A program made the translations under genes and the position numbers. A stretch of DNA of 64,000 nt from Pseudobutyrivibrio ruminis AD2017 (GTDB taxonomy: Bacteria; Bacillota; Clostridia; Lachnospirales; Lachnospiraceae): positions 434,001-498,000 of the forward strand of contig NZ_KE384162.1 of NCBI RefSeq assembly GCF_000424305.1, written 5' to 3'. Numbering within the stretch: the first letter of the stretch is position 1; each line of letters starts with the position of its first letter. Positions 1-64,000 of this stretch are shown piece by piece. The notes under the pieces were generated by a model that was not told the DNA's origin, did not search any database, and worked only from the letters and a program-made list of their open reading frames with translations.

Positions 1-218
1 TCTGCAATGTACTGCTGAGCAAGACACACCTGGTAGAATTCTTCAATAACTTCCTCCTTGAGCGCTGGAGAAATGCTTCTCGTATTCGCAATCTCAAGTG
101 TAAGTTCCTCTATTTCCTCTTCCTTGAGATGTTTGAAAATCTGAGCGGATTTCTCTGGCCCAAGAGCAATTAAAAGTATAGCTGCTTTTTGTACGCCGTT
201 TAAATCTTCAGTTGCCAT
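1..218 (-). CDS. fliG: Flagellar motor switch protein FliG, N-terminal part (cut by window edge)
   Basis: FliG sits in the cytoplasmic C-ring, couples the stator to rotor rotation and binds the C-terminus of FliF. Translating the minus strand from ATG at 218 gives MATEDLNGVQKAAILLIALG and then a stretch rich in Glu and Leu, typical of the FliG N-terminal domain, which is the FliF-binding part. About 72 residues are present and the rest lies before position 1. The ATG is 3 nt after the fliF stop, with a GGGGAG ribosome site inside the end of fliF, so the two are translationally coupled. The assignment rests on the N-terminal sequence and on position directly after fliF. Confidence 0.93.
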   Translation of the reverse strand, partial: MATEDLNGVQKAAILLIALGPEKSAQIFKHLKEEEIEELTLEIANTRSISPALKEEVIEEFYQVCLAQQYIA

Positions 219-221
219 AAA

Positions 222-1841
222 TTATGCTCCCCAATCCTCGTTTAGCCAATTTCTCAAAAGCTGAGCAACAGCTTCTGGTTTCTCATCCACAAATTTTTCG
301 ATAAGGATACGAGCCTCTGATTTTTCTGTGTAGCCAATATCCTCTAATTCTTCTTCCTCCTCTTCCTGAGTAGAAGCAATCAAATCGTCAATGGTAAGCT
401 CCTGTTCAACAGGTTCTTCCTCTGCCTCAGTCTTAAGACTTCTAAATACAACGAAGCCAAGCATTGCAAATATAAGAAGTGCAAGAACGATTTGAAGTAT
501 ATCTGTTACTGAAATTCCAGGTCCCTCTGAATACTGGAACATTGGAATTTCATAAGCGACCACCTTAACACTTGCCACTGGAAATCCAGTAGCCTGAGCA
601 ACAACCTCTACAATATCATCAGTAACCTCCTGCTGAATTGGATCAGAATTTTCCTTTACAAACTCATCGAAGGTCTGTCCCAATTCATCTAAGGTGCCAT
701 CCTTTTCCATTTTATCCTGATTATATATTGCATAGGTCTTACATGTTACTGATATAGAAGAATCTTCCAAAACTCGCTTTCCCATTTCATCCTTATGAGT
801 TGTGATTCTCTCATCTGGCAGATAATCCTTATAGAATTCTTCTGTAGATGTTTCTGTCTGATTATTATCCTCCATAACGTAAGTGGTATCATCATCATTT
901 GTATCCGTTCCTGGTACACCACCTGCGCCATTTACTGAGTTAGAGCTGGAACCTGATTCACTATCTAGATAGCCTTCTGTTCTACCTTCATCTATTGAAT
1001 AATCGTAATCAACATAGCTGTTTTCATCAAAGTTCATTGAAAGATTAACGCCAACAGAAATATCATCATAAAGATTAGTGCCATCTAAAACCTTGTGAAC
1101 TCTTTCAGCTATTTCATTACTTGCTTTTTGTCTTACATCCTGATTGCCTTTCGCACTGGATAAGGATGTTGTCTCCTCATCTCCTGGGAAAAGCATATTA
1201 CCTTCTGTATCCATAATGGAAATGTTATCAGTAGTATCATTTCCCAAAGTGCAGGCTACATATCTTGCTAGGCCTCTAGCTGTTTCTGCTGGCATTTCAG
1301 ATGAAAGGGTCAATGTAATTGTAGCCCAGGATGGTTCTCTTTTTGCAATTAATGTTCCATCCTGCTCAGGAATATTTAGTATTACATCTGCATGCTCTAT
1401 CATTGATTGAAGTTCTAGAGTCTTTTCGTACTTTTGCTCTAGAAACTCTTGATATTTCTTTTGCTTATCAGCCTCTGTGGTAGAAAAGCTTCCGTCAAAG
1501 ACGTCCTTCATGGAATAGCCAGAGCTTGGAATATCATTAGAACCAAGGACGACATTCATCTGTCCATAGTCCTTATCAACAACGTAGAATGTAAAGCCGT
1601 CTTCACTGGTTTGATATTTAACGCCCTCACCTTCAAGCAATTCCTTAACCTGTGCGGCCTGTGCTCCATCCTCACACTGAATCAGTTCAACGTAATTCGG
1701 TCTTGTAATGACAACCGCTAAAATAATAAAAGACACAAGAACAACAGCAGTAATTGACACTATCAATACCTGCTGTCGCTTTGTGAACTTTCTCCACCAT
1801 TCAAGTATTCGGTTTATGATTGCTTGGATTTGTTCTGGCAT
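222..1841 (-). CDS. fliF: Flagellar MS-ring protein FliF
   Basis: FliF forms the MS ring in the cytoplasmic membrane, on which the flagellar export gate and C-ring assemble. The 539-residue product has a membrane segment at about residues 24-46, a long periplasmic-type ring-building region with a low-complexity Ser/Gly/Asn/Asp loop near 300-325, and a second membrane segment at about 443-466. A very acidic cytoplasmic linker with a run of Glu follows. The last 30 residues (510-539) match the conserved FliG-binding tail ending in a Trp-Leu-Asn-Glu-Asp motif. Length and architecture are normal for the family. It lies between fliE and fliG in the flgB-flgC-fliE-fliF-fliG order, and a GGGGAG site precedes the ATG. 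Confidence 0.96.
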   Translation of the reverse strand: MPEQIQAIINRILEWWRKFTKRQQVLIVSITAVVLVSFIILAVVITRPNYVELIQCEDGAQAAQVKELLEGEGVKYQTSEDGFTFYVVDKDYGQMNVVLGSNDIPSSGYSMKDVFDGSFSTTEADKQKKYQEFLEQKYEKTLELQSMIEHADVILNIPEQDGTLIAKREPSWATITLTLSSEMPAETARGLARYVACTLGNDTTDNISIMDTEGNMLFPGDEETTSLSSAKGNQDVRQKASNEIAERVHKVLDGTNLYDDISVGVNLSMNFDENSYVDYDYSIDEGRTEGYLDSESGSSSNSVNGAGGVPGTDTNDDDTTYVMEDNNQTETSTEEFYKDYLPDERITTHKDEMGKRVLEDSSISVTCKTYAIYNQDKMEKDGTLDELGQTFDEFVKENSDPIQQEVTDDIVEVVAQATGFPVASVKVVAYEIPMFQYSEGPGISVTDILQIVLALLIFAMLGFVVFRSLKTEAEEEPVEQELTIDDLIASTQEEEEEELEDIGYTEKSEARILIEKFVDEKPEAVAQLLRNWLNEDWGA

Positions 1842-1877
1842 ATTATCTCCCCTTTAAACTCATTAATAATACCTAAA

Positions 1878-2183
1878 CTATATCTGCATTTGCATTATCT
1901 GCTGGTACGCTTCAAGTACCCTGTCTCTAACAGCAACAGTGTATTGGAGTGCAATATTTGCTTTTTGCTCCGCAATCATTAAATCGTGAGTGTTATCTGT
2001 CTCACCAAGAGAAAAAGCAATCTCCTCTTTATGAGCAGCTTGTATTTGTGAATTAGTATCATTCACCAAATTCATTACAGAATCAAGCATGCTCTGAAAT
2101 CCTTTATCTGCATCCACCTTTACTTCAGCTGTGGATGTAACTGGCGTTGCGCCATATAATTCCTTAATAGCAGCAATATCCAT
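1878..2183 (-). CDS. fliE: Flagellar hook-basal body protein FliE
   Basis: FliE is the small adaptor between the MS ring and the proximal rod. The 101-residue product has a variable N-terminus and a conserved helical C-terminus, with a motif like DLMIAEQKANIALQYTVAVR followed by a region ending in YQQIMQMQI. This matches the FliE family, whose C-terminus is the conserved assembly part. A GGGGAGGAG ribosome site lies just before the ATG. It is the third gene of the flgB operon, between flgC and fliF, with spacings of 48 and 36 nt. Confidence 0.94.
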   Translation of the reverse strand: MDIAAIKELYGATPVTSTAEVKVDADKGFQSMLDSVMNLVNDTNSQIQAAHKEEIAFSLGETDNTHDLMIAEQKANIALQYTVAVRDRVLEAYQQIMQMQI

Positions 2184-2231
2184 TTAGCTCCTCCCCTGAC
2201 CTTTATTTAAAATGACCCCTCCTTGATATAG

Positions 2232-2684
2232 TTACTGTCCAACCTGAATTCCTGTTGTTGCCATACTCTTTATAGCTTGGAAGGCTGTAACATTTGCTTC
2301 ATAAGAACGACTGGCATCAATAAGGTTAGTCATTTCTGTAACCGTATTTACGTTAGGATATCTAACATATCCGTTTTCGTCAGCATCAGGATGGGAAGGA
2401 TCATAAGCCATTATGAAATCCGTTTCGGTATCCTCAGAAACCTTGGTTACCTTAACACCATTTCCCATATAAGCCGCTGTGCTATCTTTAAGAATATGTT
2501 TAAATGATGGTACGCCTGCCTTTAACTGCTTTTCCTGAAATGTAACAATCTTTCTTCTGTATGGGCCACCGTTTTCAGTACGTGTAGTACTTACATTAGC
2601 AATATTTTCAGCAATAACATCCATTCTAAAGCGTTGTGCTGTCATTCCAGTAGCTGCAATATCAAAAGGTTGAAATAATCCCAT
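2232..2684 (-). CDS. flgC: Flagellar basal-body rod protein FlgC
   Basis: FlgC is a proximal rod subunit exported through the flagellar type III apparatus. The 150-residue product begins with a rod-type N-terminal helix (FDIAATGMTAQRFRMDVIAE) followed by NIAN, the FlgC/FlgB hallmark. It contains a YVRYPNVNTVTEMTNLIDAS segment typical of FlgC and ends with the conserved C-terminal helix (SYEANVTAFQAIKSM). The length is standard. It follows flgB by 25 nt and precedes fliE. Confidence 0.96.
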   Translation of the reverse strand: MGLFQPFDIAATGMTAQRFRMDVIAENIANVSTTRTENGGPYRRKIVTFQEKQLKAGVPSFKHILKDSTAAYMGNGVKVTKVSEDTETDFIMAYDPSHPDADENGYVRYPNVNTVTEMTNLIDASRSYEANVTAFQAIKSMATTGIQVGQ

Positions 2685-2709
2685 AGCCTAACCTCCTAAC
2701 TGAAGCTGA

Positions 2710-3108
2710 TTACTTAGAAATCACCGACTTGAATCTATTAAATTCATTAGTGGTGCTGGTCATAAGTGCCTGGTACCTAATAGTCTCAGATGCAAGCTCT
2801 ACGTTTTCGGTATCCATATCAACATTGTTACCATCTAATCTATATGAATAATTTTTGTAGTCTGTATATTCAATTCCTTCAACTTTATGTCCATCATCAT
2901 CAAGCATGTTAACTGCACGCTCTAGAGATGTTTCACGAGTGCCCAGGAGTTCTTTTCTAAGGACGCTTTCGAACTCAATATCCTGCCTTTTATAGCCAGG
3001 AGTATCGTCATTAGCCATGTTGTTGAGTATTAAAGTCTGTCTCTGCCAACTAACATCAGCTGTATTATCTAGTGCATTTACAAAACCAAAAGCATCCGAA
3101 GTAATCAT
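2710..3108 (-). CDS. flgB: Flagellar basal-body rod protein FlgB
   Basis: FlgB is another proximal rod subunit and is encoded first in this flagellar operon. The 132-residue product has a rod N-terminus with a NNMAN motif and the downstream DTPGYKRQDIEFE segment, and a C-terminal helix with ETIRYQALMTSTTNEF. A good ribosome site, GGAGG, precedes ATG at 3108. The gene lies 244 nt downstream of codY across a terminator and a candidate promoter, so the flagellar operon probably starts here. In other Firmicutes codY is likewise directly upstream of flgB. Confidence 0.95.
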   Translation of the reverse strand: MITSDAFGFVNALDNTADVSWQRQTLILNNMANDDTPGYKRQDIEFESVLRKELLGTRETSLERAVNMLDDDGHKVEGIEYTDYKNYSYRLDGNNVDMDTENVELASETIRYQALMTSTTNEFNRFKSVISK

Positions 3109-3134
3109 AAAATATACCTCCTAGATTAATTCTA

Positions 3135-3162
3135 ATTATAAATAATATGTAAAAAAACACAA
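3135..3162 (-). promoter_or_regulatory. Candidate sigma-A promoter for flgB operon
   Basis: On the minus strand, TTGTGT (3162-3157) and TATAAT (3140-3135) are separated by 16 nt, and the flgB ribosome site lies about 15 nt downstream. The surrounding region is very A/T rich, so chance matches are likely. No sigma-28 type motif was seen. Confidence 0.4.
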
Positions 3163-3303
3163 GGGATTTTTACATCATCTAGTACAACTTTCACAAACCA
3201 AATACAAGAATTAGTATTGAACATAAATATTAAAAAGATATTTATATATATATTATGCTATTTTTGTGTAAAAGTTATGAAAAATAACCGCTTTTTATAA
3301 ATA

Positions 3304-3335
3304 AACAAAAAAGGACCTACTTCAAGTAAGTCCTT
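3304..3335 (-). terminator. Intrinsic terminator after codY
   Basis: The minus strand reads a 10-bp stem with one mismatch (AAGGACTTAC / GTAGGTCCTT) around a TGAA loop, followed by a T-rich tail. It starts 17 nt past the codY stop and separates codY from the flagellar operon. Confidence 0.85.
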
Positions 3336-3352
3336 TTATTACACAAATCCGT

Positions 3353-4129
3353 TTATTTATTTTTCTTAATTTCATCAAGTTCATCAAATACAACATCATT
3401 TAACACCTTAATGTATGTACCCTTCATACCTGAAGAACGAGATTCGATAACTCCTGCTGACTCGAACTTGCGAAGAGCATTTACGATAACTGATCTTGTT
3501 ATACCTACTCTATCGGCAATTTTTGATGCAACCAACACCCCTTCGGTACCATCTAATTCATCGAAGATGTGAATGATTGCTTCAAGCTCTGAGTATGAAA
3601 GTGTTGAAATAGCACTTTTAACTACCTGAAGCTTTCTGTTTTCCTCTGCAGACTCTTCGTTAACTGAACGCATCATTTCAAGACCAACAACTGTTGTACC
3701 ATACTCAGTTAAGATAATATCGTCAATATCATACTGCTTGTCAAATCTATAAACAAATAATGTTCCAAGTCTTTCGCCTGCAATATCAATTGGAGCAATG
3801 ATTGCTGAATACATATCTATATCAGATTTCTCAAAGCCAAGAGTCTTAAGATTAACATTTTCCTTTGTAGAAAGGATTGAAAGTAATCTTTCGTTTAAAA
3901 GAGGATCGATAAAACCACCAACCTCATCAACAATAAGCTCGCCGATTTCTGTTGTATTTGGAAGATGTGAAAGTCCAAGTACTTTACCCTTCTTTGAAAT
4001 AACAAGTACTGATGAATCAAGGATTTCTGTAAGTACAGAACAGATATCATTGAATACCACCTTTGATGAATTGTTATTATGAAGAAGCTTTCCTATCTTT
4101 CTTGTCTTGTCTAATAACTGTACACTCAT
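3353..4129 (-). CDS. codY: GTP- and branched-chain amino acid-sensing global repressor CodY
   Basis: CodY represses genes for amino acid uptake and stationary-phase functions when GTP and branched-chain amino acids are plentiful. The 258-residue product has an N-terminal GAF sensor domain (about residues 1-155). Its C-terminal winged helix contains SKIADRVGITRSVIVNALRK followed by FESAGVIESRSSGMKGT, nearly identical to the family DNA-binding motif. The ATG at 4129 is preceded by AGGAGG-type sequence. A candidate CodY box and a well-formed promoter lie just upstream, which suggests autoregulation. The gene lies between topA and flgB, a familiar Firmicutes arrangement. Confidence 0.98.
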   Translation of the reverse strand: MSVQLLDKTRKIGKLLHNNNSSKVVFNDICSVLTEILDSSVLVISKKGKVLGLSHLPNTTEIGELIVDEVGGFIDPLLNERLLSILSTKENVNLKTLGFEKSDIDMYSAIIAPIDIAGERLGTLFVYRFDKQYDIDDIILTEYGTTVVGLEMMRSVNEESAEENRKLQVVKSAISTLSYSELEAIIHIFDELDGTEGVLVASKIADRVGITRSVIVNALRKFESAGVIESRSSGMKGTYIKVLNDVVFDELDEIKKNK

Positions 4130-4210
4130 TTTAAACTATATTCCTCCTAAATCTAAACATACTCAAACATTCATAATCATCTTTCCCCTAATTTTGTGAA
4201 ATTTGTGTAT

Positions 4211-4239
4211 ATTATAGCACCGATTGATACAAATTACAA
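4211..4239 (-). promoter_or_regulatory. codY promoter
   Basis: Minus strand TTGTAA (4239-4234), a 17-nt spacer and TATAAT (4216-4211). It lies about 80 nt upstream of the codY ATG, between the topA stop and codY. Confidence 0.6.
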
Positions 4240-4240
4240 A

Positions 4241-4255
4241 TAATATCAGAAAATT
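4241..4255 (-). promoter_or_regulatory. Candidate CodY-binding box upstream of codY
   Basis: Minus strand AATTTTCTGATATTA matches 12 of 15 positions of the CodY consensus AATTTTCWGAAAATT. It abuts the -35 box of the codY promoter, a position suited to autoregulation. A/T-rich background means one such match has limited weight. Confidence 0.5.
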
Positions 4256-4259
4256 TATA

Positions 4260-6332
4260 CTATTTATTCTGATTTTCAACAAATCTGCATTCATCGTTGG
4301 CGCAAACTAATTTATTGCCCTTCTCAACCATGTAGGTTCCACACTTAGGACATTTTTCAGTAGTTGGTCTAGACCAGCTGATAAAATCACATTCTGGATG
4401 ATTAGCGCATCCAAAGAACTTTCTACCCTTCTGAGACTTTCTGATAACAACATCTCCACCACACTTAGGGCATGGAACACCAATCTTCTCAAGGAATGGC
4501 TTTGTATTGCGGCATTCTGGGAAGCCTGGGCAAGCTAAGAATTTTCCGTGAGGACCGAATTTGACAACCATGTTTCGACCACATTCCTCACAGATAACGT
4601 CTGTAACCTCATCATGAATCTCAACCTTTGCAAGTTCTTCCTCTGCAACTTTAACAGCCTTTTCAAGGTCTGGATAGAAGTTTCTAACAACTGACTTCCA
4701 TTCAACATTACCTTCTTCTACTCCGTCTAAAAGAAGCTCAAGATTAGCTGTAAACTTATCATCTACAATGATTGGGAAGGATGCTTCCATAATAGAATTA
4801 ACAACCTCTCCAAGCTCTGTAACAAAAAGATTCTTTGCTTCCTTTGTGATGTAGTGACGCTTAATTAATGTTGTTATAGTAGGCGAATAAGTACTTGGTC
4901 TACCAATTCCAAGCTCCTCAAGAGTCTTAACAAGTGAAGCCTCTGTAAAATGAGGTGCTGGCTGAGTAAAGTGCTGTTTTTCTTCAAAGCTATTGAATTT
5001 AAGCTTAGTATCCTCTGTAAGCTTAGAAAGTGGATGTGTCTTTGACTCCTCTTCGTCATCAGCAGATACGTAAATCATCATGAATCCATCAAAATTGATA
5101 GATGAATCAGCTGCTGTAAACACATGATTCTTAGCCTGTACATTAAGAGATACTGTATCATAAATTGCATTTGCCATCTGGCTTGCAACGAATCTCTTCC
5201 AAACAAGCTGATATAGTCTAAACTGATCTCTTGTTAAGCTATCTTTAATTTCTGATGGAATAAGCTCAATATTAGCAGGACGAATAGCCTCATGAGCATC
5301 CTGTACCTTGCCACTATTCTTCTTAGCAGAAACATTTGCCTTTGATAAATAATTCTCTCCGTAATTACCAGTAATAAATTCTTCCGCAGCCGCTCTAGCT
5401 TCATCAGAAACTCTAGTTGAATCTGTACGAAGGTATGTAATAAGACCGATTGTGCCATGTCCCTTTACGCTAACACCTTCATAAAGCTGCTGTGCAACAC
5501 TCATTGTCTTTTGAATTGAAAAATTCAAAGCCTTTGAAGCTTCCTGTTGCATAGTAGATGTTGTAAATGGAAGTGGCGCCTTCTTCTCTCTTGTGCCCTT
5601 TTTAATAGATGCTATTGAAAAATCAGCACCTTTCAAATCTTCCATTATCTTATCAAGACTTTCCTTATCTGAAATGTCTTTCTTACCAGATGTATCGCCA
5701 TAATATTTAGCGACGATTGGTTTTTTAGAATGTTCTGCATCAAGCAAAACATCAAGTGTGTAATATTCCTGTGGTATAAAAGAATCTATTTCTTTTTCTC
5801 TATCACAGATGATTCGAAGAGCTACAGACTGAACACGTCCAGCCGATAAGCCTCTTTTGACCTTTGCCCAAAGAAGTGGTGAAATCTTATATCCAACCAT
5901 TCTATCAAGCATACGTCTAGCTTGCTGCGCATCAACAAGATCCATATCAATTTCTCTAGGATTCTTAAGTGCGTTTTTAACAGCTGTTTTTGTAATTTCG
6001 TTAAAGGTAATACGATATACCTTTTTATCTTGTAAATTAAGGGCGTGAGTAAGATGCCATGAAATAGCTTCTCCCTCACGGTCGGGATCAGTTGCGAGAT
6101 AAATCTTATCCGCTTTCTTTACTTCCTTGCGAAGCGCAGCAAGTAACTCTCCCTTTCCACGAATTGTAATATATTTAGGTTCAAAATCATTATCTGGGTC
6201 AAAGCCAAGCTGGCTCTTTGGCATGTCTCTAACATGACCTTGAGAAGCCATAACCTCATAATTACTGCCTAAAAATTTCTTGATTGTATGCACCTTCGCA
6301 GGCGACTCCACAATAACTAGATTTTTTGCCAT
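4260..6332 (-). CDS. topA: DNA topoisomerase I
   Basis: Type IA topoisomerase that relaxes negatively supercoiled DNA through a 5'-phosphotyrosine intermediate. The 690-residue product starts with a TOPRIM domain (NLVIVESPAKVHTIKKFLG, later DPDREGEAISWHL). It has the catalytic Tyr in GLITYLRTDSTR and ends in three four-Cys zinc ribbons (CEECG...C, CPKCGG...C, CPKCGT...C) between about residue 575 and the C-terminus. All expected parts are present. The dprA-topA-codY order is typical of clostridia. The gene has its own candidate promoter in the 129-nt gap after dprA. Confidence 0.98.
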   Translation of the reverse strand: MAKNLVIVESPAKVHTIKKFLGSNYEVMASQGHVRDMPKSQLGFDPDNDFEPKYITIRGKGELLAALRKEVKKADKIYLATDPDREGEAISWHLTHALNLQDKKVYRITFNEITKTAVKNALKNPREIDMDLVDAQQARRMLDRMVGYKISPLLWAKVKRGLSAGRVQSVALRIICDREKEIDSFIPQEYYTLDVLLDAEHSKKPIVAKYYGDTSGKKDISDKESLDKIMEDLKGADFSIASIKKGTREKKAPLPFTTSTMQQEASKALNFSIQKTMSVAQQLYEGVSVKGHGTIGLITYLRTDSTRVSDEARAAAEEFITGNYGENYLSKANVSAKKNSGKVQDAHEAIRPANIELIPSEIKDSLTRDQFRLYQLVWKRFVASQMANAIYDTVSLNVQAKNHVFTAADSSINFDGFMMIYVSADDEEESKTHPLSKLTEDTKLKFNSFEEKQHFTQPAPHFTEASLVKTLEELGIGRPSTYSPTITTLIKRHYITKEAKNLFVTELGEVVNSIMEASFPIIVDDKFTANLELLLDGVEEGNVEWKSVVRNFYPDLEKAVKVAEEELAKVEIHDEVTDVICEECGRNMVVKFGPHGKFLACPGFPECRNTKPFLEKIGVPCPKCGGDVVIRKSQKGRKFFGCANHPECDFISWSRPTTEKCPKCGTYMVEKGNKLVCANDECRFVENQNK

Positions 6333-6372
6333 TTAAATTTGCTCCTATATCTTAAAATAGAAATCGTTTCTC

Positions 6373-6401
6373 ACTATACAACATTATTTTTTTATTTTCA
6401 A
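6373..6401 (-). promoter_or_regulatory. Candidate topA promoter
   Basis: Minus strand TTGAAA (6401-6396), 17-nt spacer, TATAGT (6378-6373), about 40 nt upstream of the topA ATG. Confidence 0.5.
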
Positions 6402-6461
6402 GAAAAAATTACCTCTATTGATGGAACAATTTAAATAAGTAGTATGTAATCTGACTACAAA

Positions 6462-7556
6462 TCATTCCATTTTTACGTAATTATTTTTGAAGACCTCAGT
6501 TAGTATTCCTTCCTTTTCTAAGGACAATACAAGTGATAACAGTTTTAAATAATCCAGCTTGCTCTCTTCTAGTGCAGTAGAAAGACTTTTAGGATATTCA
6601 TCAAACAAATCATATACCATCTTTTGTTCTTCAGTAAGTTTTAGATTTCTTTTTTTGTTATTTTCAACTTTGGGACTTTGGCCATATGCCTCTAATAATT
6701 CATTAATAAACAAATCAATATCACAGATTATTCCGGCACCCTGTGCAATAAGCTTATTAGTTCCCGTACTTAAGCTATCTCCGATACGCCCTGGAGTAAC
6801 ATATATATCCTTGCCGTGCTCTAGAGCAAAATCTGCTGTTATCAAAGATCCAGATTTTTCTCTGGCTTCAATAACTACTACTATATCAGAAAGTGCCGAT
6901 ACAATTCTATTTCTTCTAGGAAAATTCATTGCAAGTGGACTGGTACCCAGTTGATATTCTGATATAACTGCACCACCTGATGATACTATTTCTTCATATA
7001 TTAAGCTATTCTCACTAGGATAAATAACATCACATCCGCTTCCTAATATAGCAACAGTATTCCCACCTTTATCAAGACAGCCTCTGTGTCCATAGGTGTC
7101 AATTCCTCTAGCCATTCCGCTAATTACTGTAAATCCATTTGCTCCTAATTTTTCACCAAGTTCCAAGGCAAGCTTCTTGCCATAAGCGCTGCATCTTCTC
7201 GCTCCAACTATTGATACAGCTCTTTTAAAATCAGGTAGCTTTCCTATATAAAACAGGCCATAAGGGACATCATATATATTCTTAAGCTTTTCAGGAAAAT
7301 CATCACTTTCGATAGTAACAAAGGAAAATGGTGTATTACAAAAATCATAATACTCCTTCTCCAAATCAAATTTATTTTTATGCTCCAAAAAGGCGTCTAT
7401 TGTTTTTTCATCCAATAGCTTCGAAGCCATAAGTTCTGCCTTTGTTGCATTATATATGTTATAGCTATCGTAAAAAAAGTCAATCAGTTTAGCCTTCTTG
7501 CCATATGGAACATCCTCATTTTTCATGAAAAAATATTGGTAATGTTTGCTTTCCAT
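6462..7556 (-). CDS. dprA: DNA-processing protein DprA (Smf)
   Basis: DprA binds incoming single-stranded DNA during transformation and loads RecA. The product contains the Rossmann-like core: SIVGARRCSAYGKKLA, then ISGMARGIDTYGHRG, ILGSGCDVIYP and NFPRRNRIVSALSD, with GSLITADFALEHG further on. A C-terminal winged-helix-like tail follows. The start is set at the ATG at 7556, which overlaps the comM stop by one base and is preceded by GGAGGAGGG. An in-frame TTG 18 nt upstream has no suitable ribosome site. The protein is then 364 residues. It is coupled to comM, another competence gene; DprA is also common in bacteria not known to be transformable. Confidence 0.95.
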   Translation of the reverse strand: MESKHYQYFFMKNEDVPYGKKAKLIDFFYDSYNIYNATKAELMASKLLDEKTIDAFLEHKNKFDLEKEYYDFCNTPFSFVTIESDDFPEKLKNIYDVPYGLFYIGKLPDFKRAVSIVGARRCSAYGKKLALELGEKLGANGFTVISGMARGIDTYGHRGCLDKGGNTVAILGSGCDVIYPSENSLIYEEIVSSGGAVISEYQLGTSPLAMNFPRRNRIVSALSDIVVVIEAREKSGSLITADFALEHGKDIYVTPGRIGDSLSTGTNKLIAQGAGIICDIDLFINELLEAYGQSPKVENNKKRNLKLTEEQKMVYDLFDEYPKSLSTALEESKLDYLKLLSLVLSLEKEGILTEVFKNNYVKME

Positions 7557-9088
7557 TAGATGCCCTCCTCCCAATATCTTTTATCCAAGCCACGATAACA
7601 CAAGGCCTCCTGCAAATGTTCTAGAAGTATATCTTCACTTCCTGCCATGTCCGCGATAGTTCTGGCGACTCTTAGAACCTTATGGTAAGTTCTTGCAGTA
7701 AGGGAGTATTTTTCATACATTTGCTCCATATATTCAATTTCTTCATCAGATAAGCTGCAGAATTTATTCATCAGGCCGCTCGGAATCTGACTGTTGAATT
7801 TGAAATCATAATCCTTAAAACGGTTCCTTTGAATCTGCTGACATTTAATTACTCGCTCTCTAATATCAAATGAGCTTTCATTGTTCTGTTTCATTGAAAT
7901 CTGGGCAAAATTTAATGTCGGAGCTTCTACACAAATATCAATTCTATCTAAAAGAGGCTGTGATATTTTTGATAAATATCTTTGAATTGACATTCTTGTA
8001 CAATGACATCTGTTTAAGTCAGGATAATAACCACAAGAGCACGGATTCATTGCAGCCACTAACACGAAATCAGCTGGAAAAGTGAAGCTTCCTGCAGCTC
8101 TTGAGATATTCACCTGCTTATCCTCTAACGGCTGTCTTAAAATCTCCAATGTACTTTTATTAAATTCCGTAAGCTCATCTAAAAATAAAACTCCTCTGTG
8201 AGCTAATGATATTTCCCCAGGATGAGGATTATGTCCTCCTCCAACAAGCCCCTGTGCTGAGACAGTATGGTGTGGACTTCTAAAAGGTCTTGATGTAATA
8301 AGTCCCTTTCTTTCATCAAACATTCCGCAAACAGAATAAATCTTTGATAGTTCAAGCTGCTCTTTTTCATCCATCTCAGGAAGAATTGAAGGGATACATT
8401 TTGCAATCATTGATTTACCTGCGCCAGGTGGGCCAACCATAAGCATGTTATGCATGCCAGATATGGCAACCTCACAAGCTCTTCTAAGTGCATGCTGCCC
8501 GTTAATCATAGAAAAATCGCATTCATCTTCCAAGCTGTTATTGCAGATTTCTACTGCAAGCTTTTCTTCTTCAAATCTCCCATCATTCATAAGGTCGATA
8601 ACATCAGATATGTTTTCAACTCCTATGCTTTTTATACCAGAAACCAGTCTTGCCTCAAGAAGATTCTCCTTTGGGACAATCAAAATTTCAAAATTATTCT
8701 TTTTGGCTTCAATCGCCATTGATAACACACCGTTTATAGGCTGTATTTTGCCATCTAAGCCAATTTCTCCGCAAAGACATATAGATGGAAGCTTTTCGCA
8801 TTCAATTACGCCTATAGCCGATAATATGGCCACAGCAATAGGTAAATCAAATCCTGCTCCTGTTTTTCTAATACTTGCTGGGGATAGATTAATGGTCATT
8901 CGTTTAATAGGCAGTGCATAACCTGCATTTTTTAATGCAGCTCTAACTCGCTCCTTTGCCTCCTTCACCTCAGAGGATAGATATCCCACCATCTCAAAAA
9001 TGGGCATACCTTCAGAAATATCTGCTTCCACAGATATTAGCTTTGAATCGATACCAAAAATGGTAGCGGTATTAACAATACTATACAA
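7556..9088 (-). CDS. comM: YifB/ComM family Mg-chelatase-like AAA+ ATPase
   Basis: ComM-type helicases promote branch migration during natural transformation in some bacteria; here the role is inferred from the family. The 510-residue product has an N-terminal Lon-protease-like fold with the typical INLSPASIRKTGAGFDLPIA run. A Walker A follows in MVGPPGAGKSMIAK, then Walker B in VLFLDELTEF, and a zinc-binding insert CSCGYYPDLNRCHC. The start is a TTG at 9088, supported by AAGGAG five bases upstream and by the family N-terminus. It is translationally coupled to dprA. Confidence 0.93.
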   Translation of the reverse strand: MYSIVNTATIFGIDSKLISVEADISEGMPIFEMVGYLSSEVKEAKERVRAALKNAGYALPIKRMTINLSPASIRKTGAGFDLPIAVAILSAIGVIECEKLPSICLCGEIGLDGKIQPINGVLSMAIEAKKNNFEILIVPKENLLEARLVSGIKSIGVENISDVIDLMNDGRFEEEKLAVEICNNSLEDECDFSMINGQHALRRACEVAISGMHNMLMVGPPGAGKSMIAKCIPSILPEMDEKEQLELSKIYSVCGMFDERKGLITSRPFRSPHHTVSAQGLVGGGHNPHPGEISLAHRGVLFLDELTEFNKSTLEILRQPLEDKQVNISRAAGSFTFPADFVLVAAMNPCSCGYYPDLNRCHCTRMSIQRYLSKISQPLLDRIDICVEAPTLNFAQISMKQNNESSFDIRERVIKCQQIQRNRFKDYDFKFNSQIPSGLMNKFCSLSDEEIEYMEQMYEKYSLTARTYHKVLRVARTIADMAGSEDILLEHLQEALCYRGLDKRYWEEGI

Positions 9089-9120
9089 TTGATCTCCTTA
9101 CGGATAGGAAATGAATTTTA

Positions 9121-9160
9121 AAAAAATTAGACAGGCGTTATATTAACATACGCCTGTCTA
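9121..9160 (-). terminator. Intrinsic terminator after trpS
   Basis: The minus strand forms a 10-bp perfect stem (TAGACAGGCG / CGCCTGTCTA, arms 9160-9151 and 9137-9128) followed by a T-rich run. It begins about 20 nt past the trpS stop, between trpS and comM. Confidence 0.85.
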
Positions 9161-9179
9161 AAAATCAACAAAATTATAA

Positions 9180-10187
9180 CTATCTAATTCTTTCTGTTAA
9201 ACCTAACTTCTTATGAACCTTTCTTAAGGTCTTGTTTGCAAAATATGAAGCCTTATCAGCATTTTCTTTGATGCATTCGTTAATGAAGGTCTTATCCTGC
9301 TCAAGCTCACGGCATCTTTCATGGAATGGAGCAAGCATATCTGCTACTGACTCGCCTACAGCAAGCTTAAAGTCGCCATAGCCCTTTCCATCAAATTCCC
9401 TTGCAACCTCATCCATAGTCTTGTTTGTAACAACGCCATAGATTTCCATAAGGTTAGAAACTCCTGGCTTATTTTCAACATCATATCTAACTTCAGCGTC
9501 AGAATCTGTAACCGCCTTCTTGAACTTACGGATGATTGTATCCTTGTCATCGATAAGATAGATTGTGGCATTAACATTCTCATCTGACTTTGACATCTTC
9601 TTATTTGGCTCTGCAAGAGACATAATTCTTGCGCCAGCCTTAGGAAAATACCCTTCTGGAATTGTAAATACATCACCGTAGATGTTATTAAATCTTTCTG
9701 CAACGTCACGGCAGATTTCCAAATGCTGCTTCTGATCAGCCCCGATTGGAACTAAATCTGTCTGATAAAGTAAAATATCTGCTGCCATTAATGCAGGATA
9801 TGTAAATAAACCTGCGTTAATGTTATCTGCATGCTTTGCTGACTTATCCTTAAACTGAGTCATACGATTAAGCTCGCCCATGTAAGTAAAGCAATCTAAA
9901 ACCCATCCAAGCTCAGCGTGTGCTGGTACATGTGACTGAAAATAAATACAGTTCTTCTTAGGATCAAGACCTGCAGCTACATACTGTGTGTAGATGCGTC
10001 TAGCATTCTGCTTAAATTCTGTAGGATTCTGTCTAACTGTAAGTGAATGTAAATCCATAACACCGAAGAAACAATCGTATTCTTCGTTAAGATTAACCCA
10101 ATTCTTAAGCGCTCCTATATAGTTTCCAAGTGTAAGCTTGCCTGTAGCCTGCATACCTGAGTATAAAACTTTTCTTTCCTTTTCCAT
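9180..10187 (-). CDS. trpS: Tryptophanyl-tRNA synthetase
   Basis: Class I aminoacyl-tRNA synthetase charging tRNA-Trp. The 335-residue product has the N-terminal SGMQATGKLTLGNYIGAL segment, the TrpRS version of the HIGH motif, and KMSKSDENVNATI, which carries the KMSKS signature. Length matches bacterial TrpRS. It starts 16 nt downstream of the DUF5662 gene, with GGAGA before the ATG, so it may share a transcript with the two genes upstream. A strong terminator follows. Confidence 0.97.
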   Translation of the reverse strand: MEKERKVLYSGMQATGKLTLGNYIGALKNWVNLNEEYDCFFGVMDLHSLTVRQNPTEFKQNARRIYTQYVAAGLDPKKNCIYFQSHVPAHAELGWVLDCFTYMGELNRMTQFKDKSAKHADNINAGLFTYPALMAADILLYQTDLVPIGADQKQHLEICRDVAERFNNIYGDVFTIPEGYFPKAGARIMSLAEPNKKMSKSDENVNATIYLIDDKDTIIRKFKKAVTDSDAEVRYDVENKPGVSNLMEIYGVVTNKTMDEVAREFDGKGYGDFKLAVGESVADMLAPFHERCRELEQDKTFINECIKENADKASYFANKTLRKVHKKLGLTERIR

Positions 10188-10203
10188 AATGCATTATCTC
10201 CAA

Positions 10204-10737
10204 TTATTTATTATGTAATATATTCTTTCTGATGTATTGGTTTGTAGCTTCTTCTCCCTCATTTGCAAGATGGGTAAGCATATCCTCTAGTAACGCCGCT
10301 GTATCAGGGTGCATAAGATATTTTGCCTTACCTTTGTTGTAATATTCAAGAGCACTTCTGTCTGTGTAAGCATCCTTTTGGTAAGTCTTACATGCTGCCA
10401 CTCTATCACAATACATCTCAACTACGTAGTTAACTGGCATTTTCATACCAGCCATTCCAGATTTTCCGTCTAAGGCGTAATCAATCCAGTATTCAAAATG
10501 ATGTTTATTTCTTCCCTTGTGATGAAGCCATGCCATAGATACCCCATTGGCTTCTCTTTCAGCATTGTTAGGACTTTTATCCCCTTGATAATATTTTGCC
10601 CCAACTCTGAATTCTACAAAGGAATATTTAGAAAGGTCATGTAGCAGTCCCTGTTTATATAAACCAACTGCGAAGCAGCCCTTCATAACTAAATGTCTAT
10701 GATGTGTAATCGTTTTAAAATGTTCCCAAGCCTTCAT
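10204..10737 (-). CDS. DUF5662 family protein, HD-like His-rich fold
   Basis: Recognised as the DUF5662 family, which has no established function; it has sometimes been labelled catalase without good reason. The 177-residue product carries clustered His/Asp residues (HHRHLVMKGCF, LLHDLSKYS, AWLHHKGRNKHHFEYW), a pattern suggesting an HD-type metal-binding site. It has no signal peptide. The ATG directly follows the stop of the GH13-like gene, so the two are translationally coupled. Function in that pairing is unknown. Confidence 0.8.
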   Translation of the reverse strand: MKAWEHFKTITHHRHLVMKGCFAVGLYKQGLLHDLSKYSFVEFRVGAKYYQGDKSPNNAEREANGVSMAWLHHKGRNKHHFEYWIDYALDGKSGMAGMKMPVNYVVEMYCDRVAACKTYQKDAYTDRSALEYYNKGKAKYLMHPDTAALLEDMLTHLANEGEEATNQYIRKNILHNK

Positions 10738-12591
10738 TTAATTCATACCTTTCTTTACTTTAATTCCAACTAAAACACTAATGGAATTGCCTGGAACATT
10801 AATTGATTGCTGGTCATGTATAGGCTTTGGAGAAAAATCTCCATCATAATCAGCAGTATTAAAACACAGGCGCCATCGTTTTCCAGGGGATAACAATGGC
10901 AAAGCCATGTCTATAGCATCGTAATGATAGTTATAGCAAACGAAAACCTCTTCGTTTTCGTTAACGTAAGCACCGTTATATAGAACCCCAAGTGCCTTCT
11001 GCTCCTCCCCTATAGACATCATCCATGGTTCTGTGCCATGGAAAGACATATCAGGAAGGCCTAAATGCCTGTAATCATTCATCAAAAACGGATTTTCAAC
11101 TCTAAGACATTTATGCTTCTTTCTAAAATCAATAAGCTGTCGAACAAAATCTGTAAGCTCAGTTTTGCTTTTAGTTTTAGAAAAGACAGTGAATCCTACT
11201 TTGTTATCCTGGCAATAAGGATTGTTATTACCAAGATGAGTAGCTGCTGCTTCATCAGCTGCTACAAAAAGAGGAACACTTTGTGCAAGCATAAGCGCAG
11301 TAAATGCATTTCTCATTTCCCTGTAACGATTGGCATTTATTGTTCTATTAGTAGTCTTTCCTTCAATTCCATAGTTAAAGGAATAATTGTTATTTGTTCC
11401 ATCTCTATTGTCTTCGCCATTGTCAAAATTGTGCTTTTCGCCGTAAGAAAAAGAATCCCAAAGAGAAAAACCATTAACATTGGCCATATAATTTACAAAA
11501 CCATATTTAGAATTCTGGCGTCTCATATGATTAGCAAACTGAACCATGCTGCCATTCATATGATTTTCAATCTGTCTTGTAACATTCATGAAAGAATCAT
11601 TGTATATAAATAAATGCTTCTTACCTGATTCTTGGCACAGAATTTCTTCTGGTATATATTCGTAAAAAATCTTAGTATCAGCAAGATATGCATCTTCTGC
11701 AATACGTTCTATTGGAGCACTACATCCAACAATATGAAAACCATCAATATGGAAATATTCAACATAATATTTAAGGCAATCAAGTATTGTATCTGCAGAA
11801 GTTTCAAATGCAAATGCCATCTCCATAATGACCTCAAGGCCACCACGATGAAGCGAGCTAACTAAATCTCTAAGCCCTTCAATGGCTTTATCAGCTCCAC
11901 CAAAATAAGAAGCCTTAGGCGCAAAATATGAAGCTTCACCAAATCCCCAATAATTATGTTTATCTGTGTATTCAATGACTTCAGAAATCTTGCCATTAGG
12001 TGAAATAACCATTTTCTTTTCAAGAAAAAGCTCTTCAAAATCATATAAAGGCATAAGCTCAACTGATGTAATTCCAAGGCTCTTAAGATAATTAAGTTTA
12101 GATAATAAACCTTTATATGAGCCTATTTTTGATTGGTGCATTCCAAAGCCAGCCGTAAACCCACGTAAATGTAGCTTGTACATAACCATATCTGTAGGAT
12201 TAACGTATACTTTAGAATCCTTCCAAGGCTTTTCAATATGACCTATACCGGAATAAACCTTAAAAGACGAAGACTTTCGTCCCTTATCATCGCCCCAAAT
12301 ATCTCTTCCGCAGATAGTGGTAGCATATGGGTCAACATATATAGCTTCATCTTCTTTTATTAAATAGCAAATACTATCAACATCAACATCTAAAAGTTCT
12401 ATGGAATATGCTCTTCCAATAGCAAAATCATCCGTTAATTCAATCTCTTCAAGCTTCTTTTTTGTAGTCTTATCAAATATGATAATAGAAGCTTTTTTAG
12501 TAGCTGGCTTTTTAGCTACTGTAATTACTACCGAATTCTTTTTATTGACTCTAGGACCATACTCCCTAAAATCCCCTCTAGATACCTTCAT
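10738..12591 (-). CDS. GlgX/isoamylase-like GH13 protein, probably catalytically inactive
   Basis: The fold resembles glycogen debranching enzymes: an N-terminal beta domain of about 120 residues, a (beta/alpha)8 barrel starting near the YKLHLRGFT segment, and a GlgX-like stretch KHNFDNGEDNRDGTNNNYSF. The active-site regions are degraded. Region II, normally GFRFD, reads GFHIVG, so the nucleophile Asp is Val. Region IV, normally HDG, reads VNG. Region I lacks the DV..NH pattern. A Glu near the acid/base position remains (KIFYEYIP). The start is taken at the ATG at 12591 with GAGG upstream; an in-frame TTG lies at 12609. It may bind alpha-glucans or regulate rather than hydrolyse. It is coupled to the DUF5662 gene. 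Confidence 0.8.
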   Translation of the reverse strand: MKVSRGDFREYGPRVNKKNSVVITVAKKPATKKASIIIFDKTTKKKLEEIELTDDFAIGRAYSIELLDVDVDSICYLIKEDEAIYVDPYATTICGRDIWGDDKGRKSSSFKVYSGIGHIEKPWKDSKVYVNPTDMVMYKLHLRGFTAGFGMHQSKIGSYKGLLSKLNYLKSLGITSVELMPLYDFEELFLEKKMVISPNGKISEVIEYTDKHNYWGFGEASYFAPKASYFGGADKAIEGLRDLVSSLHRGGLEVIMEMAFAFETSADTILDCLKYYVEYFHIDGFHIVGCSAPIERIAEDAYLADTKIFYEYIPEEILCQESGKKHLFIYNDSFMNVTRQIENHMNGSMVQFANHMRRQNSKYGFVNYMANVNGFSLWDSFSYGEKHNFDNGEDNRDGTNNNYSFNYGIEGKTTNRTINANRYREMRNAFTALMLAQSVPLFVAADEAAATHLGNNNPYCQDNKVGFTVFSKTKSKTELTDFVRQLIDFRKKHKCLRVENPFLMNDYRHLGLPDMSFHGTEPWMMSIGEEQKALGVLYNGAYVNENEEVFVCYNYHYDAIDMALPLLSPGKRWRLCFNTADYDGDFSPKPIHDQQSINVPGNSISVLVGIKVKKGMN

Positions 12592-12734
12592 ATTTAAGCC
12601 TCGATTCAAAAAAACGTTGTGTCTAATGCATATAAACTAGCAAAAAATAATATTTCCACTAGACAATATTCCTGATGAATTATATCATAATGACATATCT
12701 TAAACAATTTTTTTATTAGGAAGGATACATAAAT

Positions 12735-13046
12735 ATGGACGAAAATGAAGTATTTCCAGTTGACAACGAAGACGATGATGTTGTTGTCACACTTAATTTA
12801 GATGATGGTACTGAAGTTACATGCGAAATTCTTACTATTTTTGATATCGGAGATCAGGATTATATTGTTCTTCTCCCACTTGATGAAAATGGTGAAGAAA
12901 ACGCTGACGGCGAAGTATACATCTATCGCTATTTCGAAGATGAAACAGGCGCCCCATCACTTGATAACATTGAATCAGATGATGAGTACGCTGCAGTTTC
13001 TGCTAAGTTCGACGAGCTCTATGGCGAAAGCATGGACGAAGAATAA
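12735..13046 (+). CDS. DUF1292 family acidic protein
   Basis: Small acidic protein of the DUF1292 (YrzB-like) family, which is widespread in Firmicutes and of unknown function. The 103-residue product has the family core: VVVTLNLDDGTEVTCEILTI, then DYIVLLPLDENGE and a GEVYIYRYFE strand. The C-terminus is rich in Asp/Glu. AGGAAGGA lies before the ATG. It is divergent from the GH13-like gene. Its last 28 bases overlap the end of the convergent helicase gene, and its terminator lies inside that gene. Confidence 0.88.
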   Translation: MDENEVFPVDNEDDDVVVTLNLDDGTEVTCEILTIFDIGDQDYIVLLPLDENGEENADGEVYIYRYFEDETGAPSLDNIESDDEYAAVSAKFDELYGESMDEE

Positions 13047-14845
13047 TCTAGTTCAGTGAGGAATCGGGATTTATCCCGATTCTTTTTATTTGTATAGCTT
13101 AGATACAGATTTTTCTTAGTTCTTGTCATTCCAACGTAAAACAATCTTCTCTCACCTTCTATATCTTCTTTGGATACAGCTTTATTAGTGGGGAGTGTTC
13201 CCTCATTTGCCGATATTATGAATACATTTTCAAACTCAAGCCCTTTGCTGGCATGAAGGGTGTACAAGCCTATTTTTCCTGCTTTGTCACCGCCTCTATT
13301 TTTATTTTCGTAATCAACCTTTAGTTTAAGCATATTAAGCTTATCTATTGATTGCTTTAGTGTTTTACAATCAGATAAAACCCCACTTAGAAAATCCAAA
13401 ACATCTACATATTCATTAACCTCTACCTGGTTTTTGACTGCTTCCTCCTGTAAAAAACCTCTATATCCCATAACATTTTTTATGTAGTTTATAGCTGCGG
13501 CAGGACTCATTTTAGATATGAGTCTGATATCGTTAATAAGCGCCTCAACCTGTCTAAAATTTGAAGGAGTATTACTGTAAAACTTCAGCATTCCCTCTAA
13601 CGTATTTCCGTATTCGACTGCTCTTCTATGTAAATATCTATTAGGACGATTCATAACAGACAAAAGTCTTGCCTTCGTACTATTTCCAATAGCAATTTGA
13701 AAGTAATTTTCGATATCAGCAATGACAAAATGTGTATAGATATTAGGCATTTGTTCCTTTAAATAAAATGGTAGCTTTGCATTAATTAATCCATCCACAA
13801 TATATCTTGCGTCATTATGATTTCGATAAAGAATTGCTATTTCACCGTAATCAATACCTGATTTTCTCAGCTTACTTATAGCTTCAATTACTCCTTTGGC
13901 CTCTAAATAATCATCGTCAAATGCTTTTATAAAAAGACCTCCTAAGGGTGATGTACTATAAATATTTTTTTCGAATCGATTTATATTTTTAGATATTAGC
14001 TTTGAAGAGGTTTCAACAATATTTTTAGGATTACGATAATTATAATTAAGTAATATCGTTTCTGCATCTTCGTAGGTACTAACAAACTTTTGCATCAGAC
14101 CAGGATTTGCTCCTCTAAAGCCGTAGATAGACTGATCATCATCTCCTACACAAAAAATATTTCTGGTTCTTTGAGATAACATATTCATCAATTCAAACTG
14201 TATATCATTCATATCCTGCATTTCATCAACAAGGAAAAACGAAAATTTCTTTTGCCATCTTTTTAAAACATCAGGCTTTTCATTAAATAATCTATATGTT
14301 TTTGTTAGCATGTCATCAAAATCTACAACATGATATTTTCTTTTTAGTGATTCATATGCCTTTAAAAACTGTATTAAATCATCTTTTTCGATTATCTTTG
14401 GTTCATAGTCCAAAATGCTTTTTGCAGAATTATAAAATGCTGAAAGCTCAGCAGAATAAATTCCAAGCATGCTATTATCATCAAATCTTTTATCAATAAG
14501 TCGCATGGCATCTAGTAGTACTTTGTTTCTGTATGAGCCCATCAGTATATCCGATGTTTTATAATTCATTTCCTTCTTTAAAATGCCCCAAAATAAAGAA
14601 TGGAACGTTCCGAAGGTTACCGGATATATATCATCTGATAACCTATCGAAACGTTCCTTCATTTCAATAGCTGCGGCTTTAGTGAAGGTAATCACTAAAA
14701 TCTCTTCAGCTGGGACACCAGATTTTATTAATTCTATTACTCTTCGAGTAAGTACAGCTGTCTTTCCACTGCCAGGACCTGCTAAAACCATACATGGTCC
14801 TTCCTTTTTCATTACAGCTTTAAGCTGACTATTATTTAATTCCAT
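13019..14845 (-). CDS. UvrD/PcrA-family ATP-dependent DNA helicase
   Basis: SF1A 3'-5' helicase for repair or removal of replication and recombination blocks. The 608-residue product shows the ordered motifs: Q motif and Walker A (MVLAGPGSGKTAVLTRR), motif II (FFLVDEMQDMND), motif III (CVGDDDQSIYGFRGAN), motif IV (NYRNP), motif V (LHASKGLEFENVFI) and motif VI (RRLFYVGMTRTKKNLYL). It is shorter than PcrA or UvrD (about 720) because it lacks the long C-terminal extension, so it may be a secondary paralogue rather than the main PcrA. The stop lies 28 nt inside the convergent DUF1292 gene. The ribosome site before ATG 14845 is weak. Confidence 0.93.
   Translation of the reverse strand: MELNNSQLKAVMKKEGPCMVLAGPGSGKTAVLTRRVIELIKSGVPAEEILVITFTKAAAIEMKERFDRLSDDIYPVTFGTFHSLFWGILKKEMNYKTSDILMGSYRNKVLLDAMRLIDKRFDDNSMLGIYSAELSAFYNSAKSILDYEPKIIEKDDLIQFLKAYESLKRKYHVVDFDDMLTKTYRLFNEKPDVLKRWQKKFSFFLVDEMQDMNDIQFELMNMLSQRTRNIFCVGDDDQSIYGFRGANPGLMQKFVSTYEDAETILLNYNYRNPKNIVETSSKLISKNINRFEKNIYSTSPLGGLFIKAFDDDYLEAKGVIEAISKLRKSGIDYGEIAILYRNHNDARYIVDGLINAKLPFYLKEQMPNIYTHFVIADIENYFQIAIGNSTKARLLSVMNRPNRYLHRRAVEYGNTLEGMLKFYSNTPSNFRQVEALINDIRLISKMSPAAAINYIKNVMGYRGFLQEEAVKNQVEVNEYVDVLDFLSGVLSDCKTLKQSIDKLNMLKLKVDYENKNRGGDKAGKIGLYTLHASKGLEFENVFIISANEGTLPTNKAVSKEDIEGERRLFYVGMTRTKKNLYLSYTNKKNRDKSRFLTELDYSSSMLSP
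13062..13088 (+). terminator. Intrinsic terminator of the DUF1292 gene
   Basis: Perfect 8-bp stem AATCGGGA / TCCCGATT with a TTTA loop, followed by CTTTTTATTT on the plus strand. It lies inside the 3' coding part of the convergent helicase gene. Confidence 0.85.
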
Positions 14846-14873
14846 AAATTATCTAATAGTCCAACTTACCAAA

Positions 14874-14894
14874 AATCTAAGGTTCCCCAACCTT
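14874..14894 (-). terminator. Probable terminator after gltX
   Basis: Minus strand AAGGTT-GGGG-AACCTT hairpin followed by AGATTTTT, 5 nt past the gltX stop. The stem is only 6 bp, so the call is moderate. Confidence 0.5.
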
Positions 14895-14899
14895 ATATA

Positions 14900-16348
14900 T
14901 TAAGATAACTTTTCAATTGCTGCTTTGATACGCTTGATTGATTCTTCCTTGCCAAGAATCTCCATAAGCTCTGTTGCACCACCAGGTGTCATCTGCTTTC
15001 CTGAAACAGCTGTACGAACTGGCCAGAGCACGTATCCGTTTTTGTATTCATGCTCAGAAGCAAATCCCGAAAGAAGTGCATAAAGAGCATCGTTAGAGTA
15101 ATCATCCTGAGCCTCAAGAACTGGTAAAAGCTCCTTAAGAACTGCAAGTGATGTTTCCTCGTTTGTCTTCATCTTCTTGTGAGTATACATTGAGCTATCA
15201 TACTCAGGTACAGCATCAAAGAAATCAACGTGGTCCTTGATGTCTGGGAAGATTTCGATTCTTGTCTGAACCATCTTGGCAATCTTCTTAAGGTCATAAT
15301 CGCCCTTAATGTATTCCTTAAGATATGGTTCAGCCATCTCATAGAACTTATCAAAGTCCATAGCCTTCATGTATTCACCGTTCATCCACTTAAGCTTTGT
15401 GATATCGAATACTGCAGGTGACTTCGAAATACGATGATAATCGAATTCCTTAACAAGCTCCTCTAAAGAGAAGATTTCGTTATCGTTTTCTGGAGACCAA
15501 CCAAGTAATGCTACGAAGTTAACAACTGCTTCTGTTAAAAAGCCCTGCTCGATTAAGTCTTCGTATGAAGAATGGCCTGAACGCTTAGAAAGCTTCTGGT
15601 GCTCCTCGTTTGTAATAAGTGGGCAGTGAATGTACTTAGGTACTTCCCAACCAAATGCCTCGTAAAGACGATTGTACTTTGGTGAAGATGAAATATATTC
15701 GTTACCACGGACTACGTGTGTAATACCCATAAGGTGATCATCTACTACGTTTGCAAAATTGTATGTAGGATATCCATCAGACTTGATAAGAATCATATCG
15801 TCTAATTCTGCATTATCTACTGTAATCTCACCGTAAAGCTCATCTACGAATGTAGTTGTGCCTGTACGAGGGTTGTTCTGACGGATAACATAAGGCTTAC
15901 CAGCTGCAAGATTAGCCTCTACCTCTTCCTTTGAAAGATTGAGGCAATGCTTATCATAGATATGGATTTCCTTACCACCGATAACCTGCTTACACTCCTC
16001 AAGACGCTTGTCATCGCAGAAGCAGTAATATGCCTCTCCTTTTTCAACAAGCTGCTTAGCGTACTTAAGATAGATGCCTTCTGCCTGTCTTTCAGACTGA
16101 ACATAAGGGCCAAACCCCTTGTCCTTGTCAGGACCTTCATCATGGATAAGACCTGTAGCTGCAAGTGTTCTATAAATAATATCAACAGCGCCTTCAACAA
16201 GACGTTCCTGATCTGTATCTTCTATTCTAAGAAGGAAATCTCCTCCCTCGTGCTTAGCTACTAAATATGCATAAAGAGCTGTACGAAGATTACCAACGTG
16301 CATACGACCAGTTGGTGATGGTGCGAAACGTGTTCTTACCTTACTCAT
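14900..16348 (-). CDS. gltX: Glutamyl-tRNA synthetase
   Basis: Class I synthetase that charges tRNA-Glu. The 482-residue product opens with [20 protein letters not shown], containing the HIGH-type motif. It has the GluRS-typical [10 protein letters not shown] and CFCDD segments, the KLSKRSG form of KMSKS, and an all-helical anticodon-binding C-terminus. It could be GluRS or a dual Glu/Gln enzyme; the sequence alone does not decide this. It is flanked by its own terminator and by the DUF4353 gene upstream. Confidence 0.96.
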
Positions 16349-16366
16349 TATTTTTCCTCACTAATA

Positions 16367-16409
16367 AATAAATTTAGGACTGCATACTAAATGCAATCCT
16401 AATTTATTC
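16367..16409 (-). terminator. Long A/T-rich hairpin after the DUF4353 gene
   Basis: An imperfect stem pairs AATAAATTAGGATTGCA with TGCAGTCCTAAATTTATT around a short loop on the minus strand, about 40 nt past the stop of the upstream gene and just before gltX. The T tail is interrupted, so it may be a weak terminator or a processing hairpin. Confidence 0.5.
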
Positions 16410-16448
16410 TATACTAATTTCAAATTTTTTCAAGTCTCAGCGAGGGAT

Positions 16449-17702
16449 TTATAGACTTGGTGCTTCTCCATTCAAATCTTCTGGAGGTTCACCCTCAAAT
16501 CCTTCAGGTCTTTGTCCTCTTTCCATCTGGCCACCACCTTGTCCACCTACTGGACCACGGCCGCCCATGCCTCCCATATTAGCATTTGTATTTCCTGTAA
16601 TATTTACTTCACCACCATTTTCAATCACCTGACTATTTGTACCGCCTTCTGCATTTACAGTTCCTCCATTAATTACTACTGAAGCGTGGTCTGCATCTAT
16701 AGCTCCCTCTGGAACATCTGCCCCTGTAGCATTTATTGTTCCACCATTTATGGTAATGCATCCCTCATAGTTTCCATTACAATCAATAGCATCCCCCTTT
16801 TCACTTGTAACTGTAATTTCACCATCGTTTATTTCAATGTAATAGCTGGCATTCAAAGAATCATCAGCTGTGGTAATATCAATTGTTCCTCCATTTATAT
16901 ACATTGAATTTTTAGATTCAATCCCTTCATCTTCACTGCTACCTGTAATCTCGCCACCTGTCACAACAAGAACGTCTTCACTTTCAATCAAATCACTTGC
17001 AGCAGTAATGTTAATATTTCCGCCATCAATGCAAACCAAATCATTTGCATGCATACCATCTGTACCATTTGATGTGATATTGATTATTCCGCTTTCTACG
17101 TATAGCTTGTCATCTGATACAATACCATGCTTATGATTTGCAGTAATATTTAAAGTTCCTTCTCCTAAAATAACAACGTCGTCTTCGCAGGAAATAACTC
17201 CCTTTCCGATTTCCTCTCCAGTAGTTGAATCTGTCGCGTAGGTATCACTGTCAGTAAGATTATTTGTTGTGCCATCGGCCATTTCTATGTATAGGTTTTT
17301 AACCTGGCTTCCGTAGATAACAGGGCCTGTTGTACTAGTGAGAGTCACATCGTTTAATATAAGCTTTACGTTTTCTTCTGTGTTAATAACTATAGAGCAA
17401 TCCTCTGATGCACCTGTAAGTGTATATGAGCCCCCTTCTGTTATAGTGCATACGCCATCCTCCGCTGCAGCGCCTGAACCACTTATATCAATACCTGAAT
17501 CCGAAAATGTTATAGTTCCTTTTTCTTCCCAATCTGTTTTAACTGTTAGCACATTATAGGTTTCAGTGCCACCGCTACTTGCTGCAGCAGTTGCAGTGAT
17601 TGTGTCTGTTGTAGATTTGCTGCTTGTTTTATTATTTCCGCAGGCTGTTACTGCTGCTACCATCATAATAGCCAAAATACTTAATACTATTCGTTTCTTC
17701 AT
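16449..17702 (-). CDS. Carbohydrate-binding DUF4353-type lipoprotein
   Basis: Predicted surface lipoprotein. A signal peptide with lipobox VTAC puts the lipidated Cys at about residue 21, followed by a Ser/Thr linker. The body consists of repeated strands of the kind INGGTINITA, GGEVNITGN and GDAIDCNG, giving a right-handed beta-helix typical of the carbohydrate-binding DUF4353 family. The C-terminus is Gly/Gln/Glu/Pro rich (GGMGGRGPVGGQGGGQ). It begins 2 nt after the DUF4956 gene, with GAGGAG before the ATG, so it forms one operon with the DUF4956 and VTC genes. Ligand and role are unknown. Confidence 0.85.
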   Translation of the reverse strand: MKKRIVLSILAIMMVAAVTACGNNKTSSKSTTDTITATAAASSGGTETYNVLTVKTDWEEKGTITFSDSGIDISGSGAAAEDGVCTITEGGSYTLTGASEDCSIVINTEENVKLILNDVTLTSTTGPVIYGSQVKNLYIEMADGTTNNLTDSDTYATDSTTGEEIGKGVISCEDDVVILGEGTLNITANHKHGIVSDDKLYVESGIINITSNGTDGMHANDLVCIDGGNINITAASDLIESEDVLVVTGGEITGSSEDEGIESKNSMYINGGTIDITTADDSLNASYYIEINDGEITVTSEKGDAIDCNGNYEGCITINGGTINATGADVPEGAIDADHASVVINGGTVNAEGGTNSQVIENGGEVNITGNTNANMGGMGGRGPVGGQGGGQMERGQRPEGFEGEPPEDLNGEAPSL

Positions 17703-17704
17703 AA

Positions 17705-18400
17705 TTACAACTCCTCTGCTTCATTCATATCACATCTACCACAGATTACTGTGAGGTTACCATTTCTCATTCTGATATCATCTAAGAACTGCTTTTCTTC
17801 TCTTTCATTTTTTAGCTTAACTCTGTAATTTATCTCATACATAGACCCCATATTAGTAGTTCTTACAGCTATTTGTCTGTATGTCTTAGTATACTTTTCA
17901 AACAAATCATCAAAGATATCACTATAATCAAGATTCTCTGGTATTGTAATTCTCAAATCCTTTTCTTCAGTATTGTTAGCACCATATTTAATTGCATTTA
18001 AGATAAAATAAATGATGCAGATTGCAATTGTTAATGTTGCTGCTAAAATAACCTCTCCAACCGCACATACAATACCTATTGTCATTGAAAAGAATATAAA
18101 GCTTATGTCCCTAGAGCTTCCCTGAAGTGATCTAAATCTTACTAATGAAAATGCTCCAAGTACTGCGATAGATGTTCCGAAATTCCCATTTACTACTAAT
18201 AATACGATACAAACTAAAATAGGAAGTGTTATCAAGGTTCGTGCAAAGTTTTTTGAAATCCTATTGCCAGTTTTCATGTAAGTTAAAGAAATAAGTAATC
18301 CAAGTAACCCTGCCGCCACTGAATAGATAACAGCGATACTATTTGTTATTTCCACCTCAGCTGTCGAGGTTCCCGATAATGCTAATAAAATTGACTCCAT
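17705..18400 (-). CDS. DUF4956 multi-pass membrane protein
   Basis: Recognised as DUF4956, an integral membrane family of unknown biochemical role usually encoded beside VTC-domain polymerases. The 231-residue product has about four membrane segments in the first 140 residues and the family signature GAFSLVRFRSLQGSSRDI in a loop between them. A cytoplasmic C-terminal ferredoxin-like domain covers about residues 145-231. It lies 12 nt after the VTC gene and 2 nt before the lipoprotein gene, so the three are probably translated from one mRNA. Confidence 0.88.
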   Translation of the reverse strand: MESILLALSGTSTAEVEITNSIAVIYSVAAGLLGLLISLTYMKTGNRISKNFARTLITLPILVCIVLLVVNGNFGTSIAVLGAFSLVRFRSLQGSSRDISFIFFSMTIGIVCAVGEVILAATLTIAICIIYFILNAIKYGANNTEEKDLRITIPENLDYSDIFDDLFEKYTKTYRQIAVRTTNMGSMYEINYRVKLKNEREEKQFLDDIRMRNGNLTVICGRCDMNEAEEL

Positions 18401-18412
18401 GTTATTTTCTCC

Positions 18413-19108
18413 TTACGCTTCTTTTAATTGTTTCTTATAGAAATTTCCATACTTTGAAAATGAAGTTGGATAAATCTGATACTTTGATAACAGCCTTGCA
18501 AACCAAAGTGGCATGGCATCTGAAATTTTCACCTCCATCAGCCTGGTGCCTTCATCTAATAAATAATCATTATCCTCATCAACATATAATGTAAGATTTT
18601 CATCTCTGCTTCTAATGTTGATATCAAAGGTAACTCTAAATTCAGGGTCCTCTTTTCCAAACATTGCTATTCTGTCATAGGCTATGTATCTTTTAGGCTC
18701 CAATGGATAATGCCTGAAGAAATAATCTATCTCTTTAAATATCTGATTTGGATTGGTAGGCATCCTACCATCTATGAGATACATTTCAGCCTCTTCCATA
18801 GGAATAGCTACTCTTCGTTTATTAACTAACCCCTTGTACTTTTTCTTAATTTCTAAAAAGCACATACTGTCATAAGCGGGTTCTCCATAGCACCGGACTC
18901 TGAATTTTTCTTTATACTTTGGACCTTCTATAGAAGTGCGAATAAGTTCATCAGTTGGTGTGTCATAATATATATTTCTTATTGTGTGAAGTCCGTATTC
19001 ATCTTCTAACATGTAATCATCCAATTCTTTTTTGAATTCCATGTAAGTTTTCTCATCTAACAAAAACTTCTTTTCGTATCTGTTAAATACCTTTTGTATT
19101 TGCCCCAT
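18413..19108 (-). CDS. VTC-domain polyphosphate polymerase-like protein
   Basis: VTC domains in eukaryotes synthesise polyphosphate inside a triphosphate-tunnel fold using ATP. The 231-residue product contains the expected tunnel strands rich in Arg, Lys and Glu: NRYEKKFLLDE, TIRNIYYDTPTDE, KYKEKFRVRCYG, FLEIKKKYKGLVNKRR and, later, RIAMFGKEDPEFRVTFD. It has no membrane segments. It is first in a three-gene operon with DUF4956 and a surface lipoprotein. Synthesis of polyphosphate or a related anionic polymer is inferred from the domain and has not been shown for this bacterial group. AAAGGAGG precedes the ATG. Confidence 0.85.
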   Translation of the reverse strand: MGQIQKVFNRYEKKFLLDEKTYMEFKKELDDYMLEDEYGLHTIRNIYYDTPTDELIRTSIEGPKYKEKFRVRCYGEPAYDSMCFLEIKKKYKGLVNKRRVAIPMEEAEMYLIDGRMPTNPNQIFKEIDYFFRHYPLEPKRYIAYDRIAMFGKEDPEFRVTFDINIRSRDENLTLYVDEDNDYLLDEGTRLMEVKISDAMPLWFARLLSKYQIYPTSFSKYGNFYKKQLKEA

Positions 19109-19241
19109 ATTCTTGCCTCCTTTAGATTGCCCTGTGTTATTGTGATTAAAATTTAGTTTAGTAAAGTGAAGGTGTGGTGAAGAGCTACAAAAGATTGAAC
19201 GAAGTTTAGCCGAATGTTTTTACATAGAATTTACCCAAAAT

Positions 19242-19283
19242 AAAAAATCCGCTTTGAGATATATTCATCTCAAAACGGATTTA
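19242..19283 (-). terminator. Intrinsic terminator after galT
   Basis: On the minus strand AAATCCGTTTTGAGAT pairs with ATCTCAAAGCGGATTT around a short loop, followed by TTTTATTTT. It starts about 18 nt past the galT stop. Confidence 0.88.
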
Positions 19284-19300
19284 GATACTTGTATATTAAA

Positions 19301-20794
19301 CTATAAAGAATTTATAAATCTCATAAATGCATCAAGGCCTTCTTCGTTATTCTTGTATACACCAGCACACTCAAGAACCTCACAGAATACCTTTCCGATT
19401 TCCTGTTCAAGGATTTCATTAACATTAGTAGCATCGATATGGTCATAATTCTTAGAAAACTCATCTACCCAATCTGCATGCTTTTCAAGGACTTCATTAC
19501 TTCTTAAATCCTTGCCATTTACTATGTAATCAGCAAGCTGCTCCATTTCGCCCTTAAGACGACTTGGAAGAACAGCAAGCCCCATAACCTCAATAAGGCC
19601 AATGTTTTCCTTCTTTATATGATGTAAATGAGCATGTGGATGATAAACACCAAGTGGATGCTCTTCTGTTGTAATGTTGTTTCTAAGAGCAAGATCAAGC
19701 TCGAATAAATCCCCACGCTTTCTGGCAATTGGAGTAATTGTATTGTGCTTTTCTCCATCTGTTTCAGCAAAAACAAATGCAGCCTCATCAGTGTAGCCTC
19801 TCCATGCATTAAGGATGTGCTCTGCTAAATCGATGATTCTCTTCTCATCCTTGCACTGAAGTCTGATTACTGAAAGTGGCCATTTAACAATTCCAGCTTT
19901 AACATCCTCAAAGCCATTTACTGTAAATTCCTTTATAATAGGAGCCTTTTCCATGGCAAATGTGTAATGTCCACCCTGGAAATGATCATGACTAAGGATT
20001 GAGCCACCGACGATTGGAAGATCTGCATTGCTTCCAAGGAAGTAGTGTGGGAACTGCTTTACAAAATCAAAAAGCTTTACAAATGTAGCACGCTCAATCT
20101 TCATAGGTGTATGCTCACCATTAAATACGATGCAATGCTCGTTGTAATATACGTATGGGCTGTACTGGAAGCCCCATTTGCTATCATTTATAGTGATAGG
20201 AATAATACGATGGTTCTCTCTGGCTGGATGATTTGTACGTCCTGCATAACCCTCGTTTTCAATACAAAGCTGACACTTTGGATAAGCAGACTGCTTAGCG
20301 TTCTTAGCTGCTGCTATAGCCTTTGGATCCTTTTCTGGCTTTGACAGATTTATAGTGATATCAAGTGTTCCATAATCAGTCTCTGTAGTCCACTTTAAAT
20401 CCTTTTTAACTCTATATGTTCTGATGTAATCAGAATTACGACTCATATTATAGAAGAAATCCGTTGCTGCTTCTGGACCTTCATTCTTATAAATACTATA
20501 AAACTTTTCGATAACCTGGGAAGGTCTAGGACAAAGCTGATTCATAAGCTTTGTATCAAATAAATCTCTATATGTAATAGAATCCTCGATGATGCCACGC
20601 TTTACTGCTTCATCTAATAAATCCTTTAAAACATCCTCTAAAACAATATTTGATAAATCACAATCAGGGTCAGTATACTCATCCTCTTTCATACATTCTA
20701 ATAAAAGATTTGTAGTATAAATTCTCTCACATTCTGGTGTAAGTCCCTTATCAATCCCATATTGAACTAATTTTTTTATACTCTCCTGTAGCAT
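19301..20794 (-). CDS. galT: Galactose-1-phosphate uridylyltransferase (Firmicutes type)
   Basis: GalT exchanges UMP between UDP-glucose and galactose-1-phosphate in the Leloir pathway. The product is the long Firmicutes class (about 497 residues), with ENHRIIPITIND in the middle and the catalytic-site region SILSHDHFQGGHYTFAMEKA. The ATG at 20794 is chosen because GGAGGAG lies 3-5 bases before it; an in-frame TTG four codons upstream overlaps that ribosome site. No galK or galE is adjacent. A promoter overlapped by a 12-bp inverted repeat lies just upstream, suggesting repressor control. Confidence 0.95.
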   Translation of the reverse strand: MLQESIKKLVQYGIDKGLTPECERIYTTNLLLECMKEDEYTDPDCDLSNIVLEDVLKDLLDEAVKRGIIEDSITYRDLFDTKLMNQLCPRPSQVIEKFYSIYKNEGPEAATDFFYNMSRNSDYIRTYRVKKDLKWTTETDYGTLDITINLSKPEKDPKAIAAAKNAKQSAYPKCQLCIENEGYAGRTNHPARENHRIIPITINDSKWGFQYSPYVYYNEHCIVFNGEHTPMKIERATFVKLFDFVKQFPHYFLGSNADLPIVGGSILSHDHFQGGHYTFAMEKAPIIKEFTVNGFEDVKAGIVKWPLSVIRLQCKDEKRIIDLAEHILNAWRGYTDEAAFVFAETDGEKHNTITPIARKRGDLFELDLALRNNITTEEHPLGVYHPHAHLHHIKKENIGLIEVMGLAVLPSRLKGEMEQLADYIVNGKDLRSNEVLEKHADWVDEFSKNYDHIDATNVNEILEQEIGKVFCEVLECAGVYKNNEEGLDAFMRFINSL

Positions 20795-20811
20795 AGGCTC
20801 CTCCAAAATAA

Positions 20812-20850
20812 AAAATAGTTTCCAAAGATCATCTCTTCGGAAACTATTTT
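20812..20850. repeat. Perfect 12-bp inverted repeat upstream of galT (possible operator)
   Basis: AAAATAGTTTCC (20812-20823) and GGAAACTATTTT (20839-20850) are perfect inverted arms separated by 15 nt. The right arm overlaps the candidate galT -10 box, and the left arm is close to the ribosome site. If transcription began further upstream, the same repeat followed by TTTTTTATTTT would also act as an intrinsic terminator on the minus strand. Confidence 0.6.
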
Positions 20851-20875
20851 ACACCTTTTCAGTTTTCTACTTCAA
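20846..20875 (-). promoter_or_regulatory. Candidate galT promoter
   Basis: Minus strand TTGAAG (20875-20870), 18-nt spacer, TAAAAT (20851-20846). The start point would fall inside the inverted repeat, about 45 nt upstream of the galT ATG. Confidence 0.45.
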
Positions 20876-21075
20876 GTATTCTTGATAATAAAAAATGCAA
20901 AAATGACTATTAAAAACCCGCCTTAATCAACTAATAGTTTATGGTCCTCAACTTATAGTTGATAAAAAAGGTATTTACAGCGTTATATTTGCATGATAAT
21001 ATTGCAACTCGTGTTCTATTTATAACATTTTTAACACAGGTAATTATTAATCATTCATTTTTCACGGAGGAATAC

Positions 21076-23067
21076 ATGAAAAGGAAGAATATTCAAAAAA
21101 CACATGGTGTAAGAACAAAACTTATCTCAATTATGCTCATGGTAGCAATTATACCTTTAGTAGTTGCTGTAACAATCAGCTACGTTAGTTCAACTAACAA
21201 TGCAAAAGAAACAGCAAAGCAGAATTTAGATTGGCAGGCAAAGTACATCGAGTCTGAAGCAGACAAAATGTTAATCAGAGCCCAGACTTCTCTTGGAAGC
21301 TTTGCGACCTCACATGACACAATCGCATTCTTAAAGGGCGAGGTTGAAGATCCAACTATCGTAAAAGAGACTATGGTCGCAATTAATGAATCTTTCCATG
21401 ATACTAACACAATCGTTATGTCTAACGCAAACGGTGACATGGTTCTTAGAAGTGATGATGGCGAATTAAAGAACATTGCTGAAAGAGATTATTTCCAGGC
21501 AGCTATGAAAGGCAAAGCTTATGTATCAAATGTATTCGTTAGTTCAGTAACAAATTCAAGAAACATTTGTGTTGCAGTTCCTATCTTTGATTTAGATGGA
21601 ACTACTGTAATCGGTGTAGTTCATAAGACACTTAATCCAGATGATATTCATACATTATTAGCAGAAGAAGCTGATGAAGCTTTTGTTGTTGATAAGAACG
21701 CTGATATGGTTGCTCATTCAGATTTTGAAATCAAAGCAACAGATGAACCACAGAACTTTTCATCTTCACCTTATATGACATCTGAAGATGAAACTGGTTT
21801 CTATATCAGTACTTCAAAGGGTTACCCTGTTTATGTAAGCTATGTAAGAAATGCAACATCTGGCTTCGTTATCTGTGCTGGAAAAGCAGAATCAGAAATC
21901 GTTGCTGAGGCAAGACGTGGTGCAATGACAATTATCTTAACTGGCATTGCCATGGTTGTATTAGTATTAATCCTTTCTATATTTGTTGCAAATAGTTTTA
22001 CAACACCAATTATTGAAGTAAACAAATTATTATCAGCACTTGCTAATGGTGAGTTTAGAAAGACAGATAAATTTACAAAGCGTACAGATGAGTTTGGTCA
22101 GATGATCAATAATACAAACTCACTCATCGACAAGCTTTCAGCTATCGTTGGCCACATTAAGGAATCTACAAATACTGTAGGTGAGTCTTCAGACGAGTTA
22201 TCAGAGATGGCTAACCAGATTGCTGCAACTACAGAATCAGTTGCTGTAGCAGTTCAGCAGATTGCTAGTGGTGCAGTAGAGCAGGCTGAAGAAATCCAGT
22301 CAGCTGCAGATAGCACAAACCAGATTACAAATGCCGTAGATAACGTACAGTCATCTACTACAGATATGACAAACCTTGCAGACCGTATGAAGTCAGCATC
22401 AGAAGCATCAAGCAACTCTCTTGCTACTCTTCAGGCTACAAGTTCTGAAATGACAACAAAGATTGAAGAAATTTCTACAAAGATTTCTTCAACACAGAAC
22501 GCAGTTGCAAATATCAACGAGCGTGTAGAAGGTATTTCTGGCATCGCTGCTCAGACAAACCTTCTTTCACTTAATGCTTCAATCGAAGCTGCTAGAGCTG
22601 GTGAAGCTGGTAAGGGCTTTGCAGTCGTTGCAGAAGAAATTAGAAAACTTGCTGATGATTCGGAGAATCTTGCATCCGAAATTAGAATTCTTATGGATCA
22701 GCTTTTAGCTGAGGCTGAGCAGGCAGTTAATGCTGCAGCCCTTGTTATGAATGGTAATGAAGAACAGCAGAAGGCTCTTGGCGAGACACTCTTCGCTGTA
22801 GAGGGAATGCTTCAGGATATCGAGGAGACAGTTGATAGTGTTTCTAAGATTTCAGGCGAAGCTAACACATGTGTAGCTTCAAACAATGTTGTTGCAAATG
22901 CTATGTCTTCACTCTCTGCTATTTCAGAGGAAAATGCAGCATCTTCAGAGACAACAGGTGCATCTGTAGAGGAGCTTTCAGCTACAGTTACTAACCTTGC
23001 TGAATCAGCAACACACCTTAAGGATATTGCTGAGAAATTAAATGAAGATATGAAGTTCTTCAAGTAA
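21076..23067 (+). CDS. Methyl-accepting chemotaxis protein
   Basis: Transmembrane chemoreceptor signalling to CheA through CheW. With the ATG at 21076, preceded by GGAGG at 5 bases, the product is 663 residues; the reading frame extends upstream but without a ribosome site. It has a membrane segment at about residues 15-36, an extracellular Cache-type ligand domain (about 37-280), a second membrane segment (about 285-306), then HAMP. The long helical signalling domain has its conserved tip near residues 488-530 ([20 protein letters not shown] and then [15 protein letters not shown]). The ligand cannot be deduced. cheW follows 19 nt downstream. Confidence 0.96.
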
Positions 23068-23086
23068 AAAGCGTTGGAGGTTCAAA

Positions 23087-23563
23087 ATGGCAAATTTTAT
23101 TAATAACTCTAATAGCTCAGATGAAAAGCAGTATATTATTTTCACATTAAACAATGAGTTTTATGGCATTGATATTATCCATATCAACACAATTATTATG
23201 ATGCCAGAAATCACAGACGTACCACTTTCTGCTGATTACATTAAAGGAATGATTAGCTTACGTGGACATATTATTCCTGTAATTAATTTGCACAAACGTA
23301 TGAATTACGGCGAAGAAGTAATCACAAAAGATACTCGTATAATTGTTTTCAATATCAATGAAAACGAGCAGGTAGGTATCGTTGTTGATACTGTAAAAGA
23401 AGTAATGGTAATTTCTAACGAAGAGATTGAGTTCCCATCACCTTTCATGAAATCAGAAGATTCATTTATTTCAGGTGTTGGTAAAAAGCCTGATATGCTT
23501 GTCTCAATCCTTGATATCAACTCAATTGTTGATGATAATACTCTTGCTGAGTGCATAGCATAA
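23087..23563 (+). CDS. cheW: Chemotaxis coupling protein CheW
   Basis: CheW links chemoreceptors to the CheA kinase. The 158-residue product is a single CheW domain, with KQYIIFTLNNEFYGIDIIHI at the N-terminus, the IKGMISLRGHIIPVINLHKR receptor-binding segment and VGIVVDTVKEVMVI in the second half. TTGGAGG precedes the ATG. It is cotranscribed with the receptor gene and followed by a strong terminator. Because it sits apart from a che operon, it may serve this receptor in particular; that is an inference. Confidence 0.95.
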   Translation: MANFINNSNSSDEKQYIIFTLNNEFYGIDIIHINTIIMMPEITDVPLSADYIKGMISLRGHIIPVINLHKRMNYGEEVITKDTRIIVFNINENEQVGIVVDTVKEVMVISNEEIEFPSPFMKSEDSFISGVGKKPDMLVSILDINSIVDDNTLAECIA

Positions 23564-23571
23564 TAAAAAAT

Positions 23572-23604
23572 AAAGTCTGGAGCAATATTGCTTCAGACTT
23601 TTTT
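23572..23604 (+). terminator. Intrinsic terminator after cheW
   Basis: Stem AAAGTCTG-gAGCAA / TTGCTt-CAGACTTT followed by a T run, 9 nt past the cheW stop. Confidence 0.92.
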
Positions 23605-23667
23605 GTTTATGGGTGACAATTACCACAAGGTTTGTATGGTGCCGTAGATTTTATATATACCGTTTAT

Positions 23668-24609
23668 TTATATATAATCAAAAATAGTCATCTGACCATC
23701 AATCCAAGACTTCTGTATTGTCTCGTGAATTTCATCTCCTTCTTTGAAGCCACCAATCAAAAATGGTGAATTCACATCGTGAAGCTTCTCATTAAATCTT
23801 ACCTGCTCTAAATCGCTATTGGCATAGCAATATCTGCAGAAATGTCTACAGGTATCATAAGCTCCAATATCTGTGCCAAGATAGCAGGCGCAGTCTGCTC
23901 TTGCAGGCTTAACATTCGACTTAGGTACATTTAAATGAGCACCAATGGCATTTTCATACATTGAAACCGTCATACAGCCGTTACAATCAGCCCCGTATCT
24001 GGCAAGAAAGTCTCCTTCTGCACATGGCTTTACTACCATATTATTAGCCTCTGCTATTTTAATAAACTCTTTACCAAGAAATAGTTTATCTTCTGCTGAA
24101 ACAGGTCTTGCTTCTGGAAAGTTTCTTTTAACCTTTTCATAAATATCGATAAAACTAATTACAACATGATCGGTTGAACCTTTAAGAGTTTCAGCCATTT
24201 TTGTAAAAGCATCAATATGAAAATCCACTGTATATTTATCATTAACAAAAATTGGATCATAGCGCCATCCAATTCGATTCACTCCTACCTTCTTCGACAG
24301 GAACTTAAAGGATTCCATTACTTCTTTTTTATCTGGAACACCTGGCTCAATATCCTTGCCATATGGCGTAATAGTCACATACCAATATTGACCATAGTCT
24401 TTTACTAGGTCTAAATACGGAAAAAAAGGTGCTGGATTCTTTGTGCAAAAGCCAATAGCATCCACCACCTGTGGGTTTAATACATATTTATTTACTGAAC
24501 TTGGGTTATATGGATTACGCACACAGACATACCCTTCTTTCAGACGATTAGCAAACCACTCAGGAAAGAATGCTGGTATATCGGTGCGTTGTCCAGTATT
24601 TAATATCAT
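23668..24609 (-). CDS. DUF1848 family protein with a C-terminal CxxxCxxC iron-sulfur motif
   Basis: Recognised as DUF1848, an uncharacterised family. The 313-residue product has a family N-terminus (TGQRTDIPAFFPEWFANR), a barrel-like middle (YWYVTITPYGKDIEPGVPDK and RIGWRYDPIFV) and a cluster of Cys near the C-terminus. Cys254, Cys258 and Cys261 form CxxxCxxC (CRHFCRYC), preceded by CAC, a pattern like that of radical SAM enzymes but at the C-terminal side. The C-terminal placement and TIM-barrel-like core suggest an iron-sulfur enzyme of unknown substrate. It starts 11 nt after dnaJ, so it may be cotranscribed with the heat-shock operon. Confidence 0.8.
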   Translation of the reverse strand: MILNTGQRTDIPAFFPEWFANRLKEGYVCVRNPYNPSSVNKYVLNPQVVDAIGFCTKNPAPFFPYLDLVKDYGQYWYVTITPYGKDIEPGVPDKKEVMESFKFLSKKVGVNRIGWRYDPIFVNDKYTVDFHIDAFTKMAETLKGSTDHVVISFIDIYEKVKRNFPEARPVSAEDKLFLGKEFIKIAEANNMVVKPCAEGDFLARYGADCNGCMTVSMYENAIGAHLNVPKSNVKPARADCACYLGTDIGAYDTCRHFCRYCYANSDLEQVRFNEKLHDVNSPFLIGGFKEGDEIHETIQKSWIDGQMTIFDYI

Positions 24610-24620
24610 TTATTTACCTT

Positions 24621-25790
24621 TTATAAATCATCAATAGCGTCTTTTATTTTGTCTGCAAAGCCCTTTTTCTTCTTTTCAGACTTAACAGCCTTAGGACCAC
24701 CAGAAATAGTATTTCCTGTAAGCTCATCAAACTTACGAAGTGCTTCCTTAGCATCCTTTGATAAGCCTGTTGGAACCTGTACAACAAGTGTAACATACTG
24801 GTCACCACGAACATTTCTATTTCTAAGTGAAGGTATACCCTTTCCACGAAGTCTGATTGTTGTATCAGTCTGTGTACCTGGCTTAACCTCGTAGCTTACC
24901 TTGCCATCAAGTGTATCAATGATAACTTCGCCACCAAGTGTTGCCTGAGCAAAAGAAATTGGTGCTGAAGAATAAATATCCATATCTCTACGCTGGAAAA
25001 TAGGATGGCTTGCGACGATAACTTCTACAAGTAAATCTCCTCTAGGGCCACCATTTCGACCTGGTTCACCCTTTTCACGGATACGTACGCTCTGGCCATT
25101 ATCAATACCAGCTGGAATAGATACAGAAATCTTCTTCTTGCGAGCGACATAACCTGTACCGCTACAATCTGGACATGGAGTATCAATAACCTCACCAGTA
25201 CCCTGACAATCAGGACATGTAGTAACGTTCTGAACCATACCAAATAATGACTGCTGAGACATCATTACACGTCCCTTACCGCCACACTTAGTACATGTAC
25301 GCTTGCTAGTACCAGGCTTAGCACCACTACCATGACATGCAGCACACTCTTCTTTAAGTGTAATCTCAAGCTGTTTTTCACAGCCAAAAGCTGCTTCTTC
25401 AAAAGTAATATGTACAGCTGCGCGAAGATTTGCACCACGCATAGGACCGTTAGAAGCACGTCCACCGCCGCCACCAAAGAAGCTACCAAAGATATCACCA
25501 AAGATATCACCGAAATCCATGCCAGAGAAATCAAATCCACCGGCACCGCCACCTCCGTTTTCGAAGGCGGCATGGCCGAATTGATCATATTGACGTCTCT
25601 TATCAGGATCTGAAAGAACAGCGTAAGCTTCTGAGGCTTCTTTGAATTTCTTCTCAGCTTCAGCATCTCCTGGATTCATATCTGGATGATACTTCTTAGC
25701 AAGCTTTCTATATGCACTTTTAAGCTCACTCTCTGAGGCTGTCTTGGAAACTCCAAGGACCTCATAGTAATCACGTTTTTGTTCTGCCAT
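24621..25790 (-). CDS. dnaJ: Chaperone DnaJ
   Basis: DnaJ delivers unfolded proteins to DnaK and stimulates its ATPase. The 389-residue type I protein has a J domain with the HPD motif ([20 protein letters not shown]), a Gly/Phe-rich region from about residue 75 and four CxxCxGxG zinc repeats ([32 protein letters not shown]). The usual C-terminal substrate-binding domains follow. It starts 3 nt after dnaK and is part of hrcA-grpE-dnaK-dnaJ. Confidence 0.98.
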
Positions 25791-25793
25791 CTA

Positions 25794-27704
<1,911 letters not shown>

Positions 27705-27715
27705 CTATATATTAC

Positions 27716-28351
27716 TTAGTTAGCAACCTTAACCATTGAATGACGAACAACAGAATCGTTCATCATGTAACCCTTTTGGAATTCCTCTACGACGATGTTC
27801 TCGCCTACCTCTTCATCCTCTACATGCATTACTGCGTTGTGGAAGTCTGGATTGAATTCCTGTCCTACTGCCTCGATTGGCTTAACACCAATTTCTTCGA
27901 GTGTAGTAAGTAACTGCTTATATATCATGAGCATTCCATCAGCAAATGGATCTGCTCCTTCCTCAACTGTAGCAAGACCTCTTTCGAAGTTATCTACTAC
28001 AGGAAGAATCTTTTCTACGATGGCCTTCTGACCATTTCCAAACATCTGAGCCTTTTCCTGGTCAGTACGTCGTCTGAAGTTTTCAAACTCTGCCATCTGA
28101 CGAGTAACTCTATCTGTAAGCTGTTCGATTTGCTCATCACGCTTATCTTTTTTCTTTTCTTTCTTTTTGAAAGGCTTTTTACCTTCCTTCTCTTCCTTAG
28201 AAGACTCTTCTGAAGATTCATTAGCTGTTTCAGCTGAAGCTTCTTCTGAAGGCTTAGCATTTTCTTCTGCCATAGCCTCAGCATTTTCAACTGCTTCTTT
28301 TACTGCTTCCTCAGTAGAGAACTCTTCCATCTTTTCTTTATTCTCTGCCAC
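27716..28351 (-). CDS. grpE: Nucleotide exchange factor GrpE
   Basis: GrpE releases ADP from DnaK. The product has a long charged N-terminal region rich in Glu, Lys and Ala, a coiled coil, and the conserved FENFRRRTDQEKAQMFGNGQ and FNPDFHNAVMHVEDEE segments ending in a GYMMNDSVVRHSMVKVA beta domain. The start is uncertain. An ATG at 28381 overlaps the hrcA stop as ATGA but has no ribosome site. AAGGAG lies 9 bases before a GTG at 28351, which is used here and gives 211 residues; the upstream start would give 221. Confidence 0.93.
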   Translation of the reverse strand: MAENKEKMEEFSTEEAVKEAVENAEAMAEENAKPSEEASAETANESSEESSKEEKEGKKPFKKKEKKKDKRDEQIEQLTDRVTRQMAEFENFRRRTDQEKAQMFGNGQKAIVEKILPVVDNFERGLATVEEGADPFADGMLMIYKQLLTTLEEIGVKPIEAVGQEFNPDFHNAVMHVEDEEVGENIVVEEFQKGYMMNDSVVRHSMVKVAN

Positions 28352-28377
28352 GAATTTCATCTCCTTAATTTCTATTA

Positions 28378-29430
28378 TCATTTATTTCTGTCAGCTTCCT
28401 GTTTTAGTAATTTATCCAGCTGACCTTTAAGACTTTTTATATTATCAACAACATTTTCGTAATCCATTCGCTTAGGACCAACGATACCGATGGTACCTTT
28501 GACTCCATCACCAAGCTCGTATGTTGCTGTAACTATTGAGCAATCCTTCATGGTAGATATTGGAGATTCATCACCTATATAAACCTGAATGCCTGTATTG
28601 TCACCCTCACTTGTGCTGTCACTTAAAAGCTCCATAAGTGATTGTTTTTCTTCAAATGTATCAAGAAGCTCTGAGGCTTTCTTTGAATCTGCAAGCTCTG
28701 GGTATTTGAAAATGTTGGTAGCGCCTGATGTATATACCTGCAAATCATCACCCTCAGTGATTGTCTCTGCTACGGTGTCAAGAACCTGAGCAATGATTTC
28801 ATCATGTATACCTGCCTGCTCCTTAAGCTTAGTAATAAGTGCCAGGTTAATCTGATCAACTGTAAGACCGTTAAGATTAGTATTAAGAAGCATGTTAAGC
28901 TTTAGCATTGTTTCGTTATCAAGTGGCTTTTCAACGTTAATGATTTTGTTCTTAACGATGTTGCCATCCATAACAACTACTGATAATACCTGATGCTCAT
29001 CAACGGCTGAAAGCTGTACAAACTTTAATTTGTTTGAAACAACTGATGGTGCTGAAACAAGTGTTGCATACTGAGTGTTGTTAGCAAGTGTCTTTGCTAC
29101 ATTCTTAAGAAGGCTTTCCATCTTTTCTGTCTTCTCAATCATCCACTCCTGCATGTCGGCAACTTCTTTATCCTTCTCAGCTATCAGATTGTTAACATAG
29201 AATCTGTAGCCCTTATCAGAAGGAATACGGCCTGCTGATGTATGTGGCTGAACGATATATCCTAAATCCTCAAGATCTGACATCTCATTTCGAATGGTAG
29301 CTGAACTAAGATTCAAATCTGTGTACTTTGAAATTGTTCTTGAACCCACTGGCTCGCCAGTTTCAAGGTAATTCTTGATAATCGCATTTAAGATTTTTAT
29401 TTTTCTTTCATCTAATTCGATATCAGCCAT
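28378..29430 (-). CDS. hrcA: Heat-inducible transcription repressor HrcA
   Basis: HrcA represses class I heat-shock genes by binding CIRCE. The 350-residue product has an N-terminal winged helix (LDERKIKILNAIIKNYLETG, then GSRTISKYTDLNLSSATIRN), the VQPHTSAGRIPSDKGYRFYV segment typical of HrcA, and a GAF-like C-terminal domain. GAGGTG precedes the ATG. A perfect CIRCE and a consensus promoter lie directly upstream, so the operon is autoregulated. Confidence 0.98.
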   Translation of the reverse strand: MADIELDERKIKILNAIIKNYLETGEPVGSRTISKYTDLNLSSATIRNEMSDLEDLGYIVQPHTSAGRIPSDKGYRFYVNNLIAEKDKEVADMQEWMIEKTEKMESLLKNVAKTLANNTQYATLVSAPSVVSNKLKFVQLSAVDEHQVLSVVVMDGNIVKNKIINVEKPLDNETMLKLNMLLNTNLNGLTVDQINLALITKLKEQAGIHDEIIAQVLDTVAETITEGDDLQVYTSGATNIFKYPELADSKKASELLDTFEEKQSLMELLSDSTSEGDNTGIQVYIGDESPISTMKDCSIVTATYELGDGVKGTIGIVGPKRMDYENVVDNIKSLKGQLDKLLKQEADRNK

Positions 29431-29457
29431 GCATTCACCTCTTCCCCGTTTTCTTTG

Positions 29458-29484
29458 TTAGCACTCATCTCATTGGAGTGCTAA
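29458..29484. promoter_or_regulatory. CIRCE operator (HrcA-binding site)
   Basis: TTAGCACTC (29458-29466), a 9-nt spacer and GAGTGCTAA (29476-29484) match the CIRCE consensus exactly. It lies between the hrcA promoter and the hrcA ATG. Confidence 0.98.
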
Positions 29485-29499
29485 TCATTTTCTGATGTT

Positions 29500-29528
29500 A
29501 ATTTACACCTAGGCACCTCTTTTGTCAA
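29500..29528 (-). promoter_or_regulatory. Sigma-A promoter of the hrcA-grpE-dnaK-dnaJ operon
   Basis: Minus strand TTGACA (29528-29523), 17-nt spacer, TAAATT (29505-29500). The CIRCE element begins about 16 nt downstream of the -10 box, where HrcA would block initiation. Confidence 0.85.
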
Positions 29529-29648
29529 CACGCTTTATATTTTTTTTATACTTTTTATCCTTCTTTTATTAATAAGTAATCATGGTTAACAATTGTTATT
29601 TTTCAAGGTCTTTGATAATATATGATAAGAAATTCTTAGAGGTGAAAA

Positions 29649-31454
29649 ATGGATCAAAGTAAAATTAGAAATTTTTGCATAGTTGCACATATCGACCATG
29701 GCAAATCTACACTTGCCGATAGAATCATCCAGATGACTGGCACTCTCACTGACCGTGAGATGCAGGCCCAGGTTCTTGATAACATGGACCTTGAGCGTGA
29801 ACGTGGTATCACTATCAAGTCTCAGGCCGTTCGTATCATCTATAAGGCTGATGATGGGAACGAATACATTTTCAATCTTATCGACACTCCTGGTCATGTT
29901 GACTTTAATTATGAAGTTTCTCGTTCACTTGCTGCCTGCGATGGAGCTATCCTTGTAGTAGATGCCGCTCAGGGTATTGAGGCTCAGACACTTGCTAATG
30001 TATATCTTGCACTGGATCATGACCTTGATGTTATTCCAGTTATTAATAAGATAGATTTACCATCAGCAGACCCTGACCGTGTTGTAGAAGAAATCGAAGA
30101 TGTCATTGGACTTGAAGCACATGATGCCCCACGCATCTCTGCTAAGACAGGTCTTAATATTCATGACGTTTTAGAAGCAATCGTACATCAGCTTCCAGCT
30201 CCTAAGGGAGACCCTAAGGCTCCACTTCAGGCACTTATATTCGATTCCCTTTATGATTCATATAAGGGTGTTATCGTATTTTGCCGAGTTAAGGAAGGTA
30301 CTCTTAAGGTTGGCGACAGCGTTAAGATGATGGCTACTGGCGCCCAGTTCGACGTAGTTGAGGTTGGATATTTTGGTGCAGGCCAGTTCATTCCTTGCAA
30401 TGAGCTTCCAGCTGGTATGGTAGGCTACATGACAGCTTCCATCAAAAACGTTAGGGACACTCGCGTAGGTGATACTATAACACATGCCAACAAGCCAGCC
30501 GCTGAACCACTTCCTGGCTATAAAAAGGTTAATCCTATGGTTTACTGCGGACTTTATCCTGCAGATGGAGCTAAATATCCAGACCTTAGAGATGCCCTTG
30601 AAAAGCTTCAGCTTAACGATGCTGCTCTTCACTTCGAGCCAGAAACATCTATAGCACTTGGTTTTGGTTTCAGATGTGGTTTCCTTGGATTATTACATTT
30701 GGAAATTATCCAGGAGCGTCTAGAGCGCGAATACAATCTTGACTTAGTTACAACTGCTCCATCAGTTGTTTACAGAGTATACAAAACAGATGGCACAATG
30801 ATTGAGCTTACAAACCCAAGCAATCTTCCTGCCCCATCAGAGATTGACTACATGGAAGAACCAATCGTTGAAGCTGAAATCATGGTTACAAGTGATTACA
30901 TCGGCGCTATTATGGACCTTTGCCAGGAGCGTCGTGGTCAGTACATCAGCATGGAATATATTGAAGAAACCCGTGCAGTTCTTAAGTACACTCTTCCACT
31001 TAACGAAATCATCTACGATTTCTTTGATGCACTTAAGAGCCGTTCCCGCGGATACGCAAGCTTTGATTACGAAATGAAGGGCTATATGAAGTCAGACCTT
31101 GTTAAGCTTGATATCCTTATTAATAAAGAAGAGGTTGATGCTCTTTCCTTTATTGTCTTCTCTGGCACAGCTTATGATAGAGGCCGCAAGATGTGTGAAA
31201 AGCTTAAGGATGAGATTCCACGTCACCTGTTTGAGATTCCTATCCAGGCCGCAATCGGTTCAAAGGTAATTGCCCGTGAAACTGTTAAGGCCATGAGAAA
31301 GGATGTCCTTGCTAAATGTTACGGTGGTGATATTTCCCGTAAGAAGAAGCTTCTTGAAAAACAGAAGGAAGGTAAAAAGAGAATGCGTCAGGTTGGTAAT
31401 GTAGAAATTCCACAGGCAGCCTTCATGAGCGTTCTTAAACTAGACGAGGATTAA
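29649..31454 (+). CDS. lepA: Elongation factor 4 (LepA)
   Basis: Ribosome-associated translational GTPase that back-translocates or remodels stalled ribosomes. The 601-residue product has G1 [13 protein letters not shown], the [14 protein letters not shown] switch region, G3 DTPGHVDF and G4 [11 protein letters not shown]. The LepA-specific C-terminus begins near [20 protein letters not shown]. Length is standard. AGAGGTG precedes the ATG. hemW follows after 1 nt. Confidence 0.98.
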
Positions 31455-31455
31455 A

Positions 31456-32655
31456 ATGACTCCTATTGAACTATATATTCATATACCATTTTGCGTAAAA
31501 AAATGTTTATATTGCGATTTCCTTTCAGGGGTTTTCGACGAAAAAATGCAGCGGCGTTACGTCGCTGCTTTGTGCGCTGAAATTAAATATGTAGCAAATG
31601 CCCATCCAGGCTGTCTAGTAAAAACTATCTACGTTGGTGGGGGAACTCCTTCCTGGCTTTCAGAGGATTTGATGGATGGGATTATTACAACTGTAAAACA
31701 ATACTTTAAAATAGACCCACTTGCCGAGATTTCAGTGGAATGTAATCCCGGTACTCTCTCATCTGAAAAGCTTAATGTATACAGAAGCATCGGAATCAAT
31801 CGTCTTTCTATAGGTTTACAGTCAGCTAATGATGATGAATTAAAGGAGCTTGGTCGAATACATGACTATAATCGATTCCTACATACCTTCGATTTAGTTA
31901 GAAAAGCAGGCTTTGACAATGTAAATGTAGACATTATGACAGGACTTCCTCATCAAACAATAGAAAAGCTGGACCGCACGCTTAACGCGGTAACAATGCT
32001 TCGTCCTGAACATATTTCAGCTTACTCTCTCATCATTGAAAAGGGCACACCTTTCTATGAGAAATATAAATTCGATGCAGTCAAGCAACAGGCTGGCATG
32101 GAAACTGAAGACCTTCCTACTGATGAGGAATCATACCGCTTATATAAGCACACAATGGACTTTTTAGAGTCTAAAGGTTATAAGCGTTATGAAATATCTA
32201 ACTACGCCAGAAACGGCAAAATATGCCGCCATAACGTAGGCTATTGGGACAGAGTTCCATACTTGGGCGTTGGGCTTGGCGCAGCATCTTTATTTGATAA
32301 TATTCGAACCAGCAACGTTCGTGATATTTATAAATATGTGGAAACATCAGAGGCAATCGAAAATGGTCAGTCCTTGAATTTTGAACTATCTTCTCCTTAC
32401 TATGAATCTGAGGAGGTTATTTCTAAAAAGGATGCCATGGCCGAATTCATGTTTTTAGGCCTTAGAAAAATAGATGGAATTGCTAGAGCTGATTTCTATC
32501 AAATGTTTGGCATAGATATTGAAGCTATCTATGGCCCAGTTATTACAGCACTTAGAAACCAAGGCTTTATGGATGCTAAAGAGGGCCGATTATTTCTTAC
32601 TGATATAGGAATAGATGTGAGTAATCAAGTATTATCCAAATTTTTATTGGATTAA
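31456..32655 (+). CDS. hemW: Radical SAM heme chaperone HemW
   Basis: HemW is a radical SAM family protein involved in heme delivery; older annotations call it oxygen-independent coproporphyrinogen III oxidase. The 399-residue product has the Fe-S motif as CVKKCLYCDF (Cys13, Cys17, Cys20), the YVGGGTPSWL glycine motif and the family C-terminal HemN-like domain (KRYEISNYAR, HNVGYW). It immediately follows lepA, an arrangement common in Firmicutes. Confidence 0.93.
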   Translation: MTPIELYIHIPFCVKKCLYCDFLSGVFDEKMQRRYVAALCAEIKYVANAHPGCLVKTIYVGGGTPSWLSEDLMDGIITTVKQYFKIDPLAEISVECNPGTLSSEKLNVYRSIGINRLSIGLQSANDDELKELGRIHDYNRFLHTFDLVRKAGFDNVNVDIMTGLPHQTIEKLDRTLNAVTMLRPEHISAYSLIIEKGTPFYEKYKFDAVKQQAGMETEDLPTDEESYRLYKHTMDFLESKGYKRYEISNYARNGKICRHNVGYWDRVPYLGVGLGAASLFDNIRTSNVRDIYKYVETSEAIENGQSLNFELSSPYYESEEVISKKDAMAEFMFLGLRKIDGIARADFYQMFGIDIEAIYGPVITALRNQGFMDAKEGRLFLTDIGIDVSNQVLSKFLLD

Positions 32656-32668
32656 TCCTTATTTTCTC

Positions 32669-32697
32669 TTGACAAAACCACATCTATTATCTATTAT
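32669..32697 (+). promoter_or_regulatory. rpsT promoter
   Basis: TTGACA (32669-32674), 17-nt spacer, TATTAT (32692-32697). It leaves a leader of about 85 nt before rpsT. Confidence 0.8.
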
Positions 32698-32787
32698 ATT
32701 TGAGTATGCGTTGAACTGTCCGTGTCCGGCTACAACGTATTTTAATTTGAAACATTATTTTTATACAAATTGGAGGTGTAGCAACAC

Positions 32788-33051
32788 ATGGCAAATATCA
32801 AATCTGCTAAGAAGCGTGTTCAGGTAGCAGCTATCAGAACAGAGCGCAATAAGGCAATCAGATCAGAAGTTAAGACATACGTTAAGCGTGTTGAGGCTGC
32901 TGTTGAGTCTGGCGATAAGGCTGTAGCTGAGTCAGAGCTTAAGGCTGCTATCAAGGTTATCGAGATGGCTGGTTCAAAGGGTGTTTATCATGATAACACT
33001 GTTAGCCGTAAGGTTTCTCGTCTTACAAAGCTCGTTAACAAGCTTGCTTAA
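32788..33051 (+). CDS. rpsT: 30S ribosomal protein S20
   Basis: Small-subunit protein that binds 16S rRNA. The 87-residue, Lys/Arg/Ala-rich helical product starts ANIKSAKKRVQVAAIRTERN and contains GSKGVYHDNTVSRKVSRLTK, both diagnostic for S20. TTGGAGGTG lies before the ATG. It has its own consensus promoter and terminator. Confidence 0.99.
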   Translation: MANIKSAKKRVQVAAIRTERNKAIRSEVKTYVKRVEAAVESGDKAVAESELKAAIKVIEMAGSKGVYHDNTVSRKVSRLTKLVNKLA

Positions 33052-33065
33052 TTAATTATACGAAA

Positions 33066-33102
33066 CAAAAAGCATCGGTCCCGTCAGCCGATGCTTTTTT
33101 TG
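33066..33102. terminator. Bidirectional terminator between rpsT and the PilZ gene
   Basis: AGCATCGG (33071-33078) pairs with CCGATGCT (33088-33095), flanked by an A run on the left and a T run on the right, so it can terminate both rpsT and the convergent PilZ gene. Confidence 0.93.
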
Positions 33103-33116
33103 TTGCTTATTATTTT

Positions 33117-33899
33117 TTAAAATTGTTCTATTATCTTCTTTTGCCAATTATCTCCAGTAACATTTTTCTTTAATTCTTTTCCAAGTCTCTGGCCTCTGAT
33201 TAATTCTATCTGTTTATTGGCAATATATCTTTGAAGTTCAGCAGCATGATCAGCCGAAAGAATACAGCCACTTACCACTGTCCCATCTTCTTTTTCTTTT
33301 TGGTTATTAATACGTCCTGTTAGCTTGGCTACTAAATAATCCTCACCATCTGCTTTTTTATCAGTAAGCATGAGTACAAACGCCTTATTTGCATCAAGTC
33401 TTGTGGTGTTAACTTCTTCTATCGCAACACCGCAATATGATAGATCTTTAACTAGTACTTGATAGGCATTTTCACCTTGTACAATGCTCATGACCCTATC
33501 GATAGCTATACGGATACCTCTTCTTCGATTATATTTCTCGCCTATAGGATTATGAACGGTAACAACATGGATAGATTTTCCAGATTTAAGTAAGTACTTA
33601 AATATCTTCACGTCTTCCCAGTGAAAAACACCCTGAGGTAATATCGCAATCAAATCAATTTTGGAAACTATTCCCTTGAAGCTAACTTCCTGTAGCTTCT
33701 CCTGCCACATCTTAAGTATGTTTTCAAGCGGAAGGAAATTCGTGAATTTATCCTCTAATTCAGCATACTCCTCTTCAGAAAGAATAGCATACTCAGTAGG
33801 AAGTTCCATTTTCTTATTGTCTAAATATCCAACAACCGATAAAGTAGCTTCCCTGGTAATATCTGAAATATTAATTTTTATTGTTTGTTTTTCTTTCAT
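33117..33899 (-). CDS. PilZ-domain c-di-GMP receptor (YcgR-like)
   Basis: Likely cyclic-di-GMP-dependent regulator of motility or surface traits. The 260-residue product has an N-terminal YcgR-like domain (about residues 1-125) and a C-terminal PilZ domain. The c-di-GMP-binding arginines lie in KYNRRRGIRI, and the second motif in KDLSYCGVAIEEV (D/N-x-S-x-x-G). No catalytic domain is fused. The presence of flagellar genes in the window supports a flagellar-brake role, but this is inference. It is the last gene of the thrS-to-PilZ minus-strand run. Confidence 0.88.
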   Translation of the reverse strand: MKEKQTIKINISDITREATLSVVGYLDNKKMELPTEYAILSEEEYAELEDKFTNFLPLENILKMWQEKLQEVSFKGIVSKIDLIAILPQGVFHWEDVKIFKYLLKSGKSIHVVTVHNPIGEKYNRRRGIRIAIDRVMSIVQGENAYQVLVKDLSYCGVAIEEVNTTRLDANKAFVLMLTDKKADGEDYLVAKLTGRINNQKEKEDGTVVSGCILSADHAAELQRYIANKQIELIRGQRLGKELKKNVTGDNWQKKIIEQF

Positions 33900-33936
33900 A
33901 ATTTAGTTTTAAATAGACTTAATACAAACTATCCGG

Positions 33937-34917
33937 TTATTTTCCTGCGTACTTCATAATTATTAGTTCCACGGCAAGCTTTTCGTCCAACTTACCAGTT
34001 TTAAACTGCTCTTCAAAATCTGCAGCATCATTTAAAAGATTTGTAATTTCTTTATCTGAAAAATTATTAGCCAGCTGCATGGTACGTCTTACCGCAAAAT
34101 CTGGAACACCAACTCTTTTAGCAATTGTAGAAGCATTATTACCAAAGCCTGATAATTCCTTTATAACCTTCATCTGCCTAAACTGGCGGACAATCATTGT
34201 AAGAATCCTCATTGGTGGTTCTTTTGCTGATAACATGTCCTGATATAAATCCATGGTACGCATCATATCCTTTGCAGATATTGCGTTAAGCATATCAAAA
34301 ATCTTAGTCTCAACCTTTGCCACACAGATTTCATTAACATCCTCTATGGTAATTTGATTTCTATCGCCAACATAAGTGATTAGCTTTTCTAACTCTCGCG
34401 ACATATTATCCATAGAGTCATGTGTCATATTAAGGAATTGAGTCCAAGCATCCTTTTTCATCTGTTTTCCGGCATTGTTAAGTTGTGCTCCAACCCATTT
34501 TGCAAGAACAGCCTCATTAGGCATATTTATTTCTATATCTCTGCCAACAGCCTTAGCTGCCTTATATAGCTTTCCTCTTTTATCAGCAGATGGTTCTACA
34601 AAAATAAAAACAGTAAATTCAGGTATGGCTGACAGGTAATTACCTAAGTCCTCAGGCATCTTTTTGCCAAAGCCACTATTTTCAATAAGAATAACTCTGT
34701 GTTCTGCGAAAAATGGCATCGTCTCAGCTTGATCAATTATCTGCGCTGTATTAATACCATTATCCTCATATTTGGAGAAATTCATATTATCCCCTTCATT
34801 AACGAGGGCGGCTATAAGCTTATTTTTATATTGAAGCTTAAGATAATCTTCTTCACCATATATTAAATATAAATTTTGAAATTGTCCTTTAGCTATATCT
34901 TCATCTATACGTCTCAT
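33937..34917 (-). CDS. holA: DNA polymerase III delta subunit
   Basis: HolA is the clamp-loader subunit that opens the beta clamp. The 326-residue product has the family N-terminal segment NLYLIYGEEDYLKLQYKNKL and the middle segment RELEKLITYVGDRNQITIED. The C-terminal collar region (RILTMIVRQFRQMKVIKELS, then a GVPDFAVRRTMQLAN stretch) follows. It lacks a true Walker A, as usual for delta. It lies 37 nt upstream of the PilZ gene. Confidence 0.95.
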   Translation of the reverse strand: MRRIDEDIAKGQFQNLYLIYGEEDYLKLQYKNKLIAALVNEGDNMNFSKYEDNGINTAQIIDQAETMPFFAEHRVILIENSGFGKKMPEDLGNYLSAIPEFTVFIFVEPSADKRGKLYKAAKAVGRDIEINMPNEAVLAKWVGAQLNNAGKQMKKDAWTQFLNMTHDSMDNMSRELEKLITYVGDRNQITIEDVNEICVAKVETKIFDMLNAISAKDMMRTMDLYQDMLSAKEPPMRILTMIVRQFRQMKVIKELSGFGNNASTIAKRVGVPDFAVRRTMQLANNFSDKEITNLLNDAADFEEQFKTGKLDEKLAVELIIMKYAGK

Positions 34918-34974
34918 AGATAAAAGTATAGCTTATATTTAAACGTACTACTAGAGAATTTTTTAAAGAAATAG

Positions 34975-35487
34975 TTAGAATTTAGCATCAAAATTCATAC
35001 CAGCGAGCAGACCTGCATCGGCCTCTTTTCTGTTCTTCTGATATGGATTATTTTCATTTGGATAAGCGATTTTGGTAGACGTAGTTCCACCAGAAACATA
35101 GGTTTTACCGCATTCAGGGCATACCGCAGTGTGGATAGCAACCGAAGCCTGTAGCACCTTTCCACCTGCCTCTTTAGCCTTATCATAAGCATTACTTACA
35201 TGCTCCTGCTCGTGGCCTCTTACTCTTGCTCCAGCTGCTTCTGGCGCAATGTGAGCAGCAGATTTAAATGAAACCTGCTCATCAGAGCCGTCCTGATATG
35301 TACGGCTTGCACATGTAGCGCACTCAACCAAACCAGCAGATATAGCTTGCCTACGATTGGTATATTTAGCTGCCTGGGCCTCAGTTCCACCATTAGCTAT
35401 AATCTCACGTCCTAATGAACTAAGAGGCTTAAGATCATAGCCTCCGCCAATACCTATATTCAGATTACCAATCCCCATCCCTTGCAT
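34975..35487 (-). CDS. SprA-related protein with HEQEH motif
   Basis: Resembles the SprA-related family, whose function is not established. The 170-residue product starts with a Gly/Asn/Ile-rich segment, then a CATCASRTYQDGSDEQVSFK Cys pair, then an HExxH motif (GHEQEHVSNA) typical of zinc metallopeptidases, and a CPECGKTYV pair. The four Cys look like a zinc ribbon. The ATG at 35487 is chosen because GGAGGTG lies just before it; an in-frame TTG four codons earlier overlaps that site. It has no signal peptide. Peptidase activity is suggested by the motif only. Confidence 0.75.
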   Translation of the reverse strand: MQGMGIGNLNIGIGGGYDLKPLSSLGREIIANGGTEAQAAKYTNRRQAISAGLVECATCASRTYQDGSDEQVSFKSAAHIAPEAAGARVRGHEQEHVSNAYDKAKEAGGKVLQASVAIHTAVCPECGKTYVSGGTTSTKIAYPNENNPYQKNRKEADAGLLAGMNFDAKF

Positions 35488-35576
35488 AAGCACCTCCAAG
35501 AACCTGTGCCTATAGATATAATTATATTAACACCTAATTACGAAATAACTATGAACAAGGCTTTCTATATCATTAA

Positions 35577-36464
35577 TTATAATTCGTTATCAAATTCTGG
35601 TATAAAGCTTTCCTTTGCCACAGTTCTGTCCTGTATAAAGGCATTTTCCACCCCTATAGACAGTGCATAATCTATCAGGCTATCATATTCACGCTTTGTA
35701 ACTCTGCGGTTTAATTCAGGGTAATTTGAAGCGATTTGAGGCATAGGTGTATATTGGCTCATCATGCTGATGTAGATGTTATCTCCGTATGTTTCATATA
35801 GGTATTTAACGATGGCTTTAGCATCCTTTACGTGTCCTGGTAGCAATAACTGACGTACAATTACTCCAGATTGAATAAAGCCATTATCATCAAATACTGG
35901 AGTGCCGCACTGCCTTACCATTTCTGCTATGGCTTCTTTTGCAACCTCAGGATAATCTGCGGCATGAGAATATTTTGCTGCAAGGTTAGAATCCATGTAC
36001 TTAAAATCAGGCAGATACGTATTTACGATACCATCTAGCTGTTTTAGACTATCTGCCTTCTCATAACCACTTGTATTATAAATGATTGGTATTTCAAGCC
36101 CATTTGCTTTTGCGATTTTGATAGACTCTACAATCTGTGGGATATAATGAGTTCCAGTAACAAGATTGATGTTATTAGCTCCCTGATTTTGTAAATCTAG
36201 ATATATTTCAGCAAGCTCATCAATAGTAACTTCCTTTCCAACCTGGCCATGACTGATTTTTTCATTCTGACAAAAAACGCAGTGAAGGCTGCATCCTGAA
36301 AAGAATACAGCCCCACTACCTTTTGTACCAGAAATGCATGGCTCTTCCCAAAAGTGTAAAGCCGCTCTAGCTATCTTCACTTTATTAGAAACCTGACATA
36401 CGCCAAGAGTGATGGTTCTGTCTACACCACAGTTTCTTGGACAAAGCATACATTTCGAATTCAT
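35577..36464 (-). CDS. Radical SAM protein related to pyruvate formate-lyase activating enzyme
   Basis: Radical SAM enzyme of the PflA-like group of uncertain substrate. The 295-residue product has an N-terminal Cys-rich segment (CMLCPRNCGVDR, later GVCQV), then the SAM/Fe-S motif in FFSGCSLHCVFCQN (CxxxCxxC). Barrel segments NLVTGTHYIPQIV and VNTYLPDFKYMDSNLAAKYS follow. The N-terminal four Cys could hold another cluster. It starts 3 nt after thrS and is probably on the T-box-controlled transcript. No pflB lies in the window. Confidence 0.85.
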   Translation of the reverse strand: MNSKCMLCPRNCGVDRTITLGVCQVSNKVKIARAALHFWEEPCISGTKGSGAVFFSGCSLHCVFCQNEKISHGQVGKEVTIDELAEIYLDLQNQGANNINLVTGTHYIPQIVESIKIAKANGLEIPIIYNTSGYEKADSLKQLDGIVNTYLPDFKYMDSNLAAKYSHAADYPEVAKEAIAEMVRQCGTPVFDDNGFIQSGVIVRQLLLPGHVKDAKAIVKYLYETYGDNIYISMMSQYTPMPQIASNYPELNRRVTKREYDSLIDYALSIGVENAFIQDRTVAKESFIPEFDNEL

Positions 36465-36467
36465 TTA

Positions 36468-38234
36468 TTATTTACGACCCTTTGTCTTAATCTCGTTTAC
36501 GATAAGCTCTACAAACTCGTCAAACTTAACTGTTGTAGTGCCCTGCTCGCCGTGAAGTCTGTATGAAACAGTGCCCTCAGCCTCTTCATTCTTACCAAGA
36601 ACTGCAAGGTAAGGAACCTTCTGAATCTGAGCTTCACGCATCTTGTAGCCAAGCTTCTCTGAACGTGTATCAAACTCAACACGAACATCTGCATCAGCAA
36701 GTGCATCAACAAGCTTCTGTGCATAAGCGTTAAGACCTTCATCATCATTCTTAACTGGAAGAACCTTAACCTGTGTAGGTGCAAGCCAAAGTGGAAGGTT
36801 ACCCTTTGTCTCCTCAAGAATGTAAGCCATGAATCTATCAAGAGATCCAAGGATAGCTCTGTGGATTACTACAGGTGTCTGCTTGTTAGAATCAGCATCT
36901 GTGTATGTAAGGTCAAACTTAGCAGGCAAGCAGAAATCAAGCTGGCAAGTAGAAAGTGTGATTTCGTTACCAATAGCTGGCTTAACGTTAACATCAAGCT
37001 TTGGTCCGTAGAATGCAGCCTCACCGATCTCCTCTGTGAACTCGATGCCGATTTCTGTAAGAGTCTCACGAAGAGCCTGCTCTGCTGTGTTCCACATCTC
37101 ATCATCCTGATGATACTTCTTTGTATCAGCTGGGTCACGAAGTGAAAGAACGCATCTGTAATCTGTAATACCAAAATCCTCGTATGTGCTGAAGATAAGG
37201 TCGCATACGTTCTTAACCTCAGACTTAATCTGCTCCTGTGTACAGAAGATATGTGAATCGTTCTGGCAGAAGTGACGTCCTCTTTCGATACCCTTAAGAG
37301 TTCCTGATGACTCGAAACGGAAATCGTGTGCGATTTCAGCGATACGAATAGGAAGCTCCTTATATGAATGTGGTCTATTAGCATAAATTCTCATGTGGTG
37401 TGGGCAGTTCATAGGACGAAGAACGAAGTTCTCTCCTTCAACCTCCATAGCTGGGAACATGTTCTCCTTGTAGTGATCCCAGTGACCAGATGTCTGGTAA
37501 AGCTGAACTGTACCAACGCATGGTGTCATAACGTGAAGGTAACCAAGCTTACGCTCCTTGTTACGGATGTAGTTTTCAAGCTCTGTCCAGATTGTGTAAC
37601 CGTTTGGAAGGTACATTGGAAGTCCCTTACCAATTAAATCGTCAGACATGAAAAGCTGCATATCCTTACCGATTTTACGGTGATCACGCTCCTTAGCCTC
37701 CTCTAAAAGTGCAAGATGCTCATCAAGCTGCTCCTGTGTTGGGAAGCAAACACCGTATACACGGTTAAGTACCTGATTGTTAGCATCACCCTTCCAGTAA
37801 GCACCAGAGTGCTTAACAAGCTTGAAGTAACGGCACATCTTAACGTTGTCTACGTGTGGTCCACGGCAAAGGTCTGTGAAATCGCCCTGGTCATAGCAAG
37901 AAATTGTCTGAGTATCCTCATCCATGTTATTGATAAGGTCTACCTTATATGGATCATCCTTAAACATCTCTAAGGCTTCAGCCTTTGAAATCTCACGACG
38001 ATAAATCTTGCAGCCAGACTTTGCTACCTTCTTCATTTCCTTTTCGATTTTAGCAATGTCTTCATCTGTAAGCATAACATCGCCAAGATCCATATCGTAG
38101 TAGAAGCCTTCCTCTACAACTGGACCAACCCAAAACTTAGCGTTTGGATAAAGATGCTTTACAGCCTGTGCCATCATGTGTGCACATGAGTGATTGAGAG
38201 TGTTTAATGACTCATCTTCTTTGAAATTAACCAT
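36468..38234 (-). CDS. thrS: Threonyl-tRNA synthetase without TGS domain
   Basis: Class II synthetase charging tRNA-Thr. The 588-residue product begins directly in the editing domain (HSCAHMMAQAVKHLYPNAKF) and lacks the N-terminal TGS domain of about 60 residues found in most bacterial ThrRS. Catalytic motifs are present: CRGPHVDN in the editing domain, RPMNCPHHMRIY with a zinc-ligand Cys, FRFESSGTLKGIERGRHF and VIHRAILGSLDRFMAYILEE. The C-terminal anticodon-binding domain is complete. AAGGAG precedes the ATG, so the short N-terminus is real. A T-box riboswitch lies upstream. Confidence 0.97.
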   Translation of the reverse strand: MVNFKEDESLNTLNHSCAHMMAQAVKHLYPNAKFWVGPVVEEGFYYDMDLGDVMLTDEDIAKIEKEMKKVAKSGCKIYRREISKAEALEMFKDDPYKVDLINNMDEDTQTISCYDQGDFTDLCRGPHVDNVKMCRYFKLVKHSGAYWKGDANNQVLNRVYGVCFPTQEQLDEHLALLEEAKERDHRKIGKDMQLFMSDDLIGKGLPMYLPNGYTIWTELENYIRNKERKLGYLHVMTPCVGTVQLYQTSGHWDHYKENMFPAMEVEGENFVLRPMNCPHHMRIYANRPHSYKELPIRIAEIAHDFRFESSGTLKGIERGRHFCQNDSHIFCTQEQIKSEVKNVCDLIFSTYEDFGITDYRCVLSLRDPADTKKYHQDDEMWNTAEQALRETLTEIGIEFTEEIGEAAFYGPKLDVNVKPAIGNEITLSTCQLDFCLPAKFDLTYTDADSNKQTPVVIHRAILGSLDRFMAYILEETKGNLPLWLAPTQVKVLPVKNDDEGLNAYAQKLVDALADADVRVEFDTRSEKLGYKMREAQIQKVPYLAVLGKNEEAEGTVSYRLHGEQGTTTVKFDEFVELIVNEIKTKGRK

Positions 38235-38296
38235 GATTTTCTCCTTTTTCTAATGAATGAAAATGTAAATAACTACTGGTACTAAGGGTGTAAAAC

Positions 38297-38540
38297 AAAA
38301 AAGCACCCATAGAACTGGCATTTAACCAATCCTAAGGGTGCGAATAAACATTTCACACGGTTCCACCTTAGTGTTTCACTCATTTTGTCTTTAACGGAAC
38401 TACCCGGAGACGCTTCGGAATTAATCCTTCTACGTTCAGCTCGAGAATGGTGTTCATATAAGCCTCCACTAGACGCTTCCAGCCTAGGCGTCCTCTCTCT
38501 TAGCTTTAGCAAATACTACTGTTTCTGTCATCGCTTTTCG
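38297..38540 (-). promoter_or_regulatory. T-box riboswitch (Thr) with terminator upstream of thrS
   Basis: This fills most of the 366-nt gap between thrS and the SPFH gene. Reading the minus strand, it has a Stem I-like region with GAGAG and GGCTGGAAGCG features, and a candidate Thr specifier ACC at 38451-38449 followed by A. The T-box sequence AAGGTGGAACCGTG (about 38369-38356) follows. A terminator at 38341-38303 (GCACCC...GGGTGC) has a T run ending near 38297. Uncharged tRNA-Thr would favour the antiterminator and allow thrS transcription. Confidence 0.93.
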
Positions 38541-38546
38541 TGGTCT

Positions 38547-38575
38547 ATACTACCACAAATCATAGGATTAAACAA
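38547..38575 (-). promoter_or_regulatory. Candidate promoter of the thrS T-box leader
   Basis: Minus strand TTGTTT (38575-38570), 17-nt spacer, TAGTAT (38552-38547), about 10 nt before the start of Stem I. Confidence 0.5.
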
Positions 38576-38600
38576 GCACCTGGTAGCTTAATATCACTAA

Positions 38601-39620
38601 TTAAATCTGTTCAAAATTTACGTGGTCTTCAGCAAAATGCTTTGTTGTGGCACCTTTGTCGGCATCACTGCAGCATGGATCTTCTGCCTTTGGTGTAACC
38701 TTCTTATCTGCTGATTTATAAACTGGTGTGTTGTTTCCAAATCCAAGCATCTCTGTCTTAAATGTTAAATCTGAAGCTGCCTGTGCAAGGTCTGTAGGAA
38801 CTACAATCTTTGTAGCACGTCCATCTCCCATCTTCTCAAGTGCTTCAAGCTTCTTTATAAGAAGAACTCTCTCATCAATATTTGCAGCCTTAAGCATTTC
38901 AATACCACGAGCCTCTGCCTCATAAACAAGGCGAATAGATTCAGCCTGACCAGTTGCTCTAGCGATTGCTGCATCTCTTTCAGCCTCTGCCTTAAGAACT
39001 AATGCCTGCTTATCACCTTCTGCTCTTGTGATAGATGCCTGCTTATGACCTTCTGCCTCAAGAAGAGTCTCACGACGGTCACGCTCTGCCTTCATCTGCT
39101 TTTCCATTGAACGCTGAATTTCTTCAGGTGGGATGATATTCTTAAGCTCAACACGGCCTACCTTAATACCCCATGGGTCAGTAGCCTCATCAAGTATTCC
39201 CTGCATTCTGGCGTTGATATTATCACGTGATGTAAGTGTCTGGTCTAATTCAAGCTCACCTACAAGGTTACGTAAGGTTGTAGCTGTAAGATTTTCAAGA
39301 GCAAGGATTGGGCGCTCAGCACCATAAGCGTAAAGCTTTGGATCCTGAACCTTGAAATAAACTACAGTATCGATTTTCATGATAACGTTATCCTTTGTGA
39401 TAACATCCTGTGGTGGAAAATCTGCAACCTGTTCCTTTAATGAAACCTTCTTTGAAACCTGGTCAACAAATGGAATGATTACATGGAAACCTGGTCCAAG
39501 TGTATCATGATACTTTCCTAATCTTTCGATTACGAATACATATCCCTGTGGAACGATTCTGATTCCCATTCCAATCGCAACAATAATTAAAACTACAAGC
39601 GCAATAATAAATCCTGTCAT
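38601..39620 (-). CDS. SPFH/Band-7 domain membrane protein (QmcA/stomatin-like)
   Basis: Stomatin-type membrane scaffold protein, one of the group that forms oligomeric cages and can associate with proteases. The product has one N-terminal membrane helix (about residues 3-22), then an SPFH domain (RIVPQGYVFVIERLGKYHDT, then FPPQDVITKDNVIMKIDTVV). A long helical region rich in Ala, Glu and Arg follows (EAEGHKQASITRAEGDKQAL). The ATG at 39620 is used, with GGAGG eight bases upstream; the ATG five codons earlier overlaps that site. It lies 22 nt after rpiB, so the two are probably cotranscribed. No NfeD partner is adjacent. Confidence 0.92.
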   Translation of the reverse strand: MTGFIIALVVLIIVAIGMGIRIVPQGYVFVIERLGKYHDTLGPGFHVIIPFVDQVSKKVSLKEQVADFPPQDVITKDNVIMKIDTVVYFKVQDPKLYAYGAERPILALENLTATTLRNLVGELELDQTLTSRDNINARMQGILDEATDPWGIKVGRVELKNIIPPEEIQRSMEKQMKAERDRRETLLEAEGHKQASITRAEGDKQALVLKAEAERDAAIARATGQAESIRLVYEAEARGIEMLKAANIDERVLLIKKLEALEKMGDGRATKIVVPTDLAQAASDLTFKTEMLGFGNNTPVYKSADKKVTPKAEDPCCSDADKGATTKHFAEDHVNFEQI

Positions 39621-39642
39621 AACATTAACCTCCATTGTAAAT

Positions 39643-40104
39643 TTATTTTACTGGTACACAGTGCTTGTCATTAATATCGCAAACCTTCTGAACTCTGCGT
39701 CTATACTTCTCCTCCATAAGAGGCTCAGTTGTAAGCCATGTCTTAACAACCTCCATAGACATAAGTCCACCAATAATCTTTGCACCTAAGCAAAGGATGT
39801 TTGAATCTGTATGCTGTCTGGCAAGTGTAGCGCAAAGTGGATCCTGACAAACAGCTGCATAGCAACCATTAATCTTGTTTGCAATAAGCGCACTACCATA
39901 GCCAACACCATCGCAGAATATTCCTCTATCACATTCTCCCTTAGCTACTGCAAGGGCTGCTGGATAAACATAGTCAGATAAGTCACAACTGTTTTCATCA
40001 TATGTTCCAAAATCCTCTACCTCATAGCCCTCGCTTAAAAGATAAGCCTTAATTTCTTCCTTCATTTGAGTTCCCGCATGATCATTTGCCATAGCAATTT
40101 TCAT
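39643..40104 (-). CDS. rpiB: RpiB/LacA/LacB family sugar-phosphate isomerase
   Basis: Ribose-5-phosphate isomerase B interconverts ribose-5-P and ribulose-5-P; LacA/LacB members act on galactose-6-P. The 153-residue product has the family N-terminus (KIAMANDHAGTQMKEEIKAY), the GFGTYDENSCDLSDY-like region and ARQHTDSNILCLGAKIIG. The usual CGTG active-site motif reads DGVG in IFCDGVGYG: Asp stands where the catalytic Cys normally lies, with a Cys one position earlier. The true substrate is therefore uncertain. GGAGGTG precedes the ATG. It is followed by the SPFH gene. Confidence 0.88.
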   Translation of the reverse strand: MKIAMANDHAGTQMKEEIKAYLLSEGYEVEDFGTYDENSCDLSDYVYPAALAVAKGECDRGIFCDGVGYGSALIANKINGCYAAVCQDPLCATLARQHTDSNILCLGAKIIGGLMSMEVVKTWLTTEPLMEEKYRRRVQKVCDINDKHCVPVK

Positions 40105-40136
40105 ATGAACACCTCCATAAAAAACTTTATGTTCTA

Positions 40137-40165
40137 ATTTTAAATGACTTGTATATATTTTACAA
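40137..40165 (-). promoter_or_regulatory. Candidate rpiB promoter
   Basis: Minus strand TTGTAA (40165-40160), 17-nt spacer, TAAAAT (40142-40137). It overlaps the divergent GH9 promoter. Confidence 0.5.
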
Positions 40166-40177
40166 CATTCTTAATAT
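40149..40177 (+). promoter_or_regulatory. Candidate GH9 endoglucanase promoter
   Basis: TTGTAT (40149-40154), 17-nt spacer, TAATAT (40172-40177), about 95 nt before the ATG and overlapping the rpiB promoter on the other strand. Confidence 0.45.
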
Positions 40178-40220
40178 GTGAATCTTCTTCTAAATCATCT
40201 AATATGATATGATTAGTTTA

Positions 40221-40234
40221 AGAAAACGTTTAAG
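40221..40234. promoter_or_regulatory. AAACGTTT palindrome in the GH9 leader (possible LacI-type operator)
   Basis: AGAAAACGTTTAAG contains the 8-bp palindrome AAACGTTT with the central CG seen in LacI/CcpA-type operators. It lies about 40 nt downstream of the candidate start point, a position suited to a roadblock repressor. A single short palindrome is weak evidence. Confidence 0.3.
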
Positions 40235-40271
40235 TTATTGAAAACTCAATATACTAAGGGGGATTTTACAA

Positions 40272-42485
40272 ATGAAAAAACGTATTTTGGCATTGTTCTT
40301 AACTTTGTCAATGGTTACGGCTGTGGGCTGTAAGGGGACAGCTCCAGAAGATGCAACCAGTGAACCTAAAGAAGAAGCTACTGTTGAAGTGGAGCCAGAA
40401 GAAACTCCACTTACAGGCGAAAATCTACTACAAAACGGGGATTTCACAAGTGGACTATCAGGATGGGATACCTACTGCTATGACGGTGAATGTGGTCTTC
40501 TGGTAAATAAAGATGGCGCTTTGGATTGCTGTATCAAAAGCGTAGGTTCTGTAGACTATGGCGTACAGCTTTTTCATGATAGCTTTTCTTTAGATGAAGG
40601 CTGCGTATATAAGCTAACCTTTGATGCTTATAGTGACACGGCCCGCCCTATTCAGATGAGATTTCAGATTAATGGTGGCGACTATCACGCTTACTATGAA
40701 GAAGTTGTTGATTTAGGCACTGAAAATAAATCCTATGAATATACCTTCACAATGAATGAAGCCTCTGACCCTGCCCCACGCTTTTGCTTAAACATGGGCG
40801 TCATGGGCGATATGGGAGCAGATTTTGCAGAGCATCATATCATTATGGATAATTTCGTTTTGACGCTAGAGGATAATTCAAACAAGGTTGAAAGCAATTC
40901 GCAGGTTTCAATTCCTGATATTGCGGTAAACCAAATTGGATATTTACCAAATGCACTTAAGACTGCCACAATTAAAGGCTCAGGCTTAGAACAAACTGCA
41001 AAGCTTATTAATGAAAAAACTGGTAAAGCCGTTTATGAAGAGGCTATCGGTAAGGGCGAAAAGAATGCTGATACTGGAGACAGGGAAGCAGTATTTGACT
41101 TCTCTTCCATCAAGGATGAAGGCACTTATCATGTAGAAGCGGGGGATGCCATTTCACCTTCCTTTGTCATCTCAAAAAGTGTCTATGATGATGCACTGGC
41201 AGCCGCAATTAAGATGCTTCATTATCAGCGCTGTGGATGTGAATTAACAAAAAATGAGGCTGGGGATTTCGCTCATCCTGCTTGCCATGACTCAAAGGCT
41301 GTTTTGTATGAAGACAATTCTAAAAAGCTGGATGTAACAGGTGGCTGGCATGATGCTGGTGATTATGGCAGATATTCTGTAGCTGGTGCAGTTACCGCCG
41401 CAGATTTGTTACTTGCCTATGAAAATTATAGGGATGTTTTTGATAAGAAAAATTTGCCCGATGTTCTTGAGGAAGCAAAATATGAATTGGATTGGCTTTT
41501 GAAAATGCAAAGGTCCGATGGTGGCGTTTACCACAAGGTAACCTGCCGAAATTTCCCTGGCGAGGTAATGCCTCAGGATGAAACCGATGAACTAGTGGTT
41601 ATGCCTGTTTCTACTACTGCAACTGGTGATTTTGCCGCGGTAATGGCTATTGCATCCCGCGTTTATGAGAAAACAGATAAGGCTTATTCAAAGAAATGCT
41701 TTGATGCTGCAGTTAAGGCTGCATCATATTTGGATACAACCCCTCATGATTCAACTGGTTATCGCAATCCTTCAGACGTAACAACAGGAGAATATGAAGA
41801 TACCTGTGACGTGGACGAACGCTTCTGGGCTTATGCTGAATTATATAAAACCACAGGGGACAAAGCCTACGAAGAGAAAATGGTTTCAGAGCTTCCTAAC
41901 AATGGTTATACTTTAGGCTGGCAAGGGGTTGCTGGATACGGCGCTTACGCATATTTCACCAGCAAAAGTGCTACCCTTTTACCTGATGTAAAAAAGGATG
42001 CTGAAGCTGCTGCTAAAGAAATAAGAGGCTTTGCCCATTCAAATGCCTACGGCTCTTCTATCATCACAAACTATCCTTGGGGAAGTAACCTAACAATCGC
42101 TAACAACGGCGAATATCTTTTAATGATGAAGGAGGCACTTGGGGAATATGATAAAGAAACTGTAGATAAGCAGTTAAACTACTTATTCGGAAACAATGCT
42201 ACTGGCTACTGTTTCATGACAGGCTTTGGAACATTATATACAGACCACCCACATCATCGTCCATCACAGGTTGTGGGAAAAACCGTTCCTGGTATGATTG
42301 CAGGGGGGCCTAACAATGGACTTAATGATCCATATGCAGCTAATGTACTAAGAGGTGTGCCTGCAGCCAAATGCTATGTGGACAATGCTCAAAGCTATTC
42401 AACAAATGAAATTGCTATATATTGGAATTCTCCTGTTATATATCTGCTTGCCGGAGAAATCTCAGAAAGTAAAGGAGGTCGCTAA
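40272..42485 (+). CDS. Secreted GH9 endoglucanase lipoprotein with CBM4-like domain
   Basis: Cellulase of glycoside hydrolase family 9, acting on beta-1,4-glucans at the cell surface. The 737-residue product has a lipoprotein signal (MKKRILALFLTLSMVTAVGC) and an acidic linker. A CBM4/9-like beta-sandwich begins NLLQNGDFTSGLSGWDTYCY, and an Ig-like CelD_N domain starts at SIPDIAVNQIGYLPNA. The GH9 (alpha/alpha)6 domain carries GGWHDAGDYGRYSV with the catalytic base Asp, YTDHPHHRPSQV, and the acid Glu in STNEIAIYWNSPVIYLLAGE. All parts are intact. AAGGGGG precedes the ATG. It has a candidate own promoter and is divergent from rpiB. Confidence 0.95.
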   Translation: MKKRILALFLTLSMVTAVGCKGTAPEDATSEPKEEATVEVEPEETPLTGENLLQNGDFTSGLSGWDTYCYDGECGLLVNKDGALDCCIKSVGSVDYGVQLFHDSFSLDEGCVYKLTFDAYSDTARPIQMRFQINGGDYHAYYEEVVDLGTENKSYEYTFTMNEASDPAPRFCLNMGVMGDMGADFAEHHIIMDNFVLTLEDNSNKVESNSQVSIPDIAVNQIGYLPNALKTATIKGSGLEQTAKLINEKTGKAVYEEAIGKGEKNADTGDREAVFDFSSIKDEGTYHVEAGDAISPSFVISKSVYDDALAAAIKMLHYQRCGCELTKNEAGDFAHPACHDSKAVLYEDNSKKLDVTGGWHDAGDYGRYSVAGAVTAADLLLAYENYRDVFDKKNLPDVLEEAKYELDWLLKMQRSDGGVYHKVTCRNFPGEVMPQDETDELVVMPVSTTATGDFAAVMAIASRVYEKTDKAYSKKCFDAAVKAASYLDTTPHDSTGYRNPSDVTTGEYEDTCDVDERFWAYAELYKTTGDKAYEEKMVSELPNNGYTLGWQGVAGYGAYAYFTSKSATLLPDVKKDAEAAAKEIRGFAHSNAYGSSIITNYPWGSNLTIANNGEYLLMMKEALGEYDKETVDKQLNYLFGNNATGYCFMTGFGTLYTDHPHHRPSQVVGKTVPGMIAGGPNNGLNDPYAANVLRGVPAAKCYVDNAQSYSTNEIAIYWNSPVIYLLAGEISESKGGR

Positions 42486-42496
42486 CGCGACCTCCT
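42473..42496. terminator. GC-rich hairpin overlapping the GH9 stop codon
   Basis: Perfect 10-bp stem AGGAGGTCGC / GCGACCTCCT with a TAAC loop. The GH9 stop codon TAA (42483-42485) lies in the loop. A T-rich tail (TTTACTTT) follows on the minus strand only, so it suits the convergent 98-residue gene best. Confidence 0.6.
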
Positions 42497-42550
42497 GATA
42501 AGCCATCATCACCCTTTAATAATCTTTCATATACATATCCGGGAACAATT

Positions 42551-42847
42551 TTAAAACTCGTCCTCAATCTCTGTAATGGCACACTTACCACACATCTGAC
42601 CTACAAATTCCTCCATATAGAAGAACTCTCCATCAAAATATGAATCAAATTCCTTTATCGCGCCAGCTAAAGTGAATGCCTTGCCGCAATCCTTACATTT
42701 TCTCATGAGAGACATGGCAACCTCATCATCCTCTACCTCGTAATCCTCATGCTCCATATCGCCCTCTTCATAGCCCTGTAGCTGATGGCTTGATAAGTAC
42801 TCATCTGATGGCTTAAGCTCACCATCTATCTCTGAAAAAAATCCCAT
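42551..42847 (-). CDS. Small protein with two CxxC pairs, function unknown
   Basis: Not recognised. The 98-residue product is very acidic in its first half (Glu/Asp-rich, no signal). It carries CKDCGKAF near the middle and CGKCAITE near the C-terminus, which together suggest a zinc ribbon interrupted by about 30 residues. The ATG at 42847 is used because AGAGGTG lies just upstream; an in-frame GTG three codons earlier is part of that site. A consensus-like promoter lies 30-60 nt upstream. It is the last core-type gene before the accessory region. Confidence 0.75.
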   Translation of the reverse strand: MGFFSEIDGELKPSDEYLSSHQLQGYEEGDMEHEDYEVEDDEVAMSLMRKCKDCGKAFTLAGAIKEFDSYFDGEFFYMEEFVGQMCGKCAITEIEDEF

Positions 42848-42879
42848 TAAATCCACCTCTTAAAATCTTCGTGGATTTA

Positions 42880-42907
42880 ATTATAACAGACAAGCACATT
42901 ATAGCAA
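42880..42907 (-). promoter_or_regulatory. Candidate promoter for the CxxC gene
   Basis: Minus strand TTGCTA (42907-42902), 16-nt spacer, TATAAT (42885-42880), about 33 nt before the ATG. The rest of the interval up to 43001 shows nothing recognisable: no tRNA end, integrase or obvious direct repeat. Confidence 0.5.
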
Positions 42908-43001
42908 TAACGAAAGCTTTTCAACCAAATGCATGCACGCGCCTACGTCCTAAATTTCAAAAATCAAAACTTCAGACGTAGTGTATCAATATTTAATACC
43001 C

Positions 43002-43658
43002 TTAGTGTGTCTTAAGCTTAGTTATATCAATTGTATAATAATCAAGTGATATTTCTTTTTTTACAGGATTATTCACAATAATATTTACTACGAATAACTT
43101 TGAATATTTTTCATAACAAATTGATTCTTTACAATATAATTCCCAATACTCAAAACACCACTCATAATATAATCGTGCAGCTTTATTACCTGGAATTGAT
43201 TTAAAATAATAATTCCAGAGGCTGCTCAAAACAACCAATCCATATTCAGGGTTATCATTGAAAATAAGTCGATTAAGGATGAAGTATGTTAAGATTTGAA
43301 TGTATGGCTGCTTTTTAGGAATAATGAGAACTCCCCCATCATTAACCCATCGAACCCATTGAACAAAAGAATCACTTTCTTTATTCAATTGCTTAAGTAT
43401 GCCAAGATCGAAACCAATGATTCCAGTATACTTTTTCATAACATCTGTATCATCAAAAATCATTTTAGGATTATAATTTGTTAATTTGTATTTTTCATAT
43501 ACAGAAATCAAATCATCACCGGCTTCCGGTATTAATTTGTAAAATCGATTATTATCAACTTCTGCTAAATCAATATAAATAGTTTCAGCTTGTTCTACAA
43601 TGAAATTATTTATATTAAAATTTTTAAAATCAAAAATAATTCGCTCTGTCCCCTGCAT
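43002..43658 (-). CDS. Hypothetical protein of the accessory region
   Basis: Not recognised. The 218-residue product is rich in Tyr, Ile, Asn and Lys, with no signal peptide, membrane segment or catalytic motif. Aromatic-rich stretches (LYYEWCFEYWELYCKESICY) and a mixed alpha/beta pattern suggest a globular cytoplasmic protein. AGGGGGG precedes ATG at 43658. It is the last gene of the rhomboid-nuclease-Sel1 run, 37 nt after the Sel1 gene. Lower GC than the core genes fits foreign origin. Confidence 0.65.
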   Translation of the reverse strand: MQGTERIIFDFKNFNINNFIVEQAETIYIDLAEVDNNRFYKLIPEAGDDLISVYEKYKLTNYNPKMIFDDTDVMKKYTGIIGFDLGILKQLNKESDSFVQWVRWVNDGGVLIIPKKQPYIQILTYFILNRLIFNDNPEYGLVVLSSLWNYYFKSIPGNKAARLYYEWCFEYWELYCKESICYEKYSKLFVVNIIVNNPVKKEISLDYYTIDITKLKTH

Positions 43659-43695
43659 ATATTACCCCCCTATAATAATGCAATTTTTTTAACAA

Positions 43696-46401
43696 CTATA
43701 ATACTTCGCCAGCAATAATTGATGCTAACATTTGATGTTGATATGAATCTTCTGCATACCAACACCCCAATTCATGATTCCATCTCCAGCCTTGCTTTCG
43801 CAATGTCCTTTTAATAAAACTAGATGGCATATCCGAAAAATAGATTTCTAGTTTTCCTTCATCCACAATACGTTTACAGAAACTATTTTCAGCTCTTAAC
43901 AGTTCATCTATCGATGGCTTAGTTTCATTGCTGCGTTGAACTCTTTCCGACTTATCATTAATCAAAGAATTCATTTCAATAATGCTATGTTTAATACTAT
44001 TGATATCTACTAATTCACTATTTATATTAACAATAACATCATCCATAAAATAATAGTCATACTTATATATAGATAACACGAGTTTTATATCCAAAAGTTC
44101 CCCTTCTTTTAGACACATATCATTCTTTATCTCATAATAAAAATTAATCCAGTCACCATCTCCACTTTTTCTTTTAAGTACTATATCTTTACAATCAGAT
44201 TTTTTGATAAGGGTCACGTCATTTAAAGTCATTTCATTTAATAATATTTTCCATTCATCTGAAAATCCACTATCTAACCAAAAATCCAAACGAATAATAT
44301 TTCCATCATATAATACTCCACCATACTCTAAAGAATAATCCTCAGCATCACATATACAAAGATTACCGATTGCTGGTCTATCAACATAAAAACTACTATT
44401 CTTATCATAATCTACCGAAGGCATTACTATATCAGCTTCGGTATTACCACTTTTTAAAGACCTTATATCTGAAACTGCAGCCATACCACTAACATCAGGA
44501 ATATTCTTCATACAGTATTTTCCTGATGAATCTATTCCTCGCTTTTTAGCATCGTTAATCTCAATTGAGAAAATTACATCATCTGATTTGCCTCTAATTG
44601 ATTCTTTTAGATTAACATAATAATCGCCACTATCTACTGCTGAAACAAATTCTCCAATTTCCTCAAAGAAAGCAATCCTTTTATTATTTATGGTCGCTTC
44701 TTTAAGATATATAAATCGTTTCCTTCCTGAAAAATTATATACTCTAAAAATCAGTTGTGTTATATCAACAAGATTATTTACCCCTATAAACTGAATTGTA
44801 ATACCATCATTATTGTATAAATAATAATTATCTTTACTTTGTGTATAAATAGAATTATCAGAAGCTAATTCAATGAGTTTACCTACACGAATTTTGTCAA
44901 ATTCATATACCGACTTGAATAAACGTACCGCTTCTGTAATATTTTTCTCAGTTCCTAATCCAAATAAACAATTCAATCCATGACACACAATACATTCCTG
45001 CCTCATGGTCCCATCATTCATTCCTTTAATAAAACAAGAATCTGCTAAAGCATCATCTCTATCAACACCTATTCCCCTTTTATAACAAATCCCTAAATAA
45101 TAATATGCATCGGAGACTCCTTGAGTTTTTGCCATGTTTAGATAATAAAAACCAAGTTTTATTTCTTCCTCAGACTTACCATTAATCAAACGCTTTGCCT
45201 CAGCCATTATAGATAAATCATCAAGAGTAAACGCATAGTATTCCGTTAGTTTTTTAATAGCTTTTTCATGATTGTATATAGCAGCTGATAATAATAGATT
45301 CTTTGCTTTTAATTTCCTCTTAATTCCGACACTAGAACCATTCAAAATATCGATTGCAAGCCAATACTGAGCATCCGGAATACCAACTTTAGCATATTCC
45401 TTAATCAAAGAAATAGGTGTATCACTTCTAAAAACCAATTTCGGATTATTCTCTTTTTGCCATCCTGGGAAAAATTTTGAGAGCTTATTGTCATATCCTC
45501 CATATGGATTTAATATGTATGCTGATATCCAACAATTCTTCGCTTTCACTTTATTAAGTTTACAAGGCGATTTTCCCTCATAAAACATCTTAGCTAATTT
45601 TGAATAAGCATCTGGATTTGAACCTTTTGTGGCTTCAATAAACCACTTTACAGCTAAAGCACTTCCTTTTTCTGTTCCTTTATTTTCAAAAAAACATCCA
45701 ATTTTATATTGAGCCTCAGCATTTCCAACTAAAGCGGCTTGCATTATCCAATAATTAGAATGAAAATAATCATTTAAGTCCAAATAACGATTTGCTAATT
45801 CTAAATAGTCATTATCCTCAATTGAAGAAAAAACAATTGTTTCAGTTTCTTTAGGTCGTATAGACTCAAGATAATCTTCTAATCGTTCCTCTTCCTCCTC
45901 TTCCTCCTTTTTCTTTATTTTCTCCTTTAATTTTTGTTTTTCAAAAGCTTCATGTGCTATTTGAACTACTTCATTTATATCAGTTTTTTCTCCAAGCAAT
46001 TTTAATGTAAGTCCATAGTCTAATTCGTTTGCTTTACAAAAACTTGAAATTGATGGGTATTCGCCCCCATTGTAGTCAATCTGTATATGTTGAGGATTAG
46101 GCTTATTACTTCTGCATTCGTTAATTATCTCTTCTATACTCATTAAAGATTTATAATACCAATAAGCCTTACTCTGTTTTATATTCATTGCTCTGCAAAA
46201 TGCAGAAAAAGAATTGTATCTAATATCTTTATAATCAATCTGAATTTTATGCTGCCAATTATAGTTTCTATATGAATTCAATATGGCTTCTAACGAACGG
46301 CCTCTAGAAATACCGATTCGCAAATCAATAAGTGGTATAGAATAATCCACAGCAAAATCTACTAAATTATCATACTCTTTATCCTTAAAGCTATAACTCA
46401 T
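43696..46401 (-). CDS. Large multidomain Sel1-repeat protein
   Basis: Function unknown. The 901-residue product has three parts. The N-terminal 150 residues hold about three copies of a small helical module (IQIDYKDIRYNSFSAFCRAM and IQIDYNGGEYPSISSFCKAN are the clearest pair), followed by a charged coiled coil with Lys and Glu runs. From about residue 190 to 530 lie Sel1-like repeats (AEAQYKIGCFFENKG, PDAQYWLAIDILNG, SDAYYYLGICYKRGIGVDRD). The rest is beta-rich, with no known motif. A terminal domain (LRKQGWRWNHELGCWY) resembles the end of the 620-residue helicase nearby. It starts 9 nt after the nuclease gene, and the ribosome site is weak. Confidence 0.75.
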   Translation of the reverse strand: MSYSFKDKEYDNLVDFAVDYSIPLIDLRIGISRGRSLEAILNSYRNYNWQHKIQIDYKDIRYNSFSAFCRAMNIKQSKAYWYYKSLMSIEEIINECRSNKPNPQHIQIDYNGGEYPSISSFCKANELDYGLTLKLLGEKTDINEVVQIAHEAFEKQKLKEKIKKKEEEEEEERLEDYLESIRPKETETIVFSSIEDNDYLELANRYLDLNDYFHSNYWIMQAALVGNAEAQYKIGCFFENKGTEKGSALAVKWFIEATKGSNPDAYSKLAKMFYEGKSPCKLNKVKAKNCWISAYILNPYGGYDNKLSKFFPGWQKENNPKLVFRSDTPISLIKEYAKVGIPDAQYWLAIDILNGSSVGIKRKLKAKNLLLSAAIYNHEKAIKKLTEYYAFTLDDLSIMAEAKRLINGKSEEEIKLGFYYLNMAKTQGVSDAYYYLGICYKRGIGVDRDDALADSCFIKGMNDGTMRQECIVCHGLNCLFGLGTEKNITEAVRLFKSVYEFDKIRVGKLIELASDNSIYTQSKDNYYLYNNDGITIQFIGVNNLVDITQLIFRVYNFSGRKRFIYLKEATINNKRIAFFEEIGEFVSAVDSGDYYVNLKESIRGKSDDVIFSIEINDAKKRGIDSSGKYCMKNIPDVSGMAAVSDIRSLKSGNTEADIVMPSVDYDKNSSFYVDRPAIGNLCICDAEDYSLEYGGVLYDGNIIRLDFWLDSGFSDEWKILLNEMTLNDVTLIKKSDCKDIVLKRKSGDGDWINFYYEIKNDMCLKEGELLDIKLVLSIYKYDYYFMDDVIVNINSELVDINSIKHSIIEMNSLINDKSERVQRSNETKPSIDELLRAENSFCKRIVDEGKLEIYFSDMPSSFIKRTLRKQGWRWNHELGCWYAEDSYQHQMLASIIAGEVL

Positions 46402-46410
46402 TTCAAATTA

Positions 46411-47235
46411 CTATTCCTTATTTTTTTTACTCTCACCCGTTAAATAATCAATGTCAATTCCAGGTTGCACATTATACACAAACACATGAAAACACACACC
46501 TTCTCCGTCATCTTCAACAGAATATGCTTCCATCTCAACTCCTCTAGCTACAAGTTCTTCTCCCTCGAAGTAAGGACTTACTCTGTATAACACATGATTA
46601 GAAGAATTATCTAGATATTTCATTACTTCTTCCTCAAAAGGAAGCATTCCTTCAACATTGAAATACCTAGTACCCGTAATAAGATTTAATTCGTTACCAT
46701 TTTGTCCTGTTAACGCATATGCGATTAAGTGACATCTGTTATATAAATATGGTGGTTCCGAATCAACTATTCCTGGATACTTTTCTTGATGCCACCCTGA
46801 GGGTTTAATATATCCAATAGATTGACGTTCTTCGGTTGGCATCATTTTTTTTTCAAGCATCACAAACGCTGTACCACATCGTCCTAATCGATCTAGCGGA
46901 GAATACATTTCTCCGTCTAGATTGTTAATATCATACTTTGTAAACCCAGGTTTATTACCATTTAACTCTATATAGAGTTCACCGCCATATTCAGGAATTT
47001 CACTTTTTTCTATATCAACAATACTCGCTGAAAACGTATCGGCATTGTTCTCCATAACCGTATGCTTATTAAAAACTACACGAGTAAAAATAAGCACAAC
47101 AATAAAGGCACAAAGGACAATAGCAACAAATTTAATTTGCCTGTTTTTCTTTTGCTTAACGCTTTTCCGCCAGAATTTATCGTATTCTTTTTTGCTGTCC
47201 CATTTATATTGTCTTCCCGTAATTAAATCCTCCAA
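46411..47235 (-). CDS. Membrane-anchored DNA/RNA non-specific endonuclease
   Basis: Endonuclease NS-type (His-Me finger) nuclease predicted to act outside the cytoplasm. The 274-residue product has one membrane helix at about residues 35-51 after a Lys/Arg-rich N-terminus, so the domain is probably extracellular. The catalytic region is LYNRCHLIAYALTGQNGNEL, where NRCH stands for the usual DRGH, followed by NLITGTRYFNVEGMLPFEE. The start is odd: the only in-frame start-like codon near the front is TTG at 47235, inside the GGAGG ribosome site, while an ATT five bases after GGAGG (47223) would be placed correctly. It is 1 nt after the rhomboid gene. Confidence 0.88.
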   Translation of the reverse strand: MEDLITGRQYKWDSKKEYDKFWRKSVKQKKNRQIKFVAIVLCAFIVVLIFTRVVFNKHTVMENNADTFSASIVDIEKSEIPEYGGELYIELNGNKPGFTKYDINNLDGEMYSPLDRLGRCGTAFVMLEKKMMPTEERQSIGYIKPSGWHQEKYPGIVDSEPPYLYNRCHLIAYALTGQNGNELNLITGTRYFNVEGMLPFEEEVMKYLDNSSNHVLYRVSPYFEGEELVARGVEMEAYSVEDDGEGVCFHVFVYNVQPGIDIDYLTGESKKNKE

Positions 47236-47236
47236 C

Positions 47237-47821
47237 TTATCGCGAGTATTTAGATTTTTTGTTCAATACATATCCTAAAAATGCGCCAACTGCTCCACCT
47301 ACTATATGAGCCATATTAGATATATTATCTGTTACTAGTATTCCCTCTAATACTTGTTGGCCAATATATATGATTGCCACCAAAATAAAAGTAAGAGGGA
47401 TTTCACCATCCCTAAATCCCGTAAATGAAGCTAAAATAATAAATGCAAATACAACTCCACTTGCTCCACAAAGTGCAATTTCAGGAAAGAATATATAGTT
47501 AACTAACCCCGTTACCAACGCAGTAATACCAATTATTTCCGCCAAAGTCTGAGAACCATGTTTCTCTTCCAGCATAGGACCTAGCAACAACAAATATGCC
47601 GCATTATTAATAAAATGCTCCCATCCTCCATGGCCGAAAATATGTGTAAAGAATCTCACATACGTAAATAGATTACTTAATGGAGAATGATATGTCATAA
47701 AATACTTTTCAGTACTCGTTCCCCCGGTCAAATAGCCAATTATAAGAACAACCAAACATATAAGTACAAAGCTCAAAACTACAGGCGCATTATATGTGAT
47801 TCTTAATCTTTTCTTATTCAT
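47237..47821 (-). CDS. Rhomboid family intramembrane serine protease
   Basis: Cleaves transmembrane segments within the membrane. The product has about six membrane helices, the FTHIFGHGGWEHFINN loop, the catalytic Ser in CGASGVVFAFI and the catalytic His in MAHIVGGAVGAFLGY. The ATG at 47821 is used, with GAGG nine bases upstream; the frame extends five codons to a GTG. The gene follows the telA terminator, so it probably heads a separate operon with the membrane-anchored nuclease, which could be a substrate; that link is speculative. Confidence 0.92.
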   Translation of the reverse strand: MNKKRLRITYNAPVVLSFVLICLVVLIIGYLTGGTSTEKYFMTYHSPLSNLFTYVRFFTHIFGHGGWEHFINNAAYLLLLGPMLEEKHGSQTLAEIIGITALVTGLVNYIFFPEIALCGASGVVFAFIILASFTGFRDGEIPLTFILVAIIYIGQQVLEGILVTDNISNMAHIVGGAVGAFLGYVLNKKSKYSR

Positions 47822-47844
47822 CCAACTTATCCTCACATCTCAAT

Positions 47845-47879
47845 AAAAAAGGAGATACCTGCAGATTTCAAGTATCTCC
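47845..47879 (-). terminator. Intrinsic terminator after telA
   Basis: Minus strand GGAGATAC / GTATCTCC (arms 47879-47872 and 47858-47851) followed by TTTTTT. It lies 12 nt past the telA stop and marks the 3' end of the long BREX/helicase transcript. Confidence 0.93.
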
Positions 47880-47890
47880 CAGTGTTTTAG

Positions 47891-49087
47891 TTATCTGCTT
47901 CCTGCTTCTAACAATGCCTGTTTCAACTCATCTTCTATCTTTGCTAACTCTTGCTGCGCTTCTACTCTACGTTTAGAACCTTCCTCATGAATCTTAACCA
48001 CTTCATTTATTGATGTGATTATATCTGAATTAACTTTTCTAATCGTCTCTATATCAACAATTGCACTTTCTGAAGCAATTGCTGCATCAATAGCACCTTG
48101 TTTTAATGTCTCAGCATTACGTCTAAACATTTCATTTGTCATATCAGTGACAGCACTTTGTGCATCTAGAGCTCTTCTAGTATGCTCAATACCAAGCGCT
48201 AATACCATCTGGTTTCTCCAGAGTGGGATTGTATTAATAATATCAGAACGAAGTTTATCAACAACTTCTTGATCTGAATTTTGGAGAAGACGTATCTGTG
48301 GCGCCATTTGAATAGAAACTAATCTTGTAGTCTCCAAATCAAAAATTCTTTTTTCAAAACGCTTACAAGCATCTGTGTAATCTCTGTACATCTGAATATC
48401 AAGCTGATCTTGTGTTAAATCTGCCTTCTGTTGAAGTTCAACAAGCTTTGTAGCTTTAGCCTGTTCTAAAGCTTTTTTCCCAGCAATAATATACATTGTT
48501 AATTCCTTGTAAAACTCAAGGTTCATATTGTACATTTCATCATAAACAAATACATCCTTTGTAAGGACTTGCTGATGACGCTGTAAATCTTTTTCTATCT
48601 TCTTAATATTAGTCTCCGCGCTTTCATAATTAGAGACTAAATAAGTCACTTTATTTTTCCCTTTCTGGAATAGTCCTAATAAACCTTTCTTTTCTGGTGC
48701 AACAGTAGAATTTATTGCAGCTCTTAAATCCCTAAGACTGTCGCCAACCTCTCCAAATTCCTTAGTGCGAACCTTTCCTGTTATTGATGCAGAAAAAGTA
48801 GAAATTCCCTTCTGCGCGTTTGCTCCATAAGAATTAAGAACCTTAACATCACTTATATCAATCTGCTTAACAAACTCCTCAACCTGTTTCTTCTCCTCCG
48901 CTGTTAGCATAGATTCATCTGTTGAACCAGCTGAAAAAGTGTCATTTGAGGCAGGAGTATCAGCTGCACTTAATACAGGCTCAGCAAAACTTGACATCGA
49001 TTCTTCTGGATTTAATGTCAATGGCCTAGCTTTAATTCCACTAATTCCTTGTTCCATTATTTTCTGTTCTTCCTTTAATTCTGACAT
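47891..49087 (-). CDS. telA: TelA/KlaA family protein (toxic anion resistance family)
   Basis: Named for tellurite resistance, but the family is widespread and its cellular role is poorly defined; it often pairs with XpaC. The 398-residue product has a disordered Ser/Pro-rich N-terminal 60 residues and then the long helical TelA core: NYESAETNIKKIEKDLQRHQ, FVYDEMYNMNLEFYKELTMY, TTRLVSIQMAPQIRLLQNSD and LWRNQMVLALGIEHTRRALD. It has no membrane segment. AAGGAGAGG precedes the ATG. It lies 10 nt after the XpaC-like gene and ends the island transcript. No other tellurium-resistance (terC, terD) genes are present, which argues against a simple tellurite function. Confidence 0.92.
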   Translation of the reverse strand: MSELKEEQKIMEQGISGIKARPLTLNPEESMSSFAEPVLSAADTPASNDTFSAGSTDESMLTAEEKKQVEEFVKQIDISDVKVLNSYGANAQKGISTFSASITGKVRTKEFGEVGDSLRDLRAAINSTVAPEKKGLLGLFQKGKNKVTYLVSNYESAETNIKKIEKDLQRHQQVLTKDVFVYDEMYNMNLEFYKELTMYIIAGKKALEQAKATKLVELQQKADLTQDQLDIQMYRDYTDACKRFEKRIFDLETTRLVSIQMAPQIRLLQNSDQEVVDKLRSDIINTIPLWRNQMVLALGIEHTRRALDAQSAVTDMTNEMFRRNAETLKQGAIDAAIASESAIVDIETIRKVNSDIITSINEVVKIHEEGSKRRVEAQQELAKIEDELKQALLEAGSR

Positions 49088-49097
49088 CTTCCTCTCC

Positions 49098-50357
49098 TTA
49101 TTTTATCCTTAAGTCATTATCTACATATCCATCTTGGCTCATAACGGCCTCTAATGCTCTTGCTTCCGCATTTAATTCTATTGTTACGAATTTATAAATC
49201 TCATCTATCTTCTCATTAACAAGCATAATCAATTTTCTTGTAGCTTGCAAAACATTCTCTCTTATACTTGACAGAATATCATCAGAAGGATTTATCACTT
49301 CTAATTCTATCAACTTTAATGTTAATCTTAATGTCTCTGGGGCATAATATTCCTCAAACTGATATATATCAACTTGATAAATATCTTTGTGCTTTTCTAT
49401 AGATTCCAGTAAAACAGGCATTCTCTCAGTTAATATTTTATAATTTTCGCATATCTCACCTGGCTCCAAGAAATCTACTAACATATGGCAAGCTTTAATG
49501 TAATTAGATAAATCTTTCCGTTCAATCAAATCCAAAAATGAGCTCTTATCAAAATCAATTTCTGCCGTTTCAAATTCACCAACCACATCTTCGGAGTCTT
49601 CATCATTCTTCTGTAATTTATTAACATAAATAGGATTTTGAATAATAGACAGATCCACTACAATATGCACTTTACGATTATACTTACGCTGTATATCCTC
49701 CAACGCTAATCTTTCAAGTTCGATTTGTTTCATCCAAGCATCATCTCTAGGTTGTAATGCCTGATATAAATATAAATTTAACAGTAACGCAAAAGTATTA
49801 AATTCTTTAAAAAAATCTTCAACAAACTCAATCCGATCTTCGCCTATATGCTGAAGCAGGTGATAAAAATATCTATTTGTCCAAGTCAAATCAAAACACT
49901 CTGCAAAATGCTTTCTATACACACGATTATTTTCAAGCAAGTCAAAATGCTCCGAAGCAGAAACGACTTCACTAAACTTATATATACGTGATATAAACAC
50001 CTGGAGATGTTTTTCCTTATTTTCAGGTGTGGTATGAAAAGCTCTAATATGTCTATCTGCAACATCAATAGCAAAGTCTTTCCATAGCCTATCAGTATCA
50101 CACATATCTGGAACATTCCCACTAGAAATTATTTTATCATATTTCTGTGAAAGCAATTTGTACTGCCCCATCACACCTTTTAGTAATTCTTGAATATTCT
50201 TTTTTGCCAAATTGCCATCTGAAGGTAATTCTATTAGCCAGTTGTAGATTCTTTCTTGCTGCCTTTTTTTCCACTCTTCTTTCTGCTGTGCTTTTGAATA
50301 TTCTAGAACATCATCGTAATGGTCTTCTTTATTTCCTTGATAATCAATAAAACCCAT
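49098..50357 (-). CDS. XpaC-like protein, probable TelA partner
   Basis: Provisional. The 419-residue product is helical and cytoplasmic. Its N-terminal 280 residues are not recognised and contain a charged start and a KNDEDSEDVVGEFETAEIDF acidic loop. From about residue 320 the pattern resembles the XpaC C-terminal helices: EEYYAPETLRLTLKLIELEV, then IRENVLQATRKLIMLVNEKI, ending in ALEAVMSQDGYVDN like the XpaC tail. XpaC genes commonly sit directly before telA, as here (10-nt gap). The link therefore rests on weak similarity plus position. Spacing to the 620-residue helicase gene upstream is 15 nt, so it belongs to the same transcript. Confidence 0.55.
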   Translation of the reverse strand: MGFIDYQGNKEDHYDDVLEYSKAQQKEEWKKRQQERIYNWLIELPSDGNLAKKNIQELLKGVMGQYKLLSQKYDKIISSGNVPDMCDTDRLWKDFAIDVADRHIRAFHTTPENKEKHLQVFISRIYKFSEVVSASEHFDLLENNRVYRKHFAECFDLTWTNRYFYHLLQHIGEDRIEFVEDFFKEFNTFALLLNLYLYQALQPRDDAWMKQIELERLALEDIQRKYNRKVHIVVDLSIIQNPIYVNKLQKNDEDSEDVVGEFETAEIDFDKSSFLDLIERKDLSNYIKACHMLVDFLEPGEICENYKILTERMPVLLESIEKHKDIYQVDIYQFEEYYAPETLRLTLKLIELEVINPSDDILSSIRENVLQATRKLIMLVNEKIDEIYKFVTIELNAEARALEAVMSQDGYVDNDLRIK

Positions 50358-50372
50358 TATATATGTTTTCCT

Positions 50373-52235
50373 TTATTTTTCACTTTTTGTATACCAACTT
50401 GGCCTATGCTTAGTGGCCAAACCACCTTCTTCTTTGTAAGTCCAGCGAGCACCAAACTTCTTCTTTGTTTCCTGTAAAATAGGGTCGATACTTTTATCAC
50501 CAACTACCCATAATGCACCATTCTTTGGTCTCTTATCTAAAACTTCTAAGCCATTGTTAGCAAGAAACGAAACCAAATCCTCAGCTGTATTTTTTTCAAC
50601 CTTTGCATCCTCACTATTTGTCTTTTTATTAACTGTATTACCAGAATAATCAGTTTGTAATAATGTAGGCCGAGACTTCGTTTCTTTTTCAACACTAGCA
50701 GGCTTTTCTTTCTTTATTTCCACTTTTGGAGTAAAGCAAGGTACAGTAATATTAGGCTTTTCTCCTACCAGCTTATATAAATCTGAATTCATATCTGCAA
50801 TAAATCTAGAACCTTTCCCCCAGAAAGTTAATACCAAATGAAATTTAGCTCTAGTCATAGATACATAGACCAAGTTTCTCATCTGAATCATATATTGCTC
50901 ATAGGATTCTTCATCTTCTGGCTGATAAGCGTAAGGGAAATTTCCTTCCGCAAACATTGGAATAATAACAACATCAAATTCTAAGCCCTTGGCACCATAT
51001 GCAGATGCAATTTTAACTCCTGGTTTTGCCATGGAAAAAGTGGAATCCTTCTTCACCTGCTCATGTTGAATATTTTCTGAAGCAAACCATTCTGCATATA
51101 TTGGAATCTGCTTATTCTTTGCGGCGATTATACCTATAGTAATTCTATCATTTGATTCTTGATACTTTTTTACTAGGTTTACTACATACTTTCTCTCAGC
51201 AGCCGCATCCTCAAGATGAACCAGTTCTGGGATATTCCCCTCACGTTCCGGAATAGCTCTAAGGCTTCTATCATCTTCTGACAAAATAGCATCATTTTTA
51301 GAGCGGACCGATTCTGCTAAGGCATCTATCTGCTTAGTTGTTCTCATAGACTTTGTAAGCTTCTTAGTTGTTGTCTCAATTCCAAGTTGCTTCGCTGTCC
51401 ATTGTTTATTGAAAATTCGCTGATTTGCATCCATGGCAACAATCATATTTTTGTTGTAAAGCATCATAATTGCTGTCATTTGAGCGAGTGACAAATCTTG
51501 CGCTTCATCAATCAAAATATAATCAAACTTCATCCTATCTGGAATAAGCTCAGGATGACGCACAATAAATAAAGTCTGATCTGCCCAATCAGCCTGCTTA
51601 GTTCTCTCAAGATGTTCACAATAACAGGTGAATAGCTGATATGCTGTAACTCTATCATTTGCACTCATGCGTACCTTACCACCACGACCTTTACGTGGAA
51701 TTGTAAGATACAAATCCATATCATCCTTCCAAATATTCATATCCTTCATCCAATCGAATTCTTCAATCCAAAACTCAGGCTCAATTGAATGAAATCTATG
51801 CTTACCATATTTTGTCTGATGTGCACGTATGGCTTTATTAACATTTTCAATTCTTGTTTTCTCTGCATTTCTCCCCCAAGGATACTTTCTCTTAGGTGCA
51901 GCACCACAGACAGTTAAAAGCTCATACAAATCGCTTATATAGGAATTTATAGTATTTACCAGAACTCCATCTTCTGCAGTACCATTTACCTGTAAAAATT
52001 CTCTTGTAGTAGAAACTAACGTATTCTGAAATGTAAAAATAGCGACCTTGTTTTTTGCATCTGGACCATACTTTTCCACTAGTTTTCTTGCAGCTTGCAT
52101 CAAAACTAAGCTTTTGCCTGCCCCTGCATATCCTTTAACCATTAAAGTACGATCACCGCTATACTTTAGACAAGCCTGCTGCTCGTCTGTAAGCTCTATT
52201 TCCTGGTGATAGGCATCATATAATTTCTCTGCCAT
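50373..52235 (-). CDS. SF1 DNA/RNA helicase with extra C-terminal domain
   Basis: UvrD-like SF1 helicase of 620 residues. Motifs: Walker A GYAGAGKS (residues 35-42), Walker B YILIDEAQDLSLAQMTAIMM, motif III VAMDANQRIFNKQWT, motif IV SMRTTKQIDA, motif V ASAYGAKGLEFDVVIIPMF and motif VI RNLVYVSMTRAKFHLVLTF. The last 100 residues form a linker and a small domain (LWVVGDKSIDPILQETKKKF then GARWTYKEEGG and RPSWYTKSEK). This tail is reminiscent of that of the Sel1 protein. AGGAGG precedes the ATG. It lies between a 61-residue acidic protein and the XpaC-like gene in the island operon. It has no nuclease motif. Confidence 0.88.
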   Translation of the reverse strand: MAEKLYDAYHQEIELTDEQQACLKYSGDRTLMVKGYAGAGKSLVLMQAARKLVEKYGPDAKNKVAIFTFQNTLVSTTREFLQVNGTAEDGVLVNTINSYISDLYELLTVCGAAPKRKYPWGRNAEKTRIENVNKAIRAHQTKYGKHRFHSIEPEFWIEEFDWMKDMNIWKDDMDLYLTIPRKGRGGKVRMSANDRVTAYQLFTCYCEHLERTKQADWADQTLFIVRHPELIPDRMKFDYILIDEAQDLSLAQMTAIMMLYNKNMIVAMDANQRIFNKQWTAKQLGIETTTKKLTKSMRTTKQIDALAESVRSKNDAILSEDDRSLRAIPEREGNIPELVHLEDAAAERKYVVNLVKKYQESNDRITIGIIAAKNKQIPIYAEWFASENIQHEQVKKDSTFSMAKPGVKIASAYGAKGLEFDVVIIPMFAEGNFPYAYQPEDEESYEQYMIQMRNLVYVSMTRAKFHLVLTFWGKGSRFIADMNSDLYKLVGEKPNITVPCFTPKVEIKKEKPASVEKETKSRPTLLQTDYSGNTVNKKTNSEDAKVEKNTAEDLVSFLANNGLEVLDKRPKNGALWVVGDKSIDPILQETKKKFGARWTYKEEGGLATKHRPSWYTKSEK

Positions 52236-52266
52236 GCCCAGCCTCCTAACACTAATTATTTATACT

Positions 52267-52452
52267 CTAAATATCATCCTCTAAATCTAAATCAGCAAGA
52301 ATATCATCAACTTCATCTAAATCAATATCTGAAAATGCTGTTGATGGGTCAATTAACTCTATTCCTGCCCCCTCAATTTCAGGAATAGAAATACCATCAT
52401 CATCAGTACTCCAGTTATCAGCAATCTTCTGCCAAAAATTTTTATTAATCAT
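52267..52452 (-). CDS. Small acidic protein between AddB-like and SF1 helicase genes
   Basis: Not recognised. With the ATG at 52452 the product is 61 residues: a basic, Trp-containing start (MINKNFWQKIADNWS) and then a strongly acidic Asp/Glu/Leu/Ile tail (DIDLDEVDDILADLDLEDDI). The tail could mimic DNA or bind the basic face of a helicase; this is inference. AGGAGA lies six bases before the ATG, and the first eight bases overlap the end of the AddB-like gene, just as that gene overlaps its upstream neighbour. A longer frame to 52503 has no ribosome site. Confidence 0.72.
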   Translation of the reverse strand: MINKNFWQKIADNWSTDDDGISIPEIEGAGIELIDPSTAFSDIDLDEVDDILADLDLEDDI

Positions 52453-55096
52453 AATAGTTCTCCTGGTCCACCTCGTAGATTGCATTACGGCAATAACTAA
52501 CATGCGGACAAAAACTACAAGCTAATTGAACAGGATCAAAATCGCCAATCATTTCCTCAGGAGAAGCCTTAAGCTTTTCATACAAATCAAGACCAGTACG
52601 TCCGTCAGGAGTAACTAGTTTTCCAAATCTATTTTTTGTAGCTTCCCTAACAAAGTGATTAGGATAATGGATTTTTATTCGTTCATCTGTATAATACTTT
52701 CCTCCACATTGAGTTCGATTACCATAATCAAAATCATTTTCACCATTATCGTAGGAAATGTAATCATATACTTGACGTTTTTCACTCTTTCGTAAGGTGG
52801 GAAACAGTTCCATCACATTACGATACACCTCATCAACCTTCATTCCCTGTTCCTTCATAAGGTTATAAATTGCAGAAATCAAGGCATTCAAGGCATAACT
52901 TTGTTGGAAATCAGAGTCATAGGTTGGATACTTTTCCAAAACATAACTTATGGTATATTTCATAGGACATAAAGCATAAGCCATTCTCGCTTCCTTAATG
53001 ATTCCTCTTGGAGCCTTGTCCCTATCGTATTTTTCTATTTTTCCTTTTCCTTCTGGAGTCTGCCATACTCTATTGAAAGTAATAGAATCTCTTGTTGAAG
53101 GTTCAATTTCTATTCCAGTAGCTTTAGCTATAAGTTTAAGATATGGAGATGGTGCCAATAACTTCTCGCTCATCTCACTAATCCAAGATAAGCATACAGA
53201 CTTATTCTTTAATGCGGCATACATAAAGTAGCGATTACATAAAACTGTAGCATCCATAATCTGAATCATGTTTGATATCAACGGATTCTTTGTTTTTTCG
53301 TAACATTCTAGAATCTTACCCTTTGTCAAAGGCCAGATATAATCCTTATTTCCACCTGGGATTGTGTTTATATCACACATACAGATATGTGCTTTACTAT
53401 AATTCTTTACAGCTTCAGCCTCTACGAAAAACAATGGTCTAACAAAACCTACTCTACTTGTTTCAATCTCACTATCATCAAATCTTCCACAAATAAATAA
53501 ATCTAATGCTCTCGCTATATCAACAGGAGAACACTCCGCTATATAACTGTTAGACTGATTTAGTTTCTCGAAAATATCTTGGACAATAACTCGTTCTTCT
53601 TCATAAAGCTCGTTAGAGATTTCGCTTCTTTTTAGTATGTTATTGAGTTTACCAAGATGTTCATTAACTTTAATATTTCCATTATTTCCAAACAGCTCCT
53701 TAGCCATATCAAGCAACTGATTAATAAGTGCCAATATAACATCAAGCTTTTCTGGCTCAACTGAAAACATTCCAAAATTATCAAAAGGATTCGCTATTGC
53801 TTCCTGCCATCTTGAAATAGCTGGATCTACATCAAGTTCAACATTAAACGGCTCTAATACTTCGGTTCTTATTTCCTTTAATCTGCCAATTCTTTGCTCC
53901 CACTGTTCAATCGTGTTGCAGTCTCTAAAAAATGGTATAAGGTGCAATAAATCTTGCATATACTGCTTACCTGACACGCCATTGACTGATAACCAACCTG
54001 AAGCAAAACAATCGATAAGACTATCTGTGTCTAGGGATATCGTTTGTTGTTCCTCATCCCACATTTTGTTTAAGGAACTAATAAATTGTCCGATTGGATA
54101 GGCAAGAATCTTTCTTTCTCCATATTCATCTGGGAAATAATCCTTCAACATTTCATTTACATCGCGCTGATTTGCAGCGTACATTGTAAAATCCTCAGAT
54201 TTAATGCGCTTGACATCATCTACAAATTCCATGACAGTTGCGTATTCTTTTATCTCAAGATTATTTTCTATTGAAACCTGTTCCTCTCCTTCAAACAACA
54301 AGCCATAGGCATCGTACTCGTCAGATTTTTCAATCTTCCACTGTGATTTAGGAACATAACCATTTTCCTCAGAATAATACTTGTCCCAAATTTCATAGGC
54401 AAACGGGAAGCGTTCGTCGTAAGGTATAAAGTAAATCAGCTCATAACCGGCCTTTTCCATAAGTCTCATTACATGCTCCTGAATAGGAGTAATATAATAG
54501 AATCCATGAAAAACAATTGCTGTAGCTTCTGATAATCCACCAATATTAAATGCCTGCAAGAATACTTTTTCCCATTCATCTTTGGAAGTCATTTTAGCCA
54601 TTTGTTTTTTATAGTTACTAATTGAAGAATCTCTCTTTTCCAGATATTTCCAGGCCTCAATTAATAGTTGTAAATTTCTGTCGCCTTCACCATTCAGTTG
54701 CTCTGGTTCAATTTCTGCTTCTACAAGCAAATTAATAGCAGACAGTAACGAATCAATATTTCTACTACAGCCCGTAAGCCAATTTAATTCTTTCTCGTCT
54801 TTAGCCGCATTTGTTTTATTTCTTAAAAACTCCGATAAAACAATTGTCTCATTAAACTTAGCTTGGTCGCTTGTCCATAATCTATTAATACCTGTAGTAA
54901 TGTTTCTAAATTCAGTTATATTTAATTTGCCACTGTAGGAAATAACTTCGTCTTTTCTTTCAATACCAACCGAACCAATAAATCCTTTTCTTAAATCAGC
55001 AGAAACAGTGATGATTGGATATTTCGCCAATTCTTCAAAATAAGGATTATCCGTTATCTTAGTTAAATCAGTATAGGTATAAACTCTTCTACTCAT
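52445..55096 (-). CDS. AddB-like protein with Fe-S cysteines and no visible nuclease motif
   Basis: Relative of the AddB/RexB subunit of helicase-nuclease complexes. With the ATG at 55096, supported by AGGTG six bases upstream, it is 883 residues. It lacks Walker motifs, as the inactive helicase half may. The C-terminal region has the Fe-S pattern of AddB: Cys710 in CPMKYTISYVLEKYP and CSFCPHVSYC (Cys860, Cys863, Cys869), i.e. C...CxxCx5C. The usual nuclease motifs between them (GxxDRxD and D-Y-K) were not found. It overlaps the AddA-like gene by 8 nt, so the two products are made together and probably form a complex. Confidence 0.8.
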   Translation of the reverse strand: MSRRVYTYTDLTKITDNPYFEELAKYPIITVSADLRKGFIGSVGIERKDEVISYSGKLNITEFRNITTGINRLWTSDQAKFNETIVLSEFLRNKTNAAKDEKELNWLTGCSRNIDSLLSAINLLVEAEIEPEQLNGEGDRNLQLLIEAWKYLEKRDSSISNYKKQMAKMTSKDEWEKVFLQAFNIGGLSEATAIVFHGFYYITPIQEHVMRLMEKAGYELIYFIPYDERFPFAYEIWDKYYSEENGYVPKSQWKIEKSDEYDAYGLLFEGEEQVSIENNLEIKEYATVMEFVDDVKRIKSEDFTMYAANQRDVNEMLKDYFPDEYGERKILAYPIGQFISSLNKMWDEEQQTISLDTDSLIDCFASGWLSVNGVSGKQYMQDLLHLIPFFRDCNTIEQWEQRIGRLKEIRTEVLEPFNVELDVDPAISRWQEAIANPFDNFGMFSVEPEKLDVILALINQLLDMAKELFGNNGNIKVNEHLGKLNNILKRSEISNELYEEERVIVQDIFEKLNQSNSYIAECSPVDIARALDLFICGRFDDSEIETSRVGFVRPLFFVEAEAVKNYSKAHICMCDINTIPGGNKDYIWPLTKGKILECYEKTKNPLISNMIQIMDATVLCNRYFMYAALKNKSVCLSWISEMSEKLLAPSPYLKLIAKATGIEIEPSTRDSITFNRVWQTPEGKGKIEKYDRDKAPRGIIKEARMAYALCPMKYTISYVLEKYPTYDSDFQQSYALNALISAIYNLMKEQGMKVDEVYRNVMELFPTLRKSEKRQVYDYISYDNGENDFDYGNRTQCGGKYYTDERIKIHYPNHFVREATKNRFGKLVTPDGRTGLDLYEKLKASPEEMIGDFDPVQLACSFCPHVSYCRNAIYEVDQENYYD

Positions 55097-57566
55097 AATC
55101 AACACCTACTTCAGCCAACAACGAACCCCACGAAGGATTCGAATGTTTTTTAGGAATAAAGCAAATAAAATGATTTATCGCTCTAGTCATTGCAACATAC
55201 AAAATTCTAGTTTCTTCCTGAAGAACTGCTAAATCTTCTTTTTTTCTCATTTCATCATAATAGCTACTCTGCATTTCTTCATAGAAATATCTTTTGCCTT
55301 TTCCTTTCTTGTCTCCGTTATAAGCCCAAGAAACCTTTTTTCTTAATGGATCAACCAATATTTCTGTTCCAGTATTTATGATTAAACCACGTTTTGTATA
55401 AGGAACAAATACAGTGTCAAATTCCAAACCTTTCGCCTTGTGTACAGTCATTATTAACACTGATGTATAATCATCAACTGACTGAACCTCAGCTTCACTT
55501 TCAGAACGATTTGTTGCAACATTAAGCTTCAAGAAATTGTAGACATCGTAGATACTAACTTTTTCTCCACCTAGATTCCTTTGAATGATTTCCATAAGCT
55601 TTTCAAGATTTGCTTGATATTGTCTTGCTTCAGCAAAAGTTTGAGCATTACATCGTTTCTCTTCCCATCCCTGCTCTGTAAGAATAGCTTTTCTGTTAAT
55701 GATATAGTTATCAATAACCGAAACATCATCAAGAATTTCCTTAAAAACAGAAAGCACAGGCTTTAATCTCATATCCTTATGGTATTGCTTCCAATTAGTT
55801 TGGTCGAGGAAATGGTTTAAGTAATCTACCAAATTATCATAATCACCATGAAGCATCTCCATAGCATTAACATCCATTGAATCAATGTCACCAGCATATG
55901 GTGTTAATAAATAATTGAAAATATGTTTTGGCTCATCAGGAAACATAAACGATGTAACCAGAATATAAAAATCTCTAACGGCCTCACTTGCAAAGAAACT
56001 TCCATCTTCTCTCACTGAAGCGGGAATCTTATTACGTCGCAAGAGCGATGCACACATTGATACTTCTTTATGAGTTCTAGTAAGCAAAACAACTCTTGTT
56101 TTCTCTGACTTAGGAACCTCTTTATCCTCTACACGACGTTCCAAATCATTTAATCTTTGACTTACTAAGTCGGCAAACTTATTTCTAAAATCGTCCGTCT
56201 CATCATCAACCAAAAGCATTTTACAAATGCCTGCCTTTTGATTGAAAGGTATTACAGCCTTATCATATTGTAAATATCCTTCTTTTCCCCAAGCTCTAAA
56301 GTATTGATCCATCTTGCGCAAAACAGATGCCGAGGTACGGTAGTTATTCACTAGTTCAAAGTTTACTGCATCCTTTATCTTATTCTCGAACATATATCTT
56401 CGAAGAATATCAAAAGCCTGCTCGTTAGCTCCTCTAAATCGATAAATACTTTGTTTAACATCGCCCACGACAAACAGCGTTGCACCTAGTAGTTTTACTA
56501 AATAACATGCAACCATGATCTGTGATAAGTCAGAATCCTGGAACTCATCAATAAACAAATATTTCATAGAAATATCTGGACTTGGAAGATATTCTGACTT
56601 GAGTACTTCTTGAAGGTCACGCATAATATCATCTAAACCAACACCTTCATTTTTTCTTTTTATATCAAAATATTCATCATCCAATTTCGGTATAATTTCC
56701 GTAACTGCCTTATGAAAAGCAGCAGAGGCTTTGTCCGCTGGCGTTCCCCAATCCATATGCTCCATATCCGAATGAGAAACTCCTAACTGTAGAAATCTAG
56801 ACCAATACTGTGTTAATAACCCATTTGCTCTATAAAATGGTATTCCTAATTGTCCTTTGATAGACATTGTGTCATCCAATTTTCCATCAAGAGCATTTTT
56901 TATTATCTCAGCTTTTTCATACTTGTAGCTGCGAATGTTAAGATTTTTTGTAAATCCCTCACCAATTCCATATTCCCTGAGCATCTGATACGCGAAGCTA
57001 TGAATTGTAGATATGTTCATTTGAGATTGTTCTTCTAACCAACGCAAATAAATCTCTTTACGCGTCAATTCGTAACGAGCTACCAACGCATCCTGAAGTC
57101 TCTTGTTCATCTGATTAGTGGCATCATTAGTAAACGTAATCATATAGATTTCAGGCAAATGCAACCCAGGCTGTGTATGCATCAAATAAAGAATTCGATC
57201 TATCATTACAGTAGTCTTGCCTGTTCCAGCAGATGCCTGAACAACAATATGCTCATCAGCTTTGCAATGTTCAACAAGATACTGTGCAGAATTAAATAAT
57301 GGACATTGCGGCTCCAAATATTTTTCTACGAAATTTTCTTCATCATCGCCATCAATTATTATCTTCTTTTCTGGAAAAGGCACAGAATATGCCTGAAACA
57401 AAAAAATATCTGCATAAGCCTTATGACTAGCTTTTATTGCTTTAACTTTTTCAGAATCCTGTGTAAACCAAATCACCTTTATGCCAGATTCCAACCATTT
57501 CTTAATTTTTTCTTCATACTCTGCATAAGATTGATTGCAGAGCAATATGGAATATAAAGGTTCCAT
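55089..57566 (-). CDS. AddA-like UvrD helicase without nuclease domain
   Basis: SF1A helicase of 825 residues. An N-terminal region of about 85 residues of unknown fold precedes the Q motif. Then come Walker A ASAGTGKTT (111-119), motif II LFIDEFQDSDLSQIMVACYL, motif III GDVKQSIYRFRGANEQAFDI, NYRTS, motif V TVHKAKGLEFDTVFVPYT and motif VI TRILYVAMTRAINHFICF. The protein ends soon after motif VI, about 400 residues shorter than AddA, so the usual C-terminal nuclease is missing. GGAGG precedes the ATG. It lies 25 nt after the PC4-like gene and overlaps the AddB-like gene by 8 nt. Confidence 0.88.
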   Translation of the reverse strand: MEPLYSILLCNQSYAEYEEKIKKWLESGIKVIWFTQDSEKVKAIKASHKAYADIFLFQAYSVPFPEKKIIIDGDDEENFVEKYLEPQCPLFNSAQYLVEHCKADEHIVVQASAGTGKTTVMIDRILYLMHTQPGLHLPEIYMITFTNDATNQMNKRLQDALVARYELTRKEIYLRWLEEQSQMNISTIHSFAYQMLREYGIGEGFTKNLNIRSYKYEKAEIIKNALDGKLDDTMSIKGQLGIPFYRANGLLTQYWSRFLQLGVSHSDMEHMDWGTPADKASAAFHKAVTEIIPKLDDEYFDIKRKNEGVGLDDIMRDLQEVLKSEYLPSPDISMKYLFIDEFQDSDLSQIMVACYLVKLLGATLFVVGDVKQSIYRFRGANEQAFDILRRYMFENKIKDAVNFELVNNYRTSASVLRKMDQYFRAWGKEGYLQYDKAVIPFNQKAGICKMLLVDDETDDFRNKFADLVSQRLNDLERRVEDKEVPKSEKTRVVLLTRTHKEVSMCASLLRRNKIPASVREDGSFFASEAVRDFYILVTSFMFPDEPKHIFNYLLTPYAGDIDSMDVNAMEMLHGDYDNLVDYLNHFLDQTNWKQYHKDMRLKPVLSVFKEILDDVSVIDNYIINRKAILTEQGWEEKRCNAQTFAEARQYQANLEKLMEIIQRNLGGEKVSIYDVYNFLKLNVATNRSESEAEVQSVDDYTSVLIMTVHKAKGLEFDTVFVPYTKRGLIINTGTEILVDPLRKKVSWAYNGDKKGKGKRYFYEEMQSSYYDEMRKKEDLAVLQEETRILYVAMTRAINHFICFIPKKHSNPSWGSLLAEVGVDYE

Positions 57567-57591
57567 ATTGTTATACCTCCAAATATGAGAA

Positions 57592-57807
57592 TTAAAGAGT
57601 ATCTAATAAGCCGTATAAAGCTTGTATTTCTTCATCACTTAAAGTTATTCCCTTGCCCATTTTCTCATGTCCAGGTGCCCAATCGCGAATATCATACTTT
57701 GCCTCACGTCCATTCCAAGAAACCTTATTAAGCTCTTTTCTCCAGCCATTACTTCCTTCAGATAAAACACCAATTTCTTCTACAATCTCATAATTAAAAT
57801 CTGCCAT
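57592..57807 (-). CDS. YdbC/PC4-like single-stranded DNA-binding protein
   Basis: The 71-residue product matches the YdbC family, a PC4-like fold known to bind single-stranded nucleic acid. Key segments are FNYEIVEEIGVLSEGSNGWR, KELNKVSWNGREAKYDIRDW and the tail HEKMGKGITLSDEEIQALYG. AAGGAGG precedes the ATG. It is 3 nt after the BrxA-position gene and 25 nt before the AddA-like helicase. A ssDNA-binding partner for the helicases, or a substrate sensor, is inferred from the family and position. Confidence 0.85.
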   Translation of the reverse strand: MADFNYEIVEEIGVLSEGSNGWRKELNKVSWNGREAKYDIRDWAPGHEKMGKGITLSDEEIQALYGLLDTL

Positions 57808-57810
57808 TTA

Positions 57811-58521
57811 TTAAGCCTCCTTCAAACTAACAGTGGCTTCTCCACCAAAATTACTGAAAATAAAGCTATCGTCTTCCATCAAACTTGTCTTATCTACCAT
57901 ATAATTAAACGGGAAGAATAAAGCTGCATTGTTTAAGCTACCTACAGTATGATATGCTGAATCAGAAATGCTCATCATCGTATGCATCATAAAGCAAATT
58001 ACCTTAGCATTTTTCACTTCAAATTTGTGCACATGATATTTTCCTGGCTTATCACAGGTAAGCACTCCTAAAGCCTTAAGTGTTGCAACGAGCTTATCAA
58101 TAGAATGAAATAAAGTAGTACGCTCACCCCATTCATCAAAGATTTTTTGCTTAAGCTGTGCTAAAGTAATCTCATCCTGAAACTCTGACATTTTACCAAT
58201 AAGTCTACATACATCACCAAAAACAGGATATGCAGCCAAAAGCAAGCACCAATGTATCTCTAAAGTATAATCTGGATAATTCTTATAGAGCTTCTTCGCT
58301 TCTGCAAAAAGCTCTTTAGAATATTCATTCTCATAGATCCAGATATTCATCAAAATTTCTCTGGTCTTTCTAAGATTTGTTGGGCTACCTATCTCAAATC
58401 CCAGATACTCATTCAACTGATTTTTAACTTCATCTTCAGTTAAATCCTCGATTGCAAGCTCAGCCACTTTATTCAACCAAGGCTCTTTTAAATTTCTTGA
58501 TAAACCGACCATTTTAGCCAT
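57811..58521 (-). CDS. brxA: BrxA-like BREX protein (by position)
   Basis: BrxA (DUF1819) is a small DNA-binding BREX subunit encoded after pglZ in type 3 loci. The 236-residue product is cytoplasmic and helical, with patterns like REILMNIWIYENEYSKELFA and YPDYTLEIHWCLLLAAYPVF. A winged-helix-like region lies in the middle (TLAQLKQKIFDEWGERTTLF, then KLVATLKALGVLTCDKPGKY). These suit the family, but the match was judged by eye. The gene overlaps pglZ by 8 nt, and the order methylase-helicase-pglZ-this is that of type 3 BREX. Confidence 0.62.
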   Translation of the reverse strand: MAKMVGLSRNLKEPWLNKVAELAIEDLTEDEVKNQLNEYLGFEIGSPTNLRKTREILMNIWIYENEYSKELFAEAKKLYKNYPDYTLEIHWCLLLAAYPVFGDVCRLIGKMSEFQDEITLAQLKQKIFDEWGERTTLFHSIDKLVATLKALGVLTCDKPGKYHVHKFEVKNAKVICFMMHTMMSISDSAYHTVGSLNNAALFFPFNYMVDKTSLMEDDSFIFSNFGGEATVSLKEA

Positions 58522-59971
58522 TATTTTCTACCGCCTTTATTTTTATAAATGGAACTACCACTTCATCTAGAGTAATTCCTCCATGAGTCAGGACTTTTTC
58601 TCCTTTAGTATCAAAAGAAACGCCTGTTTCACAAATCATATAATCAAATTCCTTTGGAAGATAATACTTAGGATACTCAATAAGATTATCTTTCCCTTTT
58701 AAAGAATCTTTTACAGCAAAATCTTTCAATACCAGCATTCTTTTACTCTTAGTTTCTAACTCAACGCCAGCACCGGTAATTTTTCCAATACCTGTACAAG
58801 CTGTATCTCCATGATCTGCAGAAATATAAATATCAAAGCCAGCTTTAAGCATTCGTCTAACAAGATTCACTAGCTTTTTGCTCTCAGAAAGGAGCTTCAT
58901 GTCCTGATACATGCCTTTTTTCCCCTGTTTCTGAGCATGCAGCATTTCATCACAATCAAGAATAATAACAGCTCCACATTTTACGAAACTTGAAAACTCT
59001 GCATCATAGCCGCGCTCATATCCTATCTCTGTTTCTGTATAACCAAGATTTCTTGCTGCTTCTACAAATTCTTTCTTTTCGTTAGCTTGTTTCCAAGGAT
59101 CAATCAATTGGCTTGGAAGTTTTCCACTCAACAAACACTGTCTTGATACGGAAGTTGTTGTCGGAATCATAGCCATTGTTGATGCCTTCTGATACTTTAA
59201 ATCTGTAAATGATTCCGAGATTATATTCCAGTCAAATTCAGACATTCCATCCATTACAACGAGAACAAATCTCTCACTGTTTTCATGCATATATTCCAAG
59301 GTTCCACTGACCAAAGTAGGTGCATTCTTTCCTATTTTAGAAGAAAGCTTTCCATATTCCTTAAGAATATATTCTTTAAACTGTTCATTTAATTCAGAGG
59401 TATCCTTTCCTAATCCAAACCTACTACAAAGTACATCTATTTCAGCTTTCTGGTCCGCAATATAAAGCCAATCTTCATAATCAGGATTATCCGAAACTAC
59501 TCGTTGAATCTCACTCCAAAGATGATCTATATAAGCTTTTATATTCTCTTCTGAATATACTTTATTATCAAAAAACTCCTGTACTTCTTTATCATTTAAA
59601 TTCTTCACAAAACTACTAGTATAAGCATTGATGATAAGATTTAAATCTCTTTCTCTTCCAGGTATTTCTCCATATATACTTGGAAAAAGTTTACTCATAC
59701 TAATTTGATAAGAAGTCATTCTACGCAGAAGGTCATAGGGAATATACTGGTTACTTTCCGCAAAAACAGCTATCTTATTACCTTCAGCTTTGATTTCAGA
59801 TTCATGCTCTACACGAAATTCCAGATCATTTTTATATTCAACAGCCTTATGACCTCTTTGCTCAAACTCATCCGCAATATTATATTTTTCTCTTAGTTTT
59901 TCATCATCTACAACAAGAACCTTGTCGGCATAGGTCGCAGGTGACTCATCCACTATATACTTCTCTATCAT
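58514..59971 (-). CDS. pglZ: PglZ, alkaline phosphatase-superfamily BREX protein
   Basis: PglZ is the hallmark BREX protein, with an alkaline-phosphatase-like fold; its exact activity in defence is not settled. The 485-residue product has the metal-site Asp in VLVVMDGMSEFDW (Asp241), the TTTSVSRQCLLSG nucleophile-type segment (272-284), IYISADHGDTACTG (Asp386, His387) and HGGITLDEVVVPFIKI (His463). The start overlaps the helicase stop by one base with GGAGG upstream. It is shorter than many PglZ proteins because the N-terminal part is compact. Flanking genes support type 3 BREX. Confidence 0.92.
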   Translation of the reverse strand: MIEKYIVDESPATYADKVLVVDDEKLREKYNIADEFEQRGHKAVEYKNDLEFRVEHESEIKAEGNKIAVFAESNQYIPYDLLRRMTSYQISMSKLFPSIYGEIPGRERDLNLIINAYTSSFVKNLNDKEVQEFFDNKVYSEENIKAYIDHLWSEIQRVVSDNPDYEDWLYIADQKAEIDVLCSRFGLGKDTSELNEQFKEYILKEYGKLSSKIGKNAPTLVSGTLEYMHENSERFVLVVMDGMSEFDWNIISESFTDLKYQKASTMAMIPTTTSVSRQCLLSGKLPSQLIDPWKQANEKKEFVEAARNLGYTETEIGYERGYDAEFSSFVKCGAVIILDCDEMLHAQKQGKKGMYQDMKLLSESKKLVNLVRRMLKAGFDIYISADHGDTACTGIGKITGAGVELETKSKRMLVLKDFAVKDSLKGKDNLIEYPKYYLPKEFDYMICETGVSFDTKGEKVLTHGGITLDEVVVPFIKIKAVENNG

Positions 59972-62643
59972 TAAGCCTCCAGCTTCGCCAACAGAATCAG
60001 CTTTAATTCAGGATAGATTACCTTTTCACGCTTAAATTCTGATTCCATCACGTTCTTTTCTTCTTCCAGCTTCTTCAATCTTGCATTCTTAATATTGTCT
60101 ATACCAATGCTTTCAGCAGCTTCTTTTCTTAGATTCCAAGCATGCTCAAACTTGTTATGACTCTCCTTCACTTTGCCAACATACTTATCCCTTATTTCTA
60201 CAAAGGTATCATAAGCATAGGTTGTGGTAATCTCACAAAGCTTTTCATATTGGTCATCCGATAATGGTAAAGATTCCTGGCAACTAATCTTTGAGTTTGC
60301 ATCTAAAAATACATCCATTATCCTTTTTCCAGCTATAGGCCGTAATACAAAATCGCTGTTTACAAATACCGGCAGAATTTTTACAGCACTTTCATCCTCC
60401 GCAACTGAGAGACTCCACAACATAAAATAACCAGCCTCATTAGGAAAGTTCTCAATTGATACACTTAGTAATTTGTCATTTTTTGCCTGTAAGTACTCTC
60501 CATTTAGCATTTCCTTAAACTGAGGATTTTGAACGCTCATATCGCTTAACAACTGAACTTCTCTGCCATTCCAATGCTGATAATAGGTATACATCATTCT
60601 CAGTGCGTCATTGATATCGAAATTAGATTCTATCCCCACCAATTCTGATAAATTCTTCTCCTCACAGAGAACATCCCTATAACTCTTAACATTCTTCATC
60701 TGGTCCTTCATTTCCATTGTTACAGAGCTCAGATTCTTTTCAATATTGTATGGCTTCTCAATTGACTTGATATACACGTCTGTAAAATCATATTCAGCTA
60801 CTTCGCTATCAAGGACATCAGAATATTTATCTATTCCCATTTCCTCTAGAATTACAGAAAGCTTTTCTTCAATAACCTCACGCACACGTTTTTCTACAGT
60901 CCCCTCAAGGATAAAATTGTAAATATGAACATCCTTTTCCTGACCAATACGATCCACACGTCCACATCTCTGTTCAACACGCATAGGATTCCAAGGCATA
61001 TCATAATTGATTAGAATGTTAGCAAACTGCAGGTTCAAACCTTCTCCACCGGCATCTGTAGAAATAAAAACATCTGAGTCTTCTTTAAACTCACGTATAG
61101 CTTCATTTCTTTCATCAATGCTCATGCTACCATTCAGTGTAGAAACTCTATATCCTTGCTTTTCAAGGTACTCCTTAATATATCTAACTGTTTCAACAAA
61201 CTCCGTAAAGATGATTACCTTTTGGTCTGTATCCTCACTTCTAAGGCTATCAATCAGTTCTACCAGCTTCTCAACCTTAACATCCGGATACTGAAACATA
61301 GCCTGTCTTGCTGTAGCAATTATCTTTTGTAATTCCTCTATTTCTTCTGAAGAATTCACAGAAAGAGCCTCTAAAGCATCCTCAACGTTATCTTCAATGT
61401 TAATCTCATCCAACTCTTCCAAGGATAAATTACTTGCCTTAGTTTCTTGATTCAAAAGCACATCAAGTCTTCGTTTAAGACTTTCCTGAATAGCAGCTGT
61501 ACTACTTGTGACCATTCTCTGCATGATAATCAGTAGAAAAATAAGGCACATATTCTTCTTTCTATTTTTAACAGCTTTACCATAGGTCTTTGATACATAC
61601 TCACTAACCTGTTCATAAAGCTCTTTCTGTAAAGAATGGCGCTCATCCCATTCCAAGGAAACTAGATGAGTTATTCTGTTCTTGAATAACTTTTCACCCT
61701 GATTATCAATCGCATCTCTCTTTTCTGTTCTTATCAGGAAAGGTTCAACCTGTTCTCTCACTACAGAATCAGCATTAGGAAATGCATCTCTTTCCAGTAA
61801 TCTAATCAAGCGTAAAAACGGTTCAGTCTTTCCATTATGAGGTGTTGCCGATAAAAGGAGTAAATACGGACTTGCTTCTGACAATAGTTGTCCAAGCTTA
61901 TATCTCGCCACTTCACTTGATGAACCAGCAATCTTATGAGCCTCATCAATGATAATCAAATCCCATCCACTATTAATAATTGAATAGATACGCTCCTGAT
62001 TGTAGGCTTCAACTTTCTCATCACTCCATCCGGCATGACGTTCTATTGGTTTTATAGAATCCATTGGTGATATTACATAATCAAAGGTTCCGTATACATC
62101 CTTTGAATTTGTTAGCCTACGAATAATGTCATAGTCAGAAGGCAAAATAACCTGAAAATGCTCATGAAACTTTTCACGCATTTCTATAGACCACTGAGTA
62201 ACAAGACCTGTAGGACATACCACCAATACTCGTTTTACTAGACCACGAGCTTTCAACTCTTCTATTATCATTCCGGCTTCAATAGTCTTACCAAGACCTA
62301 CTTCATCGGCCAAAATATAACGTACCTGATTTGTACGAAGTGCCTTTTTTAAAGCATGAAGCTGATGCGGCAATGGAATAATTCCACTAGAAATAGGAGT
62401 TAGTAATCCATCTGACATCTCATTCTTAATTTTTGAAAGCGTTGTTATAAAACGGAGATAGTTTTCATCACATCTACTGTTGTCAGAATCTGCAACTAAT
62501 CTGTCTTCGCAAACCTTATATACAGTGCCAGATGCTGCATCAAATACCTTGTAAGAAATGTATCCCCAAAGGTCAATGCATTCTAGAACCATCACATTTT
62601 GTCCGTTTTCCTTGTCATACGCATAACTGCCTATTTCTAGCAT
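59971..62643 (-). CDS. brxHII: SNF2-family helicase (BrxHII-like)
   Basis: SF2 SNF2-type DNA translocase or helicase of 890 residues. It has the motifs: LADEVGLGKTIEAGM (Walker A, 111-125), LIIIDEAHKIAG (DEAH), LSATPHNGKTEPF, and the C-terminal half with FTEFVETVRYIKEYL, STDAGGEGLNLQFANILINY and QRCGRVDRIGQEKDVHIYNF. A C-terminal region of about 250 residues is less conserved. It lies 23 nt after the methylase gene and overlaps pglZ by one base. Order and neighbours match BrxHII of type 3 BREX; similarity to other SNF2 defence helicases (e.g. DISARM DrmD) is expected. Confidence 0.85.
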   Translation of the reverse strand: MLEIGSYAYDKENGQNVMVLECIDLWGYISYKVFDAASGTVYKVCEDRLVADSDNSRCDENYLRFITTLSKIKNEMSDGLLTPISSGIIPLPHQLHALKKALRTNQVRYILADEVGLGKTIEAGMIIEELKARGLVKRVLVVCPTGLVTQWSIEMREKFHEHFQVILPSDYDIIRRLTNSKDVYGTFDYVISPMDSIKPIERHAGWSDEKVEAYNQERIYSIINSGWDLIIIDEAHKIAGSSSEVARYKLGQLLSEASPYLLLLSATPHNGKTEPFLRLIRLLERDAFPNADSVVREQVEPFLIRTEKRDAIDNQGEKLFKNRITHLVSLEWDERHSLQKELYEQVSEYVSKTYGKAVKNRKKNMCLIFLLIIMQRMVTSSTAAIQESLKRRLDVLLNQETKASNLSLEELDEINIEDNVEDALEALSVNSSEEIEELQKIIATARQAMFQYPDVKVEKLVELIDSLRSEDTDQKVIIFTEFVETVRYIKEYLEKQGYRVSTLNGSMSIDERNEAIREFKEDSDVFISTDAGGEGLNLQFANILINYDMPWNPMRVEQRCGRVDRIGQEKDVHIYNFILEGTVEKRVREVIEEKLSVILEEMGIDKYSDVLDSEVAEYDFTDVYIKSIEKPYNIEKNLSSVTMEMKDQMKNVKSYRDVLCEEKNLSELVGIESNFDINDALRMMYTYYQHWNGREVQLLSDMSVQNPQFKEMLNGEYLQAKNDKLLSVSIENFPNEAGYFMLWSLSVAEDESAVKILPVFVNSDFVLRPIAGKRIMDVFLDANSKISCQESLPLSDDQYEKLCEITTTYAYDTFVEIRDKYVGKVKESHNKFEHAWNLRKEAAESIGIDNIKNARLKKLEEEKNVMESEFKREKVIYPELKLILLAKLEA

Positions 62644-62666
62644 ATATTCACCATACCTAACTAAAA

Positions 62667-64000
62667 TTAAATTCGACTCAAGCTTATGTCATAGTACATA
62701 AGCAAATTCTGATCTTCCTGGATTGTTGTGTCTGGAAGACGTTGAGCCATATCTACAATAGCCTGATAGTTTTTGTCCTTCCACAACATAGAAAAGCCTG
62801 CTCTAATTGCTTCTGATCTAAATAGTTTTAGCTTTCCTTTTGTTTGCATATATCCCTCAAACTCTTTTATAAGCTTTTTCTCACGAAGCTTAGAAAGGTC
62901 ACCTTCTTTTGTTATATCAGGTATATACCACTTTCCAGAATCATCTTGTAAAAAATTCTCCTCAAGTAATTCTGCCAATTCAGGTATTGCTTCGTATTTA
63001 TCCACAGATTTTACTTCTCTCATAAACTTAGGCTGAATATCTGCGTAAGCTTGTGGCTCATTTAATTGTTGATACAGCCATCCTATTGCAGTTTTTTCAT
63101 TTGTTACAACAAACGATAATTGCACTGGTTCAACATCCATTTTTATTCTTGCTGTATCATATTCATTAACCTGATCCGCTAAAAAATACATTGAATCACG
63201 TTCAATAAAATGTTCTCCAAGCCCAACATAGAACTCATGCGCATCCATAGGAATTGGAATTCCTTTCATAATGTGATAAGCCACCATTCTATCAAAGAGA
63301 AGATACGCTTGTCGCTCATCAATAATATCAATCTTCCCATTGCCGTCTGAATCGACTATTACAGGTAAATTTGCTAAATGCTGCCGTACAAATGACCACG
63401 CAGTCTCTTCGGTACCAGCATCTAACAATAAGTTGTCTGTAAAGCTCTTCTTTGGTTTATAAGCAGATATAACCAAATCCTGTTTAACTGCACCTTGACT
63501 CATTAACTGTTTGTAACTACTTTGCTGCTTATTTAATGTTCGCACATCCGCAATTACAAATCCTGCTCTCTGAATAGCTTCCTGAATTGCATTCCAAACG
63601 GAGTTTTTAGAATTATGGAACTCAATAGTTATCCATCTGTTTGGTTTTAATACTCTAAAGAATTCAGAAAAACACTTTGTCATAAGGTTTTGATATTCAG
63701 GCAATCCCTTATTCTGAGCGGCATTTATAATGGCTTCTTTGTCTTGATTAGTCATTACCTTAAGCCATGACTCCCATACATAGCTAAGCTCCGAATAATT
63801 TAAATTGCTACCAAATGGAGGATCTGTGAATATATAATCCACTGAGTTATCTGGAATAGGCAACTGCGTTGCACTACCGCATGAAATAATAGTCCCTGAA
63901 CCATTATCTCTTAATGCAAAATCCTTAAACTTTCGAATTGCAGCATCAAAAATATTGTTTTCCTGGTATAAAGATGGAATATATAAAGTTCCAGATAAAG
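62667..64000 (-). CDS. pglXI: DPPF-motif DNA methylase, PglXI-like (5' end beyond window)
   Basis: Adenine- or cytosine-amino DNA methylase. The frame is open to the right edge without a start, so only the C-terminal ~445 residues are seen. Motif IV DPPF lies in IPDNSVDYIFTDPPFGSNLN, followed by YSELSYVWESWLKVM as in the DUF1156-type PglXI methylases of type 3 BREX. VLKPNRWITIEFHNSK lies about 60 residues later. The C-terminal 250 residues (target recognition or DUF region) are not recognised. It is the first gene of the visible BREX-like run; brxC and brxF would be expected further right. Confidence 0.8.
   Translation of the reverse strand, partial: LSGTLYIPSLYQENNIFDAAIRKFKDFALRDNGSGTIISCGSATQLPIPDNSVDYIFTDPPFGSNLNYSELSYVWESWLKVMTNQDKEAIINAAQNKGLPEYQNLMTKCFSEFFRVLKPNRWITIEFHNSKNSVWNAIQEAIQRAGFVIADVRTLNKQQSSYKQLMSQGAVKQDLVISAYKPKKSFTDNLLLDAGTEETAWSFVRQHLANLPVIVDSDGNGKIDIIDERQAYLLFDRMVAYHIMKGIPIPMDAHEFYVGLGEHFIERDSMYFLADQVNEYDTARIKMDVEPVQLSFVVTNEKTAIGWLYQQLNEPQAYADIQPKFMREVKSVDKYEAIPELAELLEENFLQDDSGKWYIPDITKEGDLSKLREKKLIKEFEGYMQTKGKLKLFRSEAIRAGFSMLWKDKNYQAIVDMAQRLPDTTIQEDQNLLMYYDISLSRI

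Follow-up and report, generated by a model that had tools for sequence, protein, structure and literature searches.

An AddAB-like gene pair at the tail of a BREX type 3 operon in Pseudobutyrivibrio ruminis recurs behind other defence genes

The operon at the right end of a 64,000-nucleotide stretch of Pseudobutyrivibrio ruminis AD2017 DNA (contig NZ_KE384162.1, hereafter the window) can be read, with reasons for belief and doubt about evenly balanced, as a defence cassette occupying an exchangeable slot ahead of a conserved, portable AddAB-type back-end. The constant core of this back-end would be an AddA-like and an AddB-like protein with a small FW-W peptide, the other members being variable. 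In the close family, all 14 loci had the AddA and AddB genes as neighbours, and in 12 of them the same strand carried known or candidate defence genes, of differing types, upstream. Three pairs of loci showed cassette exchange at the DNA level.

The operon lies on the minus strand. A small Cro/C1-type HTH gene at its head is followed by BrxF, BrxC, two copies of PglXI, BrxHII, PglZ and BrxA, which comprise a complete BREX type 3 system, and then without a break by genes for PC4, the AddA-like and AddB-like proteins, a 61-residue peptide, an SF1 helicase, an XpaC-position protein and TelA. The first genes (HTH, BrxF, BrxC and the other PglXI) were found upstream, outside the window. Intergenic distances from HTH to TelA ranged from −8 to +31 nt, with the AddB start placed at its ATG; the gene coordinates and tight spacing given by the first-pass annotation were thus reproduced. 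The hairpin that it proposed 3′ of the run was also recovered as a structure. This putative intrinsic terminator (47850..47880, minus strand) has a 12-bp stem followed by TTTTTATTGA, and the stem scored −18.3 kcal/mol (z −3.39; 1 of 200 shuffles equally good). A scan of both strands gave 8 terminator-like sites against 8.1 expected, so the terminator claim depends on the single stem and not on the site count. From the gaps and the terminator, one transcript for BREX-3 and the tail is plausible. Beyond the terminator, on the same strand, are a 199-aa protein that reads as putatively rhomboid-like (47237..47836; a homologue occupies the same place in locus G726) and a DNA-entry-type, EndA-like nuclease (46411..47235). 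The latter matched Spd1 and DNA-entry nuclease structures and has, by eye, a hydrophobic N-terminal segment; its homologues were close to TelA in four further loci.

PADLOC and NCBIfam searches confirmed the methylase, SNF2 helicase, PglZ and BrxA labels, on which a type 3 BREX had been proposed. The second of the two tandem PglXI methyltransferase genes (62667..64000, minus strand; PADLOC PglXI 1158 bits; DPPF motif) runs beyond the window, and its full-length product has 832 aa (L004:1667-4165). It is followed on this strand by BrxHII, an SNF2 helicase of 890 aa (59971..62643; PADLOC BrxHI/BrxHII model, 6.4e-297), type 3 PglZ of 485 aa (58514..59971; PADLOC 1.8e-65; NCBIfam NF033449 BREX_PglZ_3 252.2 bits, barely above the cut-off of 250 bits) and BrxA of 236 aa (57811..58521; PADLOC 1.4e-49). 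The brxC and brxF genes, which were to be sought to the right, were both present upstream in the operon (BrxC ATPase: DUF6079 1519.9 bits, PADLOC BrxC 1321.7 bits; BrxF: NF033453 66.1 bits, cut-off 50). PglXI, BrxHII, PglZ and BrxA stand in the BREX type 3 order.

The AddA-like protein (825 aa; 55089..57566, minus strand) is a predicted SF1 helicase motor, matching PF00580 (2.3e-43) and, by profile, an AddA structure (1.2e-35), with Walker A and DEFQD retained. It terminates past the helicase, and no nuclease domain was among the Pfam matches at its C-terminus. The AddB-like protein (886 aa; 52445..55105, minus strand) gave neither a PDB sequence match nor an NCBIfam match above cut-off, and its label comes from the predicted fold only (mean pLDDT 70.4, pTM 0.61). 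The top five fold matches were AddAB B chains (best 1.1e-14; TM 0.46-0.48 on the query). Walker A is missing. Cysteines C713, C863, C866 and C872, which we take to be Fe-S cluster ligands, were invariant in all 18 aligned rows, and past C713 the alignment had no invariant acidic or lysine column, in a poorly modelled region that makes this point weaker for AddB than for AddA. Thus, the AddA-AddB pair of the back-end is probably without nuclease, as judged from motifs and alignment. One distant relative, on a plasmid, carries the annotation of a PD-(D/E)XK nuclease protein, so the loss may not apply across all relatives.

The remaining tail genes are also on the minus strand. Pfam supported the PC4 and TelA labels: the PC4/YdbC-like protein (71 aa; 57592..57807) matched PF02229 (3.3e-12) and YdbC structures (best 1.1e-26), and TelA (398 aa; 47891..49087) matched PF05816 (4.7e-102). 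The gene for the 61-aa peptide (52267..52452) overlaps the AddB stop by 8 nt, and the peptide has a start of the M-[IV]-x3-FW-x6-W type and an acidic end. The second SF1 helicase (620 aa; 50373..52235) matched PF13361 (2.7e-16) and PF00580 (8.5e-15) and retains Walker A and DEAQD. The earlier name XpaC-like for the 419-aa protein (49098..50357) found no Pfam match; it rests on a position adjoining TelA, from which we presume the identity. Its predicted model is helical at low confidence (mean pLDDT 60.5), and the C-terminal ~150 aa are common to shorter homologues. The idea that TelA belongs to the resident chromosome of the window's genus was considered and rejected, as it occurred in just 6 of 29 genomes, own counted; the five other TelA proteins were 46-47% identical to that of the window.

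The close family comprised 14 loci in 13 genomes, including one divergent second copy (G720b). Loci recovered twice were counted once (L026=G724, L027=G722, L028=G627, L029=G368, L032=G274). The FW-W peptide, free or fused, was found in 13 loci, the second SF1 helicase and the XpaC-position protein in 8 each, TelA nearby in 7, PC4 in 3 and DprA in two Butyrivibrio loci. Genes for TelA and the EndA-like nuclease were near the module in five (window, G726, G274, L030, L031); TelA was absent from the DNA read around G724, G722, G728, G765, G720a and G720b. An HTH gene heads the operon in the window, G726, G724 and G722, and was not found in the DNA searched for the other ten. Whether the seven genes would be scattered in relatives had been posed as a refutation. 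The AddA-AddB pairing and its place behind defence genes held up, whereas the full seven-gene set was limited to the window and G726.

The family is rare: among 398 genomes of the phylum it occurred in two, own included, the other being a weak, distant pair with indistinct context (G1154). This pair, the Geobacillus and Exiguobacterium plasmids, a phage record and 15 distant sister-family genomes are outside the count of 14. In the sister family the order is AddA-AddB-SNF2(DpdE-like)-DEAD(DpdF-like)-~260 aa-~1000 aa, frequently with an HTH/WYL gene in front. The Geobacillus plasmid encodes AddA-AddB-74 aa-SF1 with no defence gene upstream. Viral contigs searched gave no relatives, and phage records one weak match.

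The upstream genes were classified from one to few proteins per locus. Besides BREX-3 in the window, they were SNF2-HKD with type III Mod/Res (G726), a BREX-1-type system (PglX, PglZ, BrxL plus BrxC) with Gabija (G724), two type III Mod with DrmD-like and PDC-S68 (G722), Druantia by DruE alone (G765), a BREX-1-type system (PglX, PglZ, BrxL) with PDC-S19 and MkoA-like (G720a), SNF2-HKD (G274), a type IV REase (L033), AbiL/RloB (L028), CRISPR III-A by Cas10, Cas1 and Csm6 (L030), DISARM by DrmA and DrmB (L031), and PbeA-like with type II restriction genes (G720b). The named defence gene was separated from the start of the back-end by 0-2 unclassified or small genes (1-2 in several loci). Gaps of 67-73 nt occurred in G765, G720a and L033, and longer ones in G274 (162 nt before SF1) and G720b (148 and 181 nt in the run upstream of AddA). 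The two loci with no defence gene upstream have a GH43-type gene at 529 nt (G728) and opposite-strand genes (G368). Because defence genes cluster anyway, this neighbourhood is by itself no proof of joint action.

The tail genes had been proposed as an add-on to BREX, and this did not stand. BREX core genes of any type were upstream in only 3 of the 14 loci. Four further genomes of the order matched BrxC; the BREX loci of G074 and G157 are interrupted by contig ends, and in the two type 3 loci readable at the 3′ end the module was absent past BrxA (~12 kb read in G011; ~3 kb, to the contig end, in G229). We therefore rejected the view that the module belongs invariably to BREX type 3.

Exchange was seen between the window and G726, between G724 and G722, and between L030 and L031. 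Homology of the window with G726 ends within the HTH gene and restarts exactly at the PC4 start codon, and the window BREX-3 corresponds to SNF2-HKD and type III R-M in G726. In the Butyrivibrio pair G724/G722, flanks of 96.1% identity over 8617 bp and 90.4% over 10923 bp enclose 21-22 kb of unrelated sequence. All three pairs had their right-hand boundary at a start codon, that of PC4, DprA or AddA. In L030/L031, AddA to XpaC were 75-85% identical, lower than TelA (96%) and EndA (92%), a pattern that may reflect movement of the AddAB part together with the cassette. Four sister pairs (split support 100 each) have different front-ends, one member of G728/G765 having none. As in a defence hotspot or island, unrelated defence cargo was swapped between conserved flanks. 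Exact direct repeats of at least 11 bp within 250 bp of the two boundaries were found in none of six loci.

These observations also bear on an explanation that we consider unlikely, in which AddA-AddB is a stand-alone defence system borrowing the promoter of an upstream cassette, and the slot no more than a defence hotspot of the usual kind. The window's genus has a variable region at this site with flanking genes found in relatives (~71 kb between them in G362 vs ~44 kb in the window genome), which suits a hotspot. Bare copies in G728, G368 and the Geobacillus plasmid, and a sister family that with its SNF2/DEAD helicases resembles a complete system in itself, favour independence. However, the same-strand tail position behind defence genes and the start-codon boundaries of exchange argue against it.

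For an exchangeable slot ahead of a shared back-end, we infer the following mechanism. Acting on invading DNA, the front-end would produce ends, nicks or stalled forks, and the nuclease-less AddAB-type motor would load there. It would unwind the DNA and hand single strands to PC4, or to DprA in the two Butyrivibrio loci; the strands would also reach nucleases of the front-end or host. Since damaged or halted DNA would be all that the back-end requires, unrelated front-ends could share it. In its general form, the proposal is tentative and leans toward doubt: a nuclease-less AddAB motor with an FW-W adaptor peptide, often with a partner helicase, may serve about ten antiphage systems via one exchangeable slot; front-ends of any kind could then be plugged in, provided they mark, cut or stall foreign DNA, with the same machine completing the job.

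AddAB, DprA and single-stranded DNA-binding proteins are repair and recombination proteins, and the back-end might instead guard the host by mending chromosomal breaks caused by restriction-like front-ends. We find this quite improbable, since no AddA nuclease domain and no conserved AddB nuclease residues were seen, bacteria of this group are expected to carry their own AddAB, and AbiL and Csm6 are not known to be mainly DNA cutters. A further reading, in which the back-end stands in for host AddAB as a decoy or substitute, withstands or detects the AddAB inhibitors of phages and sets off a membrane response via TelA and the membrane nuclease, would fit the AddB fold without conserved nuclease residues and the five loci with TelA and EndA-like genes, but is scarcely credible given the six loci around which TelA was not found.

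Defence systems are mostly studied singly. If the shared back-end is real, the presence of one constant unwinding module behind BREX, DISARM, Druantia, R-M, CRISPR III and AbiL would imply that very unlike sensors all lead to the same kind of DNA substrate, and the module would offer a direct way into the still open problem of how phage DNA is blocked by BREX. A search rule is suggested as well, by which the genes lying upstream of AddA-AddB in this family make strong candidates for defence systems not yet described. The tail module was undescribed in the titles and abstract starts of the open-licence PMC literature searched, its absence elsewhere being unproven, and the main text of a BREX survey had no matches for TelA, PC4, AddAB, UvrD or XpaC (PMC12839542).

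Compared with known systems, the front-end has the BrxF, BrxC, PglXI, BrxHII, PglZ and BrxA of BREX type 3 in customary order, but PglXI is doubled in tandem, with middle (presumed target) regions that differ between copies, and the operon carries a seven-gene tail. The back-end resembles the AddAB helicase-nuclease in its pairing, AddB fold and four Fe-S-type cysteines, whereas its AddA-like protein stops after the helicase, its AddB-like protein shows no conserved nuclease residues and the pair is encoded within defence operons. BREX operons are described with the auxiliary effectors PARIS, Gabija and type IV REases (PMC12839542); these are likewise additional genes within BREX operons, but are reported with BREX and BREX-related systems, whereas the AddA-AddB module is located behind many system types. 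BrxR (WYL) and CapK/CapS are regulators of diverse immune operons (PMC9122601, PMC13373217). They share with the present module the pattern of one constant component adjoining many unrelated defence systems, but the constant part here is a multi-gene tail predicted to unwind DNA.

The window corresponds to G000:C1:434001-498000, and the operon that ends in it was read beyond its right end, on the stretch L004. It starts with a gene for an HTH_26 protein (77 aa); the genes for BrxF (142 aa), BrxC/DUF6079 (1227 aa) and the first PglXI (836 aa; L004:4180-6690) also lie outside the window, and the second PglXI gene (L004:1667-4165) is cut by the window end, reaching 62667-64000. Together with BrxHII, PglZ and BrxA, these form a complete BREX type 3 set. 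The first-pass annotation had proposed a type 3 BREX-like core and suggested looking for brxC and brxF to the right, and both were present. PC4, the AddA-like and AddB-like proteins, a 61-aa peptide (FW-W peptide; 52267-52452), an SF1 helicase, an XpaC-position protein and TelA continue the same operon after BREX. As noted earlier, spacing is tight: gaps to TelA range from -8 to +31 nt, and a strong terminator follows TelA.

The tandem PglXI proteins are identical at 497 of 808 aligned residues, and DPPF is found in both. Identity by column is 63-72% over columns 1-120, 60-100% from column 481 onward and 20-21% in columns 301-420, which may hold the target region. The BREX of the window may have two recognition motifs. 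A DNA-entry-type nuclease gene (46411-47235) lies directly beyond the terminator, and homologues occur near TelA at four other loci (G726, G274 on stretch L018, L030 and L031; G and L numbers denote genomes and stretches read). The surrounding region (G000:C1:476900-520900) is variable in the genus: the same flanking genes enclose about 44 kb in this genome, compared with about 71 kb in G362.

Relatives were searched with the AddB-like protein or its alignment. In drawn genome samples that overlap one another, matches were detected in 9 of 392 genomes of the order (3 close, 6 distant), 14 of 397 of the family (2 close, 12 distant), 7 of 79 of the genus of G274 (8 places) and 2 of 398 of the phylum, namely the window's own and one weak match. 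A species-level genome collection gave 8 loci, plasmids 2 records, phages 1 record and viral contigs zero matches. After duplicate removal, the close family comprised 14 loci in 13 genomes of Lachnospiraceae (including Butyrivibrio, Brotaphodocola and a MAG labelled Lachnospiraceae) and Eubacterium ruminantium, placed in Eubacteriaceae by NCBI. On a Geobacillus zalihae plasmid (NZ_CP129218.1, 11212-18185; stretch L105), AddA, AddB, a 74-aa protein and SF1 stand alone, preceded by DNA polymerase IV and YolD genes. A sister system (L020-L025, L062-L070) has the order AddA, AddB, SNF2 (DpdE-like), DEAD helicase (DpdF-like) and then two proteins of about 260 aa and about 1000 aa, and an HTH or WYL gene frequently comes first; this order is mostly constant in 15 loci, one stretch stopping within the SNF2 gene.

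The first-pass annotation had asked how often the seven genes stay together. AddA and AddB are neighbours in all 14 close-family loci, and the window and G726 alone carry the entire set. The FW-W peptide, free or fused, was found in 13 loci, the SF1 helicase and the XpaC-position protein in 8 each, TelA a short way downstream in 7 (G368 has one as well, but 13 kb ahead of AddA), an operon-head HTH gene in 4 and PC4 in 3. A 170-aa protein of unknown kind (L026:15657-16169, in G724) follows SF1 in four Butyrivibrio-type loci (G724, G722, G728, G765); a relative precedes the BREX-1-type cassette of G720a.

Known or candidate defence genes lie upstream on the same strand in 12 of the 14 loci, with 0-2 other genes intervening. 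Besides BREX-3 in the window, these are SNF2-HKD with type III Mod and Res (5.1e-203 and 3.5e-293, respectively) in G726; BrxC, PglX, PglZ and BrxL with Gabija in G724; two type III Mod, Res-like, DrmD-like, TmtA-like and PDC-S68 in G722; DruE (1928 bits) in G765; PglX split over two reading frames, PglZ, BrxL, PDC-S19 and MkoA-like in G720a; a PbeA-like helicase with type II restriction genes in G720b, a divergent second copy in that genome; SNF2-HKD in G274; a type IV REase in L033; AbiLi/AbiLii in L028; Cas10/Csm1, Cas1 and Csm6 in L030; and DrmA and DrmB in L031. G728 has a GH43-type gene instead and G368 opposite-strand genes. By this locus-by-locus census, BREX is the front-end in 3 of the 14 loci, and the reading of the module as a fixed part of BREX type 3 was rejected.

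Cassette exchange was observed at the DNA level. The window and G726 share the HTH promoter and gene (83.7% identity, 326 bp); similarity is absent across the cassettes, resumes at the PC4 start codon and continues to the EndA-like nuclease in six further blocks (71-77%). Their outer flanks showed no similarity within the DNA read. G724 and G722 match on the left (96.1% over 8617 bp; 98.5% over 398 bp farther outward) and on the right from the DprA start onward (90.4% over 10923 bp), enclosing unrelated segments of 21.1 and 21.9 kb that include the HTH gene. L030 and L031 share the left flank (98.2% over 2547 bp; 95.9% over 387 bp), carry CRISPR III-A and DISARM, respectively, and match again from AddA to XpaC (75-85%), in TelA (96.1%) and in EndA (92.3%). 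A tree built on AddA and AddB together (1644 columns) paired G724/G722, G728/G765, L030/L031 and window/G726 with split support 100, and front-ends differ within each pair, G728 having none. Pairing was weaker for G274/L033 (38) and L028/G368 (75).

The AddA-like protein retains Walker A and DEFQD. The AddB-like protein lacks Walker A, and its predicted fold is that of AddB, five AddAB B chains ranking first (1.1e-14). Four cysteines are kept in 18 of 18 sequences, and the invariant columns after the first cysteine contain no acidic or lysine residue. This suggests loss of the nuclease, a reading that rests on sequence, since the C-terminal end is poorly modelled. Seven of the 14 loci, like the Geobacillus plasmid, encode the FW-W peptide as a free protein; in six loci the XpaC-position protein begins with the same FW-W start. 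The peptide is possibly an adaptor for the AddAB-like pair. DprA precedes AddA in G724 and G722 (L026:5810-9996, L027:5810-9996), whose AddA is extended at the N-terminus by more than 200 aa, possibly a ComF-type phosphoribosyltransferase.

Most likely, the front-end leaves DNA ends or forks that the module would unwind, and PC4 or DprA, at loci having one, would hold the single strands. Gene contents and cassette swaps were observed directly; what the module acts on, the sequence of steps and any increase in protection are inferred. The main rivals are a stand-alone system sitting in a hotspot, repair of host DNA, and an AddAB decoy or replacement.

Many auxiliary effectors are listed in a 2026 survey of the surroundings of BREX loci, whose main text contains no occurrence of TelA, PC4, AddAB, UvrD or XpaC (PMC12839542). 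The open-access literature searched yielded no account of a DNA-unwinding tail common to several systems. Regulators that serve diverse defence systems are known, namely BrxR (PMC9122601) and CapK/CapS (PMC13373217).
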